This document shows, one piece after another, positions 1 through 64,000 of a DNA stretch of 64,000 nucleotides (position 1 is its first letter; each line of letters starts with the position of its first letter). The stretch covers positions 1 through 64,000 of the forward strand of contig NZ_JADHZD010000003.1 of NCBI RefSeq assembly GCF_020102855.1. Reading direction: 5' to 3'. The notes below the pieces were generated by a model, which saw only the letters and a list, made by a program, of their open reading frames with translations, was not told the origin of the DNA and did not search any database. The translations under genes and the position numbers were made by a program. This DNA comes from Nocardioides lacusdianchii (lineage in GTDB: Bacteria > Actinomycetota > Actinomycetes > Propionibacteriales > Nocardioidaceae).

Positions 1-2
1 CG

Positions 3-257
3 CTCGCCGACCTCCCTCACCTCGGCCACGACGCGTCGTACTTCACGTGGCTGCCGCTACCCGAAGACGCCCGAGCCGACCGCATCGCCGCCGACCTCGC
101 CCAGCACGACATCTCCGTCTCGACCGCTGGCCCGTTCGCCGTCACGAGCCACGTCCCACAGGCGATTAGGCTCGCGCTCGGCTCGGCCGACCTCGCCCTC
201 CTCCCGGCCGCTCTGCGGACTGTGGCAGCGGTCGTGGAGCAAGATCGCTGCACCTGA
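3..257 (+). CDS. MocR/PdxR-type regulator, C-terminal fragment
   Basis: The gene enters from the left edge in frame 3 and stops at TGA 255-257, leaving 84 residues. The visible part resembles the end of the aminotransferase-like (fold type I) domain of GntR/MocR regulators: a TWLPLPEDARADRIAADL stretch, then SVSTAGPFAV and VPQAIRLALGS. In this family a PLP-binding effector domain follows an N-terminal winged helix. The DNA-binding half and the catalytic-type lysine lie outside the window, so its targets cannot be named. A true class I aminotransferase is the alternative; the short actinobacterial LALGS tail favours MocR. Confidence 0.72.
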   Translation, partial: LADLPHLGHDASYFTWLPLPEDARADRIAADLAQHDISVSTAGPFAVTSHVPQAIRLALGSADLALLPAALRTVAAVVEQDRCT

Positions 258-320
258 ACCGCACGTCCGGGCGGATCCGCCGCGATCAGCTCGACCGGAC
301 CCGCAGACGTGCGCGTGAGC

Positions 321-404
321 GGATGGGCTCGCGGAGCGACCCGGTACGGGATCGGCTCGCGGAGCGCGCCAGTGCAGGATCGGCTCGCGGAGCGCGCCAG
401 TGCA
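321..404. repeat. Three tandem 28-bp units
   Basis: Units lie at 321-348, 349-376 and 377-404. The last two are identical and begin GGATCGGCTCGCGGAGCG; the first differs at a few positions. They follow the MocR stop codon by about 60 bp. No spacers separate the units, so this is not a CRISPR array. It may be a local slippage repeat or repeated operator; no function is visible. Confidence 0.75.
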
Positions 405-429
405 GGATCGCTCATCGGGACAGTTCCAG

Positions 430-800
430 TGGAACGGCGGTGGGCGCCGGTCAGTGGCGCCAGCGCCTGAAGAGGAACTAGGAGCCCGCGGACGAGAGTG
501 ACCGCGATGCCGTCCGAGCAACTGTTGCGGCTCTGGGTCCTGGACGAGTTCCTCCAGGAAGCGCACCACCAGCACAAGCACCAAAGTTCCGGCGACCTTG
601 GCTTCTAGTTCGTCGAAGGTGTGGGTTGCCAGACTCTCCGGCAAAACCAGGTCGCCGACACAGAGCTCCCACAATCCCAAGCCCACTTGGAGCAGCACAA
701 CACCGGCGAGGACCGTGTCGATGCTCTCGAAGAGGTAGACCAAGGGGTCCTCCCGTGGGCCAGTGCGAAGGTCACGGCTGCCATGAACTGGACGGCCTTC
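430..800 (-). pseudogene. Decayed UPF0114 (YqhA-like) membrane protein
   Basis: Three reading frames in succession on the minus strand carry parts of one recognisable membrane protein. The first has AVQFMAAVTFALAHG (about 785-740). The second has DPLVYLFESIDTVLAG and ELEAKVAGTLVLVLVVRFLE (about 750-545). The third has GIAVTLVRGLLVPLQALA (about 510-440). The order and the DxxLxG...FLE pattern match the UPF0114/YqhA family, whose function is poorly known. At least two frameshifts and the absence of the first membrane helix indicate a dead gene. A sequencing error could explain one shift but probably not both plus the missing N-terminus. Confidence 0.5.
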
Positions 801-978
801 CGCCTGCTCAAGCGAAAATGGCCAGATACTGCGTCGATTCCAGGACGCGCCGCAGGGCTGGAGGTTGGTCATGCCTGGCGGCTGATCAGTGGGTGCGGAT
901 GTCTCGTGGGCCCTGGCGTTCCGTCTGCGGCGGGTGGGCTGTCCCCGGCGATCAGCAATGCGTGGGCCTTGCGTGAGC

Positions 979-1401
979 TTAACGCGTTCCGGGGGCGTGA
1001 CGAACCTGCATGATCGCGCCCACGACGATGCCGGCGCCACCGCCCACCATGGTGACGGTGACGGAGGTGGGGTACTCGCGAAGCGCGCCAAGGAGTAGCA
1101 GTGTTCCACCTGCTAGCGCCGTGACTGCTACTGCCGACGAGGCGTCGGTCGCGCGCAACCACATGGTGCCGATGATGGCGATGGTCGTTGCGGCGGAGAC
1201 CCAATACCCAGCGGCGTTACCCACCGGATCGTTGGGGAACAGCCCCCACGAGGACCACAGCGCTCCCACTGCGCTCAGCAGGGTCAACAGCCATCCGATG
1301 TCTCGAGATGGTTCCAGTGGTGAGAAGTCCTCGCGTGCCGTGGACTGCCGTCGGGGGTCGGTGGGGTGACTGCCATCAGCTCCCGATCGGCTGACGCTCA
1401 C
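979..1401 (-). CDS. Small multi-pass membrane protein, unknown
   Basis: This encodes 140 residues. The GTG at 1401 is chosen because AGGAGG (1411-1406) sits four bases upstream; longer versions lack a site. The N-terminal 45 residues are polar, followed by about four hydrophobic segments (GWLLTLLSAVGALW, AAGYWVSAATTIAIIGTMWL, VAVTALAGGTLLLLGAL, and a glycine-rich last helix). I do not recognise the family with confidence; the size and spacing recall SPW-repeat membrane proteins. It lies between the decayed UPF0114 gene and the baeRF3-like gene, in the same orientation as both. Confidence 0.55.
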   Translation of the reverse strand: MSVSRSGADGSHPTDPRRQSTAREDFSPLEPSRDIGWLLTLLSAVGALWSSWGLFPNDPVGNAAGYWVSAATTIAIIGTMWLRATDASSAVAVTALAGGTLLLLGALREYPTSVTVTMVGGGAGIVVGAIMQVRHAPGTR

Positions 1402-1498
1402 GTGGCCTCCTGTTCGTGTGGCATGTCGGATGTAGGCGCACGTGTGTCGCACCTCGTGCGCTGCGTTCGTGACGGGCGAACACCCTTGCGGCCTCCAT

Positions 1499-2677
1499 TC
1501 ACCTGGACCTCAGGAGGGCGATTCCCCCGAACTCATGCAGCTGTGCGTCGTCGACGAAGGCGATGAGGTTGCCGGCTTGAATTGCGTGCTCGAGGAGGTC
1601 GTCAATCAGGTCGTGGGACACAGGCCCCCCACCTTCTCCGGGCGGTCGAGGGTGGACGTAGCCCTGCTCGACGACAAGGGTGCCCGGGGTCCGGCTTGCC
1701 ACGGCCGTCCAGCACTGGTCCAGCCCGGCCACTACCTGTTCGGGATCGTTGACGGCAGCCTCGCGCAGAGTCTCCAGAGTCTGCTGACCCCGTCGGTGCA
1801 GGTAGTCCTCCAGACACAACGCTGTCGCTGTGAACAGCTGGTCAGGTTTGTTGGCCGTGGGGCCGACGACGGCCCCCGCGAGCCGATGCAGCCACCGCGC
1901 ACTTCTCCTCAGCTCGTTCACGAGCACCGCGTCGCCGGCCAGGACGAGCGGAGCCGGGCGCCCTGCTCGCAGGCCTGCCATCCAGGGGTCGATCCGGGCG
2001 AGCAGGTCGCTGCGGTCGTCGGCCTCGCTCTCCGCGCCGAGCCCGAGCCCCGACCCCGGGTAGGGCCTTTCGAGATTCGGCGAGGCCACCAGCCGCGCAC
2101 TGCCTACGGGGAGACACTCAATCGTGTCGAGCAGCGTGACGCGTGCGGCAACCCAGTACACGCGAGCTCCGAATTCGTCGACGCGTAGGACCAGGTGCGG
2201 TGGGGTCCGGTGCAGCGCCCGGAGCAGGTCACGGGTGGCGAAGGTGGACTCGACCACGACCTTCTGGTGGACCGCCACCGGAAGCGTCCAGGCTCGCGAC
2301 ACGCTGTGGCTGACGAAGAGCGCGAGAGCGTTCTGCGTGCTCGAGTCCTGGGCCATGCGGGCCTGTCGTCGCAGTTCGTACATCAACCCCTCGCGGTCGC
2401 CCAACGGTTGGTCGTCGAGGCGTCGCTCGGCGTCGAGGAGCAGGCCTTCGAGGCGTTCGCGGTCCGCGATCGCCATCCGTGCAGCCGGGGTCGTCGGCAT
2501 CAGCACGGAGATGCAGGGGTAACCACCGGCCGCGGTCAGATGCGCGGCAGCCTCCGGTGTGAGGTCCCGGGGAATGGCTCGGCCGCCCCCGCCGACGTGG
2601 TCGGCAACCGTGGTGAGGGGCGAATCCTCCATATCGGGAGCGTGGACTGAGGCGCCGCGCCGGTCACTATGGATCAT
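1499..2677 (-). CDS. baeRF3-like (archaeo-eukaryotic release-factor-like) protein
   Basis: 392 residues. The ATG at 2677 follows an AAGGAGAAGG site, so the longer upstream reading frame is not used. The order of features (LTPEAAAHLTAAGGYPCISVLMPT near residue 40, YELRRQARMAQDSS, LALFVSHSVSRAWTLPV near 120, a central variable part, then TLVVEQGY, DLIDDLLEHAI and a C-terminal GGIALLRSR) matches the bacterial baeRF group (family 3). These are distant relatives of the eRF1 domain that acts on the ribosomal peptidyl site. In actinobacteria such genes occur singly with stress genes; a ribosome-rescue role is proposed for the family but is inference here. No GGQ motif is seen. Confidence 0.65.
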   Translation of the reverse strand: MIHSDRRGASVHAPDMEDSPLTTVADHVGGGGRAIPRDLTPEAAAHLTAAGGYPCISVLMPTTPAARMAIADRERLEGLLLDAERRLDDQPLGDREGLMYELRRQARMAQDSSTQNALALFVSHSVSRAWTLPVAVHQKVVVESTFATRDLLRALHRTPPHLVLRVDEFGARVYWVAARVTLLDTIECLPVGSARLVASPNLERPYPGSGLGLGAESEADDRSDLLARIDPWMAGLRAGRPAPLVLAGDAVLVNELRRSARWLHRLAGAVVGPTANKPDQLFTATALCLEDYLHRRGQQTLETLREAAVNDPEQVVAGLDQCWTAVASRTPGTLVVEQGYVHPRPPGEGGGPVSHDLIDDLLEHAIQAGNLIAFVDDAQLHEFGGIALLRSR

Positions 2678-2729
2678 GATCCTTCTCCTTCCGGACCTTG
2701 CACTGCGGCGGTACGCCGCTCGCTGACCG

Positions 2730-3008
2730 TCATGGCGTCCGCCGGGCGAACCGGCGTGCCCTTCGAACGCGGCCCGCGGTGGGGTGGGTCCTGACGATGT
2801 CGATCCGCACGAGCGGGGTTCCCGGCCACAGCTGGGCAATCTCCCCTTCGCGGTCGGCGACGTCGAGTGTCATGCGTCGTTCCCACAGGAGGTGGAGGTC
2901 TGGGTCGCGCGAGACCGGGGAGTGGGGCACCGTCAGCACCAGGTGGGCTTCATCGCCGACGGACACCCAGCGGTGGAGCTCATCGACGACGTCCCACGAC
3001 AGTGGCAT
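2730..3008 (-). CDS. Hypothetical small protein, paralogue-like to its neighbour
   Basis: 92 residues from ATG 3008; a start at 3119 is possible and no ribosome-binding site decides it. The core reads VVDELHRW, then HLVLTVPHSPVSRD, then LVRIDIVRTHP. This pattern (amphipathic helix, TVPH strand turn, late V-R-x-x strand) recurs in the upstream gene at 2980-3480, which has LDEVVRHL, VHVTLTIPHRG and VTVRFEHEP. The pair may be a duplication, or one protein split by a frameshift. No family is recognised. Confidence 0.4.
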   Translation of the reverse strand: MPLSWDVVDELHRWVSVGDEAHLVLTVPHSPVSRDPDLHLLWERRMTLDVADREGEIAQLWPGTPLVRIDIVRTHPTAGRVRRARRFARRTP

Positions 3009-3480
3009 TCCTGCGTCGGCGCGCACGTGGGGCCTGCCCTCGCAGCGTCGATTCGCCCCGATGGGCCGTCGTTTCAGCGGGGTGGGGCTCGGCCGGAGCC
3101 AGGAGTGTGTCGAGCGCACATTCGTTCGAGCGCGGGTGTCCAGGTCCTCCGATGCCGCGCCGCCATGCCCAAGCCCTCCAGGCCCCCCTCAACGCGCTCG
3201 GCTCGTGTTCGAACCTCACCGTCACGCGACTCGCGTCGGGTCCCGCAACCCCCGCGAGGTCTTCGAGACGGTCGCGAAGGTTGCTGTCCGCCGTGGCAGT
3301 GCTGCGCCGTCGCACGAACGAGAGCAGTCCGCGGTGCGGGATCGTCAGGGTCACGTGCACGCAGCACCCTGCCTGGAGATGACGTACGACCTCGTCGAGC
3401 ATCCGTGCGCGACCAGGCACCCGAGACAGGGAGTCGCACGTGGGGGTGGAACGGGTCGCCGCTCGCGGGCATCGCAGCAC
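2980..3480 (-). CDS. Hypothetical protein with T(I/V)PH core
   Basis: Up to 166 residues from GTG 3480; ATG 3402 is an alternative and neither has a clear ribosome-binding site. The plausible coding part runs from LDEVVRHLQAG to RVTVRFEHEPSA. The last about 70 residues are arginine- and alanine-rich and look like the wrong frame, while the downstream gene continues a similar fold in another frame. A frameshift joining the two is therefore possible. Its function is unknown. It lies upstream of the baeRF3-like gene on the same strand. Confidence 0.38.
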   Translation of the reverse strand: MLRCPRAATRSTPTCDSLSRVPGRARMLDEVVRHLQAGCCVHVTLTIPHRGLLSFVRRRSTATADSNLRDRLEDLAGVAGPDASRVTVRFEHEPSALRGAWRAWAWRRGIGGPGHPRSNECALDTLLAPAEPHPAETTAHRGESTLRGQAPRARRRRNATVVGRRR

Positions 3481-3498
3481 CAGACAGCCTGAGGAGCA

Positions 3499-3696
3499 TC
3501 ATGGACGCCTCCCCGCCGCGTCGACGTACGGGCCGTCGGAACCACCCTCGGGCACGGACCCGTGGGACGAGTGTCGCCGGTTGCGCCGTGCCGCTGCGCT
3601 CGCCTGCCCGCGCCTGACACCGCACCAGCCGAGCTGACGAGCCGCCCAGAGGCCGAGCCAGAGAGCCAGTCCGAGGAGGATGAGTAGGTCGTCCAT
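3499..3696 (-). CDS. Small single-helix membrane protein
   Basis: 65 residues from ATG 3696. The first 25 residues (DDLLILLGLALWLGLWAARQ) form one hydrophobic helix, followed by a basic, serine-rich tail. The GGTGG upstream is a weak ribosome-binding site. No family is recognised. It is separated from the next gene upstream (mrpG) by about 190 bp in which I see nothing definite. Confidence 0.35.
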   Translation of the reverse strand: MDDLLILLGLALWLGLWAARQLGWCGVRRGQASAAARRNRRHSSHGSVPEGGSDGPYVDAAGRRP

Positions 3697-3889
3697 GCTG
3701 ATCACCACCGTTGTCGTCGGTCCGGGCCTCGTTGCCCGGATGGTGATCAGGAGTGGTCTCTCCCGTCCCGGTTATGGAACCCGGTCGCCGAGCTGATCAG
3801 TCGGGGTCCGCGAGCGTGGCTACGTCAGTTCCCGCGCTGGCCCACTCGCTCGTCGACCACCAACTCGCCCCTCACGGGCTGCACGACCT

Positions 3890-4216
3890 TCAGGGTGGAG
3901 ATTCGAGCTCGTCCTGGGTGCTTGGTGTCCGAGGGGCTCTCGAGAGCCAGGCCGCCTCGGCGATGGCGATGCCGGCAATAGGCACGGTGAGCAGCTGTAG
4001 CACGATCGCGAGGCTGAGAGTGATCACCGAGGCCGGACTCGGGTCGAGGATCAGGACACCGAGCAACACACTGACCACGCCAAGTCCGGCGGCCTTCGCG
4101 GCCGCGTTGATTCGGGCGTATACGTCGGGCAGCCACAGCAGTCCTACCGCGGCGCTCGCGAACAGCGCGACGCCCACGAGCACCAGCACTCCAGCGGCCA
4201 GCTCCTGGGCACTCAC
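3890..4216 (-). CDS. mrpG: Mrp antiporter subunit G
   Basis: 108 residues. GTG 4216 overlaps the mrpF stop (GTGA), typical of translational coupling. Three hydrophobic segments and the family signature region (GLLWLPDVYARINAAAKA, then GVVSVLLGVLIL and a late LTVPIAGIAIAEAAW) identify MnhG/MrpG/PhaG. Together with A-F it forms a hetero-oligomeric Na+/H+ antiporter in the cytoplasmic membrane, used for pH and sodium homeostasis. It is the last gene of the operon. Confidence 0.9.
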   Translation of the reverse strand: MSAQELAAGVLVLVGVALFASAAVGLLWLPDVYARINAAAKAAGLGVVSVLLGVLILDPSPASVITLSLAIVLQLLTVPIAGIAIAEAAWLSRAPRTPSTQDELESPP

Positions 4217-4494
4217 GGCGAACGCCGATCGACCAGCCGCGCAAGCGCGACGGTGGTGAGAAATCCGGCCAGGGTTGCCACCATGACGAGGCTGTAGAGG
4301 GTCGGCTCGTCGAGTCGCGCCGCCAGGAGCGCCACGGCGGCGATGAGAACCGCGAAGCCAACGTCGGCCGCCAGTGCCCGGTCGGCGTCGGTGGGGCCGC
4401 GCACCATCCGCACTATGGCCGCGACGAGCGTGCCTGCGAGCACCAACAGCGCAAGGTCCAGCACCGAGCCCAGAGACGGCTCCACGCCACTCAC
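4213..4494 (-). CDS. mrpF: Mrp antiporter subunit F
   Basis: 93 residues from GTG 4494, whose first bases overlap the mrpE stop. The segment VRMVRGPTDADRALAADV contains the conserved RxxRGPtxxDR-like motif of MrpF between the first two helices; a third helix follows (SLVMVATLAGFLTTVALARL). MrpF is a small membrane subunit needed for antiport; in some species it has been tied to bile-salt and Na+ efflux. Confidence 0.9.
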   Translation of the reverse strand: MSGVEPSLGSVLDLALLVLAGTLVAAIVRMVRGPTDADRALAADVGFAVLIAAVALLAARLDEPTLYSLVMVATLAGFLTTVALARLVDRRSP

Positions 4495-4874
4495 CCTTCT
4501 TCCATTCCGTTGGGGGCCGTGCCGCCCCGCTCCAGCCGGCGGACGGCGTCAAGCAGCTCGGCCTCGAGCCGCGCCAGGTCTGCGCGAAATGCCGTCGTGT
4601 CGGAGGCGTGCATGCCGTGCACGATCAGCCGCGTGCGGTCAGGACTGAGGGAGACGGCCATAGTGCCGGGAGTCAGGGTGATCAAGCCCATGTAGGCGGC
4701 CACCTCTGCGTCGGTCCGGCACCGCAGCCGCACCTCGACCAGGGCCGGCGCGAGCCGCGGCCGGCCCGTCAGGATGGTCGCTGCGACCTGCACGTTGGCC
4801 TTCAGGTAGCGCCACCCGTAGACCACCACGAACAGAGCCAGGCGGACAGGACGAGGAGCACGGGCCCCGGTCAT
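4491..4874 (-). CDS. mrpE: Mrp antiporter subunit E
   Basis: 127 residues. ATG 4874 overlaps the mrpD stop (ATGA). Only one N-terminal hydrophobic segment is strong (LALFVVVYGWRYLKANVQVA). The rest has the MrpE pattern ALVEVRLRCRTDAEVAAYMG, then ITLTPGTMAVSL and LIVHGMHA. This is shorter than many MrpE proteins (about 160 residues), which have two or more helices at the N-terminus, so this is a reduced form. It belongs to the Mrp Na+/H+ antiporter complex. Confidence 0.88.
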   Translation of the reverse strand: MTGARAPRPVRLALFVVVYGWRYLKANVQVAATILTGRPRLAPALVEVRLRCRTDAEVAAYMGLITLTPGTMAVSLSPDRTRLIVHGMHASDTTAFRADLARLEAELLDAVRRLERGGTAPNGMEEG

Positions 4875-6445
4875 GGCGAGGTCACCGCCTCGACATACGT
4901 TCCGACGTCGACCAGACCATCGGCCGCCCGCTCGCAGACAACGAGCAGCGGCTCCGCAGCGAGGCCGAGCGACACCGCCACCCCGGCCAGGACGACCGCG
5001 GGGGCCAGCAGCAGCGGCCGCGACGCGATCGCATCGGCCGGGGGCAGGATCGGACCAGAGCGCGACGGGACCACCATGATCGTTGCTTCGGTCGACGGTC
5101 CAGCACCCGGTCTCGTCACGGGCTGGGACTCGGGCTGGGGCTCGGGCTGGGTGAAGATGGCGTTCCACAACTTCAGCATCGAGACCAAGGTGAGCAGGCT
5201 GACGACCGCCACCGCTGCCACTGCGGCGTACTGGTGCTCGGCGACGGCTGCCTGCACGAGTTTCAGCTTGGCGACGAAGCCGGAGAGCGGCGGGACACCG
5301 ACCAGTGCCAGTGCGGAGATCCCGAATGCCCCCGCGAGCACGGGTTCCGTGCGGCCGATTCCGCCCAAGAGACGCAGCTCGTCGGTGCCGTGGCGGACCT
5401 CGATGGCGCCGGCGCACATCAGTAGCGCTGCCTTGACCAGGACGTACTGGACGAGGAAGAAGATGCCGGCCGCCAACCCGGCGGTGGTGAACAACCCCAG
5501 GCCGAGCAGCATGTAGCCGATCTGGCTGACCATGTGAAAGGTCAACACAGATCGAACGGAGCGCTCCCCCAGTGCAGCGAGGACGCCGACCACCATGGTG
5601 AGCAGCCCGAGGACGAGGAAGATCCACAACCAGCGTCGGTCGCCGTCGAACACGACGGCATAGATCCGGAACAGCGCATAGACACCAACCTTGGTGAGAA
5701 GACCGGAGAAGAGTACGACCACGGCGGGGCCGGCTACGGCGTAGCTGCTCGGGAGCCAGCTGTGCAGGGGCACGATCGCGGCCTTGATCCCCAGGGCCAA
5801 CAGCACCACTGCGGTCGCGAGCGCAGCCGCCGGGTTGCGGGCAGCACCTGCCAGCTCGCCGAGGTCGACGGTGCCTGTGACGCCGTAGAGCAGGCCGACG
5901 CCAGCCAGGAACAGGGTGGAGGCGAGCAGGTTGACGCTGACGTAGCGTTGTCCGGCCGCCAGCCGACGCCGCCCTCCGGATCGGATCAGGAGCACGTAGC
6001 TCGGAACCAGCATCACCTCGACGAACACGAACAACGAGAACAGGTCGCCGGTGAGCATCGCGCCGTACACACCGGTGGAGAGCACCAGGGCCAACGCGAC
6101 GAAGTGGCCGTCGTCCTCGCCTGTCACAGTCGCGAAAACGAGGCTCAGCAGCACCAGCAGCGACGTGACCGCCATCATGAGGGCGCCGAGGACATCGGCG
6201 ACGAGCACGATCGCGATGCCGGACGGCCAGCCCCCGAGCCGCAGGGTCGCTATGTCCCCGTCGAGGGCGGAGGTCAGCAACACCATGGACGCCACCAGCA
6301 CAACGACCGTGACGCCCCACCCGACCGCTCGAGCGATCCTTGGCGGGGCACCCGCCGAGCCCGCGCCGCGTCGGGACAGGAGCAAGACCATTCCGACGCC
6401 TGCCAAGGGAGCGAAGACCGGCAGCGCCAGCAGCATCGGGCTCAT
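4871..6445 (-). CDS. mrpD: Mrp antiporter subunit D (proton-translocating)
   Basis: 524 residues from ATG 6445, overlapping the mrpC stop. About 14 hydrophobic segments with NuoL/M/N-type features. FVEVMLVPSYVLLI carries the conserved helix-5 glutamate. GIKAAIVPLHSWLPSSYAVAG carries the lysine and the HxWLP motif. VGVPPLSGFVAKL is typical of subunit D. A long polar insertion of QPESQPVTRPGAGPS type lies near residue 440 before the last helix. It is one of the two large antiporter-like subunits related to complex I. Confidence 0.93.
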   Translation of the reverse strand: MSPMLLALPVFAPLAGVGMVLLLSRRGAGSAGAPPRIARAVGWGVTVVVLVASMVLLTSALDGDIATLRLGGWPSGIAIVLVADVLGALMMAVTSLLVLLSLVFATVTGEDDGHFVALALVLSTGVYGAMLTGDLFSLFVFVEVMLVPSYVLLIRSGGRRRLAAGQRYVSVNLLASTLFLAGVGLLYGVTGTVDLGELAGAARNPAAALATAVVLLALGIKAAIVPLHSWLPSSYAVAGPAVVVLFSGLLTKVGVYALFRIYAVVFDGDRRWLWIFLVLGLLTMVVGVLAALGERSVRSVLTFHMVSQIGYMLLGLGLFTTAGLAAGIFFLVQYVLVKAALLMCAGAIEVRHGTDELRLLGGIGRTEPVLAGAFGISALALVGVPPLSGFVAKLKLVQAAVAEHQYAAVAAVAVVSLLTLVSMLKLWNAIFTQPEPQPESQPVTRPGAGPSTEATIMVVPSRSGPILPPADAIASRPLLLAPAVVLAGVAVSLGLAAEPLLVVCERAADGLVDVGTYVEAVTSP

Positions 6446-6798
6446 CGGCCCGCCCTCGGTTCGTCCGTCTCGTCCATGTCATCTGCTGCGCTCACGTCCG
6501 GGTCTTCGACGGACTCCGCGCGCAGGATCGCCAGCAGATAGACGCTGACCCCGAACGTGATCACCACGGCGGTCAGGACGAAGGCCTGGGGCAGCGGGTC
6601 CGCCAAGGCGGCGGGGTCCCCGGCACCATCGCCGACGAAGGGCGCCCGGCGGCGATCGAGACCACCCGACGCCAGCAACAGCACGTTGACGCCATGGCCC
6701 AGGAGCACGAATCCGAGGATCACGCGCAGGAGCCCGGGCTGTGCGAGGAACCACACCCCGCCGGCCACCAGCAGGCCGACGATGATCGCCGCGGTCAC
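6442..6798 (-). CDS. mrpC: Mrp antiporter subunit C
   Basis: 118 residues, homologous to NuoK. The three helices are visible: a short first helix, then GVWFLAQPGLLRVILGFVLLGHGVNVLLLAS with the conserved GxxLLxxxxN pattern, then DPLPQAFVLTAVVITFGVSVYLLAIL with the DPLPQALVLTAIVI-like signature. An acidic C-terminal tail of about 20 residues follows. Its ATG overlaps the mrpA/B stop. Confidence 0.93.
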   Translation of the reverse strand: MTAAIIVGLLVAGGVWFLAQPGLLRVILGFVLLGHGVNVLLLASGGLDRRRAPFVGDGAGDPAALADPLPQAFVLTAVVITFGVSVYLLAILRAESVEDPDVSAADDMDETDEPRAGR

Positions 6799-9533
6799 GG
6801 GTGCACCCTTGACGACTCGGGCCGGTGGGTGCGCGCCGCGAAGCGGTCGAGGGCGGCCGTCAGCATACCGAGGACCATGAGCATGACACCGATGTCGAAC
6901 AGCAGTGCCGAGCCGACACCGACCGCGTCCAGTCCGGGCAGCTTGAACGGCGCCAGCACAGCCTCGCCCTTGGCGCTCGCCAGCAGTCCGGTGCCGAGGG
7001 AGACCAAGATCCCACTCCCGACTAGCAGCTCAGGTCGCGACCACCTCGGTAGCCGTCCGTGTGCGATCTGGTGGGTCGCGGCCGCGACGCCTGCGACGAG
7101 GGCGGCGATGAATCCTCCGCCGGGGGCGTCGTGGCCGACGTAGAGCAGGTAGGCAGCCACCAGCGCCGCGCCCGGCACGACCAGCCGTGCGCTCACTTGG
7201 AGGAACACCGATGCGGCGGCGCTGAGATGGTCGGCGTCGGCGGGTGGCTCCGGGGTGTGATCATCTGCGGCGGTGGAGCCGAGCAGAGCGAGCAGCCCGA
7301 GCGCGACCGCGCCGAGAACGACTGCCTCGCCAAGGGTGTCCATCGCCCGGAAGTCCACCAGGATGGTGTTGACCACGTTGGTGCCTCCGGTCGCCGCCTC
7401 GGCGTTGTCGAGAAAGAACGACGAGGCGGTTGACGGACCTCGCCGCCCGGTCAGGGCGTACGTCGCCGATGCGGCGGCGAGCCCGCAGGCGAGCGCGAGC
7501 AGCACCGACCACGGCAGTCGCGGCCCGTCCCCGGTGGGCAATCGCGCCGGCAGCCGACGCAGCACCCAGACCACGACGACGGCGGTCAACACCTCGACCA
7601 GCACGAGGGTCAGCGCGACGTCCGGCGCGCCAGCGGTCACGAACAGGGCCGCCATCAGCAAGCCGACGAACCCGAGCGCAGCAACGGCCGCGAGGGTGTC
7701 ACGGGCGACCACTGCGGCCGCGACGCCGAGAGCGAACAAGCCGACCACCACCCAGTCACCCACCGTGTCGGCGGGTCGCACCGGCGGGAGGTTGCGCAGC
7801 GTCACGAATCCGACTGCCGCGAGAAAAACGACGCCACCAAGGGGCCGGACAAGGTGGCTCATCGTCCCGCCCGCGCGGTCCGGCTGCCCGACCCGGTATC
7901 CGAACGCAATCAGTCCGGCGTGGGCCCGGTCGAACGCTGCCCCGGCGTCGGGAACCACGACCCGGTCGAGCAGTCGGTCCACCTGGTGTCGACGCAGGAA
8001 GAGCATCAGCCCAGAGCTGAATGCGATGACGGACATGACGATCTCAGGACTGAGTCCGTGCCAGAACTGGAACGCCCCCAATGGCTCGCCAGGCACGACA
8101 TCGGCGCCGGCTCGTGCCACGAGCGGGTTCAACAAGTCGATGCCGGCGCCCAGGACCAACCCGGCCAACGCCGCGATCGCCGCTGGGGCCAGGAACGCCG
8201 GCGACGGCTCGTAGAGGCCGGGTTGGTGAGTGCTGCCGCCGAAAGCGCCGTAGACGATGCGCAGCCCGTAGGCCGTGGTCAGCGCCGATGCGGCGACTGC
8301 GATCGAGCCGGCGACCAGCCCCGCCGCTGGGGCGAAGTCGGCCTGGAAGATTCCTTGGAAGAGGTATTCCTTGCTCACGAAGCCGAGCATCGGCACGATG
8401 CCGGCCATCGAGAGTCCGGCCAGCGCTGTCATCGTCGCGGTCACCGGCATCACCCGCCACAGCCCGGACAGCTCCCGGATGTCGCGACTACCTGCCTCCT
8501 TGTCGATGATTCCGACGAGCATGAACAACGTCGCCTTGAACAGCGCGTGGGCGATGGTGTGGAGCATGGCGGCGGCAAGAGCGATCGGGGTGCCGACGCC
8601 GATGGCGGCAACCAGCAGCCCGAGCTGGCTGACGGTCGAGTGGGCGAGGATGGCCTTCAGATCGTGCTGGCGCAGGGCCATGAAGGCGCCCCACAACGCC
8701 GAGGTCAATCCGATCGAGACCAGGAGCGCCGACCATGCGGGCACGCCCGAGAAGATGGGCGAGACCAGCATCAGCAGGTACACACCGGCCTTGACCATCG
8801 TCGCCGCATGCAGGAAGGCGCTGACCGGGGTCATCGCCACCATCGCACCGGGTAGCCAGAAATGCAGCGGCACCTGGGCCGACTTGGTAAACGCGGCGAA
8901 CGCGATCAGGGCGCCGATCGGCAATGCCAGCGGTGACGCGAGGATCACCTCGCGGTCGGCCAGGATGTCGCTGATTGCCGTGCTCCCGGTGACCACGGTG
9001 AGGAGCACCACGGCTACCAGCAGGGCCAGACCGCCGGCTGCGGTGATCAGCAGAGCCCGCCGGGCCGGCCGGGTGGCCCGGCCCCCGGCCAGCCCGAGCA
9101 GCAGGAAGGAACAGTAGGTGGTGGCCTCCCAGAACACGAAGAGGAGCACAACATCGGCGGCAAGCACCAGCCCCAGCATGGCGGCCGCGAACAGCGTGAG
9201 CAGTCCGTAGATGGCCCCATGGGGATCGTGCGAGCTCAAGTAGCGAGGGCAGTAGGCCATGATCAAGGCGCCTACGCCGAGCACCATCAACGCGAACAGC
9301 GACGAGAGTCCGTTGAGCCGCAGGGCGAACGAGACCCCCAACGACGGCAACCAGTCCATGGAGGTCTCGACCGTGCCCCCGTCAAGGATCTGCGGCACGT
9401 GGAACGCGATCAGGATCGCGACCCCCGCGAAACCAGCGGCGAACACGTAGCCGAGCTCCCGGCCCAAGCCCAAGCGGGCAAGGAGCGGAGCCAGGACGGC
9501 CAAGACCGTCAAGGCGCTCAGGGCGAGCAGCAC
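6795..9533 (-). CDS. mrpA: Mrp antiporter fused subunit A/B
   Basis: 912 residues from GTG 9533, preceded by GGAGGAGG five bases upstream; the longer frame to 9620 is rejected for that reason. Residues 1 to about 500 are the NuoL-like part, with FWEATTYCSFLLLGL, KSAQVPLHFWLPGAM and SKEYLFQG. The middle carries the MrpA C-terminal helices (TAGAPDVALTLVLVEVLTAVVVVWVLRR, cited in pieces). The last about 140 residues are MrpB-like (GHDAPGGGFIAALVAG and AHGRLPRWSRPELLVGSG). The A/B fusion is common in actinobacteria. No separate mrpB is needed, so the operon is complete. Confidence 0.93.
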   Translation of the reverse strand: MLLALSALTVLAVLAPLLARLGLGRELGYVFAAGFAGVAILIAFHVPQILDGGTVETSMDWLPSLGVSFALRLNGLSSLFALMVLGVGALIMAYCPRYLSSHDPHGAIYGLLTLFAAAMLGLVLAADVVLLFVFWEATTYCSFLLLGLAGGRATRPARRALLITAAGGLALLVAVVLLTVVTGSTAISDILADREVILASPLALPIGALIAFAAFTKSAQVPLHFWLPGAMVAMTPVSAFLHAATMVKAGVYLLMLVSPIFSGVPAWSALLVSIGLTSALWGAFMALRQHDLKAILAHSTVSQLGLLVAAIGVGTPIALAAAMLHTIAHALFKATLFMLVGIIDKEAGSRDIRELSGLWRVMPVTATMTALAGLSMAGIVPMLGFVSKEYLFQGIFQADFAPAAGLVAGSIAVAASALTTAYGLRIVYGAFGGSTHQPGLYEPSPAFLAPAAIAALAGLVLGAGIDLLNPLVARAGADVVPGEPLGAFQFWHGLSPEIVMSVIAFSSGLMLFLRRHQVDRLLDRVVVPDAGAAFDRAHAGLIAFGYRVGQPDRAGGTMSHLVRPLGGVVFLAAVGFVTLRNLPPVRPADTVGDWVVVGLFALGVAAAVVARDTLAAVAALGFVGLLMAALFVTAGAPDVALTLVLVEVLTAVVVVWVLRRLPARLPTGDGPRLPWSVLLALACGLAAASATYALTGRRGPSTASSFFLDNAEAATGGTNVVNTILVDFRAMDTLGEAVVLGAVALGLLALLGSTAADDHTPEPPADADHLSAAASVFLQVSARLVVPGAALVAAYLLYVGHDAPGGGFIAALVAGVAAATHQIAHGRLPRWSRPELLVGSGILVSLGTGLLASAKGEAVLAPFKLPGLDAVGVGSALLFDIGVMLMVLGMLTAALDRFAARTHRPESSRVHP

Positions 9534-9576
9534 GTCGGCCTCCTCCGGTCGTGACGCTCGTCGGACATCCGGAGCC

Positions 9577-10665
9577 TCAGGACGGCGCCAGCGGCTCGCG
9601 AGCCGCGCGACGCCGACCAATCTCGTAGGCCCCGAGGACGACCAAGGTGATCGCGACCAACGGCAAGGTGAACCAGATCATCATGGCCGTGAAGCCCCCG
9701 AGCGCGTCGTGCTCGGTGGCTGCCAGCACCACGTAAGCGGTGAACGCGGCGTACAACCCGACGAACAGCGCGCCCTCCCAACGGGCGATGGCCATCCCGG
9801 TGAAAGCCACGGGCAGCAGCGCGACCGCTGCGGCGATCATGAGCGGGATGTCGAGGGCCACGGCCGCGTCTGCGACCGGTACCCCGTCATCGGCCACCAA
9901 GGCGGCGACGCCCAGCACAGCAGCGATGTTGAAGATGTTGCTGCCGACGATGTTGCCGACCGCCAGGTCGCGCTCACCGCGTCGAACAGCAATGAGGGAC
10001 GTCGCCAGCTCAGGGAGCGAGGTACCTACCGCAACCACCGTGAGCCCGACCACCAGGCCACTCACCCCAAACCCCTCAGCGATGCCGACCGCACCCTCGA
10101 CCAGCAGCTGCGCTCCGACGACCAACAGCGCCACCCCGCCGAGCACCGCCAGGAGGAGCAGCCACACCGGTCGTTCCTTCTCGCCCACTGTTGACTCGCG
10201 GACATACGGCGCACTGCGTCGCCCCACAACGACCGACACCGCGGTGTAGACGACTATCACCGTGACCAGAAAGAACCCGTCAGCAAGGCTCAGGCGGCCG
10301 TCCAGCGACAGCAGCAACAAGCACATTGACACCCCGACCATCACCGGCACGTCCAGACGAATCAACTGTGCGCGCACCGTCAACGGTAGGAGCAGCGCGG
10401 AGGCACCCAGGATCAGTAGGACGTTCACGATGTTGCTGCCCACAACGTTGCCGACCGCCAAGTCGGGTTGCCCTTCCAAGACCGCGCCGACAGTGACGGC
10501 CATCTCTGGCGACGACGTGGAGAAGGCCACCACCGTCAACCCGATGACCAGCGAGGAGAGGCCGACACGAGCCGCGAGATCCGATGCCCCCCTCACCAGA
10601 AGCTCACCGCCACCGACCAAGATGACCAGCCCGATCGCCACAAGAGCGACGTCGACTGCGCTCAC
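9577..10665 (-). CDS. CaxA-type calcium/sodium antiporter (YrbG-like)
   Basis: 362 residues from GTG 10665. It has the two inverted halves of the Ca2+/cation antiporter family, each with an alpha-repeat: GLTVVAFSTSSPEMAVT with LAVGNVVGSNIVNV in half 1, and GLTVVAVGTSLPELATSL with LAVGNIVGSNIFN in half 2. The two glutamates in SPE and LPE are the expected ion ligands; half 1 has S-T-S in place of the usual G-T-S. It extrudes Ca2+ in exchange for Na+ or H+ in relatives. It ends 43 bp before mrpA on the same strand, so the two may be co-transcribed; a link to Mrp-made Na+ gradients is inference. Confidence 0.88.
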   Translation of the reverse strand: MSAVDVALVAIGLVILVGGGELLVRGASDLAARVGLSSLVIGLTVVAFSTSSPEMAVTVGAVLEGQPDLAVGNVVGSNIVNVLLILGASALLLPLTVRAQLIRLDVPVMVGVSMCLLLLSLDGRLSLADGFFLVTVIVVYTAVSVVVGRRSAPYVRESTVGEKERPVWLLLLAVLGGVALLVVGAQLLVEGAVGIAEGFGVSGLVVGLTVVAVGTSLPELATSLIAVRRGERDLAVGNIVGSNIFNIAAVLGVAALVADDGVPVADAAVALDIPLMIAAAVALLPVAFTGMAIARWEGALFVGLYAAFTAYVVLAATEHDALGGFTAMMIWFTLPLVAITLVVLGAYEIGRRRAAREPLAPS

Positions 10666-11375
10666 AGGCTGAGAGCAAGACTCTGAGCGCGCCCGGCCGC
10701 TGATAGGCAATGGCGGTCCGCGATCAGCGGCGCGGCAAGCTCTGTCCGGGTGCCGATGAGTACTGCCATCCTCGCAGGCAACTGGCGCTGCCTGACTGGC
10801 CGGATCGAAAAGGACATCGACACTGCTCCTGACGGTCTCGGAAGGTCCTCCCGACGTCGATCGGTCGAGGCGGAACACTGGGGCGGAGATGCAGGCCGGA
10901 ATGATGATGGCCCAGCGTTGAACTCACTTCCAATGCGTAGCACATCACGCGAATCCTACCGCGCATGTCAAATGGACGTGAGCCAAGTTGCAATCCACGC
11001 CACCGCGTCGCCCGGGTCAATCGACCACTCGTAGCCCAGCCATCCTCGCCTCGAGGTACGTCGACCAACGCGGCGCTGCCGGCGTCGCATACCCACGCAT
11101 GGAATGACCGCAGCGGGAACCTCCCACGGGAACGACGCGGGCCAGGTGCCTGCGCTTCTGGGCCGGTGTCCGTTTGGCCCGTCCGGTGATGTGTTCCGGT
11201 GAAGAAGCCCTATTCGGTCGGGCCGCCGTGGAACCCGAGGCGAGGCCAACCGCCTACCTTCACGACGAGCCACTGATCGACCGATCTCGCCAAACTGTCC
11301 CGCGCGCGCGTCAGCAATCCTCCCTGCATCTCGACAACGGGCGGCGCCATGGCTGGTCCCGCGGCAACAGGTGCC
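10666..11375. other. Gene-poor stretch at the presumed left edge of the element
   Basis: I find no convincing gene in these 710 bases; the frames present have shadow-like composition. A 9-bp inverted repeat (10696-10704 and 10723-10731) sits in what would be the 5' leader of the antiporter gene and could be a regulatory hairpin. I looked for a tRNA gene, an integrase scar or a 3' piece of cpaF and saw none. The left junction of the element may lie here but is not defined. Confidence 0.5.
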
Positions 11376-12304
11376 TCAGAACAGTGCTATCTGCGCCTCG
11401 TCGACCGACGCCAGCGCGCGGGCAATCCGCTCGTCATCCCAGCCGTCCGCAACCGCGGCTCGCAGCGCGAGCGACCTGCGGTACATCGCCTCTCGGCCGA
11501 ACATCCGACTGCGGTAGCCGCGCGCACCGCCGCGGCCATGCTGCGCGATCCGGGAAAGGTTCGCTGCTTGAGTGGACCCTTCGAGGTGATCCAGCAGGGT
11601 GCCCTCGGCGCGTACGCAGATCGGGTTGTCACACACGACGTGCTCGACCACCGGGGAAAGGTCGATCGACACCCCCTCGGCCAGCGCCCAGGCAACTCGA
11701 TGAGGCCTAAGCACCCTGTGGCGACCTTCCCGCGATATCCAAAAGCGCCCGTACCCGTCATCACCGATCGCGGCTGTGCCGCCCCCGGCCCACAACCAAC
11801 AATCGGTCTCCCGAGGGCCCTCACGACGCGCGACCAGAACCTGTCGACCTCGTCCGCCGTGAGCTGCATGCGGCCAACGTAGACGCCAGGCAGGGTCAGG
11901 CCGCCGCGCCGGGCTGCCGTCATCGCCACGGCGCGGGCGTCGGTCACCGCGCGGTGGCGGTCGGCGCTGAGCACCGCGTCGCGAGTGGTGCCGAAGGACT
12001 GCGCGGCGGTGGCGATCGCGATCGCGCAGATGCCGTCGGGTCCGACGTCGGCCACCTCGCCAGTCGCGGTCTCGGCGGCGTTGACCTGAGTGGCCAGTGC
12101 GATCGCGAGCGACCGCAGCTGCTCGGCGTTCATCTGGTCGAGCGTCCGCTCGACGGCGGACTGATTCGCGTTGGCGACCAGGGCGGCGAATGCCGCCGCC
12201 TGCTTGGCGGTGAGCTCGCCATCTGGTGCAGCCGCCTTGGCGGGCTGATCCTGCTGGTCGTCGATGAGCCAGAGCCGCCGAGTGCTGTTGTCTGGAGTGG
12301 CCAT
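11376..12304 (-). pseudogene. HNH-like protein split by a frameshift
   Basis: The N-terminal part runs from ATG 12304 to about 11825 (AAAFAALVANANQSAVERTL near residue 35, LTADEVDRFWSRV near residue 157). The C-terminal part is in another frame down to 11376: REGPRETDCWLWAGGG, GYGRFWI, PHRVAWALAEG, VEHVVCDNPICV, HLEGSTQAANL. FWSRV...CWLW...HRVAW...DH/EHVC is the layout of a large family of phage and element HNH-type proteins; here the usual DH is EH. The break falls at about 11821-11830, where two extra bases lie between FWSRV and EGPR. It may be a mutation, a read error or programmed shifting. It is the last gene of the P1 operon. Confidence 0.6.
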
Positions 12305-12309
12305 CGCGG

Positions 12310-12999
12310 CTACCACCTCTCGTGAAGATCGTTGTGGGCGGGCTTGGTGTCGTCGGGTTGAGTGGCGGCCGCGGCCAGTTCACCGGCGCGGTCGACGTCG
12401 TCGCGGTAGCGCTGCCGGCGGCCGCGGCGCACCGTCGTCGAGGCGTGGGTCTCGTCGCGCTCGTTTCGGGGCCTCGGTTGGTGCTTGCCCGGCTGGCAGC
12501 CGTCGCCCAGCCGGTCACGCAACCTCTCCAGGAAGCCCGGCAGGCCGTATCGGTGCCAGTCCTCGAGCGCGGCCGGGGTGACGGCGAAGCTGGTGTAGTA
12601 GCGGCTGCACGCCAGCACCGCCAGGTCATGCACCAGGTGGGGGTGCGCGGGCCAGCACTCGGGGATGCCGGTGCGGGTCACGTTCCACAGGTGCTGCTCG
12701 TTGACCCACATCGCGACCATGTCCAGCCACGCCCACAGCTCGGTACGCATAGAACCGGTACACGCGGCCGGGTCCCAAGGCCGCGGCATCTGCGCGAGCT
12801 CGCGCAGCGCCTCCTCGTCGGCTGGCGGCTCGACGGTGGCCTGCTGCAGCTGTTCCATCGCGGTCCGGATCGTCGGCCCGGGCTCGGGGAACGGCCGCAC
12901 CATCAGCCCGACCAGAGGCATCATCGCGTTCCCGCCGGGGGCTACAGCAGTTCCGCCCGCTGCGCGAGAGGCGACCTGTGAGGGGCGCATCGTCGTCAT
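12310..12999 (-). CDS. Conserved conjugative-element protein, unknown
   Basis: 229 residues from ATG 12999, with a GGAGGGGGAG site just upstream. The conserved-looking core is tryptophan-rich: LWAWLDMVAMWVNEQHLW, then CWPAHPHLVHDLAVLA, then ALEDWHRYGLPGFLERL. The C-terminus is basic and polar. In related elements proteins of this kind follow the coupling-protein gene, as here (13 bp gap to it). A loose resemblance to DUF4913 (W...HPE...LW..WE) is noted but not claimed. No catalytic motif is seen. Confidence 0.6.
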   Translation of the reverse strand: MTTMRPSQVASRAAGGTAVAPGGNAMMPLVGLMVRPFPEPGPTIRTAMEQLQQATVEPPADEEALRELAQMPRPWDPAACTGSMRTELWAWLDMVAMWVNEQHLWNVTRTGIPECWPAHPHLVHDLAVLACSRYYTSFAVTPAALEDWHRYGLPGFLERLRDRLGDGCQPGKHQPRPRNERDETHASTTVRRGRRQRYRDDVDRAGELAAAATQPDDTKPAHNDLHERW

Positions 13000-13011
13000 C
13001 GCTCCCCCTCC

Positions 13012-14478
13012 CTACTTCGGCATCCCGAGGCGCTGTCGGGTCCGGGACACGGTCTCGGTCGGTGTGGGCTGGTCCGCTGCCGGGGCGGTGGGTTCCGCGA
13101 CTGGGCTGCGGGCCGCACTCCGGGCACGCTTCTGCGCAGCCAGCAGCTCCTTCCCGCGCTTGCCGTCGATGCAGCGGTGCAGGTTCGCGATGATCGGGTC
13201 GTACATCTCGGCCAGGACCAGGGCCTTGCGCTGCTCGATGCGGCGCAGTTCAGACGGCTCCAGGATCGGCACCCGACGCTGGTCAAAGGACCGGTCCATC
13301 ACGCCGAACAACTCGTGGCCGCGCGCCGAGTACCGGGTCTCGGTGTGGCTCGTGGATCCGATCAGGTCGGAGAGCTCCTGGTAGAAGCGGATGTCCTTGC
13401 CGCCACCGAAGACCACCAGGTTGTTCGACAACCCGTAGATGGTGCGTGCCTCGTCCTCGCCGTAGGAGACCACGAACTGCCGCCAGGTCTGGGCAGCGAG
13501 GATAAAGGACAGCCCCAGTGCGCGCTCGTTGGCCATCCGCGTCGACAGTGTGGGGATCGGCGCTGTTGAGGGCAGCTCGTCCAGGCAAGCCAGGAACGGG
13601 GGGCACAACCGTCCATGAGGGGAGGTCTCGCCCAGCCGCTTGGCCGTGTCCAGGATCTGCTCGGTGACAGCCGTCATCAGCGGTGACGCGCTTGCGTACG
13701 GGTCGTCGCGACCCAGCAGGTAGATCGTGCCGCCGGCCTTGATCAGTGCTTCCAGGTCGGTCGCGGGCCGCGTCGCGGAGGGGACGCAGCGTTCCCGGAT
13801 CGAGCGCTGGAAGAACAGCGCCATGGACTGTTGGACGGTGGTGATCGTGTTGCCGGCCGTCCGCTCGTCGCCGTACAGGGCGCCGCGCAGCAGGCCGTCC
13901 CATAGGGGCTCCGCCGCCGGGTGGGTGCGCAGGATCTCCTCTGCCTGGGGATGCTCACGCGGGCTGGAGACCCACATGAGCACCTCATCCAGACCGATGC
14001 CGGCGATCGCCGCGGCGTGGAAGAAGGCCTGCAGGACCTTCGCGCACTCACCGGCGTAGAACCGGGCCGCCTGATCCGAGGACTGGGAGGTGGCACCCTT
14101 GATGGTGCCGTCGGCGAACGCCTTCGCGCGCCGTTCGGCGTGCATCGCGTCCTCGCAGCCGGCGATCGGGTCCCACACCAACTCCGGGGTGCCGGGGGCG
14201 GCGTTGAACGGGTCCAGGACCACGACCGGGCGCCCGTCACGTTGCCGGGCTTCCAGCGTGAGGAACAGGTCCTCCGGCTTGGTCAGAGTCACCAGGGCGC
14301 CGCCGGGGGCATCCAGCAGGGCAGGCACCAGCAGGTCCAGGGTCTTGCCCGACCCCTGGGGGCCGATCACGCACGTGGTCCGGTCGAACGGCACCCACAG
14401 CTCGGGACCGTTGCGCCCGGCCCGGCCGAGCCGCCAGCCCACCTCGTGGGGGTTCACGTTCTTCAGGCCTGTGGCCAT
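13012..14478 (-). CDS. VirD4/TraG-type coupling ATPase
   Basis: 488 residues from ATG 14478. This is the type IV coupling protein, a hexameric ATPase that links the DNA-protein substrate to the secretion channel. Walker A is CVIGPQGSGKT near residue 40, Walker B is FLACLDELPS near 265, followed by RALGLSFILAAQTWRQ and GLSNNLVVFGGG, which are TraG/VirD4/TcpA signatures. It has no membrane helices of its own; the preceding gene (14478-15002) encodes two, so the usual N-terminal anchor seems to be supplied as a separate protein. The start codon shares one base with that gene's stop. Confidence 0.9.
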   Translation of the reverse strand: MATGLKNVNPHEVGWRLGRAGRNGPELWVPFDRTTCVIGPQGSGKTLDLLVPALLDAPGGALVTLTKPEDLFLTLEARQRDGRPVVVLDPFNAAPGTPELVWDPIAGCEDAMHAERRAKAFADGTIKGATSQSSDQAARFYAGECAKVLQAFFHAAAIAGIGLDEVLMWVSSPREHPQAEEILRTHPAAEPLWDGLLRGALYGDERTAGNTITTVQQSMALFFQRSIRERCVPSATRPATDLEALIKAGGTIYLLGRDDPYASASPLMTAVTEQILDTAKRLGETSPHGRLCPPFLACLDELPSTAPIPTLSTRMANERALGLSFILAAQTWRQFVVSYGEDEARTIYGLSNNLVVFGGGKDIRFYQELSDLIGSTSHTETRYSARGHELFGVMDRSFDQRRVPILEPSELRRIEQRKALVLAEMYDPIIANLHRCIDGKRGKELLAAQKRARSAARSPVAEPTAPAADQPTPTETVSRTRQRLGMPK

Positions 14479-15002
14479 CAGAGGGTCCTCTCTTCCGGCT
14501 GGTTGGCGGCCCGCCGCTTGCTGCGGACTGGCCCCCTGCGCTGGGAGCGGGCGTAGAGGTCGGGCCGGACGACGTCGGCGCTCTTGCGTAGCCGCGGCAC
14601 CCCGAGCGCCTCCGCGGCCTGCGCCGGCGTGGCCAGGCCGTGCAAGGACGTGGCACCGGTCAGGCCCCGCATCCACATGCCGACGACAACCGCAGCACCG
14701 AGCACCAGCACCTCGCCGACCGCTGTGAGCACCCACATCAGTGCATGCGGCGGCAGAGTCTCGGCAACGTCGGGGCGCAGACCCACACCGAATTGCCCGT
14801 GCAGCAGCCCGCCGTAGGCGTCCAAGAGGTGCGCATTCGGCAACGCGAAGTGCCCCGACGTCGCGAACCCGATGACGGCCTGGACGACCAGCGGCGTCAC
14901 CAGGAAGAAGAAGAGCGCGGCAACCATGCAGGCTGCCTTGAACTCGCCCGCCGACGGGGCGATGCTGGTGAACCGGTCGCGCCGTGCGCGCTCCATGCTC
15001 AT
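14478..15002 (-). CDS. Membrane partner of the coupling protein
   Basis: 174 residues from ATG 15002. Two strong membrane helices: CMVAALFFFLVTPLVVQAVI near residue 25-45 and LMWVLTAVGEVLVLGAAVVV near 90-110, separated by an exported loop. A basic cytoplasmic C-terminal domain (SLHGLATPAQAAEALGVPRL, then RPDLYARSQRRGPV) resembles the segment that precedes the NTPase domain in TraG-like proteins. Both its ends overlap neighbouring genes (ATGA upstream, shared base downstream). I infer that it docks the coupling ATPase to the membrane. Confidence 0.65.
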   Translation of the reverse strand: MSMERARRDRFTSIAPSAGEFKAACMVAALFFFLVTPLVVQAVIGFATSGHFALPNAHLLDAYGGLLHGQFGVGLRPDVAETLPPHALMWVLTAVGEVLVLGAAVVVGMWMRGLTGATSLHGLATPAQAAEALGVPRLRKSADVVRPDLYARSQRRGPVRSKRRAANQPEERTL

Positions 15003-15586
15003 AGCGCCGCCGCCATCGAGGCGCAGCCCGGGACCTGCCACCGGTGACACGGGAAGTCCACCGGCCCACGCTGGTCCGCGATGACTGCGACCGTGTCGAT
15101 CGGCCAGTCCAGGCGCCCCTGACCGTCGAGGACTGCGGCCTCGGATGCGTCGGAGTGGTTGGGTCGCACCAAGCCCACACAACTGAGATTGGCGCCGAGC
15201 AGCGTCTGGCCGGTGAGGTTGTTGCCGCCATGAGAGGTCAGGATCGTCGTGCCCGTTCCCAGCGGCAGCAGGGCGAGCTGCTCGTCGTCGATGAGGTCCA
15301 TGTCGTCGATCACCACCAGGCAGGTTCGGCGGCGGCAGGCGCGTCGGACTTGGCGATGTAACTGGTCGGGACGCTCGACGCTGCAGCGAAGATCGGCCCA
15401 CTCGCTGGGTGTCTGGGCATAGACGTGCGCGTGCCGCGCTGTGTTGGCCAGCCACCAGCGGGTGAGGTAGCGCGCGGTGGTGGTCTTGCCCCGCCCGACG
15501 TCGCCGACCAGCAGCAGCGTTCGCGGGGTGCTGATGTCGAACCTGGCGGCTTGGCCATCCAAGGTGGTGCCGATGCGTACGTCCAT
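14999..15586 (-). CDS. Small P-loop ATPase of the transfer operon
   Basis: 195 residues. Walker A is LLLVGDVGRGKTTTARYL near residue 25; Walker B is TCLVVIDDMDLIDDEQLALL near 90. A later TILTSHGGNNLTGQTLLGAN segment resembles the sensor region of FtsK/VirD4-type NTPases. ATG 15586 is favoured because the P1 motif places a transcription start at or next to it and there is no Shine-Dalgarno sequence. Its role is unknown; a minimal FtsK-like or coupling-accessory ATPase is plausible. First gene of the P1 operon that includes the coupling protein. Confidence 0.65.
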   Translation of the reverse strand: MDVRIGTTLDGQAARFDISTPRTLLLVGDVGRGKTTTARYLTRWWLANTARHAHVYAQTPSEWADLRCSVERPDQLHRQVRRACRRRTCLVVIDDMDLIDDEQLALLPLGTGTTILTSHGGNNLTGQTLLGANLSCVGLVRPNHSDASEAAVLDGQGRLDWPIDTVAVIADQRGPVDFPCHRWQVPGCASMAAAL

Positions 15587-15596
15587 GCCAGGAAAA

Positions 15597-15623
15597 GCAA
15601 CCCGCACTTGCGCAGATCGGACA
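15597..15623 (-). promoter_or_regulatory. P1: element promoter motif, leaderless
   Basis: On the minus strand: TGTCCGATC (15623-15615), 13 bases, GTTGC (15601-15597), then TTTTCC and four bases to ATG 15586. One of six copies of the same motif. Distance from GTTGC to ATG is 10 bases, so transcription starting just downstream of a -10-like GTTGC would give a leaderless mRNA for the small ATPase operon. Confidence 0.7.
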
Positions 15624-15679
15624 CATAGGCACCACCGATTCACCGACTGCTGTTGCACCCCGCTGATGACAGGCGTGGG

Positions 15680-18340
15680 TCATGCGGCCACGGCCGGCAT
15701 CCCGCCGAGGTCGAACGCCTGCTTGGGCAACGCCCACGTCACAAAGCCACCAGGTGTGGCGACGTCGGCGAACCCGACGCAGCCGTAGACGCCGTTCGCG
15801 GCGCAGCCGTAGTCGTTGCCGAAGATCTTGCCGCCGCCCACGTAGATCGCGACGTGGCCGACACCGTTGCCGGTGTTGTAGGAGACCACGGCACCCACGG
15901 GTGGGAGCGGGTCGAGCCCGGTTCCGTGAGATTGGGCTAGCCCGGCGTTGATGATGCCCTGTGCGACGTCCTGCCCGTCGCCGTAGCCGCGGCCCACGCC
16001 GGGACCGCCGTAGAGCGCGTCGACCACCTTGGGGCACTGGTTGTCGTAGGTGCAGGGTGCCCCCGAGGTCCACGACAGCCCGCACAGACCGAGAGGGGTG
16101 TTCATCATCGCGTCGAGACGGGCTCTGAGCGCCGCCGACAGGTCGCCGGCGACAGTGATCGGTGACGTGACGCAACTGGTGGCGGCGCCGTTCGTGGCGC
16201 TGCCTGCGGTGGCGGCCACCGCTTGGCGGGCGGCGTCGAGGTACTGGTGGTAGTCGGTCTTCTGGAAGGGGATCCAGTCGGCGAACTTCGCCTCGCCCGA
16301 CCCGGGCCGCGCGGAGTAGAGCGCGAAGGCGTACCTCGCGTTAAGGGCCGGGTCGAAGATGTCGGCCGGGGTGTCCCATCCAGGGATCTTGCCCCGGTGC
16401 TCTCGGGCGATCTGCCACAGCCCGAAGTGGCTTCCGTTAGCCGCGTCCGGGTTCCAGCCCGACTCCACGCGGGCGATGGCCACCGCAGTGACCAGGTCCT
16501 CCCCACGGAACCCCGCGGCGTGGGCTGCCGAGGCGGCGACGCCCGCGGCGTCGAGCTCGCCGGTGAGCGTCCCCGCAGGGTCGGACACCGCCACAACGCT
16601 GCTGGTCGGACACGGCGGACAACCCGCCGGCGTGGTCGCCCCGGGCCCGGTGGGTGATCCCGCCCCCGGCCCGGCTCCGTTCATGGCCATCCGCGTGAAC
16701 AGAGCCGGGTGATCGGAGTGCACCGCGGCCGCACTGATCTCCCAGGTCCTCACGACCGTCACGGGCGCGGTGTAGAAGTTGTAGATAACCCCGGAATCCT
16801 TGGTGTAGCGGTAGCCGGCCGCCTCCATCCGAGGTGCAGCCGCCTGGGGGCCGTCCTCGGCGTGCGAGTTCAGGTCGCCACCAACCAGCACCGGCCCGTA
16901 CGGCGCAAGGACACCAGCCAGCTCGATCAGGTGATCCATGCCAAGGCCGTACTGCTCGACGCGGGTCATCGGCGGCGTCCCCCACTGGCGGGGATACCGG
17001 TAGGCGTTCGTCATGTGGTGCACCGCGATCACCGAGACCACGGCCCCATCCGTGCGCTGGAACAACCCCCAGGCTGCATACCGATCCCACAGCCTGTCGC
17101 CGTCCCGAACGACGACGTGGTCGTCGTCAACGATCTTCACGCGGCCACCGTCGAGCAGAGTCCAGGTGTCGGTGCGCCACATGATCGCGTTGTTCATCGA
17201 CTGCTCGCGGCCTCCTGGGGTGTCATCGACCGCCTCCTCGCGGTAGGCGTCATAACCCGGCGCGGCCGCGCGCATCTGGCTCAGCGGCACGTCGCGGACC
17301 TCGTTGAGGGTGATGAAGTCCGGCGACGGCGCAGCGAGAGCGCGGACACCGGGGTCGAAGCCACCGCGGGTCTTGATGTTCGCGTTCGCGACCAGCACCT
17401 CACCGTCCATCGGGCCATCGGGTGTCGCCTCGACGGCAGGCATCTCACCTAGACCAGCGCCGTCCTGCGTCCCGCTGGTCGCGGGACCGGTCAGCTGCGC
17501 GGTGGTGTGGACGAACGGGTGGTCGGTGTAGCTGTGTGCGCCGTCGTTGGTGCTCTGGTCGACGACGGTTCCGGAGAAGGTGACGGCGGGGCTGCCCATG
17601 ATCCAGTCGATCTGCTCGTCGCTGGGGTTGGCGCTCGACCAGCCCTGAGCCAGCGACGAGAACACCCGCTTGAACCGGGCCCTGTCGTTCATGTCGCCTG
17701 TCAGGAACAGCGGGGTAGTGGGCTCGGTGGCCTGCAGCTGCTGCAGCGCCTGTGCCTCGGCGGTCACCGCGGCGTCGCGCATCGCATCGGTTCCCCCGAC
17801 GGCGTCGGCCGGGTTGTGCACGTTCAGGACCCAGATCGACCCGAGTCCCGTGGTGGAGGTGAACCGGGCCATCGGCATCTGGACCAGTGGCCGGCCGTAT
17901 TTGACCGAGACGTAGCGGACCTCGACGACGTCCCATGCGTCGGGCTGGTAGGCGATCGCGTTGGCGGTAGACGGGTTGCCCTGGCCGTTCTTGCCCTTCA
18001 CGATCGCCCACGCACCGTCGGTGGCCTCGAGGAAGGCTTGCGCCTGCGGCGGCTCGAACTCTTGGAACCCGATGATTGAGGACCCCGAGGCCCCGATCGT
18101 GGTGACCATGTTCGGGACGCGTTCGGCGTAGGGCCGCTCGCCGGGGTGCGGATTGGTGCCGTAGTGCGACGCGCCACGCCAGTTCAGGGTGCCGATGCTG
18201 AAGGAGCCGCCTATGCTGTTCGCCGTGGCGGCGCAGGCGGCGCGGACGGCCTCGATGTTGGCGTTGCCCATGCCGAGCATGAGCAGCAGCAGCGGACAGA
18301 TCAGCACCAGCGGCAGGCCGAGCAGGATGGCCTTCTTCAC
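15680..18340 (-). CDS. Exported EEP-EEP-transglycosylase-CHAP-like fusion protein
   Basis: 886 residues from GTG 18340 (GAGGGGG upstream). An N-terminal membrane segment (residues 5-25) exports it. Two tandem endonuclease/exonuclease/phosphatase domains follow. The first (about 45-275) has IIGFQEFEPP, LTGDMNDRA and YTDHPF; the second (about 305-545) has FITLNEVRD, VGGDLNSHA and HSDHPALF. Then come a proline/cysteine linker, a lysozyme-like transglycosylase domain with catalytic-type Glu at about 626 (ARVESGW), and a papain-like CHAP or NlpC/P60 domain with Cys about 769 (DNQCPKVV) and His about 829 (GVGHVAIYVG). The last two are expected of a VirB1-like wall hydrolase of the T4SS. The two EEP domains are unusual; they might cleave DNA or phospho-esters outside the cell. 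Confidence 0.85.
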   Translation of the reverse strand: MKKAILLGLPLVLICPLLLLMLGMGNANIEAVRAACAATANSIGGSFSIGTLNWRGASHYGTNPHPGERPYAERVPNMVTTIGASGSSIIGFQEFEPPQAQAFLEATDGAWAIVKGKNGQGNPSTANAIAYQPDAWDVVEVRYVSVKYGRPLVQMPMARFTSTTGLGSIWVLNVHNPADAVGGTDAMRDAAVTAEAQALQQLQATEPTTPLFLTGDMNDRARFKRVFSSLAQGWSSANPSDEQIDWIMGSPAVTFSGTVVDQSTNDGAHSYTDHPFVHTTAQLTGPATSGTQDGAGLGEMPAVEATPDGPMDGEVLVANANIKTRGGFDPGVRALAAPSPDFITLNEVRDVPLSQMRAAAPGYDAYREEAVDDTPGGREQSMNNAIMWRTDTWTLLDGGRVKIVDDDHVVVRDGDRLWDRYAAWGLFQRTDGAVVSVIAVHHMTNAYRYPRQWGTPPMTRVEQYGLGMDHLIELAGVLAPYGPVLVGGDLNSHAEDGPQAAAPRMEAAGYRYTKDSGVIYNFYTAPVTVVRTWEISAAAVHSDHPALFTRMAMNGAGPGAGSPTGPGATTPAGCPPCPTSSVVAVSDPAGTLTGELDAAGVAASAAHAAGFRGEDLVTAVAIARVESGWNPDAANGSHFGLWQIAREHRGKIPGWDTPADIFDPALNARYAFALYSARPGSGEAKFADWIPFQKTDYHQYLDAARQAVAATAGSATNGAATSCVTSPITVAGDLSAALRARLDAMMNTPLGLCGLSWTSGAPCTYDNQCPKVVDALYGGPGVGRGYGDGQDVAQGIINAGLAQSHGTGLDPLPPVGAVVSYNTGNGVGHVAIYVGGGKIFGNDYGCAANGVYGCVGFADVATPGGFVTWALPKQAFDLGGMPAVAA

Positions 18341-18374
18341 GACTGCGACCCCCTCAGGCGTCTGTCTCTAGGCA

Positions 18375-18384
18375 CTCAGGTTCG
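18375..18384 (+). repeat. Left direct repeat of nested module
   Basis: CTCAGGTTCG, identical to 23115-23124. Candidate core or target duplication of the recombinase-trio insertion. Ten bases in a high-GC genome can recur by chance, but the position at both edges of the foreign-looking module supports it. Confidence 0.5.
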
Positions 18385-18531
18385 ATCGGCGGCATCAGAG
18401 GCTCCGATCTGCGTTTGTGCAGGTAGCGTCGGTTCGTCACCGGCGAGAATCTGAAGTGATGGACCGTCACTCTGGCTGACGGTTTCGTCGTAGGATTGAC
18501 GCATGGTCGCCTCCGTTGAAGGTGATAGCTG

Positions 18532-19626
18532 ATGGGTCTGGTGGCGCTGCCGGGTGGCGGTGACGCCGATCTGGTGTTGGCGAGTCCGCAACAGGCGGAA
18601 GATTTCGAGCAGGAGATCGTCGACCAGTTCGCGATGGCAATGTCGGCGGCAGGGCTGAGCGACGACCACATCCGCCAGACCCGCTCGATCGTGATCGAGT
18701 TCGCCCGCTCGCTGACCAAGCCGCTGTGGGAAGCGACCTGCAAGGACGCCGACGCCTTCATGGCCGAGCAACGGCGCCTGGGCCACGCCGTGTCGACCCG
18801 GGCAGGCAAGGCGGGTGCCCTGTCGACGTTCTACGAGTTCCTCATCGCCCGCTACGAAGGACAGATCCGCCGCGCCACCGGTGTGCTGGTCGAGCAGCCG
18901 ATCGATGAGTTCAACCGTCAGTCCGGCGCATCGCTGGGCAAGGTCCGCGTCCCGCCGTCCGACGACGAGATCGACGCACTGTTCACCGGCTGGCGCGAAT
19001 CGATCCCGCATGCACGCAAGTACCTGCCCGCAGCCAGGGACTACGTCGCTGCCTCGCTGTGGCGGCGACTCGGGCTGCGCATCAACGAGACCGTCATGCT
19101 CGACATCCGCGACTGGCGCCCCGACCTGGGCGAGTTCGGCAAACTCCATGTCCGCTTCGGCAAGGGCAGCCGCGGCCGCGGTCACAAGCCGCGGCTCGTG
19201 CCCGCGATCAACGGCGCCGACAAGCTGATCGACTGGTGGCTGGCCGAAGTCCGGCACCAATACGGCACCGACTACACCAACCCGGATGCACCGATGCTGC
19301 CCTCGGAACGGTTCGACGACGACCTCGACCGATGTGGCCGCGTGGGCAGCAACGCACTGCGACGTGGCCTGATGATCCAGGTCGACCGGCTCCTGCCCGC
19401 CTGGTCGGGTCAGATGACACCCCACGTGCTGCGGCACTACTGCGCCTCGTCGCTCTACGCCGTCGGCATGGACATCCGAGCCATCCAGGAACTGCTCGGC
19501 CACCAGTGGCTCTCGACGACCTCGGGCTACATCCACGTCCGCAGCGAACACATCACCAACGCCTGGAACGCCGCCAACCAGCGCGTTGAAGACCGACTCG
19601 GCCTCGCGCCCAGCCGGCCGCACTAA
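18532..19626 (+). CDS. Tyrosine recombinase (integrase) of the nested module
   Basis: 364 residues. It has an N-terminal SAM-like core-binding domain (about 25-115) and a catalytic domain with all expected residues: Arg183 (RRLGLRINE), Lys211 (RFGKGSRGRG), His298 and Arg301 (TPHVLRHYC), His324 (LLGHQWLS) and the nucleophile Tyr333 (TSGYIHV). It cuts and rejoins DNA through a 3'-phosphotyrosine. ATG 18532 follows GAAGGTG. The next two genes follow on the same strand; recombinase plus small HTH protein plus a second degenerate recombinase recalls Tn554-type trios. Confidence 0.9.
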   Translation: MGLVALPGGGDADLVLASPQQAEDFEQEIVDQFAMAMSAAGLSDDHIRQTRSIVIEFARSLTKPLWEATCKDADAFMAEQRRLGHAVSTRAGKAGALSTFYEFLIARYEGQIRRATGVLVEQPIDEFNRQSGASLGKVRVPPSDDEIDALFTGWRESIPHARKYLPAARDYVAASLWRRLGLRINETVMLDIRDWRPDLGEFGKLHVRFGKGSRGRGHKPRLVPAINGADKLIDWWLAEVRHQYGTDYTNPDAPMLPSERFDDDLDRCGRVGSNALRRGLMIQVDRLLPAWSGQMTPHVLRHYCASSLYAVGMDIRAIQELLGHQWLSTTSGYIHVRSEHITNAWNAANQRVEDRLGLAPSRPH

Positions 19627-19657
19627 CACGACCAGAACGAGAGAGGAGCTGATCAGG

Positions 19658-19999
19658 ATGCAGTGGAACCTGCGCCTACGCGCCGCCGAGCGAGGGATCT
19701 GGAAGTCCGCGCAACTGCGCCGCATGCTCGCTGAGGCAGGCGTCGAGATCTCCGCGGGGAAGATGTCGTCATGGTGGGCCGGGACCCCACCGACCATGCG
19801 GCTGGAGGAACTCGACGTCCTGTGCGCGCTGCTCGAGTGCACCCCCGACGACCTGTTGACTCCCGAACCCGACAAGGTCGCGGCACGTATCCGCCAGGCC
19901 AAGGCAGCGAACGGCGACGGGGACCAGCCCGACCCGAACGGCGGCAGGTCGGTAGTTGCCCCGCGGTTCGGCAAATCTCGCTCCACCCCGCCGTTGTGA
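19658..19999 (+). CDS. Small HTH (XRE-like) protein of the trio
   Basis: 113 residues from ATG 19658, chosen because GAGAGGAG lies about 10 bases upstream; the longer frame overlaps the integrase. The core (LRLRAAERGIWKSAQLRRML, KMSSWWAGTPPTMRLEELDV, LCALLECTPDDLLTPEPDK) is a Cro/XRE-like helix-turn-helix of the HTH_26 type. The tail is polar. It begins 31 bp after the integrase and is probably co-transcribed. It could repress the module or direct recombination as an excision factor; neither is shown. Confidence 0.75.
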   Translation: MQWNLRLRAAERGIWKSAQLRRMLAEAGVEISAGKMSSWWAGTPPTMRLEELDVLCALLECTPDDLLTPEPDKVAARIRQAKAANGDGDQPDPNGGRSVVAPRFGKSRSTPPL

Positions 20000-20037
20000 G
20001 CGGTCTTCGGACCGACTGAGACCTCGACGACGACCCC

Positions 20038-21876
20038 ATGCCAGCCCCCGGGCCCGACGCGCCCCTGCGACTGCCGCCCCGGTGCAACAAGTGCCAGGCC
20101 AGCCCGGTCGCATGGACGAGCCCACGCGTCGACTTCTGCTACGACTGCCTGCCCGGCGGACCGTTCACAACCCCGCCATGTCGCTGGTGCGGCACGACCA
20201 ACGACTACTTCAGCCAGGGCCTGTGCGTGCTCTGCCACCCCCGAAGCCCTCAACGAGCGGGCTCCTGCAAGGGCTGCCTCGCCTGGGGTGTCTACCCGCG
20301 CTACAACTGGACCTGCTGGCCCTGTCGCTGGTGGCGCACCCACTACCCCGAAGGGACCTGCGACCACTGCGGACGCCTCGCCCGGATCGGCAACTCCGGT
20401 GCCTGCAGGCTCTGCGTCGAGCAAGCCCAGATCACCCAAGAGGCCGGCCGAGCCCTCGACTACGCCGGCGCCAACCAGCACAGCCAGCAGCTGTTCCTTG
20501 CCAACATGCTCTTCAAGAGACGCGTCACCCCACGCCTCGCTCCCCAGCCCAGCCTGCGCCGGGGACCCCGCGCCCGCAACGCGAATACCACTCGCGTTCG
20601 AACCGGCGACGAGCCATGGCGCAGCCGCTACAAGAACCAGCTGCCCTATCCCGCCGGGACCGGCTTCGACGACGAGGCGTCGGTCCAGCTGGCACTGTTC
20701 GACATGGCGCCCGATCCCGAAGCAGTACGACGACGCGCCCTGCTCGAGGACAGCGAGCTGACCCGCTACTGCGCCGCCGTCGTCGACGACCACGCCGAGC
20801 GCTACGGCTGGTCCGTACGCCAACGCAACGACGTCATCCGGTCCCTGCGGCTGCTGCAGACGCTGCGTGAGAACCCGACCGCGAAGATCCGCGCCAGCGA
20901 CGTCCTGCAACTGCCTCGCTACGACGGCAACATCGTCTCCACCATCGACGTCCTCGCCGACGCCGGTCTCCTCATCGAGGACCGCCCCAACCGAGTCGAG
21001 ATCTACTTCGCTGCCAAGGCCGCCAACTTGCCGCCTCAGATGCGCGAGCAGCTCGAACTGTGGCTCAACGCGATGCTCCAAGGCTCCACACAGGCGCCGC
21101 GCCAGGTCCCGCGCGATCCCCAGACGGCCAGGGTTCAGATCCTCGGCATCGTGACCGTCGTCAACACGTGGGTCGAAGCTGGCTACACCTCCTTCGCGCA
21201 GGTGACTCGCGCCGACATCGAGCACGCGCTGGAGCCCCTCAACCCAGGCCGGCGTCACGCCGCCGAGCTCGGCCTGAAGTCGCTGTTCAAGACGCTCAAG
21301 GGCCGCAAGCTGGTCTTCGCCAACCCGACGCGCGGCATCAAGACCACCACCTTCACAGGCACGATCCCGCTCGCCCTGGACCCGGCCGTGATCCGCACCG
21401 AACTGAACCATCCCGACCCGGTGGTCGCTCTGGCGGTCGCGCTGGTGGCGTTCCACGCCCTGACCGGCAAACAGCTGCGGGCGATCAAGCTCACCGACAT
21501 CGTCGACGGCCGGCTCACCATCGGCGACCGCGTCATCCCGCTCGCCGCACCGGTCCTCACCCGCCTGACGGCCTGGCTCGACCACCGCAACCAGCGCTGG
21601 CCCAACAGCCTCAACCCGCACCTGCTGGTCAGCCGCCGCACCGCACCCCGACTCGTCCCGGTCGGGCACAGCTATCCCTGGAAGGGCATCACGCTGCGGC
21701 CACAGGCGCTGCGCGAGGACCGGATCCTGCACGAGATCCACGCCACCGGCGGCGACGTACGCCGCATCTACGACCTCTTCGGCCTCAACGTCGACAGCGC
21801 GACCCGCTACCTCAAGACCATCGAACATCCCGACCTCGCCAACGGGGGCAAACCTGGCGGTGCCCCGATAGAGTGA
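20038..21876 (+). CDS. Eight-CxxC zinc-ribbon protein with degenerate recombinase domain
   Basis: 612 residues. Residues 16-142 hold eight CxxC pairs (CNKC, CYDC, CRWC, CVLC, CKGC, CWPC, CDHC, CRLC), enough for four zinc ribbons. A helical middle follows. The C-terminal about 200 residues have the layout of a tyrosine-recombinase catalytic domain: FHALTGKQLRAIKLTDI where TGxR is expected, LREDRILHEIHATGGDVR in the HxxR region, and SATRYLKTIEHP around a possible Tyr. The active-site Arg after TG and the HxxR His are not present, so it probably cannot cleave DNA. Likely an accessory partner of the integrase at 18532, as TnpB/TnpC-like proteins are in Tn554-type systems. Confidence 0.7.
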   Translation: MPAPGPDAPLRLPPRCNKCQASPVAWTSPRVDFCYDCLPGGPFTTPPCRWCGTTNDYFSQGLCVLCHPRSPQRAGSCKGCLAWGVYPRYNWTCWPCRWWRTHYPEGTCDHCGRLARIGNSGACRLCVEQAQITQEAGRALDYAGANQHSQQLFLANMLFKRRVTPRLAPQPSLRRGPRARNANTTRVRTGDEPWRSRYKNQLPYPAGTGFDDEASVQLALFDMAPDPEAVRRRALLEDSELTRYCAAVVDDHAERYGWSVRQRNDVIRSLRLLQTLRENPTAKIRASDVLQLPRYDGNIVSTIDVLADAGLLIEDRPNRVEIYFAAKAANLPPQMREQLELWLNAMLQGSTQAPRQVPRDPQTARVQILGIVTVVNTWVEAGYTSFAQVTRADIEHALEPLNPGRRHAAELGLKSLFKTLKGRKLVFANPTRGIKTTTFTGTIPLALDPAVIRTELNHPDPVVALAVALVAFHALTGKQLRAIKLTDIVDGRLTIGDRVIPLAAPVLTRLTAWLDHRNQRWPNSLNPHLLVSRRTAPRLVPVGHSYPWKGITLRPQALREDRILHEIHATGGDVRRIYDLFGLNVDSATRYLKTIEHPDLANGGKPGGAPIE

Positions 21877-22006
21877 TCCATGCGCGCGAGGGCGCAACCG
21901 GGTCCGCGGACAGGACTGAGTCCACCTCGCGATCGACACACGGCGTGCCACTGTGACGATCTCCTTGCCCGGCAAACGCGGACCTGCCGGCCGACGAGGA
22001 GCCGTC

Positions 22007-23029
22007 ATGACCGAACTTCTTCCACGCACCGATCTCGATCAACTCCGCCGCCAGGCCAAGGAACTCCTTCGCACGGCTCAAAGCGGTGACACCGGCGCCG
22101 CGGCGCGCATCCACGCGGTCTCGGACCAACTGATCCTCACGTCCGCACAATTGGCGCTGGCCCGCGAGCACGGCTTCACCAGCTGGGCCAAGCTCAAGAC
22201 CGAGGTGGAGCGCCGACAGGTCCTCGACAGCCTCGACGCACAACGCCTGCGCGAACTGCTCTCCGGCCATCCAGAGCTCGCCACCGAACCGCTCACAGGC
22301 TGGTGCGACCACCGCGGCGTGACGCCGCTGGGCTACGTAGCGATGATGCGCTACGACACCACCTGCGGAGCATGGCGAGAGGTTCAAGGCACAGCCGCAC
22401 TCGCACGAGAACTGCTTCGTGCCGGTGCCCCTGTCGACGGTGCACCTGGCGACGCCGAGACACCGCTGATGACAGCGGCGAGCTACGGCGACGCCGAGGT
22501 GGCCAAAGTACTCGTCGAGGCAGGCGCGAGCCTCACCGCGACCGCGACGCCCGACGCCGGTGGCGTCCCCGGTGGAACCGCACTGCGTCACGCCGCGGTC
22601 TTCGGGATGACCGAAGTCGCCGAGGTACTGCTTGCCGCCGGCGCCTCCGACATCGTGCATGCCGCAGCTGCTGGCTCGATCGCCGGGATGCTGACCGCTG
22701 ACACGCCCGATGCCGACCGGGTCGCGGCGCTGCGGATCGCCGCTGAACACGGCCGACTCGAGGTGATCGACCAGCTGCTGGCGACTGGGACTCCGATCGA
22801 CGGCATCGATGGTGACGGCTCCACCGCCTTGCACGAGGCTGCCTACAGCGGACGCGCAGACAGCGCCCGCCACCTCCTCGCCCGCGGAGCAGACCCCAAC
22901 CGTCGAGACAGCCGGTTCAACAGCACGCCGCTGGGTTGGTGCCGCCACAGGCGGGAGGAACTCGGGCCCGGTCACGGCCACGACGAAGTCGAAGAGCTCC
23001 TGGCTCCACTGACTAACGAAACCGAGTAG
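22007..23029 (+). CDS. Ankyrin-repeat protein (module cargo)
   Basis: 340 residues from ATG 22007 (GAGGAG upstream). The first 70 residues (LDQLRRQAKELLRTAQSGD, LALAREHGFTSWAKLKTEVE) match the conserved N-terminal segment of a bacterial ankyrin group in which a short helical leader precedes the repeats. About six ankyrin repeats follow, seen as TPLMTAASYGDAEVAKVLVE, TALRHAAVFGMTEVAEVL and TALHEAAYSGRADSARHLLA. No signal peptide or catalytic motif is seen, so a cytoplasmic protein-binding role is likely. It lies just inside the right repeat of the nested module, as cargo. Confidence 0.8.
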   Translation: MTELLPRTDLDQLRRQAKELLRTAQSGDTGAAARIHAVSDQLILTSAQLALAREHGFTSWAKLKTEVERRQVLDSLDAQRLRELLSGHPELATEPLTGWCDHRGVTPLGYVAMMRYDTTCGAWREVQGTAALARELLRAGAPVDGAPGDAETPLMTAASYGDAEVAKVLVEAGASLTATATPDAGGVPGGTALRHAAVFGMTEVAEVLLAAGASDIVHAAAAGSIAGMLTADTPDADRVAALRIAAEHGRLEVIDQLLATGTPIDGIDGDGSTALHEAAYSGRADSARHLLARGADPNRRDSRFNSTPLGWCRHRREELGPGHGHDEVEELLAPLTNETE

Positions 23030-23114
23030 AAGCCGCGGGTAGGGAACGATGGGCTCGGCCAACAACAGGTTCCTCCAACCTGAGTAGCCAGATGCGCTCA
23101 ACGCACCCTGCATG

Positions 23115-23124
23115 CTCAGGTTCG
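23115..23124 (+). repeat. Right direct repeat of nested module
   Basis: CTCAGGTTCG, identical to 18375-18384. It lies 31 bp beyond the virB4-like stop codon and 85 bp after the ankyrin stop. Confidence 0.5.
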
Positions 23125-23154
23125 CTTCAAAACCGTCAATTTTCATGCGAACTT

Positions 23155-24696
23155 CTAACCTGCCGCGGCGATCGCGTCGTTGGTGTACGTGAGCTTCTTC
23201 TCCAGAGGCGTCAGCAGGGTGTGCACCTTGTACCGCTGGTCGCCGACCATCCACAGGGCACGGCCCTTGTCCTGCATTGCCCAGCCGGTGATCACGCCCT
23301 GCTGCATCTCTGAGAGGCCCATCAGCTGGCCGAGCTCGTCGGCGACCGACTCGTCTTGCCCCATCAGGATGCGGACGTCGGAGAGGCTGAGCAGGTCCTT
23401 AGCGATCTGGGCCGCCTGGCTGCCCTGGTCGCCGGCCGACAGCGGGTCCGATGGCTTGTGGTAGGTCACGATCTGGATGTCGCCCTCGGTGCGGGAGAGT
23501 CGCAGGTTGGAGTCCAGCGCCATGACCGCGTCCAGCGACAATCGGGTCTGCAGCCACGCCTCGTCGCGGAGCACGATCCGCCGGTCGCCGGCCGACGCTG
23601 TCTCCCGCATGCCTTGGCCCCACGAGTTGAGACACATCAGCGCGATGCCGACGGCGACCTTGTTGCCGGTCTCGTGCAGCGACCGCAGCGACAGCGTCTG
23701 GATCGGGGCACGCCAGTCGGGGCGATAGGTCGACTCGGTGTCGAACATGCCCTGCAGCGACCCCTCGCACAGGGCACCTAGAGCGTCGCGCAACGGCCGG
23801 GTGCCGTCGAAAAAGTCCTGCTCGGAGGAGTAGCGGCAGTCCGCGACCAGGTCCTTGCTGGGCGAGTCCAGCGCCGCCCACACCTGGGGAATGGTCACCG
23901 GCTTGAGCTGGGAGGCGCCGGCAGACCAGCCGGTCAGGTGTCGCAGGACCTTGTTGATCACCCGCTCCTCGGTCGGGGAGAACGTCACGCCCTGGGAGCC
24001 GACCAGGCCGCGGATCAAGAAGAGCCAGCGGTTGAAGATCACGGTCGCGCGGCGGTGCTGCTCCTCGCGGGTCTGCTTGTCCCAGTCCACGCCGAGCGGG
24101 CCGAAGTCGAGGGGGTTGATCCGGCCGGCGAGGCCGGGGCCGATACGGAACGGGTCGACGCCGAGGAAGCGGGCGAGGTCCTCGTACTCGTCCTTGACGT
24201 CGCCAAGCACCAGGGACCGGTAGCCGTAGCGGATCATGCGGAGCATGAACGCCTTGACGGTCGCGGACTTACCGCGGCCCGGCTTGCCGAAGATGAAGAT
24301 GTTGGGGTTGGTGACGGGGATCGCGTCGTCGAGCACCCAACCCATCGGGTCGCAGTAGAACTTGCCGCCCGAGAGGGCGTCGTAGCCCATCTCCGCGCCC
24401 CATGGCGGGAGCCCGTCCCCGGAGATCAGTGGCCACAGGACGGGGGTCTCCTCCGACGTCATCTGATAGCCGGCCAGCGGCGGCAGACTCGCGGCCCAGC
24501 CGTGCCCCATCCGCCGTACCCCCTTGGGCTTGACCGAGCCGGGGAACAGCTTCTCCGTGGGCAGCTCCGCCGCGGGCGGCAACTTGCGCGGCATCGTGGT
24601 CCCGAAGTCCGCCAGCAGGTCGTCGATCGTCCGCGACGCCGCGCCGGGGTTCTTGGCGCCGCCGCGGGCGCGGCTCCTGGTCGACGCCACGCTCAC
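23155..24696 (-). CDS. VirB4-like secretion ATPase
   Basis: 513 residues from GTG 24696, whose GTGA overlaps the previous stop. It powers assembly and substrate transfer in type IV secretion. Walker A is FIFGKPGRGKSATVKAF near residue 135; a Walker B/VirB4 signature is RRIVLRDEAWLQTRL near 385; LGDVKDEYEDLARFLG and RINPLDFGPLGVDW are typical of actinobacterial VirB4 homologues. The N-terminal part is short (about 130 residues before the P-loop; VirB4 of proteobacteria is about 800 residues in all), so this is the compact actinobacterial form. It once probably led directly into the hydrolase gene now separated by the nested module. Confidence 0.88.
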   Translation of the reverse strand: MSVASTRSRARGGAKNPGAASRTIDDLLADFGTTMPRKLPPAAELPTEKLFPGSVKPKGVRRMGHGWAASLPPLAGYQMTSEETPVLWPLISGDGLPPWGAEMGYDALSGGKFYCDPMGWVLDDAIPVTNPNIFIFGKPGRGKSATVKAFMLRMIRYGYRSLVLGDVKDEYEDLARFLGVDPFRIGPGLAGRINPLDFGPLGVDWDKQTREEQHRRATVIFNRWLFLIRGLVGSQGVTFSPTEERVINKVLRHLTGWSAGASQLKPVTIPQVWAALDSPSKDLVADCRYSSEQDFFDGTRPLRDALGALCEGSLQGMFDTESTYRPDWRAPIQTLSLRSLHETGNKVAVGIALMCLNSWGQGMRETASAGDRRIVLRDEAWLQTRLSLDAVMALDSNLRLSRTEGDIQIVTYHKPSDPLSAGDQGSQAAQIAKDLLSLSDVRILMGQDESVADELGQLMGLSEMQQGVITGWAMQDKGRALWMVGDQRYKVHTLLTPLEKKLTYTNDAIAAAG

Positions 24697-25109
24697 CACT
24701 CCCCCGCCGTGCGGGCCGAAGACGTCGAGCGGCGGGGCGCCCACGCGAGTGGGTCGATCGCGCCGCCCGCGACCAAGGGCAGGACCGGCGTGAAGGCTGC
24801 CGCCTCGTCGAAGATGACCGACGGCCCGAACCGGCGCCGACTCGCGTCGGTGTGAAGCTCGCGCACCAGCGCGGTCTTGCCGTGTCCGGGCTGCCTGCGC
24901 CCCTTACCCGAGCCGGGCTGCCCGAGCACGAACGTCTGCGGTCCGAGCATCAGGCCCCGACGACCCAGGTAGGGGTCGTGCCACCACGTTCGGGGTGTGG
25001 GCACGGGGCGCGTGGTGGCCATCTCGTGCAGGTGGCCTCCCAAGGGCCGCTGCGTGCTCCTGGCCGGGTAGGTCCTCGAGCGCGACGACATCATGGGCAT
25101 TTCCTTCAT
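24693..25109 (-). CDS. Short P-loop-like protein before virB4
   Basis: 138 residues from ATG 25109; the internal ATG at 25094/25091 with AAGGAA upstream is an alternative. The core is LGRRGLMLGPQTFVLGQPGSGKG, immediately followed by GRRQPGHGKTALVRELH: two Walker-A-like loops in tandem. Then FGPSVIFDEAAAFTPVL follows. The protein ends by overlapping virB4 (GTGA). Large actinobacterial VirB4-like proteins start with similar sequence, so this may be a split-off N-terminal part with an internal duplication, or a separate accessory protein. Confidence 0.5.
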   Translation of the reverse strand: MKEMPMMSSRSRTYPARSTQRPLGGHLHEMATTRPVPTPRTWWHDPYLGRRGLMLGPQTFVLGQPGSGKGRRQPGHGKTALVRELHTDASRRRFGPSVIFDEAAAFTPVLPLVAGGAIDPLAWAPRRSTSSARTAGEW

Positions 25110-25143
25110 TGGGTCGGGTGTTGGTGCTGCGGTGTCTGGAAAA

Positions 25144-25170
25144 GCAACAGCCCGGCCGTCGGATCGGACA
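25144..25170 (-). promoter_or_regulatory. P2: element promoter motif
   Basis: On the minus strand: TGTCCGATC (25170-25162), 13 bases, GTTGC (25148-25144), TTTTCC. It lies 35 bp upstream of ATG 25109, so this copy would give a short leader with an AAGGAA site rather than a leaderless mRNA. It drives the virB4 operon in the proposed model. Confidence 0.65.
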
Positions 25171-25188
25171 TCCGACGGCCGGGCTGTT
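25146..25188. promoter_or_regulatory. Perfect 19-bp inverted repeat overlapping P2
   Basis: Arms 25146-25164 and 25170-25188 pair perfectly around a five-base loop (CGGAC). The hairpin starts 30 bp after the SCO6880-gene stop and overlaps the P2 spacer and the -35-like box. It could end transcription of the P3 operon (there is no T-run) and/or be an operator for a dimeric protein. A shorter inverted repeat occupies the same place at P3. Confidence 0.7.
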
Positions 25189-25217
25189 CAGGAGCGCAGC
25201 GCCCCCCGATCCCTGGG

Positions 25218-26756
25218 TTAGCGTCGCTTGCGGGGCAGGCCCGCCCCCAAGGGGATGGCGGACACGGCGAACGCCGCGTCGTGTGCCCCATCGAGAGGAA
25301 GAGGTGTGAAGCCACTGATGCGGATCGACGCGTCGAGACGGCGGCCGAAGTCCTGCACGTTCCACTCCGCCGGGACCGTCACCGACACCGCGGAGGACAC
25401 CCTGACCAGGGAGCGGCCACTCTCCAGCTTCTCGTCGCGCTCGTGCAGGTTGCCGACCGAATGCCGGTCCTTGGCCCGCCCGACCACGCCGGCCTTCTCG
25501 CGCAGCGTGCCGGCCATCACCGCCGACATCTGCGCGCGACCGGTGGTCCGGTCTGCGGCTTGCTGTGAGACCGGCCGGTAGAACACGGTCAGCGCGCGTC
25601 GCTCTCCGGGCTGGGAAGGCACCAGCACCCGGGCCAGTGCACCCATCCGGGCACCCTTGCGGGGCAGCAGGATGGTGGAGGAGATCGACTCCCACTCACC
25701 GTGCCGGTAGGAGCGCAGCGCTGTCGACGCATGGGTGGGACCTGCGGCGCCGACCGGGACACCGGCCGCGATCGAGGGGTTGTCGCGGTGGTGGATCGCG
25801 GCGTCCGCGAGCGCGGGCGCATCGCCTGGCTCGAACCCGGTGCGAATCGCCACGGCGAGCTCGGAGCTGTCGAGCCAGTTCACCCGCGTGCAGCCGATCG
25901 AGCCGGTCAGCCGGGCCTCGACCTCTGCCAGCACCGAGTACAGAATGCGCGCCCGACCGATCACGCCGCGTCCGGCGCGCTTGGCGTCCTTGTTGATGAC
26001 GTCCTCACGAACCACCACGGTCACGAACGCTTCGCGTCGCACCGCCGCCCCGGCGGTCATCGCATCGAGCTGGTCGTTGACCTGGGCCGAGACCCGCGGC
26101 TCGTCGGTGCGGGCGTTGTGACGCACCCACTCGGCCCGCTCGGTGCCATCGTCGGGGACGGTGCGAACCTGCACCACCACCAGGTCGATCTGAGTGCCTG
26201 CGGTGGCGGCCTCCATCATCTCGGTCAGCCCGGCACCCATGCGGAACCGGTCCGCGTCGTCGCTCATCCCGATACCGGGGTGGACGATCCGTGCGGTGGC
26301 CGCCCAGGTGCGAGTCGCGTGGTTCTGGATGATCGCCGGCCGGGCGGTCTGCCCCGTCATCGGCGGGCCGTCGTGGATCTGGATGCCGGCCAAGATCCCG
26401 GGAAGGTCCGCCTCCCCGGCGTCGCCGTCGTCCTGGTCGTTCTCGCCGTCGCCGAGGTCGAGGTCGCCGGCAGCGGCCTTGGACTGGAACCGCGACCACC
26501 CGAACGCTGCCCCCGCCAAGTGCCGGAACAGGACCCCGATCCACTGGAACGCCGAGTGGCCGCGGATCGGCAGGCAGATCAACAGACCGACCACGCCCCA
26601 CAGCGGGACGAGGACGAGCAGCGTCACCCACTGCCCGATGGCGATGGCCATCCAGGTCGGGAACCCGGCGGCCAGGATCAGGAAGAACTGAGGGCCGGTC
26701 AGCCCGAAGAGCCAGGCTTGCCTGTCTCGCGTCGCTGATGCTCCGTACACGCTCAT
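25218..26756 (-). CDS. SCO6880-family T4SS protein
   Basis: 512 residues from ATG 26756, overlapping the upstream stop (ATGA). Two adjacent N-terminal helices (residues 12-55: GPQFFLILAAGFPTWMAIAI and TLLVLVPLWGVVGLLICLP) have the PrgI/VirB3 pattern. A large soluble domain follows, with DDADRFRMGAGLTEMMEA near 180 and VFYRPVSQQAADRTTGRAQM near 395. This architecture is the SCO6880 family found in actinobacterial integrative elements next to VirB4. It probably combines a VirB3-like anchor with the part of VirB4 that precedes the ATPase domain, which fits the short VirB4 above. Confidence 0.8.
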   Translation of the reverse strand: MSVYGASATRDRQAWLFGLTGPQFFLILAAGFPTWMAIAIGQWVTLLVLVPLWGVVGLLICLPIRGHSAFQWIGVLFRHLAGAAFGWSRFQSKAAAGDLDLGDGENDQDDGDAGEADLPGILAGIQIHDGPPMTGQTARPAIIQNHATRTWAATARIVHPGIGMSDDADRFRMGAGLTEMMEAATAGTQIDLVVVQVRTVPDDGTERAEWVRHNARTDEPRVSAQVNDQLDAMTAGAAVRREAFVTVVVREDVINKDAKRAGRGVIGRARILYSVLAEVEARLTGSIGCTRVNWLDSSELAVAIRTGFEPGDAPALADAAIHHRDNPSIAAGVPVGAAGPTHASTALRSYRHGEWESISSTILLPRKGARMGALARVLVPSQPGERRALTVFYRPVSQQAADRTTGRAQMSAVMAGTLREKAGVVGRAKDRHSVGNLHERDEKLESGRSLVRVSSAVSVTVPAEWNVQDFGRRLDASIRISGFTPLPLDGAHDAAFAVSAIPLGAGLPRKRR

Positions 26757-28156
26757 GCTAGGAACGCTCCATCTTCAATGGCTTCTGTGGCCACGGGCTT
26801 GATGTCGTTGGCGATGCCGTCGCCGTTGGTGTCGTTGAAAGGCTTCGACGTGTGCCCCTGCTCCTGACCCTGTCGGGACGAGCCCTGCTTCGGGGAGCCC
26901 TGTCGTCTCTGCTTGGGGTGGTGCTCGGTGGGGTAGTAGCCCTGGTTGCCGATCCCGCTCTGACCCAGCACGTCGACGCTCATCGAGGCGCCGGCTTGGG
27001 CGACCTTTCCGGTCTTCTCCATCGCGCCGGCGACGACGCCGCCGACCGCGCCGCCGACCTTGGAGATCTTCGAGGACTGCCAACGGTTCGCGTTCTCCGC
27101 CTCGGCGCCGTTCTCCGAGGTGGTGCGCCCGTCCGAAGAGGTCTCGCTGGCGGCACCGGAACCCGAGCCGGCCGCCTGGGCGCCGGCGCCCTTGCCCTTC
27201 ACCAGGCCGGCAACGCCGCCGTTGGCGTCCATCGTCGAGCGGAACGAGGCACCCGAGGCGGTGCCGGGGTCGACGAAGGCCAGCAGCCGGAACAGCACCA
27301 TCGGCATGAAGCAGGCCACCAACATGATGATCGACCCGATCACGGACATGCCGATGTTCTCGGCGCTGGAGGAGGCCCCGTTCCCGCTGCCGTCGGGCAT
27401 GCCTGCCCAAGCGAACTGGGTGCCCACCCCCAGCACCAGCGCCAACAGCGGCTCCATCAGCACGCACGCGATGAACCAGCGGATCGACTTCCACATCCAC
27501 GACTTCGTGCCCTCAGACAAGGCTCCGGCGGCCGCGATCGGCATGGTGGCAACGAGGATCAGCAGCGCGGCGGACCGCACCATCATGATCACCATGTGCC
27601 CGAAGGCCGCCGGGATCAGGATGAACAACGAACAGATCCCGAGCGTGGCTGCCGCCACGCTCCCCGAGACAGTGTCAACGAACCCGTCCCCGGCCGCGTA
27701 TCCGGAGAAGCTGTCGACGCCGAGCAGGGTGTCCAGGATGCCCTCGGTGAGCCCGGACGCGGCTGCGATGAGCCCCGCAGAAACTCCTACCCAGCAGGAC
27801 AGCACGACGCCGTACTGCACGACCCCTGCAGCAAGGGTCCCGAACCCGCGGCCGTCCTGCCGCAGAACCGCTAGGCCGATCTGTCCGAACGCCATCACTA
27901 GGGCGATGACCAACGAGACCCACAACGTGACCGAGTAGAGCTTGCCCAGGTCGGGGTCGGCGACGTTGGGGGTGAAGTTGTCGATCAGCCCGAAGGCCGT
28001 CTTGAGCAGCCACATTCCGGCCGACCAGATGCCCATCATCATCGAGGTGAACCCCTCGGCCAACGCTTCCTTGGCCTTGCCGCCGAGCCACTTCAGGGGG
28101 TTGAGGCTGAACATCGGGACGATGGTCACCACATGACCCATGGCCTGACTCATCAT
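26753..28156 (-). CDS. VirB6-like polytopic membrane protein
   Basis: 467 residues from ATG 28156 (the next codon is also ATG). After MFSLNPLKWLGGKAKEALAE come about seven helices up to residue 330, including LWVSLVIALVMAFGQIGLAV, ATLGICSLFILIPAAFGHMV, LLILVATMPIAAAGAL and SVIGSIIMLVACFMPMVLFR. WMWKSIRWFIACVLMEPLLA is the conserved tryptophan-rich region of VirB6/TrbL-like proteins. The last about 150 residues are polar, glycine- and glutamine-rich and end near a D-rich TNGDGIANDIK segment that resembles a calcium-binding loop. A channel component of the inner membrane. Confidence 0.78.
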   Translation of the reverse strand: MMSQAMGHVVTIVPMFSLNPLKWLGGKAKEALAEGFTSMMMGIWSAGMWLLKTAFGLIDNFTPNVADPDLGKLYSVTLWVSLVIALVMAFGQIGLAVLRQDGRGFGTLAAGVVQYGVVLSCWVGVSAGLIAAASGLTEGILDTLLGVDSFSGYAAGDGFVDTVSGSVAAATLGICSLFILIPAAFGHMVIMMVRSAALLILVATMPIAAAGALSEGTKSWMWKSIRWFIACVLMEPLLALVLGVGTQFAWAGMPDGSGNGASSSAENIGMSVIGSIIMLVACFMPMVLFRLLAFVDPGTASGASFRSTMDANGGVAGLVKGKGAGAQAAGSGSGAASETSSDGRTTSENGAEAENANRWQSSKISKVGGAVGGVVAGAMEKTGKVAQAGASMSVDVLGQSGIGNQGYYPTEHHPKQRRQGSPKQGSSRQGQEQGHTSKPFNDTNGDGIANDIKPVATEAIEDGAFLA

Positions 28157-28971
28157 GACTGCGGCACCTCCAGCCACTGGTAGCCGGCGTCGAAGGAGGC
28201 CTGGGAGCCTGGCCACAGCGAGGGAGCCGGTGCGGGCTCATCACCGGGGCCGATCATCCAGCGGCCCTCGTGCCAGACCATGCGCTGGCAGTCGGCGGCC
28301 GCGACCTGTTGCGGCTGTCCCCCCGCGATGGTGGCGGTGATGATGAAGTCGATGCACGGGACAACGAAGTCATCTCCGACCGTGCCCTTGATGAACCCCA
28401 TCTTCGGCTCAGCAGCGATGGTGATCGTGTTCTTGGCATCCGAGGACATGCCAGCCGACTCCAGCAGTGCGGCCACCGCCTGCACACCCGTCCAGCTCTC
28501 GGGCGTCGGACCGCCCGGGGTTGCCCACTGCGTGATGACGTCCTGGGCGACCCGGACTGAGGCGGAGCTCAGCGCGGTCGTATCGATCGCGGCCAGCTGG
28601 GCCAGCGCCCCTTCCGGGGTGTGCGGGAACCCGGTCGCCACGCCCAACTCCCCCACCTCCATCGGTGCAGGGATCTCGAGCGTGCCGGTGGTGCCCGATG
28701 ACAGGCTTCCGGGCTGAGCGGCCTCCAGCGGCGCCTCGGGCAGCTGCTTGCCGGCGAGCTGGTCGTGGGCTGGCTGTGCCGACCCCGACCCGGTGCTCTT
28801 GTCGGTGGAGGAGCCGGTGAGCATCCCTACGACCGACCACACGCCGCCCGCCACCAGGGCGAGGACGACGACAGCGGCTACCCCCAGCACGAGCTGCAGC
28901 CTGCGACGGTTCCACTCGATGTCGGGGTCGACCAGCCTGGACTGGTAGACGTCGCGGGAACGCCTCAGCAT
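28153..28971 (-). CDS. Single-pass T4SS protein, VirB8/TcpC-like layout
   Basis: 272 residues. A short cytoplasmic N-terminus (RDVYQSRLVDPDIEWNRRRL), one helix (LVLGVAAVVVLALVAGGVWS, residues 28-47), a low-complexity linker (60-105) and an exported domain with one Cys pair (FVVPCIDFI and AAADCQRMVW). VirB8 and TcpC share this topology with an NTF2-like fold; sequence similarity to them is not obvious to me. Its stop overlaps the VirB6-like start. Confidence 0.55.
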   Translation of the reverse strand: MLRRSRDVYQSRLVDPDIEWNRRRLQLVLGVAAVVVLALVAGGVWSVVGMLTGSSTDKSTGSGSAQPAHDQLAGKQLPEAPLEAAQPGSLSSGTTGTLEIPAPMEVGELGVATGFPHTPEGALAQLAAIDTTALSSASVRVAQDVITQWATPGGPTPESWTGVQAVAALLESAGMSSDAKNTITIAAEPKMGFIKGTVGDDFVVPCIDFIITATIAGGQPQQVAAADCQRMVWHEGRWMIGPGDEPAPAPSLWPGSQASFDAGYQWLEVPQS

Positions 28972-28972
28972 G

Positions 28973-29308
28973 TCAGCAGCCGTTCCCGACGATGCCGTTG
29001 AGGATGGCGTAGATCGTCACGAACGCGATCGCGCCGATCACGGTCCAGAACATCCCTGAGGCACCGATCTGAGCGGCGCGCCCGCTCGAGCTGATCTTGC
29101 CAGCGACCATCATCCCCACGGAGGCGAAGCCGGCGCCGATGATGAGGACGATGACACCCCACTTGATCCACCCGACGACGTCGTTGGCGTAGGTCTGGAC
29201 GCCCTGGGGGGCCTTGGCGCACACGTTGCCCATGCCTTCGGCCTGGATGGCGCCGCCGGTGAGGGCCGTCACCTGGGTGACGACCTCGGAGATTGCTTCG
29301 ATGTACAT
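28973..29308 (-). CDS. Small two-helix membrane protein, pilin/VirB2-like
   Basis: 111 residues from ATG 29308 (AAGGAG upstream). The first 40 residues look extracytoplasmic or signal-like, followed by two helices (IKWGVIVLIIGAGFASVGMM and FWTVIGAIAFVTIYAILNGI) separated by a short basic loop, ending GNGC. Length and two-helix hairpin match VirB2/TrbC-like subunits or the small channel proteins next to VirB6. One base separates its stop from the next start. Confidence 0.6.
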   Translation of the reverse strand: MYIEAISEVVTQVTALTGGAIQAEGMGNVCAKAPQGVQTYANDVVGWIKWGVIVLIIGAGFASVGMMVAGKISSSGRAAQIGASGMFWTVIGAIAFVTIYAILNGIVGNGC

Positions 29309-29323
29309 CTGTGTCTCCTTCTT

Positions 29324-30250
29324 TCAGGTCCGGTTCGCCGTCAGCGGCCCGGTGATCGTGGTGATCCGCTCCAGCAGGCGCTGAGAGGGGTTGGTGAGCT
29401 GCTTGGGCAGCGGGTCGGGGCCAAGGCCGGGCAGGGCCTTGGCGGACAGCAGCGGCGCGAATAGCACGGCGTCCTGTCGGTGGGCGGCACGAAGAAGCCG
29501 GCCGGCGCTCGCAAGCTCGCGATCGCTCCATCGGCTGGCGCCCACGACCACGACCAGGACCAGGCCGGCGTTCAGCTGGTCCTCGAGGTCGATCAGCGCA
29601 GCCTCGCTCTGACTGAGCGCCAGCGCGTGTGGACGGGTCACGAGGACCTCGACGTGCGCGAGGGTTGCTGAGACCCACGTGTCGGCTCCGCTGGCCGCCA
29701 GCTCACGCATCGACCAGCCGGCGTCCAACACCGTGAGGTCGACGCCTTCAGCAGGCCGCGGGCTGGGCACCTGCGCCGGAATATGGACGAGGTCGTCGAC
29801 GCGGTCGATCAGCACGCCGGCACCTCGGCGGCCGCGGCGCCAGCCCTCGGCAGCTCCCAGCTCCGTGACGGTGGCGCCCGTGAGTCCTGACCAAGCCGGG
29901 GTGGCCGCATCAAGCACCCGTGCTCGGATGCCTGCGGCGTCGGCGACGTCGGCGAGCGCGAGTGCGATCGTCGACGCGCCCGCACCAGCGTTGGCGGCTC
30001 GCACCCGCACCAGCGGTGCCGACCCGATGGAGATGGCCGCCGGGCCTGTCTCGACCGGGGTGCGCTCGGTGCGGTGCTCGCCCTCGTCGGCGGCGCCGTC
30101 AGGGCGGCGGTGCGGCTGGGTTGGCTGGTCGTCGATCGTTGCCGGGGCGCCTGCCCGAGAGGTCGTCGGCGAGAAGCGACCCTCCGCGAGCGCCGCTGCC
30201 GCGGCCTGGAGCTCGCGGGCGGAGTACCGGGGCGTGGTGCTGGTCTTCAT
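29324..30250 (-). CDS. ParA/CpaE-like protein with degenerate P-loop
   Basis: 308 residues. A polar N-terminal 85 residues precede a MinD/ParA-like Rossmann core: VRVRAANAGAGASTIALALADVA at the P-loop place, VDLTVLDAGWSMRELA at the switch/Walker B place, and HVEVLVTRPHALALSQ. The P-loop reads NAGAGAST and lacks both expected lysines, so ATP hydrolysis is doubtful. Possibly a localisation or assembly scaffold in the T4SS operon. Its start overlaps the preceding gene by ATGA. Confidence 0.62.
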   Translation of the reverse strand: MKTSTTPRYSARELQAAAAALAEGRFSPTTSRAGAPATIDDQPTQPHRRPDGAADEGEHRTERTPVETGPAAISIGSAPLVRVRAANAGAGASTIALALADVADAAGIRARVLDAATPAWSGLTGATVTELGAAEGWRRGRRGAGVLIDRVDDLVHIPAQVPSPRPAEGVDLTVLDAGWSMRELAASGADTWVSATLAHVEVLVTRPHALALSQSEAALIDLEDQLNAGLVLVVVVGASRWSDRELASAGRLLRAAHRQDAVLFAPLLSAKALPGLGPDPLPKQLTNPSQRLLERITTITGPLTANRT

Positions 30251-30492
30251 CGCGTTGTCTCGATCCGGGCGGCCCGCAGTCGCAGCGCCTCACGCAGTAC
30301 CGGGGCGGGGGTGGTGCGGAGCACCGCACGAGCCTCGGCGGCCTGTGCTGCGTCTGCCCGCAGGCGTTCAAGCATCTGCTCCATGTCGGACAGTGCGTGG
30401 TCGACGTTGTGGTCGGCTACCACGTCCAGCAGCTGCGCGACGACCTCCGGGGTCGGGTCGGAGGCGGTGACTGTTCTGGCCTGCTCGCTCAT
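30247..30492 (-). CDS. Small helical protein, first gene of the P3 operon
   Basis: 81 residues from ATG 30492, supported by the P3 motif exactly 10 bases upstream; the longer frame would cross the promoter. Mostly helical with heptad-like leucines (VAQLLDVVADHNVDH, LEQMLERLRADAAQAAEARA; alanine- and leucine-rich). No known family. As the leading gene of the operon with virB6 and the ParA-like gene it may be a regulator or assembly partner. Confidence 0.6.
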   Translation of the reverse strand: MSEQARTVTASDPTPEVVAQLLDVVADHNVDHALSDMEQMLERLRADAAQAAEARAVLRTTPAPVLREALRLRAARIETTR

Positions 30493-30502
30493 GTGGGGAA
30501 CA

Positions 30503-30529
30503 GCAACCGCTCCCTGTCCGGATCGGACA
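30503..30529 (-). promoter_or_regulatory. P3: element promoter motif, leaderless
   Basis: On the minus strand: TGTCCGATC (30529-30521), 13 bases, GTTGC (30507-30503), TGTTCC and four bases to ATG 30492. GTTGC to ATG is 10 bases. A 14-bp perfect inverted repeat (30507-30520 and 30524-30537, loop GAT) covers the spacer and -35-like box, as at P2. It drives the large T4SS operon down to 25218. Confidence 0.7.
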
Positions 30530-30570
30530 GGGAGCGGCGAAGTCTTCAAGAAATTCCGGGACCGGAGTGC

Positions 30571-31425
30571 TCAGGCGATCTCGGCCAAGTACCTCGGAGC
30601 CGCATCACGAAGCCGTGCGGCCGCGCGGTCCCGGCGACGCCGGATCGTCCGCATGGCCACACCGTGCCGCTCGCCGACGAGCCGCTGCGCCTCCTCGCGT
30701 GCCAAGCCGCCGTTCTCCTCGGCGAGAAGCTCTAGGAGCAGGTCGACGTCCTCGCTGCCGATGACCCCGACCCCGGTGGCCCACGTCAACAGGTCCGTCA
30801 GGTCCTCGACCGGGTCCTCGACGGCGGGGACCGCCATGAGGAGGTCTCGGTCCGGGCCTGCTTCGCTGGGCGCGTCTTGTGTGCCGGCCCGCGCGTCCAG
30901 GGACGTCGTGTTGACCCGGGCAACCATGCCTGCGGCCGGCCGGCTGAGCCGCTGTCGGGCCCGCTGCAGCAGGTAGCGGGCGGCTTGGCTGCCCAGCTGG
31001 GGCTCGGCTGCCTTGACCTCCTCCCACACCGTGGTGTTGACGTCGTCGGTCTCCCACACGTCAGTCAGGGTGGTGGCCACCCGGTTCACCCCGTCCTCGA
31101 GTAGCACCGCGACCGCCAGGGCGGCGTCGTCGTCATCGCCGCCGCGCCGCGACCCCAGCGCGGTCAACCCGGCCACCACTTGGTAGCAGCGATTGTCGCG
31201 GCGACGCCACCCCTCGAGTGCTTCCTCCAGGCTGTCGAACCCGACCAGCCGCGGCTCTGCCTGCTGCCACTGAGCCCACTTCTCGGACCGGTCAAGGCTG
31301 CTGACGACCGAGGTGGCCAAGGCGCTCTGGGCCCGGTTGTTCTGGCCCTCGCTCCGGGGCGCTTCGGTGGCAGGTGGGCACGTGGGGCCGTGGGTGAGTT
31401 CGTAGGCGGGGCGACTGGCCGACAT
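30571..31425 (-). CDS. ECF-sigma-like DNA-binding protein
   Basis: 284 residues from ATG 31425 with GGAGG six bases upstream. The layout resembles a minimal sigma factor. A helical region at about 65-165 (DDDDAALAVAVLLEDGVNRV, VNTTVWEEVKAAEPQL, RYLLQRARQRLSR) is in the place of region 2. A variable linker follows. A C-terminal helix-turn-helix (EDVDLLLELLAEENGGLARE, RLVGERHGVAMRTIRRRRDR, AAARLR) matches the pattern of region 4. It stands alone between the Tad locus and the P3 operon. I infer that it reads the six TGTCCGATC-N13-GTTGC sites; an ordinary HTH activator is the alternative. Confidence 0.55.
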   Translation of the reverse strand: MSASRPAYELTHGPTCPPATEAPRSEGQNNRAQSALATSVVSSLDRSEKWAQWQQAEPRLVGFDSLEEALEGWRRRDNRCYQVVAGLTALGSRRGGDDDDAALAVAVLLEDGVNRVATTLTDVWETDDVNTTVWEEVKAAEPQLGSQAARYLLQRARQRLSRPAAGMVARVNTTSLDARAGTQDAPSEAGPDRDLLMAVPAVEDPVEDLTDLLTWATGVGVIGSEDVDLLLELLAEENGGLAREEAQRLVGERHGVAMRTIRRRRDRAAARLRDAAPRYLAEIA

Positions 31426-31658
31426 GGCGGTCCTCCGAGGGCAGAGGCGAGCAGGACGCGCCTACTGCAGAACCAACCCCTCACCACCTCGCTCACCAAC
31501 GCCGCCGCCGATGCCCCACGAGGTGACAGCGCCGCTCACCACCGCGCTCACCAACGCGCAAAACCGCAGGTCAGACCCCGTGCGGGCCCCACCGTTCCCC
31601 GACATGAAAACTGCGAAAAAAGTTTGGCGGCAGGGGGTAGCGCCGGCCTGGAAAAGCG

Positions 31659-31700
31659 TTCGGCCCCGCCCCACCCGGTTGAGGGTGGGACGGGGCCGAA
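31659..31700 (-). terminator. Terminator of the Tad/LysM-BTAD operon
   Basis: Arms 31659-31676 and 31683-31700 form an 18-bp stem with a single mismatch and a six-base loop, 24 bp after the stop codon of the LysM-BTAD gene. No long T-run, as usual for high-GC actinobacteria. Confidence 0.75.
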
Positions 31701-31723
31701 GGCGTTAGGAGCCCGGTCGGGGG

Positions 31724-34700
31724 CTACCCGGTGGCGCCCCACTCCCGTTGCTCAACGATGGTCTCCGAGCGCAGCGGGAGGTCCTCGTCGAAGAGGTCGA
31801 GAACCTTCTCCCGGACCAGCTCGCCAGCGGCGTCGCGGCCGGATTCTGCCTCGGTCGCCGCGGCCTGATCCAGCCAGGGGATGTCGCTGTGCGGACTGGC
31901 CTTCCGCGCCGCGTCGCAGGCTAGCCGGACCAGGTCGGTGCGACCTTCCGCGATCGCTCGCGTGGCGAGCACGTGGGCTGCGTCATGGATTGCGCCGACC
32001 AGGATCTCGTCATGGCGCTGCTGGCCAGCCTGGAAGAGCCACTTGAAACGGTGCTCGCTGGCGGCCTCAAACGGGGCGCCGGTGACCAGGGATAGGGCGG
32101 TCAGCAGGTCCTCCTCGCAACCGTGGTCGCCGCGCTTCTGAGCCCGGAACTTCAGCCGCACGAACAAGTCTGCGCTGGTGAGCACCCCATCGAAGTCTCG
32201 GACGAGCTCGTAGGTCGGGCTGGTGCCTCGCCGGGCCCCTGCGCTCATGCTCGCGTCCGGCAACCAGTCGGTGCCGTCGGGTCGCGTGCCCAGCAGCGAC
32301 CGGGCGTTGGTCGCGCGGTTCTGGACCGTCTTCTGGGTCTTCCACCCGAAGGCAGCGGCGACCCGCTCGGCTGTCACTCCGTGGTCCTGAACGGCGAGAT
32401 AGGCGATGAAGGAGACGGTGCCGCTGAGGTTGCCGATGGCGCTTGGGTCACCTCCGTTGAGCGACGTCACCTCGACCGGTCCCAGCAGGTGCACCTTGGG
32501 TCGCGAGGAGGACTCGTCGAACCAATCGGCGACGTCCTGGTCCAAGGTCGGGTCGAGTGCATCGATCTCCGCGCGGATCTCCGCCGGAACGCTGGGCGCC
32601 CCTGCGGCGAGGTCCTCCGGGGTCGTTGCCCCCGTCGCCATGTAGATCTCATCGGCCTCAGGCAGCTGCGAGGTCGGGTCGTTGCCCTCGGTGTGCCGGG
32701 GCTCGGTGTACTCCTCGCGCAGCGCCCCGTCGGCACGGGCGTACTTGCCCAACGGTCCGTCATCGGACTGGGTTGCCGGCACCGGCTCGTCCTCAAGGTT
32801 GCGGGTGGCGGTGAGGAGGTCCGCCATCGGTGCCGCGTGCTCCGGCTGGATCGTGAACGCCTTGACACTGATCCCCCACATTGGCAGGAACGCCATCCCG
32901 TCGAGGCCCAGTTCCACCACCGGGGACTCCTCGTCGCCGTGCACCAGCACCACTCGGGACCGGTCGCGAGGTTCGATGTCTGAGATGAACTCGCCCTCGG
33001 GTCGGGAGGCCAGGACCATCACCACGGGGTGGGCGGTGTCCAGGAGCAGCCCGTCGCGCCGACGGGTCAGCACGTCGGCGTTCAGGTTCTGCTCGACTTC
33101 ACCCATCTCGCTGGTGAGCACAGCAGCGCGGGCCAGGGCGTCGCTCCGCTTGACCTGACGGAGCCGTCCCGGGTTCATGCGAATTGCCTCGGCCGCGAAC
33201 TCGTCAGCCAGCAGCACCTCGCAGCCCTCGGCCCAGTCGTTGACGGCCAGCTCGGCCACCATGAAGCGGATCAGGTCGGCGACCTGCTGCGGCTCGCCGC
33301 CGATGCCGCACATGCCCAACGTCTCCAGGTCGACCATCCAGGTGCGGCCGCTCTCGTCCAGTCCAACGCTCACGAGGGCGGGGTACGGAGCGGGCTGGGT
33401 CTCCAGGTCCTCCTCGAGGAAGGTCTCGCGCGGCAGGATCCACGCGCGCGCGTCCTCGGTGGCCGTCCAACCCCCTGGCACCTCGCGGGTGGCGGAGTGG
33501 GTGAACAGCAGGGTCAGGTCTTCCTCGCCAAGTACTGCGGCTCCCAGCTGTGGCAGAGGGCTGCCCGTCGCCTTGCAAGAAGCGGACACGTGCCGCAGTG
33601 CCCGGTCGAGGAACTCGACGTCAGCTTGTGCGTTTGCGCCGCTTTCGACCAGTGCTTGCTCCACCTCCGTGAGCTCGTCGGGCGTCGAGGCGATCGTCCG
33701 CCCGATCCGGCGGCTACGGAACTGACGACGACGGTTCGCTGCTAGTAGTCCCAAGGAACCCACTGAGAGACATACCGCGCTCGCAAGCAGTGCCCGCAGC
33801 GCGGTCATCTCACCCTCGTCCTCGGACTCGCCGACCTCGGCCGGGACCTGTTCCGAGAGGCGGGGGTCTCCCTGCTCCACCTCTGCCTGCGGGACGGCCG
33901 GACTAACCGAGGCCGAAGGAGCCGTCGAAGGAACCGGTGGCTGGTCCTGGCCAGCCGCATGGTCTGTGCTGCCCCTGTGTGCCCCGCCTTGCCGCTCATC
34001 AATGGCGTTGCCGCTTGAGCCGTCCGCGTCGTCCCGCTGACGCCCCCGGGACTGCGGAAGATGATCCTCGATTGGATTGACGGCACCGGCGCCCGGCAAC
34101 ACGAGCACCTGACCGGGACGAATCAGGTCCGGGTCGCCTCCGACCACGTCCTCATTGGCCTTGTAGAGCGCCTCCCAGTTGTCCGCGTCGCCGGTGGTCT
34201 CCCGCGCGATCTCCGACAGGGTGTCGCCCGGTCGCACGGTGACCGCGCCCATGTCGGGCCCCGCGCCTTCGGCCGGCACGCGCAGTTCCCAGCCTGGCTT
34301 GATGTGATCCGCAGCCACGAAGGTGCTGCCGTCGTTCATGGTGAGCCCTCTGTTGAGCTCTGCGATCTCTGGCCACCGAGCACCGTCGCCTAGGTGGCGT
34401 TCCGCGATGGACCACAGCGAGTCCAGCCGCATCACCGTCACCTGGGCAGTGCCGTGTTCCCGCTGCTGCTGCGAGGTGTCCTCACTGGCCCGACCTCGAT
34501 CCTGCTCGGCTGCAGCCACCTGCGCGTGAGCACCACTGGAGCTGGCAGCGGGTGTGGCGCTGTTTGTCGTGAGAGCCCCACCGCTGGCCGTCGCCGCTGT
34601 AGCGACGCCGGCGGCGACGGGCGTAGCCACGGTCGCGATGACCACAGCGGTGATGAGTCGCCGCGCGAGGTGCTGCTGCACACCGAGCGCGAAGGGCACC

Positions 34701-34948
34701 TCGAGCCGGACACGATCGTCGGTGAGGGCGGCCATCGCCTCCACGGCGATGCATGCCATCAGCTGGGCCCACAAGATCCACACGACGACGGCAAGAAGGC
34801 CAACGATCGCGCCATCGGTGAGCGGCGCCGACAGCGAGACGCCCTCGGCCGGCCAAGGGTTGCCGATGTATCGGAGCAGCGCCCACGGCGGGCCGACAAC
34901 GAGGGCAGCCAACACGCCCCCTGCTAGCAGTGCCTTGATGTGTCGCAT
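31724..34948 (-). CDS. Membrane LysM-BTAD protein of the Tad locus
   Basis: 1074 residues from ATG 34948 (AGAGAGGA upstream). Three N-terminal helices (about 5-25, 45-70, 105-130), then two LysM-type modules: VMRLDSLWSIAERHLGDGAR near 180 and VTVRPGDTLSEIARETTGDA near 245, with the DLIRPGQVLVLPG end. Another helix (ALLASAVCLSVGSLGLLAAN) is near 390. A large cytoplasmic region ends in a BTAD/SARP-like domain (KVHLLGPVEVTSLNG, TAERVAAAFGWKTQKTVQNR, ELVRDFDGVLTSADLF). LysM binds peptidoglycan; BTAD is found in activators. It may sense wall state for pilus expression. Such fusions are typical of actinobacterial Tad loci. Confidence 0.78.
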   Translation of the reverse strand: MRHIKALLAGGVLAALVVGPPWALLRYIGNPWPAEGVSLSAPLTDGAIVGLLAVVVWILWAQLMACIAVEAMAALTDDRVRLEVPFALGVQQHLARRLITAVVIATVATPVAAGVATAATASGGALTTNSATPAASSSGAHAQVAAAEQDRGRASEDTSQQQREHGTAQVTVMRLDSLWSIAERHLGDGARWPEIAELNRGLTMNDGSTFVAADHIKPGWELRVPAEGAGPDMGAVTVRPGDTLSEIARETTGDADNWEALYKANEDVVGGDPDLIRPGQVLVLPGAGAVNPIEDHLPQSRGRQRDDADGSSGNAIDERQGGAHRGSTDHAAGQDQPPVPSTAPSASVSPAVPQAEVEQGDPRLSEQVPAEVGESEDEGEMTALRALLASAVCLSVGSLGLLAANRRRQFRSRRIGRTIASTPDELTEVEQALVESGANAQADVEFLDRALRHVSASCKATGSPLPQLGAAVLGEEDLTLLFTHSATREVPGGWTATEDARAWILPRETFLEEDLETQPAPYPALVSVGLDESGRTWMVDLETLGMCGIGGEPQQVADLIRFMVAELAVNDWAEGCEVLLADEFAAEAIRMNPGRLRQVKRSDALARAAVLTSEMGEVEQNLNADVLTRRRDGLLLDTAHPVVMVLASRPEGEFISDIEPRDRSRVVLVHGDEESPVVELGLDGMAFLPMWGISVKAFTIQPEHAAPMADLLTATRNLEDEPVPATQSDDGPLGKYARADGALREEYTEPRHTEGNDPTSQLPEADEIYMATGATTPEDLAAGAPSVPAEIRAEIDALDPTLDQDVADWFDESSSRPKVHLLGPVEVTSLNGGDPSAIGNLSGTVSFIAYLAVQDHGVTAERVAAAFGWKTQKTVQNRATNARSLLGTRPDGTDWLPDASMSAGARRGTSPTYELVRDFDGVLTSADLFVRLKFRAQKRGDHGCEEDLLTALSLVTGAPFEAASEHRFKWLFQAGQQRHDEILVGAIHDAAHVLATRAIAEGRTDLVRLACDAARKASPHSDIPWLDQAAATEAESGRDAAGELVREKVLDLFDEDLPLRSETIVEQREWGATG

Positions 34949-35010
34949 CGTTGTTGTCCTCTCTGTCGAACAGGCTGTCTCCTGGCACGCCGTGGCGCAC
35001 ACGGCCCGCT

Positions 35011-35442
35011 TTAGTCGTCCTCGTCGATCGAGAGCGCAGTGGCGGTCGCCTTGACCGGGATGGAGCCCACCCCGACCGCGGAGAGCAGCTTGGTGTCCTG
35101 CTGTCCCGTGACGGTGACGGTGACTTCACCGCCGGCGATATCAACGGTTCCCTGCGCGCCCACCAACGCCAGGTAGGCCTGTGCGGCGTTGACCGCCCGC
35201 CCCGGGTCGACCATGGTCTGCCCGTCCCGAAGGGCACCCTGGTTGAGGGCGTCGGCCCCGGCCCGCGCGGCCTGCTCTGCGTTGTTCATCGCCTCGCGCT
35301 TGGCGCCGAGGGCGTACCCGCCGTCGATGACCAGCCCTGCGACCGCGAGCAGCGCCACGGTGAACAGGACCACGAAGATGGTCGCGGCCCCACGCTCATC
35401 CTGTCGCCGCGGCGGTCGCCGCATGGTGTCCGAGACCGTCAT
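35011..35442 (-). CDS. TadG/TadE-like pseudopilin 3
   Basis: 143 residues. RRQDERGAATIFVVLFTVALLAVAGLVIDGG has the N-terminal pattern of Tad pseudopilins: a basic stretch, the DERG(A/S) junction and one hydrophobic helix (cited positions 14-44). The rest is a small exported beta-rich domain (VTVTVTGQQ). ATG 35442 follows GGGGGGAACG. It is the last of three such genes. Tad pseudopilins are processed by a prepilin peptidase and prime pilus assembly; no peptidase gene is seen in this locus. Confidence 0.75.
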   Translation of the reverse strand: MTVSDTMRRPPRRQDERGAATIFVVLFTVALLAVAGLVIDGGYALGAKREAMNNAEQAARAGADALNQGALRDGQTMVDPGRAVNAAQAYLALVGAQGTVDIAGGEVTVTVTGQQDTKLLSAVGVGSIPVKATATALSIDEDD

Positions 35443-35460
35443 GTCGTTCCCCCCTTTGCC

Positions 35461-35886
35461 TCAGCCACCGCGGTACGTCTCGATCGGGACCACCGAGGTC
35501 GCGGAGAACACGCGGCTGCCGGGGAAGCCGGCCAGAGCCACGTCACTGAGCTTGGTCTTGCAGGACACGGTGACCGTGACGCGGCCACCGGGCTGGTAGC
35601 TCGACAAGTCCACGTCCACGTTGAGGTTGGTGCAGCTGACCCCGGCGTCTCCTAGCGATTGGGCGGCAGCGACCTCGGCGGCATGGGCGGACTGACTGGT
35701 ATTGCGCTCCAAAGACGCGGCTCGAGCCGAATCGGCGGCGACAGCCTCGATCTGTTGCCGCGCATGCGCCATCCGTCCCAAACCGACCACGAACAGCAAG
35801 ACCACCATGAGCACCGGCGCGATCAGAGTCAGCTCGATCGCTGACACCCCCCGCTCATCACGGCGGCCCAGACGCCAGCGGATCAT
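35461..35886 (-). CDS. TadE-like pseudopilin 2
   Basis: 141 residues. GRRDERGVSAIELTLIAPVL, with the conserved glutamate after the cleavage junction, leads into one helix (MVVLLFVVGLGRMAHARQQI), the classic TadE N-terminus. Two cysteines (VSCTNLNV and VSCKTKL) may form a disulfide outside the membrane. It overlaps its upstream neighbour by ATGA. Confidence 0.8.
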   Translation of the reverse strand: MIRWRLGRRDERGVSAIELTLIAPVLMVVLLFVVGLGRMAHARQQIEAVAADSARAASLERNTSQSAHAAEVAAAQSLGDAGVSCTNLNVDVDLSSYQPGGRVTVTVSCKTKLSDVALAGFPGSRVFSATSVVPIETYRGG

Positions 35887-36296
35887 GGGTTGTCCACCGG
35901 AGGCACATACTTCTCGACCGGACCTGAGGCACTCTCCGATACCGACAGCGAGAAGCCCGGCACCACCGACACGACCGTGCCCGTGACGGTGACCGAGGCG
36001 GTGTCGGCGGTCCGCCTGGCGGTGACGTCACGGTCCTTGAGGGTGCCCTCCCCCACGGCGGTGAGCAGCTGGAGCGCCCTCTCGCGACCCTGAGTCTGGG
36101 TCCCATCGAAGCGACGTGCCACGGCGGCACCTTCCTGGGCCGCCTGCTCCGCGATGTTGCGGGCATGGAACATCAGCCCGAACTGCACGATGAGCATGAG
36201 CAGGAACAGCAGCGCGGGCGCGGTGATGACGACCTGCGCTAGGGACATTGCCCCGCGCTCGTCATGGTCTCCTGGTCCCCTCATCTGCCGCTTCAC
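35883..36296 (-). CDS. TadE/G-like pseudopilin 1
   Basis: 137 residues. DHDERGAMSLAQVVITAPAL is a TadE-type junction, followed by the helix LLFLLMLIVQFGLMFHARNI and an exported domain with VTVTGTVVSVVPGF. The glutamate position of TadE holds glutamine (LAQVV), a small departure. First of three pseudopilins after the Flp-like gene. Confidence 0.78.
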   Translation of the reverse strand: MKRQMRGPGDHDERGAMSLAQVVITAPALLFLLMLIVQFGLMFHARNIAEQAAQEGAAVARRFDGTQTQGRERALQLLTAVGEGTLKDRDVTARRTADTASVTVTGTVVSVVPGFSLSVSESASGPVEKYVPPVDNP

Positions 36297-36342
36297 CCGC
36301 GAATCCCTCCCTCGAAGTCAGAGCCTGGTCACCAATCGGTGG

Positions 36343-36552
36343 TCACTCGGTCGGGATGGTGTTCGCCTTGTTGGTGAACTTGGTGACGATGATGGTGCAG
36401 ATTGCGATCGCGGCCGCCGCCAGAATCGCCACGATGATGACCGTCTGGGCGATCTCGCCGCGCTCGTCACGCTCACGACCGCCGCTGAGGGATGACGCCA
36501 GCACACTCATGTAGGTGCGCAGCATCTGGACCTCGGGAGAGTTGAGAACCAT
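36343..36552 (-). CDS. Flp-type pilin
   Basis: 69 residues, probably the major Tad pilus subunit. A basic leader of about 32 residues ends GGRERDERGEIAQT, then one helix (VIIVAILAAAAIAICTIIVT) and a short tail. The G/E-containing junction matches Flp prepilins (cleavage before a conserved Glu in the helix), although the leader is long. A 109-bp gap with a ribosome-binding site separates it from tadC, allowing separate, higher expression. Confidence 0.72.
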   Translation of the reverse strand: MVLNSPEVQMLRTYMSVLASSLSGGRERDERGEIAQTVIIVAILAAAAIAICTIIVTKFTNKANTIPTE

Positions 36553-36661
36553 CGGCTTACCTTTCTGTTTGCCCAGACGCCCAAGCGCCCGGGAAGTTGT
36601 TGTTGCTCGCTGGGGGCAAGTCCCACAGCGAGGTCTGAAGTGACAGGACGCCGGCCATTGC

Positions 36662-37561
36662 TCAGATCCCCATCACCGCGACGACCGCGGGGAACCCAAG
36701 GAAGAGCACGAAGCCGATGAACAGCACCACCTGCGCCATCTCCATGGACTGATCCGCCTTGGCCGCGGCGCCCTCGGCCTCGGCCAGCTGGCGGCGTCGT
36801 TGGGTGGAGGCTCGGGCCGTCAGCGACTGGCGGACCTTGGCGCCGTCGTCGGCGACCAGCATCAAAGCCCCGCCCAGGTCCTGGAGCTCCTGCATGCCTG
36901 TGCGCTTGCCCAGGTCGGCTAGCGCCGCCCATGGGGTGTCTCCGACCAGGCGGGCGCGGTCGATCGTCGAGCGCAGCAGCTCGAAAGCCCATCCCGTGCC
37001 GATCCGCGCCGCCGTGGGCAGAGCCTCGGGGATGCCGCGGCCACCGGCCAGCGACATCGCCACCAGGTCGAGGTAGCACGACAACGCCCGACGCAGCTCG
37101 TGCCGCCGCTGCTCAGCCGCCTGGACGACCGACAGGTCGGGTACCCAGAAGAACAGTGCACCGAGCGCGAGGCCACCGACCGCCGGCACCGTCAGCGGAG
37201 GGGTCACCCCGACCGCCATCATGGTGACGGTCAAGATCGTCGGCAGCAGCAGCCCGAGCAGCCCGTAGGTCATCTTGCGGACCAAGTGCCCCTCGAGGGT
37301 GTAGTCGGTCAGCTCGAGGTCGGCGCGCAGCTTGCCGAGCGTGATGCCCCGTTGCGCGAGCTGCGCAACCAGCCAACGCCCGAGCCGGCCCTGCCAGCTG
37401 GTGTCGTCGACGTCGAGCTCAACGACTGCGGCCTGGCGGGCCCGCTGCCGCTCCCACCGGCCCACGACGCTGGCCAACGCCGGCCGGGGCGGCACCAGAG
37501 CGAACACCAGCAGGCACAGCGAGGCGCCCAGGGCGGCACCGAGGAGAAGCCCGAACGTCAT
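36662..37561 (-). CDS. tadC: TadC-like inner membrane platform protein
   Basis: 299 residues of the GspF/T2SSF family. Helices at about 3-22, 100-150 and 275-297. The cytoplasmic part carries RRALSCYLDLVAMSLAGGRG and EALPTAARIGTGWAFELLRS, with LQDLGGALMLVADDGAKVRQ, matching TadC. With TadB it forms the platform on which the TadA ATPase acts. ATGA overlap with tadB upstream. Confidence 0.88.
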   Translation of the reverse strand: MTFGLLLGAALGASLCLLVFALVPPRPALASVVGRWERQRARQAAVVELDVDDTSWQGRLGRWLVAQLAQRGITLGKLRADLELTDYTLEGHLVRKMTYGLLGLLLPTILTVTMMAVGVTPPLTVPAVGGLALGALFFWVPDLSVVQAAEQRRHELRRALSCYLDLVAMSLAGGRGIPEALPTAARIGTGWAFELLRSTIDRARLVGDTPWAALADLGKRTGMQELQDLGGALMLVADDGAKVRQSLTARASTQRRRQLAEAEGAAAKADQSMEMAQVVLFIGFVLFLGFPAVVAVMGI

Positions 37562-38460
37562 CGGGTCCCACCTCCAGCAAGCCCGGGCTGCAACGCCGCG
37601 TCGACCTGGTCGACACCGACCAAGAACCGCTCAGGCGGGCGCAGGTTCGCCGCGGACCTGATCCACATCAGGCCACCGGCGAAGACCGCGAGCACGACCG
37701 CGAGCATCAACTGGCCCAGCGGAGTGGAGTACGGGGCGACGTAGTCGCGGGAGAACACCGCCATCCCGCCCGCGAAGATCGCGGTGGCACCGACGATGAT
37801 CAACGCGGTCCGGCGCAGACTCTTGCGGCCCTCCTCGATCCGACGTCGCATGTCGACCTCCTCGCGTGCCGCGCTCGCCAGGGCGGTGAGGGTGGCCACC
37901 AGGCCCGGGCCGCGCAGCTTGGAGTTGAGGATCAGTGCCGCCACGACCAGGTCGGCGGAGGAGTCCTCGAACTCCTCCGCGAACGCAGCCAGCGCCTGGG
38001 TGAGCGGGATCTGCACTCGCAGACGTCCCTCGAGCCGCTGGAGCGCCGGCTGGAGCACTGGCGGTGCGGCAGTCAGGGAGTGCCGGATCGCGTCCTCGAG
38101 TCCCACCGACCCGGCGATGGAATCACGCAGCGACTCGGTCCACGTGGCCAAGGCCTCGACCCGCTCGACCTGCCCGGTCGCGGTCTTGCCGCCGCCGAAC
38201 ATTGTGGGCCACAGGTAGATCACCGCGGCGGCCGCGCCTGCGGCTACGGGCCACCTGGTGAGGACCGCGACCAGCACCGCGACGCCGAGCGCGATGAGCG
38301 CACGTCGACGGGCCGCGCTGCCCCACAGCGCGTTCCCGCGACCCTTGCTGGCTCGCGTCCGTGTCGGAGGCCGCCACCCCATCAGGGCCGCGGCCAGGAG
38401 CAGGATGCTGCCACCAAGCGCGAGCCCAAGCAGAAGACCAGAGACCGCCGTCAGGGACAT
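37558..38460 (-). CDS. tadB: TadB-like inner membrane platform protein
   Basis: 300 residues from ATG 38460. T2SSF domain in the middle (VEALATWTESLRDSIAGSVG, LEDAIRHSLTAAPPVLQPAL, AEEFEDSSADLVVAALIL), flanked by helices near 10-30, 65-95, 230-250 and 260-280. Partner of TadC. Six bases separate its start from the tadA stop. Confidence 0.88.
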   Translation of the reverse strand: MSLTAVSGLLLGLALGGSILLLAAALMGWRPPTRTRASKGRGNALWGSAARRRALIALGVAVLVAVLTRWPVAAGAAAAVIYLWPTMFGGGKTATGQVERVEALATWTESLRDSIAGSVGLEDAIRHSLTAAPPVLQPALQRLEGRLRVQIPLTQALAAFAEEFEDSSADLVVAALILNSKLRGPGLVATLTALASAAREEVDMRRRIEEGRKSLRRTALIIVGATAIFAGGMAVFSRDYVAPYSTPLGQLMLAVVLAVFAGGLMWIRSAANLRPPERFLVGVDQVDAALQPGLAGGGTR

Positions 38461-38465
38461 ACCGC

Positions 38466-39764
38466 TCACCACCCTCCGGTGCTCGGCTGCTGCCACCCGG
38501 CGGCAGCCAGGTAGTCCAGTCGTTGCGGAGTGGTGCCGGTCCAGGTCGCCGACCCGTGCGGGCCCGCGGAGAAGATCTCCGAGGCCAGCACCGAGTCTTC
38601 GTAGCCGTTGACCTCGAGGATGGAGTCCAGGCGCCGCTTGCCGGTCTTGGGGTGGCGGCTGATGAACACCACATAGTCCAGGCCGCCGGCGATGAGCCGG
38701 AACGATGCCTCGTGCGGGAGCCGCTCTTGGGACTGAATGGCGTAGGTGGCGATCCGTTCGAACACCTCGCGTGAGCTGCGTGCGTGGATCGTCGACATCG
38801 ACCCGTCGTTGCCCTGTCCCATTGCGTTGAGCATCTGGACGATCTCGGGGCCGAGGACCTCACCGACGATGACCCGATCGGGCGCCATGCGCAGGGTGCG
38901 CCTCACCAGGCGGTCCATGCCGATGTAGCCCTGGCCCTCGGAGTTGGCCAGCCGCACCTCCATCGGCACACAGTTGGGGTGCCGGTCCTCAAATTTGTGC
39001 AGCCCAAGCTCGAGCGCGTTCTCCACGGTGACGATGCGTTCCTCGGGCCCGATCTCGGCCGCCAGAGCCCTGAGCAGGGTGGTTTTCCCACTCTTGGTGC
39101 CGCCGGCGATCATGATGTTGAACCGGGCCTGGACGATCGCGCGCAGGAAGTCGGCGGCCTCATCGGTGATCGTGTCGTTGCCGACCAGGTCTGCCAGCTC
39201 GGCCTTCTCCCAGCGGTGTCGACGGATCGACACCGACGGCCACGGGGCGACGCCCATGACCCCCGACAGACGCGATCCATCCGGCAGGGTGAGGTCCAGC
39301 TCCGGGTTGGCGGCGTCCCAGGGCCGCGAGTTCAGGCCGGCGTACGCAGCCAACCCCTGGATCACTTCGATCAGTTCCTCGTCGCTGCTCGCGACCGACT
39401 CAGCAAGCTCCCACGGCGTCTTCGACTCGGCCCGGGACACCCAGACGTTGTCGTAGCCGTTGATCGCGATCTCCTCGATCGACTCGTCGTTCAGCAGCGA
39501 CTGGAGGCGCCCGGCACCGAACATGCGTGCATGCACACCTTCGGCGAGCTCCTGCTCGATCTCGGGGTTCAGCGGAGACTGCCCCACCGCCAGGAGCTTC
39601 TCGGCGTGCTCGCGGATGACGTCAGCGATCAGCCGGCGCGTGTACTGCTGCTCATTGGCGCCGGCCAGCTCGCCCTGGCCGCTGCGAAGCCGCCTCTGCT
39701 GCTCGCGGTGCAACCGGTCCCCGACCTCGCGGTGAACGGTGCGAAGCAGATCTGGATCAACCAT
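38466..39764 (-). CDS. tadA: TadA/CpaF secretion ATPase of the element
   Basis: 432 residues. Full-length type II/IV secretion ATPase: N-terminal helical domain, EEIAINGYDNVWV near 95, Walker A IMIAGGTKSGKTTLL near 215, RMAPDRVIVGEVLGPE near 290 (Walker B with Glu), STIHARSSREVFER near 315, and a complete C-terminal domain ending TTPQRLDYLAAAGW. It powers Tad pilus assembly. It is a separate gene from the truncated chromosomal cpaF at 50138-51172. Confidence 0.92.
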   Translation of the reverse strand: MVDPDLLRTVHREVGDRLHREQQRRLRSGQGELAGANEQQYTRRLIADVIREHAEKLLAVGQSPLNPEIEQELAEGVHARMFGAGRLQSLLNDESIEEIAINGYDNVWVSRAESKTPWELAESVASSDEELIEVIQGLAAYAGLNSRPWDAANPELDLTLPDGSRLSGVMGVAPWPSVSIRRHRWEKAELADLVGNDTITDEAADFLRAIVQARFNIMIAGGTKSGKTTLLRALAAEIGPEERIVTVENALELGLHKFEDRHPNCVPMEVRLANSEGQGYIGMDRLVRRTLRMAPDRVIVGEVLGPEIVQMLNAMGQGNDGSMSTIHARSSREVFERIATYAIQSQERLPHEASFRLIAGGLDYVVFISRHPKTGKRRLDSILEVNGYEDSVLASEIFSAGPHGSATWTGTTPQRLDYLAAAGWQQPSTGGW

Positions 39765-40062
39765 CGCGTTTCACCCACTGGTCTCGTCGGTACACCGGAA
39801 TCGAAGGCTCCCGCTTGAGGTCATGCCCATGCGCCCGAGCTGCGCTGGCGAGCATCGCGGTGACAACGAACAGGCCGAAGCCCAGTGCGGTTGCCACACT
39901 GGCGGGCGACGCATGCAGGACGATCGCGGCAACCCCACAGAGCGCAGCGACGAACACCCCCATCCACATGGTCAACCGCCGCTGCTGCGTCTGGTGAGCG
40001 CGAATGAGAGCGCCGACCTGCTCGTCGTCGCTGAGCACTGCAGGAGTCGGCTCGGCGTTCAT
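39757..40062 (-). CDS. Small two-helix membrane protein in Tad locus
   Basis: 101 residues. A soluble N-terminus, two helices (MWMGVFVAALCGVAAIVLHA and VATALGFGLFVVTAMLASAA) and a basic C-terminus. It overlaps both neighbours (cpaE-like upstream by ATGA, tadA downstream by 8 bp). Family not recognised; position suggests a Tad assembly accessory. Confidence 0.55.
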   Translation of the reverse strand: MNAEPTPAVLSDDEQVGALIRAHQTQQRRLTMWMGVFVAALCGVAAIVLHASPASVATALGFGLFVVTAMLASAARAHGHDLKREPSIPVYRRDQWVKRDG

Positions 40063-40826
40063 GCCGGCACCACCTCAACCATGCCGAGAGACGCCGCGAG
40101 TGCTTTCGCTCCGCGCAGCAGCAGTGTGCGTCCCAGCCGACCGGAGGGAGACTCTCCCTGCTCAAGCCGGGCGAGCGCCTTGGGATCGAAGGGCACGGAA
40201 GCCGTAGGCCAAACGGCCATCCCCGCATCGTCGAGCACCTGGTCGAGGTCCGCACGGTCGCGACTGGCGCGGGCATCTGGTCCCACCAGCACCGGGCAGA
40301 CGGGGATTGCTGCGACCTGCGCCAAAGCCCCCATCAAGTCTTGGACGTCCTCCCGTAGGTGCATCACCGACTCCAGCGTTGCCGCGGCGACGGTAAGCAG
40401 GTGGGTGGAGTGCTCGGCCAGTGGCATCACGGCGCTGGCCCGGTCCAGTCGGCCGAGGTCTGCGATGACGTCGACCTCGGCGTCCACGCAGGCGGTGGCG
40501 ATCGTGGGCCACAGTGCGGAGAAAGCTCTGGCCTGTCCGGCCCGGGTCACGCCCTGGACGAGGCTCACCCCGCAGGCGAGCAGCTGCGCCTCGTCGACCA
40601 CCACCCCCGCACCGGGAAGTCCGCCCCGTACCGCGGCGGCGAGTTGCAGCAGTCCCTTGTTTGCAGCCACAGGGCCGCCGTGAGCTGCCTTGCACCTGTA
40701 TGCCAGGTCTCCACCGGACGGATCTGCCTCGAGCAACACGGCCGGGCGCGGCCACATGGCTGCCAGCGCCAACGCTGTCGAAGTGACGCCTGGGGAGCCC
40801 TTCACTGAGGCGATTGATATGAGCAC
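40059..40826 (-). CDS. CpaE-like ParA-family protein
   Basis: 255 residues from GTG 40826, with GGGGAG seven bases upstream. SIASVKGSPGVTSTALALAA is a deviant Walker A: the signature lysine is kept, but the second lysine of GK(T/S) is replaced by Val. VDVIADLGRLDRASAVMPLA is in the Walker B/switch place. CpaE proteins localise Tad machinery at the pole; a weak or absent ATPase activity is common in this group. Confidence 0.7.
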   Translation of the reverse strand: MLISIASVKGSPGVTSTALALAAMWPRPAVLLEADPSGGDLAYRCKAAHGGPVAANKGLLQLAAAVRGGLPGAGVVVDEAQLLACGVSLVQGVTRAGQARAFSALWPTIATACVDAEVDVIADLGRLDRASAVMPLAEHSTHLLTVAAATLESVMHLREDVQDLMGALAQVAAIPVCPVLVGPDARASRDRADLDQVLDDAGMAVWPTASVPFDPKALARLEQGESPSGRLGRTLLLRGAKALAASLGMVEVVPA

Positions 40827-40830
40827 GAGC

Positions 40831-41577
40831 TCACTCCCCCGTCGTCTCTGCGCCGGCCGGTGCGGTCTCCACGACCGCGACACGGTTCTGGGTGGAGTAG
40901 GCGGAGATCCGGGCGGCGTCGGCCGCGTCGACGACCAGAGTCACCAACACCTGACCCCCGGCCGTGGCAGCACCCTCGACGCTGTAGACGCTCGCATCAG
41001 CGGCCAGCACCTCCGGTGTGTCCAGAGCCGCGGGGTCCTTCTGGGCGGTGTCGCCTCCGGGGACGGCGATCACGTCGACCACGTCGCCAGGATCTAAACC
41101 CGCCCCAGGGACCCGTGCCGGGTCGAGTGCCAGCCCGACGGTGGCCTCTCCGGAGGCCGGCACCGCGGAGGCTGCGAACATCTGGGAGGTCAGAATCTGC
41201 CCGTCGACCAGGTCGACGGCCGCGGTCTGGTTCACCACGGTGTTGATCTCGCTGACAGGGATCGCCCCGGAGACACCCGACACCGACGTGGTGACCAAGT
41301 CGTCACGAGCGATCACCTGACCCTTGGAGACCGGCTCGCCGAGCGCGAGCACCGACTCCTTCTGCCCTGCGTGCAGTCCCCAGGCCGCGACCGCGAGTCC
41401 GGTTCCCAGCACGCTCAACGCCGCAACCGTCACCAGGCCCCAGGACCGGTGGCGTTGACCGCCCTGAGTGGCGCGTCGCTCGCCGGCGGCCAGGAGTCCT
41501 GGCGCGGGAGCATGCATGCCCCGGGCTGCCTTGCGGTCCTGTTTGGTCATCGTGTCGCTCACAGTTCTGCCCTTCAT
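40831..41577 (-). CDS. CpaB/RcpC-like SAF-domain protein
   Basis: 248 residues from ATG 41577 (ATGA overlap with the previous stop; GTG 41562 with AAGGG upstream is an alternative). One helix (GLVTVAALSVLGTGLAVAAW) and an exported SAF domain: VLALGEPVSKGQVIARDDLV, VDLVDGQILTSQMF, then LDPGDVVDVIAVPGGD. CpaB-like proteins in Gram-positive Tad systems are thought to act at the cell envelope with the pilus base. Confidence 0.78.
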   Translation of the reverse strand: MKGRTVSDTMTKQDRKAARGMHAPAPGLLAAGERRATQGGQRHRSWGLVTVAALSVLGTGLAVAAWGLHAGQKESVLALGEPVSKGQVIARDDLVTTSVSGVSGAIPVSEINTVVNQTAAVDLVDGQILTSQMFAASAVPASGEATVGLALDPARVPGAGLDPGDVVDVIAVPGGDTAQKDPAALDTPEVLAADASVYSVEGAATAGGQVLVTLVVDAADAARISAYSTQNRVAVVETAPAGAETTGE

Positions 41578-42515
41578 CGGATGACGACGGATTGGCGCTC
41601 GCCGACTTGGATGGTGGTCGCGTCGCTGGTGAAGCCAGGCACCTCGCCGAGCGTTCCTGCGGTTGAGAGACAAGCGCCAGAGCAGGTCCAGTTGACGGCG
41701 TAGGAGATGACCGCCGTCACCTTGAACACACCGTCAGGCTCGAAGTCCGATACGTGCTGGAAGGCGTAGGAGCAGTCCGTCTGCTCGTCCGAGCTCATGC
41801 CCTTCTGCCACTTGCGGCCAGCCGTGGTGCACGTCTCCATGCCGTCGCCCAGATCCCAGGTGACTCGGATCGGCTCGGCCACCACAGTCACCGTGGTGTT
41901 GCCGATGGTGGCGCTACCGGTGACGTTGCTCCACTGGTTCTCGCCCATCCACAACCAGGTCGGCAGCCCGACATACGTCATCAGCGGGGGCTGAGGAGCC
42001 ATGTTCACCGTCGGCTTCACCAACGGCATGGACTCGACGACCGTCTCCGCCATCTGGCCTGGATCTGGAGGAGTCTCACCGCCAGGAACAAACCACGTGT
42101 TCCCGGGGATCGCTACGCTGCGATCACAGGTCCACACGTTGCCCTCACTCGGGTCGTGGCCCTCCCAGTACGCACTGTCCGCCGGTGGCTGCGGAACAAG
42201 TGGGTAGGCGTAGCACTGGTGGCCTGCGTTCCACACGCCCCCATCAGCATTCGTGCACGGAATCTCAGCCCCACTCGCGTCGTGGCACGCAGTCGTTCCC
42301 GGGTTTGTGTTGCCGTCATCCGGATCTTCGTTGCCAGGGTCGGGATCCTGGCCGGGGTCGATGGCCGGAATGCAGACGCCACCGCCCTCAGGAAATGGCG
42401 ACGGCGTCTCGCCCTCTTCACAGTTTGGGTACTCCCCAGCATGTGCGGGAACGGGCACGAGAGCCAGCATCGCGGCTATCAGCGCACCGACGATCACGCG
42501 GCCTACTACGTGCAT
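41574..42515 (-). CDS. Secreted protein of the Tad locus, unknown
   Basis: 313 residues from ATG 42515. A clear Sec signal peptide (VIVGALIAAMLALVPVPAHA, cleavage after AHA). A Pro/Asp/Gly-rich stretch follows (DPGQDPDPGNEDPDDGNT), then a cysteine-containing domain with many tryptophans (ENQWSNVTGSATIGNTTVTV, VTWDLGDGMETC). The beta-rich second half resembles Ig-like or PKD-like modules (VTWDLGDG is a PKD-type phrase). A surface or pilus-associated protein is likely. Confidence 0.65.
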   Translation of the reverse strand: MHVVGRVIVGALIAAMLALVPVPAHAGEYPNCEEGETPSPFPEGGGVCIPAIDPGQDPDPGNEDPDDGNTNPGTTACHDASGAEIPCTNADGGVWNAGHQCYAYPLVPQPPADSAYWEGHDPSEGNVWTCDRSVAIPGNTWFVPGGETPPDPGQMAETVVESMPLVKPTVNMAPQPPLMTYVGLPTWLWMGENQWSNVTGSATIGNTTVTVVAEPIRVTWDLGDGMETCTTAGRKWQKGMSSDEQTDCSYAFQHVSDFEPDGVFKVTAVISYAVNWTCSGACLSTAGTLGEVPGFTSDATTIQVGERQSVVIR

Positions 42516-43144
42516 GGCTTGGGCTTCCCGTCCACTAGTTCCTTGACCCCATAGATGAGCCAGTCGTAGCCCTCGGGTTGGCTGAGGAAGATGGTCCGCA
42601 ACTGAGGCTCCGGGGTGGGTCGGGCGATCTCCTCCCCGTCTTGAGTCCTCTGGACCGACGTGTAATCCACGCACTGCTGGATCTGCACGCCAGTGCCGCT
42701 CTCAGTGACCGATTTCGCCTTGGACCAATAGACCGTCGGTGTCCCAGATACCTTGACGTTGATCTGCTGGTAGCCCTGGAGCCGCTCCCAGTAGTCCATC
42801 CATGCTGGATGGGGGAAGTACTCCTTGAAGAGCTTCTCGGCTGCCGGAGTTGCCTTGCCCTTGGCCCAGATCGGTTCGGAGCGGGACTCGTAGGACTCCC
42901 AGCGTTGGAGGGCAGTCTCGTAGGCATCGAGCTGGGCCGGGCTGAACTTGGACTCCCAAGAGCCGGGGTCCAACGTGGGGGCCGGCTCAGTGGTGGGTTC
43001 TGAGGTGCTGTCGGTCGCGCTGCTGGTGGGCCCGTCAGTGGGAGCGGTCTCAGGGTCGTTGCCTGCGCATGCTGCTGTGAAGATGGCCAGCACGCTGAGC
43101 AGGGTCACAGTGAGCGCGTAGCGGCGAGGGGTGTGGGCAAGCAT
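42506..43144 (-). CDS. Putative lipoprotein, first gene of the Tad operon
   Basis: 212 residues from ATG 43144 with GGAAGG upstream. Signal sequence with a relaxed lipobox (VTLLSVLAIFTAAC), then a Thr/Ser/Pro-rich linker (PTDGPTSSATDSTSEPTTEP) and a small domain (SPAQLDAYETALQRWESYE, then EYFPHPAWMDYWERLQGYQQ). This domain pattern is common in actinobacterial lipoproteins of unknown function. It overlaps the next gene by 10 bp. Confidence 0.65.
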   Translation of the reverse strand: MLAHTPRRYALTVTLLSVLAIFTAACAGNDPETAPTDGPTSSATDSTSEPTTEPAPTLDPGSWESKFSPAQLDAYETALQRWESYESRSEPIWAKGKATPAAEKLFKEYFPHPAWMDYWERLQGYQQINVKVSGTPTVYWSKAKSVTESGTGVQIQQCVDYTSVQRTQDGEEIARPTPEPQLRTIFLSQPEGYDWLIYGVKELVDGKPKPCT

Positions 43145-43242
43145 GGGCTTTGCCTTCCCGAGTAGGCGACAGTTCTGAAAAGCGTAAAGCCAAGCGATTC
43201 GCCACGGTTTTGCAGACGAATCGCGATCCTCAGCTTCAACAT
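43105..43242 (-). CDS. Possible leader ORF of the Tad operon
   Basis: 45 codons from ATG 43242, with GGAAGGA four bases upstream, in a different frame from and overlapping the lipoprotein start. The peptide begins MLKLRIAIRLQN and ends ATRSL. It lies between P4 and the lipoprotein gene, so translation of it could control access to the lipoprotein start. It may also be non-coding; only the good ribosome-binding site supports it. Confidence 0.3.
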   Translation of the reverse strand: MLKLRIAIRLQNRGESLGFTLFRTVAYSGRQSPCLPTPLAATRSL

Positions 43243-43281
43243 GGGGTCCTTCCCGTCCGGGGTGCTCTCTAATCAAGGAAG

Positions 43282-43308
43282 GCAACCGGTAGTCGGGCAG
43301 ATCGGACA
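43282..43308 (-). promoter_or_regulatory. P4: element promoter motif before the Tad operon
   Basis: On the minus strand: TGTCCGATC (43308-43300), 13 bases, GTTGC (43286-43282), CTTCCT. No ATG at +10; the transcript would have a leader of about 130 bases holding the possible 45-codon ORF. It is the only copy upstream of the Tad locus. Confidence 0.65.
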
Positions 43309-43637
43309 CCCGGGGTGAAATCACGTCAGAACGCGTGTCCCCGCGTTGCGCCGCACGGTGCTTCCGCATCGTCAATTGCGACGGTTGCCGTCGCGATTCG
43401 CATGAGTCCCACGGGCGTCGGCTTCGTTCCGCGCGGCCGCGGTGACCGAAGGCGTCTGTGCCCTCGGTGGCAGCTGCTGACGCATCCCCAAAACGTCCCT
43501 TCTTTCTCCGCCCGAACGGCGGCATCCGCGTCCGTTGTTGTCAGCCCGAAAACCCGAATCAGCCTTCGGCGTGACCCGTTGGGTCGTTCCCGTGCCGCGC
43601 CGGAGTTTGGGGTAGCCCCATCATGACACAAACGGAC

Positions 43638-43675
43638 GTGTGACACGACCCTTTTGAAAGTGGAGTGTCGGGCAC
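43638..43675. promoter_or_regulatory. Possible autoregulatory palindromes
   Basis: Two related palindromes, GTGTGACAC (43638-43646) and GTGTCGGGCAC (43665-43675), lie directly before the start of the ArsR-like gene. Spacing of 27 bp between starts would put them on nearly the same DNA face. Suggestive of an operator for that regulator; weak evidence. Confidence 0.35.
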
Positions 43676-43676
43676 A

Positions 43677-44039
43677 ATGCGCACCATGCCGTCGTTGCCC
43701 GCACCCCGCGACATGCCGACGGAGGTGAAGGTCATCATTGACGCGATCGGGCACAGCGTCCGCACCGAGATCCTCAGACAACTAGCCGAGCGCCCCCTCG
43801 GCGTCCGAGAGCTCGCCGATGCGACAGGCACAGTCGTGAGCCAGGTCCGCAAGCACCTCGCGATCCTCGAGGACCTCGGTCTCGTCATTGCAGACGTCTC
43901 CCCCGACGGGCGCCGCCCCGGCGGGCGCGGCCGAGCCGTACTTTGGAGCACCAATCCTGAGCGCGCCAAGGAAGTCGGAAAGATGTGGATCGATTACGTC
44001 ACCGGTCGCAGCTCGCATGACGTCGCTCAGGACGAGTAG
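43677..44039 (+). CDS. ArsR-like winged-helix regulator
   Basis: 120 residues from ATG 43677 (43686 also possible). VIIDAIGHSVRTEILRQLAE, then GVRELADATGTVVSQVRKHL, AILEDLGLVIADVSPDGRRP and GRGRAVLW form a standard ArsR/MarR-type winged helix. No metal-binding cysteines are present, so it is not a typical metal sensor. It is divergent from the Tad operon and could regulate P4 or accessory genes. Confidence 0.75.
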   Translation: MRTMPSLPAPRDMPTEVKVIIDAIGHSVRTEILRQLAERPLGVRELADATGTVVSQVRKHLAILEDLGLVIADVSPDGRRPGGRGRAVLWSTNPERAKEVGKMWIDYVTGRSSHDVAQDE

Positions 44040-44384
44040 CAGTCACGTCGTGGGACGGAACCTTTTACGGCTAACCGTTTCTCGACCATCCGTCTCGACA
44101 GACCCCTGCGGCTCCGCACGGCAGTCGGAACAGCCCGCGATCGCGTTACCCGCCCCACGTGTCTTGCGGCACCTCCCCCGGTGCCTGGGGCAGAAACCGG
44201 ACGACACCCGGCGTCCGGCGTCCATCCCGGCGGTCTCTGTGAGCCTGCGTCGATGTCCAGTTCTTCTCCACCGCCTGCCCACCGAGAGGGTTCTCCACCG
44301 TCTGGCGGTACCCCCGACACCGCGGCTGTTTCACTGGGCGGCCCGGGGCGCCCCACGCCGCGACGTACGAAAGGACCACATCTG
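44040..44384. other. Intergenic stretch, nothing recognised
   Basis: 345 bases between the ArsR-like gene and the next plus-strand gene. The frames here look like shadows. An AAAGGA ribosome-binding site for the next gene lies at its end. No promoter motif of the P1-P6 type is present. Confidence 0.4.
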
Positions 44385-44837
44385 ATGTCTGCTGCGTCCA
44401 CGGTGAGCACCGACAGCGTGTACGACGAGACCCCAGAGTTCGTCTACGCGGTCTCCCTGCTCGCGGCACTCGAGGCCGCGACCGGACTGGCCGGACACAC
44501 CACGGTGCTGCCTTTCCTCGGCATGGCCCGTGCCGAATTGACTGACTTCGGGCAGCGTCGACCGATCCGATACGACGCGGCGCACATCGACTACCTCGGT
44601 TCCGGGCTAGCAGAGCTCGACCAGTGCTTCACCGCACTCCTGGCGCAGTCGCAAGGCCTCCAGCACAGCCTTCGGACGGAGTCAGCTCTCAGACTGCTGC
44701 GACGCGGCGCGGCCGCCGTCAGTGACGGACCAGATGGTCGCACCACCACCACTAGCCCCCTCGCAGCCGAAGGCGCGACCCACCACCCCCCAACGCCGGC
44801 CTCTCGTCCACCTTCCATCAAGAAGGGGTCGGTGTGA
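44385..44837 (+). CDS. Small element protein, unknown
   Basis: 150 residues from ATG 44385. Helical first half (EFVYAVSLLAALEAATGLAG, LELDQCFTALLAQSQGL-like stretch), a disordered second half rich in Thr, Ser and Pro (TTTTSPLAAEGATHHPPTPA). No family recognised. It precedes a 235-bp stretch with remnants of a coiled-coil reading frame and then the IS256 element. Confidence 0.45.
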   Translation: MSAASTVSTDSVYDETPEFVYAVSLLAALEAATGLAGHTTVLPFLGMARAELTDFGQRRPIRYDAAHIDYLGSGLAELDQCFTALLAQSQGLQHSLRTESALRLLRRGAAAVSDGPDGRTTTTSPLAAEGATHHPPTPASRPPSIKKGSV

Positions 44838-45063
44838 CCCATCCGAAACCACGACCGGCGACGACGTCGCGGCAGCCCTGGAGGACCTGACTGGTCGAGT
44901 CCGCGAACTGGAGTTGGCTAATTTTTGGCCAGGCGTTCGATCAAAGCGCTGATCCAGCATCGTCTGGGACCAACTACGTGCTCTTCGCGACCGCATCGAA
45001 CGCACTGAGTAGCCCACGGCAGGCAGCTAGCCAAATTCGACCAGTACCGAGGCCTGCACCGCA
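44838..45063 (+). pseudogene. Possible coiled-coil gene remnant
   Basis: Plus-strand pieces TTTGDDVAAALEDLTGRV with RELELANFW (44850-44935) and, in another frame, WDQLRALRDRIERTE (about 44967-45012) look like two ends of one short coiled-coil protein broken by a frameshift. The region ends at the 9-bp target duplication of the IS. Low certainty. Confidence 0.25.
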
Positions 45064-45072
45064 ACGCCTCCA
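45064..45072 (+). repeat. IS256 target site duplication, left
   Basis: ACGCCTCCA, matching 46467-46475. The 9-bp length is usual for IS256-family insertions (8-9 bp). Confidence 0.7.
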
Positions 45073-46466
45073 GTAAGCGTCCCGTGGAGTGGTGGGGTTT
45101 GGGGTAGGACGGCGGGGCTCCGTACGTGAGGGGGCCATCGGCGAGATCTTCGGTGTGAACGGCCAAGCACACATCGAAGAGGAGTTCACCGATGGCCCTA
45201 CCCCAGTCTGCCCTGTCCGAGCTGCTCGAGGCTTTCCGTGCCGGTGACGGCGTGGATCTGATCCGGGAATCGGTCCGAGTGGCGTTGCAGGAGCTGATCG
45301 AAGCCGAGGCGACCGAGAGGATCGGCGCCGCACCGTACGAGCGCGCGGACACCCGCGTGACCGAGCGCAACGGTCACCGACCAAGGGTGCTGTCGACCAA
45401 GGCCGGTGACGTCGAGCTGCGGATCCCGAAACTCCGCAAGGGCTCGTTCTTCCCCGTCATCCTCGAGCCGCGCCGACGGATCGACCAGGCGCTGTACGCG
45501 GTGGTGATGGAGGCCTACGTCCACGGCGTTTCCACTCGCAGCGTGGACGACCTGGTCGAGGCGATGGGCGTGGACGCCGGCATCAGCAAGTCAGAAGTGT
45601 CGCGGATCTGCGCGGGGCTCGACGAGCAGGTCGAAGCATTCCGCACCCGGTCGCTGGAGCACACCGAGTTCCCCTACGTCTACCTCGACGCCACCTACCT
45701 CCACGTCCGCAACGCCACCTCCCAGGTGGTGTCGATGGCGGTCGTGATCGCCACCGGGATCGCCGCCGACGGGTCCCGGGAAGTGCTCGGACTCGACGTG
45801 GGTGACAGCGAGGACGAGACGTTCTGGCGCGGCTTCCTGATCGCGCTCAAACAGCGTGGCCTGCACGGGGTGCGGCTGGTGATCAGCGACCAGCACGCCG
45901 GCCTCGTCAAGGCCCTGAAGCGGTCCTTCCAGGGCGCCGGCCACCAGCGGTGCCGGGTCCACTTCGCCCGCAACCTGCTCGCCCACGTTCCCAAGTCGCA
46001 CGGCGACATGGTCGCCGCGGTGTTCCGCACCGTCTTCGCCCAGCCCGACGCTGAGGCGGTCAGCAACGCGTGGGACGAGGTCCGAGACCAGCTCGCCAAG
46101 TCGTTTCCCAAGATCGGGCCGCTGATGGACGAGGCCAAGACCGAGGTCACCGCCTTCACCGCGTTCCCGCGAGCGCACTGGCAGAAGATCTGGTCCACCA
46201 ACCCCCTCGAGCGGGTCAACAAGGAGATCAAGCGCCGCGCCCGGGTGGTCGGAATCTTCCCCAACCCCGCCGCCGTGATCCGACTCGTCGGCGCGGTTCT
46301 GACCGACATGCACGACGAGTGGCAAGCCGGCGACCGCCGCTACCTGTCCGAAGCATCCATGGCGCTCCTCTACCCCGACAGCGATACTGGTGACATCGCC
46401 GCCATCGACAGCGGCGAGTAGGCACCGAGGATCACCTCAAAGCCCACCACCCCGCGGGGCTCTGCC
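45073..46466 (+). mobile_element. IS256-family insertion sequence
   Basis: About 1394 bp with one transposase gene. Imperfect terminal inverted repeats: in the left end CCCGTGGAGTGGTGGGG begins at 45081, in the right end CCCGCGGGGTGGTGGGC begins at 46458 on the minus strand; about 20 of 25 positions match and weaker similarity extends to both borders. Flanked by a 9-bp direct repeat. The intact repeats and gene suggest a recent insertion. Its right border is only 18 bp upstream of promoter motif P5. Confidence 0.8.
45192..46421 (+). CDS. IS256 (mutator) family transposase
   Basis: 409 residues, full length. RITERNGHRPRVL-like N-terminal region (VTERNGHRPR), KLRKGSFFPVILEPRRR and STRSVDDLVEAMGVD are family hallmarks. 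DDE residues sit in YVYLDATYLH, GVRLVISDQHAGLVKAL and the late NPLERVNKEIKRRARVVGIF region, which carries the Glu. Close in type to actinobacterial IS1081-like transposases. Confidence 0.95.
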   Translation: MALPQSALSELLEAFRAGDGVDLIRESVRVALQELIEAEATERIGAAPYERADTRVTERNGHRPRVLSTKAGDVELRIPKLRKGSFFPVILEPRRRIDQALYAVVMEAYVHGVSTRSVDDLVEAMGVDAGISKSEVSRICAGLDEQVEAFRTRSLEHTEFPYVYLDATYLHVRNATSQVVSMAVVIATGIAADGSREVLGLDVGDSEDETFWRGFLIALKQRGLHGVRLVISDQHAGLVKALKRSFQGAGHQRCRVHFARNLLAHVPKSHGDMVAAVFRTVFAQPDAEAVSNAWDEVRDQLAKSFPKIGPLMDEAKTEVTAFTAFPRAHWQKIWSTNPLERVNKEIKRRARVVGIFPNPAAVIRLVGAVLTDMHDEWQAGDRRYLSEASMALLYPDSDTGDIAAIDSGE

Positions 46467-46475
46467 ACGCCTCCA
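46467..46475 (+). repeat. IS256 target site duplication, right
   Basis: ACGCCTCCA, matching 45064-45072. Confidence 0.7.
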
Positions 46476-46492
46476 ACGCGCATGGTGTGACG

Positions 46493-46519
46493 TGTCCGAT
46501 CCGGCCCTGCGCCGGTTGC
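46493..46519 (+). promoter_or_regulatory. P5: element promoter motif, leaderless
   Basis: Plus strand: TGTCCGATC (46493-46501), 13 bases, GTTGC (46515-46519), TTCTCC and four bases to ATG 46530. Motif to ATG is again 10 bases. The IS256 insertion ends 26 bp upstream, so the motif itself is intact. Confidence 0.7.
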
Positions 46520-46529
46520 TTCTCCGCCC

Positions 46530-46577
46530 ATGAACATCACTCGCCTTCATCCCGTCCTGGTCGGTGGTCCCCGATGA
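46530..46577 (+). CDS. 15-residue leader peptide coupled to the next gene
   Basis: ATG 46530 lies at the leaderless position of P5 and opens MNITRLHPVLVGGPR, then TGA at 46575-46577. That stop overlaps the start ATG (46574) of the 469-residue gene as ATGA. A GGTGG lies inside the leader in ribosome-binding position for the next gene. This arrangement suggests that translation of the large gene depends on translation of the leader. Confidence 0.5.
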   Translation: MNITRLHPVLVGGPR

Positions 46578-47983
46578 CCGTCTCTACCTACAGCGGGCAC
46601 GCCGAGAAGGCAGCCCACGCACTCAACTTTTTGATCCTCGACGACACGATCCCGGCCGACGAGCACGCGGTGGACCAGTTGTTGCACTGCCGTGAAGCGG
46701 TCGTCGACGCGCTGCGGCAGCGGCTCTACGACATCGGACAGGACAACTCGTACCCACCGGCGGACCATCTACCGGTCCAGACCCCCAAGCCTGCGCTGAC
46801 GGGACTGGACGCGAAGCTCGCGACCCTGGTGGACAACATCGCCTTCGCCCTTCCCAGCCTCCCGCTCGACGAACGTCGGGGACACGCGGACTACCTCACG
46901 CCAGCCTCCGATGACCAGACCGTCGAGTCGTGGCGTGCTGCGGCAGTCGAGCTGCTGTCGGCTTCCCACGCCCTTTCGGCTGCCGAGGAGCAACCGTGGC
47001 GCACCGACCCGGGGGCGGGCTGGTGGGTGATGCGCGACGTCGCCGTCGCCCTCGAAGCGGTCCTGGTGCTCGACTCCCGGCTCGAAGAGGTGGGCCTGCT
47101 CGCTGAGCATCAGCGGCCGGACTACGCGATGGGTCTGGATGAGAAGCGGATGGTTCTCGCCCAGACCGCTCGGGTGGCCACGTGGCATGCCACGAGTGCG
47201 AGCCCTGAGGAGGCCACCCCGCGATTCCAGCAGTCGACGTCATCCACGGTGGTCGAGCCGGTTTCAATGGTGTCGACTCCCGCGGACCTCGCGGCCGCCC
47301 AGCAGCGGCTCGCCCAGTTCCTGCGTCCACTGCGAGCAAACGACGCGTTCTACGTCGACGAACCGGAGATCACCGCCGACTCAGCACGTCAGATCACCGC
47401 CAGCCAGCTCTTCTTGTGCCGAGCGTTCGAGAGGGCTGCCGGCCACTCCCCGAAGACCGAAGTCTTCGCAGCGTTCTTCAACGAGCGCGCCGAGGTACTG
47501 GCGGCGCTGCAACCCCAGATCAGCCACCTCGCTGACGTCCAGGCGGGCCAGGAGCCCAACATGCGCCGTTTTTGGCAGCAGAGCGAGCTCACGAGTGCGG
47601 TCGGTCGCATGGAGCACCGCGGCGGCGGCATCCGGCTCCAACCCACGCAAATGGTCGAGCTGGCCAGGGCCACCCACGACGTGACACACAACCTCGGCAA
47701 GGCACTGCGTCGCGAACTTCTGCGCGGCGCCAGCAACCTGATCGACGCCCACCCACGCCACCATGACGGCCCCGTCCGCGTCGGCCGGCGCTCGCGACTG
47801 GAGAGGACGCTAACCGACCTGACCAACATGCCTGCCCCGAAGCAGCGCGTTTCGCGGTTCAGCAACCCGCTTCAACGAGCCGCCTTGCAGCAGACGCTCA
47901 ACCTGACGCCGCCGTCATCATCACGGCCTCCCACACCCTTTCCGGCCACCCGATGGGCCCCCGACAGGACGCCGTCGTTCTGA
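46574..47983 (+). CDS. Large helical element protein, unknown
   Basis: 469 residues from ATG 46574. Predominantly alpha-helical, cytoplasmic, with no membrane segments: AAHALNFLILDDTIPADEHA near the start, WWVMRDVAVALEAVLVLDSR near 160, LTDFNERAEVLAAL-like helices in the middle (FAAFFNERAEVLAALQPQIS), and a polar Pro/Ser-rich C-terminus. The family is not recognised. Regulation by P5 places it in the transfer regulon; proteins of this size and composition in such elements are often accessory or mating-related. Confidence 0.5.
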   Translation: MTVSTYSGHAEKAAHALNFLILDDTIPADEHAVDQLLHCREAVVDALRQRLYDIGQDNSYPPADHLPVQTPKPALTGLDAKLATLVDNIAFALPSLPLDERRGHADYLTPASDDQTVESWRAAAVELLSASHALSAAEEQPWRTDPGAGWWVMRDVAVALEAVLVLDSRLEEVGLLAEHQRPDYAMGLDEKRMVLAQTARVATWHATSASPEEATPRFQQSTSSTVVEPVSMVSTPADLAAAQQRLAQFLRPLRANDAFYVDEPEITADSARQITASQLFLCRAFERAAGHSPKTEVFAAFFNERAEVLAALQPQISHLADVQAGQEPNMRRFWQQSELTSAVGRMEHRGGGIRLQPTQMVELARATHDVTHNLGKALRRELLRGASNLIDAHPRHHDGPVRVGRRSRLERTLTDLTNMPAPKQRVSRFSNPLQRAALQQTLNLTPPSSSRPPTPFPATRWAPDRTPSF

Positions 47984-48261
47984 ACATCAGACGGGCACCC
48001 CTTCCCCACCATCACGCATGCGTCTCGGTGTCATGGCGCCGCCACGATGACCACCACGGGTTTGATGCCGCTCCTGTTTGAGTCCAAGGAGATGTGGGGA
48101 ACAGTCGCTGTAAACCACCGCGTCGAATCGCTTGACTTACGTGCGTTGCGGACCAATACGCTCCATCAAGCTGCCTGTTCGTCACGCTTAGTCACCGCCA
48201 ACACCGAGGACGCCTCGGCTCCATCCGCGAGAAGTACCGCGCGTGCTGAATCGCTGCGAGT
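47984..48261. other. Intergenic stretch before P6
   Basis: About 280 bases with no convincing gene. An open plus-strand frame runs through it into the next gene but has shadow-like composition and would cross the P6 motif. Confidence 0.4.
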
Positions 48262-48288
48262 TGTCCGATTTCTTGTGCCAGCCGTTGC
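48262..48288 (+). promoter_or_regulatory. P6: element promoter motif, leaderless
   Basis: Plus strand: TGTCCGATT (48262-48270, last base differs), 13 bases, GTTGC (48284-48288), TTTTCC and four bases to ATG 48299. Ten bases from GTTGC to ATG, as in P1, P3 and P5. Confidence 0.68.
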
Positions 48289-48298
48289 TTTTCCTCTC

Positions 48299-48508
48299 AT
48301 GCGCAATAGAAGGGTCGACACGCTCGAAGCGGCGGCTGTCCGTGGCGCGGCGGCCGAGACAATACGAGGGTGGGCGGAGCGGGTAGCGGCGAGTTTCCCA
48401 CCAGTTGGACCCACCGTGGCTGACCACCTCGTGGCCCGTCTGAACCTCGAGGATGACTGTCAGCAATTGGACGGCATGAAGAGCGATCGTGCCATCGAGG
48501 CCGCTTGA
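48299..48508 (+). CDS. Small element protein defined by P6
   Basis: 69 residues beginning MRNRRVDTLEAAAVRGAAAE and ending DRAIEAA. Helical; no family recognised. There is no ribosome-binding site; the start is chosen because P6 puts an ATG at the leaderless position. It is convergent with the serine recombinase gene (21 bp between stops). Confidence 0.45.
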   Translation: MRNRRVDTLEAAAVRGAAAETIRGWAERVAASFPPVGPTVADHLVARLNLEDDCQQLDGMKSDRAIEAA

Positions 48509-48529
48509 TCCGTCCCGGTCGCGCAGGAA

Positions 48530-50134
48530 CTACGCGCGGCTTGGCTGAAGCGAGTCGAAAGCCAGGACGCGGCTCGGGACGATGACGACCCGGTCAGGAT
48601 CGAACTTCCGACCACGAACTTCTGCTCGCTTGATAGTCACATCCAGCAGCGTCCGGACGACCTCTCGACGATCGTGAAGGTCGGCGCGGGTCCACCCTTC
48701 TTCGAGCGTGAGCGCAGTCAGCATACGCCGGACCGCTGGCGAGCTCACCGAGGCCGTCTGACTTTCGCGAAGCTCCTCGATCGACGCCTCAATACGCCTC
48801 GTCTCCGCTGCGTAGGCACGCAAGGTCAACGCGCCCTCTGCTCGCATCCCTTCGACTTCGTCGAGCTCGCGTTCCCGCTCGTCGATCAAGGACGCGAGGT
48901 CGGGCTCGTCTCGCCGCTTCTTCTCACGGCGATCGTGCGCTGCAGCAACAGAGGCGATGAAGTCGGGGCGGGCAAATAAGGCGAGAAGGACTGCCTCAAC
49001 ACACTCGTCGACGCGATCAGCGCTCACCGTAACCCGCATGCACCCTTCGTTGCGGCAGGCGTACGCACGAGGCATTCTCGACAGATTCGTAGCCGCTTTG
49101 AGACGGGCGTGGCATTCGCCGCATGTGGCGATCCCGCTCAGGAGGTGGCGGGGTGCAGGACCCCTGGGGTTAGACACGCTCAACCGAGCGGGATCCTTTA
49201 GCAAAGCACGCAACCTCAGCCACGTGCCATGGGGAACTATCGGCTCCCAGGACGCCTTTCCGATGTCTTCGCCGCGATGGATGCGTCGACCGGCGATCGT
49301 CGGATTCAGCAGCAGTTGGCGCAGGGTTGAAGGTTCCCACTTTGTAACAACGCCCATGGGATTCTCTTCCAGCGTTGACCTGCGCGCCTTCCTAGGGGTC
49401 GGTATCCCACGAGTGTTGAGATCGCGACAGATCTGACGCAGAGTCCCGCCATCTAGCAAGGTGTCGACGGCCTCGACCAGTACCACTGCCTCCGGGGAGA
49501 GGGTCCTCGGAACCTCATCACTCAGGACTGGCACGAACTCGCCTTCAGGCGTTCGTGCAGGACTACCCGATGAATCTACCCGCACAAATGGAGTCTGGCC
49601 GACGAGGACGCCGGTGCGAGAGTCGTAGCACCGCCGGAAGCCATACGGGATTCGACCATGCGGACTTCCTCGCATCGCGTTCGTCTCGACACTGTCGATG
49701 TTTCGCTTCTTGATGCGCCGAGCCTCAGCTTCCGCCATAACCCCTTGCAGCACCAAGGGCAGCCAGTCGTCGACCTTCGTCGGGTTATACCGCGTGCCGG
49801 ACACCGCTATCTCGAGACCGTTGTCAGCGCAGGCATTCACAAGACCCATGAATTCCTCAAGATCGCGACTTGACCGCGAAACCTCCCACAAGATTAAGAC
49901 GTCGGCTCGCCCAGCATCGATCAGACCGCGGACCTTCAGAAACCCGTCGCGCTCGCGCGAACCGCGTGACGCTGACTTGTTGTCGTCACGAACTTCAGCG
50001 ACGACGTCGACGCCGTCGCGCTGGGCAAAGCTGCGCCCTCGCTCGATCTGTTTCGACACGCTGGTGCCGCCGCCCTTGGGATCCCGGGAAGCGCGACCAT
50101 AGATGACACCCCGTTCCACGGCACTATAATACAT
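48530..50134 (-). CDS. Large serine recombinase (integrase of the element)
   Basis: 534 residues. N-terminal resolvase domain with catalytic Ser at residue 16 (VIYGRASRDP), EVSRSSRDLEEF and MAEAEARRIKKRN. A recombinase domain follows (GRIPYGFRRCYD, DLNTRGIPTPR, RQLLLNPTIAGRRIHRG), then a zinc ribbon (CGECHARL ... CRNEGCMRV) and a coiled coil (ERERELDEVEGMRAEG). It inserts and, with a directionality factor, excises DNA at attP/attB. The ATG at 50134 is three bases past the truncated cpaF stop; GTG 50119 is an alternative start. No directionality factor is identified. Confidence 0.9.
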   Translation of the reverse strand: MYYSAVERGVIYGRASRDPKGGGTSVSKQIERGRSFAQRDGVDVVAEVRDDNKSASRGSRERDGFLKVRGLIDAGRADVLILWEVSRSSRDLEEFMGLVNACADNGLEIAVSGTRYNPTKVDDWLPLVLQGVMAEAEARRIKKRNIDSVETNAMRGSPHGRIPYGFRRCYDSRTGVLVGQTPFVRVDSSGSPARTPEGEFVPVLSDEVPRTLSPEAVVLVEAVDTLLDGGTLRQICRDLNTRGIPTPRKARRSTLEENPMGVVTKWEPSTLRQLLLNPTIAGRRIHRGEDIGKASWEPIVPHGTWLRLRALLKDPARLSVSNPRGPAPRHLLSGIATCGECHARLKAATNLSRMPRAYACRNEGCMRVTVSADRVDECVEAVLLALFARPDFIASVAAAHDRREKKRRDEPDLASLIDERERELDEVEGMRAEGALTLRAYAAETRRIEASIEELRESQTASVSSPAVRRMLTALTLEEGWTRADLHDRREVVRTLLDVTIKRAEVRGRKFDPDRVVIVPSRVLAFDSLQPSRA

Positions 50135-50160
50135 CCCTTATTGGCTGTTGTCTCCGGCGA
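50135..50160. other. Candidate attachment junction
   Basis: cpaF-like coding sequence (LPLLAGDN) changes here into unrelated sequence ending in TAA, and the recombinase gene starts immediately after. Large serine recombinase genes usually lie next to one attachment site. The crossover dinucleotide cannot be placed without the uninserted site. Confidence 0.55.
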
Positions 50161-51172
50161 GCAGCGGCAGCGTGCACATCTTCACCAGCGCCTCGCGTGC
50201 ACTGTTGGCGTGGAGGGTGCACATGCCCGGCAGTCCCGAGTTGAGCGCCAGCAGCAGGTCGAGGCACTCCGCGGCACGCACCTCCCCGACCAGGATCCGG
50301 CTCGGCCGCATCCGCAGCGCCTCCTTGACCAGGTCGCGCAGCACGATCGCGCCCGTCTGCTCGAGGCCCGCCTGCCGGGTCTGCATCGCGACCCAGTCCG
50401 GGTGGTTGAAGCGGAGCTCGAAGACCTCCTCGGCACTGACCACCCGCTCGCCGCCGGGCACCGCGGCGGCCAGGCAGTTGAGCATTGTGGTCTTGCCGGC
50501 CTGCGTGCCGCCGGCGACGAGGATGTTCATCCCCGCCCGCACCGACGCCTCGAGGAACGCCGCGGCCTGCGGCGTGAGGCTGCCCAGCGCCACGAGGTCG
50601 GACAGCCGGTGCGCGCGGAGGAGGAACTTGCGAATGTTGACGGCCGTGAAGCCGCGCGTGATGCCCTCGAGCACCACGTGGAGACGGTGCCCCTCGGGCA
50701 GCATCGCGTCCACGAAGGGCGTGCTGATGTCGAGACGTCGCCCGCTCGACTTGAGCATCCGCTCGACCAGCTCGTCGACCTGGGCGGCGTCGAGGCGCAG
50801 GTTGGTCAGCTCGTGGCGACCACGGCGCGCGATGAAGACCCGCTCCGGGGAGTTGATCCACACCTCCTCCACCTCGGGGTCGTCGAGGAAGGGCTGGAGC
50901 GGACCGAATCCGGAGACCCGCGCGAGGAGCTCGCCCACCATCGCCTCGTCGTCGGCGATCGGCGCGACGGCACCGGTCAGGCTGAGCTGGTCGTGGTCGC
51001 GGACGACGTCCTCGGCGATGCGGCGTACGACGAGTGCCTCGCGCTGCGGGTCGACGCCCTCGCGCCGCACCCGCTCGCGCACCGACGCGTCGAGGCGCTC
51101 GACGAGGTCGTCGCGCACGGGCGTGCGCTGCTCCTGTCGCGGTCGATCGACCGCCAGACGGTCCACTGCCAT
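50138..51172 (-). pseudogene. cpaF: Chromosomal cpaF/tadA ATPase truncated by the element
   Basis: 344 residues of a type II/IV secretion ATPase. N-terminal domain, EEVWINSPERVFIARRG, Walker A ILVAGGTQAGKTTML near 205, MRPSRILVGEVRAAECLDL and MCTLHANSAREALVKM are all intact. It stops at LPLLAGDNSQ. Family members go on for about 60-80 residues after LLAG(E/D)N. The loss coincides with the serine recombinase gene, so integration into this gene is the simplest reading. The protein is unlikely to be functional. The rest of the chromosomal Tad genes are not in the window. Confidence 0.8.
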
Positions 51173-51299
51173 GGCCTACCTGCTTCCCCGAGATCGTGCA
51201 CCAGGGACGCTACCCAGCAGGACGCGGCCGAAAACAGGTCACCGGTAAAGGTTGTGGACAACCTCAGGACCGGCGGGCCACCCCTCCCCCATCGGTTGC

Positions 51300-51347
51300 C
51301 TGCGTCATACGTTCTCGCACGCATGGGTGCGGGAACGTATGACGCAG
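51300..51347. terminator. Long near-perfect inverted repeat
   Basis: Arms 51300-51320 and 51327-51347 (21 bp, one mismatch) with loop GCATGG, between the response regulator stop and the cpaF start. Good candidate for a terminator of the regulator gene; it has no T-run. The outer part CTGCGTCATACGTT could also bind a regulator. Confidence 0.55.
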
Positions 51348-51434
51348 GGCAGGGATGAAGCTGGACGGGCCCGGACGGCGTGATAAATGACGCCGAGGGC
51401 GAGCTGGTGGACGCGGGAGTCTGAGCCGGAGGGC

Positions 51435-52127
51435 TCAGGTGCCGGTCTCGAGGCGGAAGCCGACGCCGCGGATGGCGACGACCTTCTCGCCGGCGTCGGC
51501 CGCCTCGAGCTTGCTGCGCAGGCGACCGATGGTGACGTCGAGCGTCTTGGTCGAGCCGTACCAGTTCTGGTCCCACACCTGGTTCATCAGCGTCTCGCGC
51601 GGCACGACCTTGTCGTGGTTGGACGCGAGCACGGCCAGGACGTCGAACTCCTTGGCCGTCAGCGCGATCTCGCGCTCGTTGAGGTGGACGCGGCGCGAGG
51701 CGGCGTCGATGCGGAGCCCCGAGGACGTGGTCACGGTCGTGTCGTCGGTCGCGGTCGGCGTACCGCTGCGGCGCAGCAGGGCGCGCACCCGGGCCAGGAG
51801 CTCGGCGAGGCCGAAGGGCTTGGCGAGGTAGTCGTCGGCGCCGACGTCGAGGCCGACCACGCGGTCGAGCTCGCCGGCGCGGGCGGTGACCATGATGATC
51901 CCGCCCTCGTAGCCGCCCGAGCGCATCTGACGGCACACGTCGAGGCCGTCCATGTCGGGCAGGCCCAGGTCGAGGATCACGACCGCCGGGTCGTTGCTGA
52001 CGGCGAAGGACACCGCCTCGGCGCCTCCGGACGCGCGGCTGACCTCGTAGCCCTCACGCTCGAGGGTGCGCATGAGGGGTACTGCGATGTCTTCCTCGTC
52101 CTCAACCACCAACACGTCCTGCACCAT
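51435..52127 (-). CDS. OmpR/PhoB-family response regulator
   Basis: 230 residues from ATG 52127. Receiver domain: VVEDEEDIAVPLMRTL with the acidic pair, phospho-acceptor Asp in VVILDLGLPDMDGLDV, Thr in IIMVTARAGELDR, Lys in DDYLAKPFG. A winged helix of the OmpR type follows (LTAKEFDVLAVLASNHDKVV, ETLMNQVWDQNWYGSTKTLD, VTIGRLRSKLE, VRGVGFRLE-like end). No histidine kinase gene is next to it, so it may be an orphan or pair with a distant kinase. Confidence 0.9.
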   Translation of the reverse strand: MVQDVLVVEDEEDIAVPLMRTLEREGYEVSRASGGAEAVSFAVSNDPAVVILDLGLPDMDGLDVCRQMRSGGYEGGIIMVTARAGELDRVVGLDVGADDYLAKPFGLAELLARVRALLRRSGTPTATDDTTVTTSSGLRIDAASRRVHLNEREIALTAKEFDVLAVLASNHDKVVPRETLMNQVWDQNWYGSTKTLDVTIGRLRSKLEAADAGEKVVAIRGVGFRLETGT

Positions 52128-52149
52128 GCAAGCGAGCATAGAGGCAGGG

Positions 52150-52296
52150 TCAGCGGTTGGTGGACTGAACGCCCGAGTCGACCGTCGTCGAGACCACCGT
52201 GGTGGCGGGCTGCGCCGGGGCCTGCTCGCCCGGGCCGAGCACGACGCCACCGGCAGCCAGGAGGACTGCGACGGGGACCAGGAGGATGCGGGACAT
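52150..52296 (-). CDS. 48-residue exported peptide
   Basis: ATG 52296 to TGA 52150. A hydrophobic signal-like start (MSRILLVPVAVLLAAGGVVL), then a Pro/Ala stretch and a Thr/Val/Ser tail (TTVVSTTVDSGVQSTNR). It is directly upstream of and co-directional with the response regulator (23 bp). Possibly a small secreted or membrane-anchored peptide; weak ribosome-binding site. Confidence 0.45.
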   Translation of the reverse strand: MSRILLVPVAVLLAAGGVVLGPGEQAPAQPATTVVSTTVDSGVQSTNR

Positions 52297-52416
52297 GGGT
52301 AAAGCATGTGGCGGGCACATCCACACCGGACCCTCAGAGCGGTCACACGAAGGGAATACTTGAAACCTGAACGGGCACGGCTGGGCGTAACCGGGTGTGA
52401 CAGTTCGGAGGGGCGC

Positions 52417-53310
52417 TCAGGCGTCGAAGACGTCGCCCAGCTCCTCCACCCGCGCGAGCACCTGCTCGAGCGTGAGCTGCTCGAGAGCGAGGTCGTCCTC
52501 GGCGCCGGCCTCCACCTCGTCCCACGTCAGCGGGGTCGCCACGGTGGGCCGCTCCCGCCCGCGCAGGGAGTAGGGCGAGACCGTCGTCTTCGACCCGGAG
52601 TTCTGCGACCAGTCGAGGAACACCTTGCCGGGACGCTTCGCCTTGGTCATGGTCGCCGTGACCAGGTCGGGGTGCTCCTTCTGCAGGCCCTCGGCCACCT
52701 CCCTGGTCAGTGCCGTGGTGCCGTCGCTGTCCAGGTCGCCGGGCAGGTGGGCGTAGAGGTGCAACCCCTTGCTGCCGCTCGTGACCGGCGTGCAGACGAG
52801 GTCGCGCTCGGCCAGCGCCTCGCGGACCATGAGCGCGACCTGCGCGCACTCGTGGAGGCCGGCCGGCTCGCCGGGGTCGAGGTCGATCACCAGTCGGTCG
52901 GGGTGGCGCGGCGTGCCGTCGGCGTCGACCTGCCACTGGTGGACGTGCAGCTCGAGGGCGGCGAGGTTGGCCAGCCACGTGAGCGTCGCGAGGTCGTCGC
53001 AGATCGGGAAGCGGATGGTGCCGTCGCCCTTGCCCGAGCGCGAGCCGGTGGTCGGCACCTCGACGGTGCGCACCCACGAAGGCGTCCCGGGAGGGGCGTT
53101 CTTCTCGAAGAAGCTCGACCCCTCGACACCGTGCGGCCAGCGGATGCGGGTGACCGCGCGGTCCCGCAGGTGCGGCAGGAGCACCGGCGAGACCTGGGCG
53201 TAGTAGTTGAGCACCTCGCTCTTCGTCGTGCCGGTGCGCGGGTAGAGCACCTTGTCGAGGTTGCTGATCGTCAGCGTGCGGCCCTCGACGTCGACCTGCA
53301 CCTCGCTCAC
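52417..53310 (-). CDS. LigD-type polymerase/primase (PolDom)
   Basis: 297 residues from GTG 53310, overlapping the ligase stop (GTGA). LTISNLDKVLYPRTGTTKSE, RIRWPHGVEGSSFFEKN, DRLVIDLDPG with the catalytic Asp pair, VTSGSKGLHLYAHL and KVFLDWSQN are the LigD polymerase-domain signatures. It fills gaps with ribonucleotides or dNTPs in bacterial non-homologous end joining. In LigD proper this domain is fused to the ligase; here the parts are separate adjacent genes. Confidence 0.92.
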   Translation of the reverse strand: MSEVQVDVEGRTLTISNLDKVLYPRTGTTKSEVLNYYAQVSPVLLPHLRDRAVTRIRWPHGVEGSSFFEKNAPPGTPSWVRTVEVPTTGSRSGKGDGTIRFPICDDLATLTWLANLAALELHVHQWQVDADGTPRHPDRLVIDLDPGEPAGLHECAQVALMVREALAERDLVCTPVTSGSKGLHLYAHLPGDLDSDGTTALTREVAEGLQKEHPDLVTATMTKAKRPGKVFLDWSQNSGSKTTVSPYSLRGRERPTVATPLTWDEVEAGAEDDLALEQLTLEQVLARVEELGDVFDA

Positions 53311-54236
53311 CCGCTCACGTCCTCGGGTCCGATGTCGGTGCGGACGCCGCGGTAGGACGGCTGTCGCAGGCGGGTGACGGGCATCTTGTTCAGCGAGTCG
53401 ACGTCGACGACGAGGAACGGCTCCACCCACCTGGTGCCGCGCGCGTCCACGGCCGGCACGTCGTCGGCGAACGGGCTGGCCCCGACCTCCCGGCCCGCGA
53501 GCTGCTCGCCGAGCAGCCGGCTCGCGGCGCCGCCGATGCCGCTGCCGACGCGCCCGCGGTAGAGCAGCCCGTCCGCGGTCGGCTCCCCCACCAGCAGGGA
53601 GGCGAGGCGGTCCTTCGTCCCCTCCTGCGGTCGCCAGCCGCCGACGACGAAGGAGAAGCGGTGCCGGTGGGCGAACTTCAGCCACGCCTTGCTGCGCACC
53701 CCGGGCTGGTAGGTCGAGGTGAGCCGCTTGGACACGATCCCTTCCAGTCCCTGCGCCAGCGTGGCCTCGCGCAGCATCGCCCCGTCGTCGTACGTCGGGG
53801 GCACCTGCCAGCCGCCGAGGTCGAGCCCCTCGAGGATCTCGCGGCGCTCGGCCAGGGGCAGCCCGGTGAGGTCGCGGTCGTCGAGGCGCATCACGTCGAA
53901 GACCATGAAGGTCGCCGGCACGCTCTTCGCGAGCCGGGCCGCGGTCGTCGCGGAGCGGACGTGCATCCGCTCCTGGATCACCGCGAAGTCCGGCACCCCG
54001 GCGTCGTTGATGCCGATCACCTCGCCGTCGACGAGGAGGTCGCGCCCACCCATCGGGGCGGGGCCGAGGTCGGGCCAGGCAATGGTGGCGTCGTTGCCGT
54101 TGCGGGTGGCGAGTCGCGCCCGGTCCCCGCCTGAGGTCACGTCGGCGAGCATGCGGACGCCGTCCCACTTGACCTCGTGGGACCACTCGTCGCCCGTGGG
54201 GACGACGTCTCCCTTGGTGGCGAGCATGGGGCGCAT
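53307..54236 (-). CDS. ATP-dependent DNA ligase (LigC/LigD-ligase type)
   Basis: 309 residues. The adenylation motif EVKWDGVRM with catalytic Lys near residue 23, LLVDGEVIGI, TFMVFDVMRLD, EGIVSKRLTSTYQPG and SKAWLKF are the nucleotidyltransferase motifs, followed by the OB-fold part (FVVGGWRPQEGTKDRLASLL). It seals DNA ends with Ku. No phosphoesterase domain is present. It is divergent from ku with only 16 bp between the start codons. Confidence 0.92.
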   Translation of the reverse strand: MRPMLATKGDVVPTGDEWSHEVKWDGVRMLADVTSGGDRARLATRNGNDATIAWPDLGPAPMGGRDLLVDGEVIGINDAGVPDFAVIQERMHVRSATTAARLAKSVPATFMVFDVMRLDDRDLTGLPLAERREILEGLDLGGWQVPPTYDDGAMLREATLAQGLEGIVSKRLTSTYQPGVRSKAWLKFAHRHRFSFVVGGWRPQEGTKDRLASLLVGEPTADGLLYRGRVGSGIGGAASRLLGEQLAGREVGASPFADDVPAVDARGTRWVEPFLVVDVDSLNKMPVTRLRQPSYRGVRTDIGPEDVSG

Positions 54237-54252
54237 GGGACATGCTTACCCC

Positions 54253-55215
54253 ATGCGAGCCATCTGGAAGGGCGCGGTCTCCTTCGGCCTGGTGTCGGTG
54301 CCGGTCAAGCTCTACGCCGCGACCGAGAGCCACGACGTCTCGTTCCGCCAGGTGCACGCCAAGGACGGCGGCCGCATCAAGTACCAGCGCGTGTGCTCCC
54401 TCGACGGCGAGGAGGTGGCGTACGCCGACATCGCCAAGGGCTACGAGACCGAGGACGGCGAGATGGTCATCCTCACCGACGACGACATGGCCGACCTGCC
54501 GTCGACGTCGTCGCGTGAGATCGCGGTGGAGAAGTTCGTCCCGCGCGACCAGATCGACCCGCTGCTCTTCGAGAAGTCCTACTACCTCGAGCCCGAGGGC
54601 GCCGGCGCCAAGCCGTACGCCCTGCTGCGCCAGGCGCTGCTCGACGCCGACCGGATGGCGGTCGTGACCGTGGCGCTGCGCCAGCGCACCAGCATCGCGG
54701 TGCTGCGGGTCAAGGACGACGTGATCGTGCTGCAGACGATGATGTGGCCCGACGAGATCCGCACCCCCGACTTCTCGGTCGAGCCCGGCGACGTCAAGGA
54801 CTCCGAGGTCAAGATGGCCCAGATGCTCGTCGAGACGCTCGCCGGCGACTTCGACGCCAGCGAGTTCGAGGACGACTACGCCGGCGCTGTCGAGGCGCTG
54901 GTGAAGTCGAAGATCGAGGGCGGCGAGATCAAGCGCACCGAGACCTCCACCAAGACCTCCGGCGAGGTCGTCGACCTGCTCGCCGCGCTCCAGAAGTCCG
55001 TGGCGGCGGCCAAGTCCGCCCGCGGCGAGGAGACCGACGAGCCCGCGGCGAAGAAGACCGCCGCCAAGAAGTCGACGGCTGCGAAGAAGGCTCCCGCGAA
55101 GAAGGCGCCCGCGAAGAAGACCGCCGCCAAGAAGACCGCCGCCAAGAAAACCGCCGCGAAGAAGGCGCCCGCGAAGAAGGCGCCCGCGAAGAAGCAGGCG
55201 AAGAAGGCGAGCTAG
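54253..55215 (+). CDS. ku: Ku DNA end-binding protein
   Basis: 320 residues from ATG 54253. AIWKGAVSFGLVSVPVKLYA, FRQVHAKDGGRIKYQRVC, EIAVEKFVPRDQIDPLLFEK and the helical C-terminal core match bacterial Ku, a homodimeric ring that binds DNA ends. The last about 65 residues are a lysine/alanine tail made of (T/A/P)AAKK-like repeats, seen in several actinobacterial Ku proteins and thought to hold DNA. There is no room for a leader: the start lies 16 bp from the ligase start on the other strand. Confidence 0.95.
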   Translation: MRAIWKGAVSFGLVSVPVKLYAATESHDVSFRQVHAKDGGRIKYQRVCSLDGEEVAYADIAKGYETEDGEMVILTDDDMADLPSTSSREIAVEKFVPRDQIDPLLFEKSYYLEPEGAGAKPYALLRQALLDADRMAVVTVALRQRTSIAVLRVKDDVIVLQTMMWPDEIRTPDFSVEPGDVKDSEVKMAQMLVETLAGDFDASEFEDDYAGAVEALVKSKIEGGEIKRTETSTKTSGEVVDLLAALQKSVAAAKSARGEETDEPAAKKTAAKKSTAAKKAPAKKAPAKKTAAKKTAAKKTAAKKAPAKKAPAKKQAKKAS

Positions 55216-55227
55216 CCTCCTCGCAGC

Positions 55228-56673
55228 TCAGCTCGCGGCAGCCACCGGCGGACGCCCGGTGAGCTCGCGCAGCAGCGCGGACACCTCGGCGGCGACGGCG
55301 ACGGCCAACTCGCGCGGCGACTCCCCGTCGACCTCAGGCACCACGCGGTGCACGACACCGTCGGCGAGCAGGTCCGTGGCGCGCACCCGCTGGCGCTGCG
55401 CCATCTCGGCGGCATGCGTGACGTCGCCGTGGACGATGACGCTCGCACCCTCGGGCGGCAACGGCGAGAGCCACGCGTGCTCGGTCGCGATCACGGTCCG
55501 GGCCGGGAGGAACGCCAGCGCCCCTCCCCCGCAGCCCTGGCCGAGGATCACCGACACCGTCGGCACGGTCATGGTGGTCAGGGTGGCGATGCAGCGGGCG
55601 ATCTCGCCGGCGATGGCGCGCTCCTCCGCCTCCGGCGACAGCTCGGCGCCCGGCGTGTCGATGACGCTGACCAGCGGCAGCCCGAGCTCCTCGGCCAGCC
55701 GCATTCCGCGCCTGGCCTCGCGCAGTGCTCCGGGACCCATGGCGTGTCCGGGCGTCTGGCGGGAGCGGTCCTGCCCGATCACGACGCACGGCTGGCCGTC
55801 GAGTCGGGTGAGGGCCACCAGCACGGTGGAGTCGCGCTCGCCCTCGTCGGTGCCGCGCAGCTGGAGGGTGCCGGTGGCGCCGTGGGCGAGCAGGTCGCGC
55901 ACGCCCGCCCGGTCCGTACGACGCGTGCGCTCGACGCTGTCCCAGGCGGCGTGGTCGCCGATCGTGCGCGGCGCCCGCGGCTCGAGCCGGCCGGGGCCGG
56001 GTCCGTCGACGAGCACGGCGAGGGCCGCGTCGACCATCGCGGGCAGGTCCTCGGCGCCCACGACGCCGTCGATGACGCCGGCCGCGGCGAGGTTCTCCGC
56101 GACCTGGACACCAGGGCGGAAGGGCCGGCCGTTGAGCGCCTCGTAGACCTTGGGCCCCAGGAAGCCGACCAGCGCGCCCGGCTCGGCCACGGTGACGTGG
56201 CCCAGCGAGCCCCACGAGGCGTAGACGCCGCCGGTGGTGGGGTGACGCAGGTGCACGAGGTAGGGCAGGCCCGCGGCGCGGTGGTCCATCAGCGCCCGGG
56301 AGATCTCGACCATCCGCACGAAGGCCGGCGTGCCCTCCTGCATGCGGGTACCGCCCGACGCGGTGCTGGCCAGGAGCGGCAGCCCCTCGGCCGTCGCACG
56401 GCGTACGGCTGCGGTGATCCGGTCCGCGGCGGCGCGGCCGATGGAGCCGGCGAGGAATCCGAACTCGTTGACCACGACGGCCACCGGGCGCCCGCGCACC
56501 TCACCGCGGCCGGTGACCACCGACTCGTCCGTGCCGGCCTTCTGAGCGGCGGCCTCGAGCACCGCGCGGTAGCCCGGCTCGACCCCGGAGAGGTCGATGG
56601 GCTGGTCCCAGGAGGTGAAGGTGCCCTCGTCGAGCACCAGGTCGAGCATCTCGTGGGAGGTCCAGCGCTTCAC
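55228..56673 (-). CDS. Fused acyl/acetyl-CoA carboxyltransferase (AccD-AccA type)
   Basis: 481 residues from GTG 56673, overlapping the CoA-transferase stop (GTGA). The N-terminal half is beta-like (YRAVLEAAAQKAGTDESVVT, TASGGTRMQEGTPAFVRMVE, GGVYASWGSLGHVTVAEPG). The C-terminal half is alpha-like (LALREARRGMRLAEELGLPL-type helix, VIDTPGAELSPEAEERAIAG, ILGQGCGGGALAFLPAR). The AccD zinc finger is missing, so it is a fused, finger-less carboxyltransferase. It transfers carboxyl groups from carboxybiotin to acyl-CoA; the acyl substrate is unknown, and no biotin subunit is nearby. Confidence 0.85.
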   Translation of the reverse strand: MKRWTSHEMLDLVLDEGTFTSWDQPIDLSGVEPGYRAVLEAAAQKAGTDESVVTGRGEVRGRPVAVVVNEFGFLAGSIGRAAADRITAAVRRATAEGLPLLASTASGGTRMQEGTPAFVRMVEISRALMDHRAAGLPYLVHLRHPTTGGVYASWGSLGHVTVAEPGALVGFLGPKVYEALNGRPFRPGVQVAENLAAAGVIDGVVGAEDLPAMVDAALAVLVDGPGPGRLEPRAPRTIGDHAAWDSVERTRRTDRAGVRDLLAHGATGTLQLRGTDEGERDSTVLVALTRLDGQPCVVIGQDRSRQTPGHAMGPGALREARRGMRLAEELGLPLVSVIDTPGAELSPEAEERAIAGEIARCIATLTTMTVPTVSVILGQGCGGGALAFLPARTVIATEHAWLSPLPPEGASVIVHGDVTHAAEMAQRQRVRATDLLADGVVHRVVPEVDGESPRELAVAVAAEVSALLRELTGRPPVAAAS

Positions 56674-57845
56674 GCCCCACCCCCGCCGATCCACGCGCGG
56701 ATCTCGTCGGCGTGCTGGTCGAGCAGGGGCGGGGCGACGTGGTCGCGCCGTGTGACCTCGGCGCCCTCGGCGTCGAAGAACCGCAGCGGCGGGCCCGGCA
56801 GGGTGATCCCGCCGAGGGTGGGGTGCTCGACGTCGACGAGCAGGCCCTGGCTGGCGACCTGGTCCCACTCGTAGACCTCGTCGAGGCTGCGGACCTTGCC
56901 CGCGGGGATCCCGATCTCGGCGAGGCGGGCCAGCAGCGGCTCGGCGTCCCACTCGGCGAAGGCCTGCTCGACGAGGGCGATCACGTCCTCGCGGCGCGCG
57001 ACGCGCTCGCCGTTGGTGGCCAGGCCCTCGGCGTCGGGGTCGAGGCCGAAGCCCGCGCAGAACTTCTTCCACAACCCCTCGCTGCCCAGCGCGATCTGCA
57101 CCGCGCCGTCGCGGCAGTGGAACAGGCCGTAGGGCGCGATCGAGGGGTGGTGATTGCCCTGCGCCCGGCCGACCTCGCCGGCCACGGTCCAGCGGGTGCC
57201 CTGGAAGGCGTGCACCCCGACGACCGAGGCCAGCAGGGACGTACGCACCACGGTGCCCTTGCCGGTGCGCTCGCGTTCGTGCAGCGCGGCCATCACTCCG
57301 TAGGCGCCGTACATCCCCGACAGCAGGTCCGCGATCGGTACGCCGACGCGCTGCGGGTCGTCGGGACCCGAGCCCGTCAGTGACATCAGGCCGGCCTCGC
57401 CCTGCGCGATCTGGTCGTAGCCGGCGCGGCCGCCCTCGGGGCCGTCGTGGCCGAAGCCGGTGATCGAGAGGACGACCAGGCGCGGGTTGCGGCGCATCAG
57501 CTCCTCGATCCCCAGGCCGAGGCGCTCGAGCACGCCGGTGCGGAAGTTCTCCACGAGCACGTCGGCGCGCTCGACCAGCCCGACCAGGACGTCCTTGTCG
57601 GCCTCGTCCTTGAGGTCGAGGGCGATGGACTCCTTGTTGCGGTTGGTGCAGAGGAAGTAGGTCGACTGGCGCGCGTCGGGGTCGCCGACGAACGGCGGTC
57701 CCCAACCGCGGGTGTCGTCGCCGCTGCCGGGCGCCTCCACCTTGATCACGCGGGCACCGAGGTCGCCCAGCATCTGCGTGGCGTGCGGTCCGGCGAGCGC
57801 GCGGGTGAGGTCGACGACGAGCAGGTCGGAGAGGGGGCCGGTCAT
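56670..57845 (-). CDS. CaiB/BaiF family CoA-transferase
   Basis: 391 residues from ATG 57845 with GGAGG nine bases upstream. LLVVDLTRALAGPHATQMLG, LGARVIKVEAPGSGDDTRGW, NRNKESIALDLK and VLVENFRTGVLERLGLG are type III CoA-transferase motifs; the catalytic Asp is expected in a GYDQIAQGEAGLMSLTG segment (about 155). It moves CoA between carboxylic acids. Operon with the carboxyltransferase suggests an acyl-CoA activation and carboxylation or degradation pathway. Confidence 0.9.
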   Translation of the reverse strand: MTGPLSDLLVVDLTRALAGPHATQMLGDLGARVIKVEAPGSGDDTRGWGPPFVGDPDARQSTYFLCTNRNKESIALDLKDEADKDVLVGLVERADVLVENFRTGVLERLGLGIEELMRRNPRLVVLSITGFGHDGPEGGRAGYDQIAQGEAGLMSLTGSGPDDPQRVGVPIADLLSGMYGAYGVMAALHERERTGKGTVVRTSLLASVVGVHAFQGTRWTVAGEVGRAQGNHHPSIAPYGLFHCRDGAVQIALGSEGLWKKFCAGFGLDPDAEGLATNGERVARREDVIALVEQAFAEWDAEPLLARLAEIGIPAGKVRSLDEVYEWDQVASQGLLVDVEHPTLGGITLPGPPLRFFDAEGAEVTRRDHVAPPLLDQHADEIRAWIGGGGA

Positions 57846-57990
57846 GCGGGCCATCCTCCCGCAGGGTCTCCGAGGGCTGCCACGGCAACTTCCGACGCGA
57901 CCGGACACCCGTGACTGGCAGAACGGCTTCCCCGCACGCGTGCGCAGTCCCTAGGATCAAGCTCACACACAAATCACTCGGGGGTTCACC

Positions 57991-58044
57991 ATGAAGGTCT
58001 TCACGACACTGGCGCTGGTCGTCCTTGCGACGCTCTTGGCGTGA
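57991..58044 (+). CDS. 17-residue hydrophobic micro-ORF
   Basis: ATG 57991, with GGGGG a few bases upstream, encodes MKVFTTLALVVLATLLA and stops at TGA 58042-58044. It looks like a bare membrane or signal peptide. It could be a real micropeptide, the leader of the next gene, or the scar of a lost secreted protein. Confidence 0.3.
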   Translation: MKVFTTLALVVLATLLA

Positions 58045-58113
58045 CCTCGACCCCGCACTCCACAGTGTGTTGGTAGCGGGAGTTCTCTGCCCGCCACCGG
58101 CCCGCAGCACGCA

Positions 58114-58884
58114 GTGACCCTGCTCGAGGGCATCCTGGTCGTCGCGACCGGATTCGGCGCCGGCGTGCTGTCATCCACGGTCGGGGTCGCCTCCCTGCTC
58201 AGCTTCCCGGTCCTGGTCGCCCTCGGGCTGCCGCCGGTCGTCGCCAACGTCTCCAACACCCTCGGCCTGATCCCCGGCGGCCTGGGCGGCGTCCTGGGCT
58301 ATCGCGACGAGGTCCGCGAGGCCGGCCCGATCGCCCGGGCGATCGTCCTCGTCTGCGCCCTCGGGGCCGTCGCCGGGGCAGCACTGCTGCTCGGCCTGCC
58401 TCCCGGCGTCTTCGAGGCGATCGTGCCGTGGCTGATCCTCTTCACCTGCCTGCTGGTCGGCGTACAGCCCCGGATCGCCCGGTGGCTGCGCGAGCGCCAT
58501 GAGGCACGCCACGGCGAGGTGCGCGCCGAGCGCCGCCACATGTCCCCCGCCACGACGGCGTTCGCCACCGTGACCGGCGTCTACGGCGGCTACTTCGGCG
58601 CCGGGGCCGGCGTCATGATGGTCGCCGTCCTCGGGCTCGGGACCGACCTCGAGCTCCGGGTGGTGAACGGCCTCAAGACGCTGTCGCTGATGGTCGGCAA
58701 CATCGTCGCGGGCCTCATCTTCATCGTCGTGGCCGAGCCGCGCTGGGACGTCGTGGTGACGCTCGCGGCAGGCTCCCTGGTCGGCGGCTACGTCGGCGCC
58801 CGGATCGGGCGCAAGCTGCCCGACGCGGTCTTCCGCTGGGCCGTCGTGGCCGCCGGCGTGGTCGCCGCGCTGCTGCTGTTCTGA
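58114..58884 (+). CDS. TSUP (TauE/SafE) family permease
   Basis: 256 residues from GTG 58114; no clear ribosome-binding site. About eight helices in two repeats. The duplicated glycine-rich motifs GILVVATGFGAGVLSSTVGV and GVYGGYFGAGAGVMMVAVLG are typical of TSUP transporters, which export sulfite or organosulfonates or similar anions. The substrate is unknown. Confidence 0.85.
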   Translation: MTLLEGILVVATGFGAGVLSSTVGVASLLSFPVLVALGLPPVVANVSNTLGLIPGGLGGVLGYRDEVREAGPIARAIVLVCALGAVAGAALLLGLPPGVFEAIVPWLILFTCLLVGVQPRIARWLRERHEARHGEVRAERRHMSPATTAFATVTGVYGGYFGAGAGVMMVAVLGLGTDLELRVVNGLKTLSLMVGNIVAGLIFIVVAEPRWDVVVTLAAGSLVGGYVGARIGRKLPDAVFRWAVVAAGVVAALLLF

Positions 58885-58890
58885 CCCGCG

Positions 58891-58942
58891 CCGGACGTCA
58901 TGGCCGGTGGTTGCCCGGACGACCACTCGCCATGACGTCCGG
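58891..58942. terminator. Bidirectional terminator between convergent genes
   Basis: Arms CCGGACGTCATGGC (58891-58904) and its complement (58929-58942), perfect over 14 bp, with some further pairing in the loop. It lies between the permease stop (58884) and the GDH stop (58963), which converge. Confidence 0.7.
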
Positions 58943-58962
58943 GCCTCAGGTCGAGGCGTCCG

Positions 58963-61900
58963 TCAGGACAGCAGGCCGCGCACCACCCGCAGGCCCACCG
59001 ACAGCCGGGCCAGCTCGGCGGTCTCCTCGCGGCAGATCTCCTCGAGGGTGGCACTGGCACGGGCGACCAGCTCCTCCTCGGAGTCCTCCCACGCAGCGAC
59101 CCGCGCCGGGGCGCTGTCGTCGGCACTCGTCGACTCCAGCACCTGCGCGGTGAGCTGCTGGTGCACGCCGTAGAGGTCGTCGCGGACCGCGGCGCGCGCC
59201 ATGGTCTGCCACCGGTCGTCGCGCGGCAGCGCGAAGATGCGCTCGACCAGCGCGGGCAGGCCCAGCCGCTCACCGAGGGCGAAGTGGACGCGGGCCACCT
59301 CCACCGGGTCGAGGCCGAGCCGGTCGGCGGTCTCCACGATCCCGAGCAGGGCGTACGCCGACGCCAGCACCGCGACGCGCGAGGCGAGGTCGGCGGGCAC
59401 GCCGTGGTCGGTGAGCCGCTTCTCGCGGGCGCGGTAGTCGTCGAGCTCGCGGCCGCTCATGATGCCGGGCAGCTCGGCCATCACCGTCTGCACCGGGCCG
59501 CGGAAGAACTCCACGGTCGCGCTCGAGTCCAGCGGGGGCCGGCGGTTGGTGACCAGCCAGCGCGACGCGCGCTCGACCAGGGTGCGCATCTCGATGCGCA
59601 TCCGGGTCTGGCGCTCGGCCGGCACCTGGTTGTCGAGGGCGGCGATCTCCTGGCGCAGCGGCAGCGAGCCGAAGATCTCGCGAGCCACGAAGTTCGCGCG
59701 GGTCAGGTCGGCCGGGCTCGCACCGGTCTCGCCCTGGAGCCGTGGCCAGAAGGTCATGCCGGCACCGTTGACGAGGTCGTTGACGACCTGGGTCACGATG
59801 ATCTCGCGGCGCAGCGGGTGGTCCTCGATCGCCTGCTGGAGGTCGGGCACCATCTGCTTCGGGAAGTACGCCAGCAGGTCCTCGCGCAGGTAGGGGTCGT
59901 CGGGCAGGTCCGAGCCGATCAGCTCGTCGGCCAGCACGATCTTGGTCCACGCCATCAGCACCGAGAGCTCCGGCGCCGACAGCGCCTGCTTGCGGTCGAG
60001 GCGGCGCTTGACCTGGCGCGTGCTGGGCAGCCCCTCGAGCTCCCGGTTGAGCACGCCGCGCTTCTCCAGGGCCCGCATCCACTCCTCGTGCACGTGCAGG
60101 AGCGACGGCGCGTGGGCCTCGGCGTTGGCGAGCGCGAGGTTCTGCTCGTAGTTGTCGCGCAGCACCAGCGAGCCGACCTCGTCGGTCATCTCGGCGAGCA
60201 GCACGTTGCGCGCCGACTCGTCCATCGCACCCGAGCGCACCACGCGGTCGAGCAGGATCTTGATGTTGACCTCGTGGTCGGAGGTGTCCACCCCGGCGGA
60301 GTTGTCGATGAAGTCGGTGTTCATCCGACCGCCCTTGCCGCCGGCGCCGTAGCGGGCGTACTCCACCCGGCCGAGCTGGGTGAAGCCGAGGTTGCCGCCC
60401 TCGCCGATGCAGCGGGCGCGCAGGTCCTCGCCGTTGACGCGGATGGCGTCGTTGGCCTTGTCGCCGGCGTCGGCGTCGGTCTCCTCCGACGACTTCACGT
60501 AGGTGCCGATGCCGCCGTTCCACAGCAGGTCGACCGGCGCCAGCAGGATCGCCTTCATCAGCTCGACCGGCGTGAGCGCGGTGACGCCGGAGCCGAGGCC
60601 GAGCACCTCGCGCACCTGCGCGGAGACCGGGATCGACTTCGCCGAGCGCGGCCACACGCCGCCGCCCTCGGAGATCAGCGAGGTGTCGTAGTCCTTCCAG
60701 CTCGATCGCGGGAGATCGAAGAGCCGGCGCCGCTCGGCGTAGGACGACGCGGCGTCGGGCGCCGGGTCGATGAAGATGTCGCGGTGGTCGAACGCCGCGA
60801 CCAGCCGGGTGTGCTCGGAGCAGAGCATGCCGTTGCCGAAGACGTCGCCGGACATGTCACCGATGCCGACCGCGGTGAAGTCCTCGCGCTGGCAGTCGAT
60901 GCCCATCTCGCGGAAGTGGCGCTGCACCGAGACCCACGCACCTCGGGCGGTGATGCCCATCGCCTTGTGGTCGTAGCCGACGGAGCCGCCGGAGGCGAAG
61001 GCGTCGCCGAGCCAGAAGCCGTAGTCCTTGGCCACGCCGTTGGCGATGTCGGAGAAGGTCGCGGTGCCCTTGTCGGCGGCCACCACGAGGTAGGAGTCGT
61101 CGCCGTCGTGACGCACCACCCCGGTCGGCGGCACGGTCTCGCCGTCGACGAGGTTGTCGGTGATGTCGAGCAGGCCGGAGATGAAGGTCTTGTAGCAGGC
61201 CACGCCCTCGGCCAGCCACGCGTCGCGGTCGGAGGGGTCGGGCAGCTGCTTGCAGAAGAACGCGCCCTTCGCACCGACCGGCACGATCACGGTGTTCTTC
61301 ACCATCTGCGCCTTGACCAGGCCGAGCACCTCGGTACGGAAGTCGTCGCGTCGGTCCGACCAGCGCAGGCCACCGCGGGCGACCGAGCCGAAGCGCAGGT
61401 GCGAGCCCTCCACGCGCGGGCTGTAGACGAAGATCTCGTAGCGCGGGCGCGGCTCGGGCAGGTCGGGGATCGCCGACGGCTCGAGCTTGAAGGAGATGTA
61501 GTTGTGCACCTGCCCTTCGGCGGTGCGCTGGAAGAAGTTCGTGCGGAGCGTGGCGCGCACGAGCGTGCGGTAGGAGCGCAGGATGCGGTCGTGGTCGAGG
61601 CTCACCACGTCGTCGAGCGCCTTGGCCAGTCGCTCCTCGATCGCCTCGACCTTGGCGGTGCGGGCCTCGGCGTCGGCCTCGAGCGCGCGGTCGCCGCGAC
61701 CGGGGTCGAAGCGCGCCTCGAAGAGCTCGACGAGCAGCCGCGTGATGTCGACGTTGTTGCGCAGCGCCTCCTCGATGTAGTCGAGGGCGAAGGGCGAGTT
61801 GCCCTGCTTGAGGTACTTCGCGTAGGCCCGCAGCACCGTGGCCTGGCGCCACGTCAGCCCGGCGGCGAGGACGAGCTGGTTGAAGCCGTCGATCTCGTTG

Positions 61901-63825
61901 TAGCCGTCCCACACCGCCCGCAGCGCCTCGGCGAAGAGGGTGCGCTCGTGGGGCGGGAGCGTACGCCCGTGGCGCAGGCCGAACTCGTAGATGTAGGTGG
62001 GCCGGCCCAGGCCCGCGAGCTCGTAGGGGCGCTCGTCGACGACCTCGACGCCCATCGAGGTGAGCATCGGGAGCATCGTGCTCAGGGAGAGCGGCTCACC
62101 GACGCGGAAGACCTTGAGGCGCGACTCGCCGCGGCGGTAGAGGCCGGACTGCTGGTCCTGGTCGAAGAGCGCGAGGTCGATGCCCACCGGGCCCTCGATC
62201 GCCTCGATGCGGCCGACGTCGGCAGACCCGCGCTGGGGCTGGTAGTCCTCCTTGTAGGCCTCGGGGAACGCGTCGGCCCAGGCCCTGGCCAGCCGCGACC
62301 CGCGGTCCTCGCCGTACTCGCCCACCACGGCGGCCATGAAGTCGTCGCGCCACGAGCGCGACGCCTCGGTCAGGCGGCGCTCGAGGTCGGGGACGTTGAT
62401 CTCGGGGATGTGGTCGCCCTTGGGCGGGTGGACGACGAAGTGCACGCGCGCGGTGGTGGACTCGTTGACGCGGGCGGTGAACTCGACGTGCTCGCCGCCG
62501 AGGTCCTCGCGCAGGATGTCGGAGAAGCGCTCGCGCACGGCGGTGCTGTAGCGGTCGCGCGGCAGGTAGACCAGGACCGAGACGTAGCGGCCGTAGGTGT
62601 CGCGGCGCACGAAGGCCCGCAGCTGGCGACGCTCGCGGGCGAACATCACGTCCTGTGCGATCGGGGCGAGCTCGTCGGGCGAGGTGTGGAACAGCTCGTC
62701 GCGGGGGTAGTTCTCCAGGGTGTCCATCAGCGCCTTGCCGGCGTGGCTGCGCGGGTCGAAGCCGGCGTGGCGCATCACCTCGGTGACCTTCGAGCGCAGC
62801 ACCGGGATGCGGGTGACGGACTCGGTGTAGGCCGCGCTCGAGAACAGGCCGAGGAAGCGGCGCTCACCGACGACCTCGCCGTCCGCGCCGAACGTCTTGA
62901 CGCCGACGTAGTCGAGGTAGGCCGGGCGGTGCACGGTCGCGCGGGAGTTGGCCTTGGCCAGCACCAGCAGCGTCTTCTCGCGGGCCTTGGCCTTCGCCAG
63001 CGGCGGCAGCTTGGCGAACGAGCTCGACAGGTCCTGGTCGCTGCGCAGGATGCCGAGCCCGGAGCCGGGCACGGCGCGCAGCCCGCACTCGTCGGGCGCC
63101 CCCTGCTCGGCCTCGAGCAGGTACTCGCGGTAGCCGAGGAACGTGAAGTGGTCGTCGGCCAGCCAGGTGAGGAAGTCGCGGCCCTCGCGCAGCTCGGCGT
63201 CCGCCAGCGGCGGCGGGTCCTGGTCGAGCTGGTCGACCACGGCCAGCACCTGGGCGTGCATCTTGGCCCAGTCCTCCACCGACTCGCGTACGTCGCGCAG
63301 CACCCGCTGCACGCCCTCGGTGATCTCGGCGGCCTCGTCGTCGTCGGTGCGGTCGATCTCCACGTGCATCCAGGACTCGGCACCGGACTCGGCGGTGCCG
63401 GCACGCGGCTCGACGACGTGGACGGCCACCTCCTGCAGCTCGCCGGTGATGTCGCGCTCGACCGTGAACTGCGGGTGGATCACCGCGTGCACGTTGTGGC
63501 CCTGGCGGTTGAGCTCCATGGTCACCGAGTCGACGAGGAACGGCATGTCGTCGGTGACGACCTCGACGACCGAGCGGCCCGAGGCCGACCAGCCGGACTC
63601 GGCGCTCGTGGGCGTGACGACGCGGACCGCGGCGGTGCCCTGCGGCCGGGAGGCAGCCAGCTCGCGGTGCGAGGCGACAGCACCGAGCAGGTCCTCCGGC
63701 GAACGCTCGGCGACCTCCTCCGGTGCGACGTGCCGGTAGTAGGCGCGGAGCAGGTCACCCCATGCGGGGCGAGCCCGGGTCGCGGCGTCGAGCTGCTGGT
63801 CCTTGGTCTCCTCGGGCGTGGCCAC
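58963..63825 (-). CDS. gdh: NAD-dependent glutamate dehydrogenase, large type
   Basis: 1620 residues from GTG 63825. The 180 kDa class (GdhZ/Gdh2 type) that converts glutamate to 2-oxoglutarate and ammonia in catabolism. N-terminal regulatory part about 1-700 (ACT-like FLVDSVTMELNRQGHNVHAV), then the catalytic core: RFGSVARGGLRWSDRRDDFR, KNTVIVPVGAKGAFFCKQLP with the active Lys region, GIGDMSGDVFGNGMLCSEHT for NAD binding, and GGNLGFTQLGRVEYARYGAG. The long C-terminal helical part is family specific. Well conserved and complete; it occupies the last 5 kb. Confidence 0.95.
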   Translation of the reverse strand: MATPEETKDQQLDAATRARPAWGDLLRAYYRHVAPEEVAERSPEDLLGAVASHRELAASRPQGTAAVRVVTPTSAESGWSASGRSVVEVVTDDMPFLVDSVTMELNRQGHNVHAVIHPQFTVERDITGELQEVAVHVVEPRAGTAESGAESWMHVEIDRTDDDEAAEITEGVQRVLRDVRESVEDWAKMHAQVLAVVDQLDQDPPPLADAELREGRDFLTWLADDHFTFLGYREYLLEAEQGAPDECGLRAVPGSGLGILRSDQDLSSSFAKLPPLAKAKAREKTLLVLAKANSRATVHRPAYLDYVGVKTFGADGEVVGERRFLGLFSSAAYTESVTRIPVLRSKVTEVMRHAGFDPRSHAGKALMDTLENYPRDELFHTSPDELAPIAQDVMFARERRQLRAFVRRDTYGRYVSVLVYLPRDRYSTAVRERFSDILREDLGGEHVEFTARVNESTTARVHFVVHPPKGDHIPEINVPDLERRLTEASRSWRDDFMAAVVGEYGEDRGSRLARAWADAFPEAYKEDYQPQRGSADVGRIEAIEGPVGIDLALFDQDQQSGLYRRGESRLKVFRVGEPLSLSTMLPMLTSMGVEVVDERPYELAGLGRPTYIYEFGLRHGRTLPPHERTLFAEALRAVWDGYNEIDGFNQLVLAAGLTWRQATVLRAYAKYLKQGNSPFALDYIEEALRNNVDITRLLVELFEARFDPGRGDRALEADAEARTAKVEAIEERLAKALDDVVSLDHDRILRSYRTLVRATLRTNFFQRTAEGQVHNYISFKLEPSAIPDLPEPRPRYEIFVYSPRVEGSHLRFGSVARGGLRWSDRRDDFRTEVLGLVKAQMVKNTVIVPVGAKGAFFCKQLPDPSDRDAWLAEGVACYKTFISGLLDITDNLVDGETVPPTGVVRHDGDDSYLVVAADKGTATFSDIANGVAKDYGFWLGDAFASGGSVGYDHKAMGITARGAWVSVQRHFREMGIDCQREDFTAVGIGDMSGDVFGNGMLCSEHTRLVAAFDHRDIFIDPAPDAASSYAERRRLFDLPRSSWKDYDTSLISEGGGVWPRSAKSIPVSAQVREVLGLGSGVTALTPVELMKAILLAPVDLLWNGGIGTYVKSSEETDADAGDKANDAIRVNGEDLRARCIGEGGNLGFTQLGRVEYARYGAGGKGGRMNTDFIDNSAGVDTSDHEVNIKILLDRVVRSGAMDESARNVLLAEMTDEVGSLVLRDNYEQNLALANAEAHAPSLLHVHEEWMRALEKRGVLNRELEGLPSTRQVKRRLDRKQALSAPELSVLMAWTKIVLADELIGSDLPDDPYLREDLLAYFPKQMVPDLQQAIEDHPLRREIIVTQVVNDLVNGAGMTFWPRLQGETGASPADLTRANFVAREIFGSLPLRQEIAALDNQVPAERQTRMRIEMRTLVERASRWLVTNRRPPLDSSATVEFFRGPVQTVMAELPGIMSGRELDDYRAREKRLTDHGVPADLASRVAVLASAYALLGIVETADRLGLDPVEVARVHFALGERLGLPALVERIFALPRDDRWQTMARAAVRDDLYGVHQQLTAQVLESTSADDSAPARVAAWEDSEEELVARASATLEEICREETAELARLSVGLRVVRGLLS

Positions 63826-63900
63826 CCACCGACCATAGGACCCGCCGTGTGACGCTCACAACAGGGGGGTGGAGGCTGTTGCTGGGCCATGATGGGTGCC

Positions 63901-64000
63901 ATGAAGAAGCTCTCCAAGAAGCTCACCTACGACGCCTCCGCCGACGCCGTGGCCGCCATGCTCGACGACCCCGCCTTCCGCGAGGCGGTGCTCGAGCGCC
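63901..64000 (+). CDS. DUF2505-like protein, N-terminal fragment
   Basis: The gene runs off the right edge; 33 residues are visible. MKKLSKKLTYDASADAVAAM with LDDPAFREAVLER fits the start of DUF2505 (SRPBCC-like fold) proteins common in Nocardioides-type actinobacteria. ATG 63901 is used; in-frame ATGs at 63889 and 63892 are possible. It is divergent from gdh. Confidence 0.6.
   Translation, partial: MKKLSKKLTYDASADAVAAMLDDPAFREAVLER

Follow-up and report, generated by a model that had tools for sequence, protein, structure and literature searches.

The window analysed here is a stretch of 64,000 bases (positions 1-64000 of contig C23, 392,989 bp) from a Nocardioides genome of 50 contigs (G000), in which cpaF is broken beside the gene of a large serine recombinase (LSR; Table 1). 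The cpaF frame has 344 codons and ends ...LPLLAGDN, followed by two codons of the element side (SQ) and a stop, and its match to the T2SSE profile (370 positions) is confined to positions 4-258. A few bases separate the end of this frame from the LSR start codon, and the adjacency of cpaF stop and recombinase start in the original prediction was thus confirmed. In relatives, the intact gene reads on as ...LLAGDNISARFVVPT, and a cpaF frame of at least 424 aa was found in 106 of 150 congeners (among the matches listed). Relatives free of the element carry full-length cpaF and not the 344-residue form. The two junctions mostly agree over the LAGDN codons, with GACAACA common to both, and the crossover lies in or near this block. 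A near-perfect inverted repeat (CCTGCGTCATACGTTC... / ...GAACGTATGACGCAGG) was also seen by eye at window positions 51299-51349, between cpaF and a response-regulator-like gene (51435-52346).

Table 1. Features of the window around the broken cpaF gene (positions on contig C23).
Feature	Position	Strand	Remarks
Inserted ICE-like element, part on C23	1..50137		two ends; remainder includes C5:1 to ~16.3 kb
Mrp-type antiporter genes and Na/Ca exchanger	4871..10878	-	no match in three related elements compared
TraG/VirD4-type coupling protein	13012..15231	-	PF12696 1.8e-24
Protein with Exo_endo_phos and lysozyme-like (SLT) domains	15680..18340	-	domain matches
Tyrosine integrase (Phage_integrase), within element, away from junction	18532..19626	+	domain match
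TraG P-loop (VirB4-like) protein	23155..24744	-	weak Pfam match, PF19044 3.5e-5
TrbL/VirB6-like membrane protein	26753..28216	-	weak Pfam match
LysM protein of transfer block	31724..35002	-	domain match, homologues in related elements
Two element T2SSF (TadB/TadC-like) proteins	36662..38496	-	domain matches
Element T2SSE (TadA-like) ATPase, 35% identical to cpaF query	38466..39764	-	domain match
Mutator-family transposase within element	45192..46421	+	domain match
534-aa LSR, start codon adjoins junction	48530..50134	-	domain matches, junction
Element-side half attachment site, GGGATGT word (C5 side: ACATCCC)	50120..50145	-	by eye
cpaF 5' part, T2SSE ATPase of Tad/Flp pilus	50138..51172	-	truncated after LAGDN
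LAGDN codons and one base, common to both junctions	50146..50161	-	GACAACA identical either side

The C-terminal part of cpaF is absent from the window because the window begins at base 1 of contig C23. When the 87-aa C-terminus of a relative was used as query, one strong match was obtained in the same genome (89% identity, E 1.4e-44), at C5:16349-16603 (+), and it adjoins the remaining half of the attachment site. The C5 frame is foreign ahead of the cpaF part and then reads LAGDNISARFVVPT; 3' of it lie tadB and small frames read by eye as TadE/F/G-like. Joining the C23 and C5 halves gives a single unbroken cpaF frame of 431 codons. That an LSR element inserted into cpaF, as predicted, is therefore borne out by the common core of the two junctions, the full-length gene in relatives and the open joined frame. 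The original prediction had left a choice between an element extending beyond the left edge of the window and a deleted left half. Since the C-terminal part was located on C5 with the matching half site and followed by tadB, the element runs off the left edge, and the deletion was rejected. The element would then take up C23:1-50137 together with the first 16.3 kb or so of C5, which adds up to a minimum of 66 kb, and further contigs may lie inside it; from its two ends we infer that all of C23:1-50137 is one element. For comparison, the halves of cpaF cut at the same position are separated by 135 kb in G022 and by about 131 kb in G108.

In G022, G108 and G160, cpaF is cut where it is cut in the window, each time with an LSR there that is 60%, 61% and 96% identical to the window LSR, respectively. 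Much of the region 23155-42674 has homologues in G022 and G108 at about 28-55% identity, although not for every gene, and in G160 at 94-100% identity, one partial match excepted. The Mrp-type antiporter and exchanger genes had no match in the compared parts of these three elements and on that account are probably cargo. The features shared with integrative and conjugative elements (ICEs) of the type IV secretion type are (i) an integrase and two ends in one target gene, the ends being on two contigs, (ii) a coupling protein matching PF12696, and (iii) VirB4- and TrbL-like proteins, the match of the VirB4-like ATPase being weak. They differ in that an LSR and not a tyrosine integrase sits at the junction here, and in the Tad-like ATPase block of the window element. 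A scan of 24 element proteins from the window yielded no relaxase, and the element is therefore labelled ICE-like. Identity with a known phage or plasmid was rejected, as every record matched was below 60% identity. The LSR belongs to the same family as the serine integrases of actinobacterial phages, with a full-length match to that of Gordonia phage Malachai, but even this best match is only about 34% identical.

Breakage of cpaF is frequent in the genus, sampled here as one genome per species and including draft assemblies, which break at repeats. A C-terminal cpaF query matched 172 of 192 congeners (150 genomes among the matches listed), and 44 of these 150 have an open cpaF frame below 400 aa; the longest short frame is 390 aa and the shortest of the rest 424 aa (among the matches listed). 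Examination of the DNA around all 44 short frames found (i) an LSR beside the junction in 33, (ii) a tyrosine integrase in five, (iii) a decayed gene in one, and (iv) contig edges in five. The LSR usually lies tens of bases from the junction or overlaps it, the distance being about 0.5-0.9 kb in G068, G079, G080, G091 and at one G167 insert. Tyrosine integrases are at the cpaF junction in G024, G106, G176 and G190, and inside the interval, 5.3 kb away, in G097. Around the decayed gene (G168), an integrase was looked for and none found. The contig-edge cases are G031, G048, G076, G144 and G179; G048 was rejected as a split cpaF, being an artefact of two contig ends with 141 identical bases in common. 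Outside the 150 genomes, cpaF is also split with an LSR in G014 and in G092, where, unlike the others, the 3' end of the LSR abuts the N part of cpaF. Among single-contig genomes of known cpaF state, 13 of 43 are split (the 43 being the 49 single-contig genomes minus G001, G072 and G089, which have no cpaF match, and G153, G173 and G123).

The cuts fall near residues 104, 107, 151, 175, 179, 221, 225, 229, 251, 255, 286, 303, 313, 326, 338 and 345 in the numbering of a relative's cpaF. Crossover bases are approximate, and these 16 positions were set partly by eye (in G012, G014 and G058 by eye and with the integrase clusters, the automatic scan having been misled by gapped matches, in G058 probably); the count is given as about 13-16, because adjacent cuts may represent a single site. 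Clustered by single linkage, the 36 junction LSRs (from 33 genomes, with G014 but without G092 and G159) fall into 18 clusters at 50% identity and 16 at 40%. Within any cluster the positions differ by a few residues at most, while three unrelated LSRs share position 313; the LSR start codon almost always faces the junction, from either side. The hot spot is one at the level of the gene, into which at least 18 LSR clusters and tyrosine integrases have entered at these positions. Two insertions are present in G108, G167 and G172, where cpaF lies in three pieces with two LSRs each, and probably also in G159, with three pieces but a single LSR found, and in G132, whose first part was not found.

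The distance between the cpaF parts is smallest in G062 (4.1 kb) and reaches 215 kb in G121 and about 227 kb in G068, the commonest inserts being 4-16 kb. Among 89 hand-picked proteins from 17 inserts, the matches listed include phage capsid, portal, terminase and primase proteins, as well as DNA methylases and two restriction enzymes. Inserts at cpaF are ICE-like, phage-like, satellite-like or of the restriction-modification kind. Phage portal proteins occur in the G176 and G190 inserts. The G129 insert encodes an LSR, a primase, a terminase and a portal-head protein within 15.3 kb (some of its proteins were scanned), a gene set resembling that of capsid-forming phage satellites. In the G063 insert (L104), a second LSR at 5992-7548 lies about 10 kb from the junction LSR, so two elements may be in tandem or nested. 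The cpaF parts of G105 (C1:75631 and C1:1409570; L105, L112) lie 1.33 Mb apart on opposite strands, suggesting that the chromosome was rearranged once the element had inserted.

The Resolvase (PF00239) and Recombinase (PF07508) domains were matched in all 36 junction LSRs, in the window recombinase with values of 2.8e-18 and 1.6e-14, respectively. Y12, R14, S16, R87, R90 and E137 are invariant in this set, S16 presumably being the catalytic serine. A zinc ribbon was matched in 23 of the 36, with C338 and C360 invariant, and the match of the window LSR (7e-5) is below the curated cut-off. From the junctions we infer that the window LSR integrates at the cpaF site. In a comparison without G048, G159 (both junctions) and G168 (both), the mean over 40 junction dyads was 8.60 matched bases; mismatched pairs, themselves not independent of one another, gave 7.09 (sd 1.18). 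A strict dyad search found no arm of 10 or more bases in G000, G022 or G108. In inserts with tyrosine integrases (G024, G190 and G176; L062, L079/L101 and L113), a common GCAGGTCAG word occurs near both junctions and is perhaps an integrase arm site.

The phenomenon extends beyond the genus. Among 197 genomes of Nocardioidaceae, at least 23 short cpaF frames lie outside Nocardioides (among the matches listed). Twelve of these 23 were examined: nine have an LSR adjoining or overlapping the junction, G259 has a tyrosine integrase about 0.5 kb away, and G239 and G275 have none at the junction. At class level, 14 short frames were found outside the family among the matches listed, mostly in fragmented assemblies. 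Taken together, it is practically certain that site-specific insertion by the LSR broke cpaF at the LAGDN codons in the window and that cpaF is a hot spot in the family.

The concentration of LSRs at cpaF was compared with their distribution over whole chromosomes. In 48 of the 49 single-contig genomes, PF07508 gave 44 matches in 27 genomes, and ten of the 44 are at cpaF junctions (G012, G036, G063, G069, G079, G092, G117, G121, G129 and G159). The remaining matches include one more inside the G063 insert and two at tadB (G023 and G025). Random placement would give about 0.01 match at cpaF (~1.3 kb of some 4.4 Mb), a figure that indicates scale and is no test, because LSRs are not randomly placed. 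That many unrelated integrases, on inserts of about 4 to about 227 kb, enter one pilus-motor gene, each at a different place, implies that loss of cpaF is tolerated and may favour the element.

Insertions into competence genes provide a parallel. Elements in comK, comYC, comFA and comM have been modelled as gaining from the disruption of these genes, and comFA has two sites whose integrases are 34.1% identical (PMC4774983). As there, elements with their own integrases disrupt a coding sequence linked to DNA uptake and unrelated integrases converge, in the present case 18 LSR clusters and tyrosine integrases; unlike there, the target is a Tad pilus ATPase in Actinobacteria, whose role in transformation of the host is assigned by analogy, and some 13-16 positions lie in one gene. 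LSR targets have also been reported as enriched in competence genes, and many LSRs per gene were described for a magnesium chelatase/ATP-dependent protease gene and a prolyl isomerase gene (PMC10083194). Diverse LSRs share a target gene in both studies, but the prolyl isomerase gene has one conserved site, whereas cpaF has about one position per cluster; the words 'pilus', 'secretion' and 'T2SS' do not occur in the main text of that paper (PMC10083194). No report of cpaF or Tad genes split by integrases was found in the open-access literature searched, although the pattern may be described in other papers or supplements.

A link between the Tad pilus and DNA uptake has been described in Micrococcus luteus, where deletions in both tad clusters abolish transformation, with the exception of tadB of tad-1, which gives a more than 100-fold drop (PMC4322843). 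Changes in tadA1/CpaF are also among the mutants with transformation defects (PMC8467076), and Nocardioides cpaF is the putative counterpart of tadA1. For Nocardioides itself no transformation assay was found in the open-access literature, only the work on M. luteus. Equipped with a 534-aa LSR, the element (66 kb or more) inserted at the LAGDN codons and broke cpaF; by analogy, DNA uptake dependent on the Tad (Flp) pilus would be blocked. Such uptake would allow homologous recombination to delete the element, which the broken pilus would prevent, and unrelated elements would converge on cpaF because its loss helps them. Blocked uptake is the likeliest reason for the convergence, with about an even chance of being correct; the presence of ComEC in 184 of 188 congeners speaks for it. 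Somewhat more tentative is the wider proposal that cpaF sites evolved independently in several tyrosine integrases and in 18 or more LSR clusters because loss of the pilus protects the inserted elements from being removed by transformation. If true, Tad-dependent transformation would be widespread in Nocardioidaceae, revealed by insertions before any assay. A direct test is opened of whether the Tad pilus takes up DNA in soil Actinobacteria and whether breaking it protects the element, and the LSRs with mapped targets are possible DNA-insertion tools.

Several results speak against blocked uptake. ComEC, which M. luteus likewise needs for uptake, measures at least 509 aa throughout the matches listed, with no short frame there. 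Co-loss of comEC and cpaF was considered and rejected, since ComEC is retained in 18 of the 20 genomes that lack a cpaF match. No short cpaF occurs in the 19 genomes outside the family that have ten or fewer contigs (among the matches listed). Five genomes outside the ComEC listing (G021, G076, G153, G158 and G172) have two weaker ComEC matches each, as if split or frameshifted, and G021 and G172 also have a split cpaF.

The strongest competitor, although unlikely, is that cpaF is a passive landing pad: a dispensable gene with motifs conserved in its DNA, which offers stable sites and brings the element no benefit. The 16 sites do lie in better conserved DNA (40-bp windows 0.8455 conserved, against 0.8201 at random positions within residues 100-348; p = 0.0016), as this reading predicts equally well, and most split halves keep open frames, so the loss of cpaF could be both recent and neutral. 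As a measure of decay, taken relative to the closest relative with an intact gene, median pN/pS was 0.343 in split genes (n=53) and 0.247 in intact ones (n=96), values read with the caution that pS is high (median ~0.33) and that the split set included other genera. Conservation tells where in cpaF the sites fall, not why cpaF is preferred to tadB or to paralogues. The most conserved window of tadB (0.878) is nearly equal to that of cpaF (0.889), yet tadB, matched in 169 of 188 genomes with no frame below 284 aa among the matches listed, was found split in three genomes only, near residue 230. An LSR overlaps the junction in G023 (L224) and G025 (L225) and lies about 2.9 kb off in G178 (L228); G081 has two tadB matches. 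Paralogous T2SSE genes (about 36-47% identity) are never short among the matches listed, with none below 393 aa. The three unrelated LSRs at position 313 also argue against a merely passive target.

Tad-type pili are used by phages in other bacteria. A resident element might therefore shut an entry route for phages or rival elements by breaking cpaF, and the several inserts that are phage-like or satellite-like would gain by excluding rivals. This explanation is improbable, given the genomes with two cpaF insertions, in which the first insert did not exclude the second. Less probable still is a reversible switch, in which excision of the element in certain conditions would restore cpaF, like the phage regulatory switches of active lysogeny. 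The 431-codon open gene given by the joined G000 halves resembles such systems, and most split halves have no internal stop, but the joined frame is no test of a switch, because excision after site-specific insertion always restores the frame, and inserts so varied, with sizes of 4 to about 227 kb, do not look like a tuned switch of the host. Finally, the original prediction had pointed to the element bringing in another TadA, and its T2SSE ATPase and two T2SSF proteins might suggest that it removes the host enzyme to take over the pilus with its own; this was rejected as very improbable, since that ATPase is 35% identical to the cpaF query and sits in a transfer block whose genes recur in the related elements of G022, G108 and G160, and the commonest cpaF-splitting inserts are 4-16 kb.
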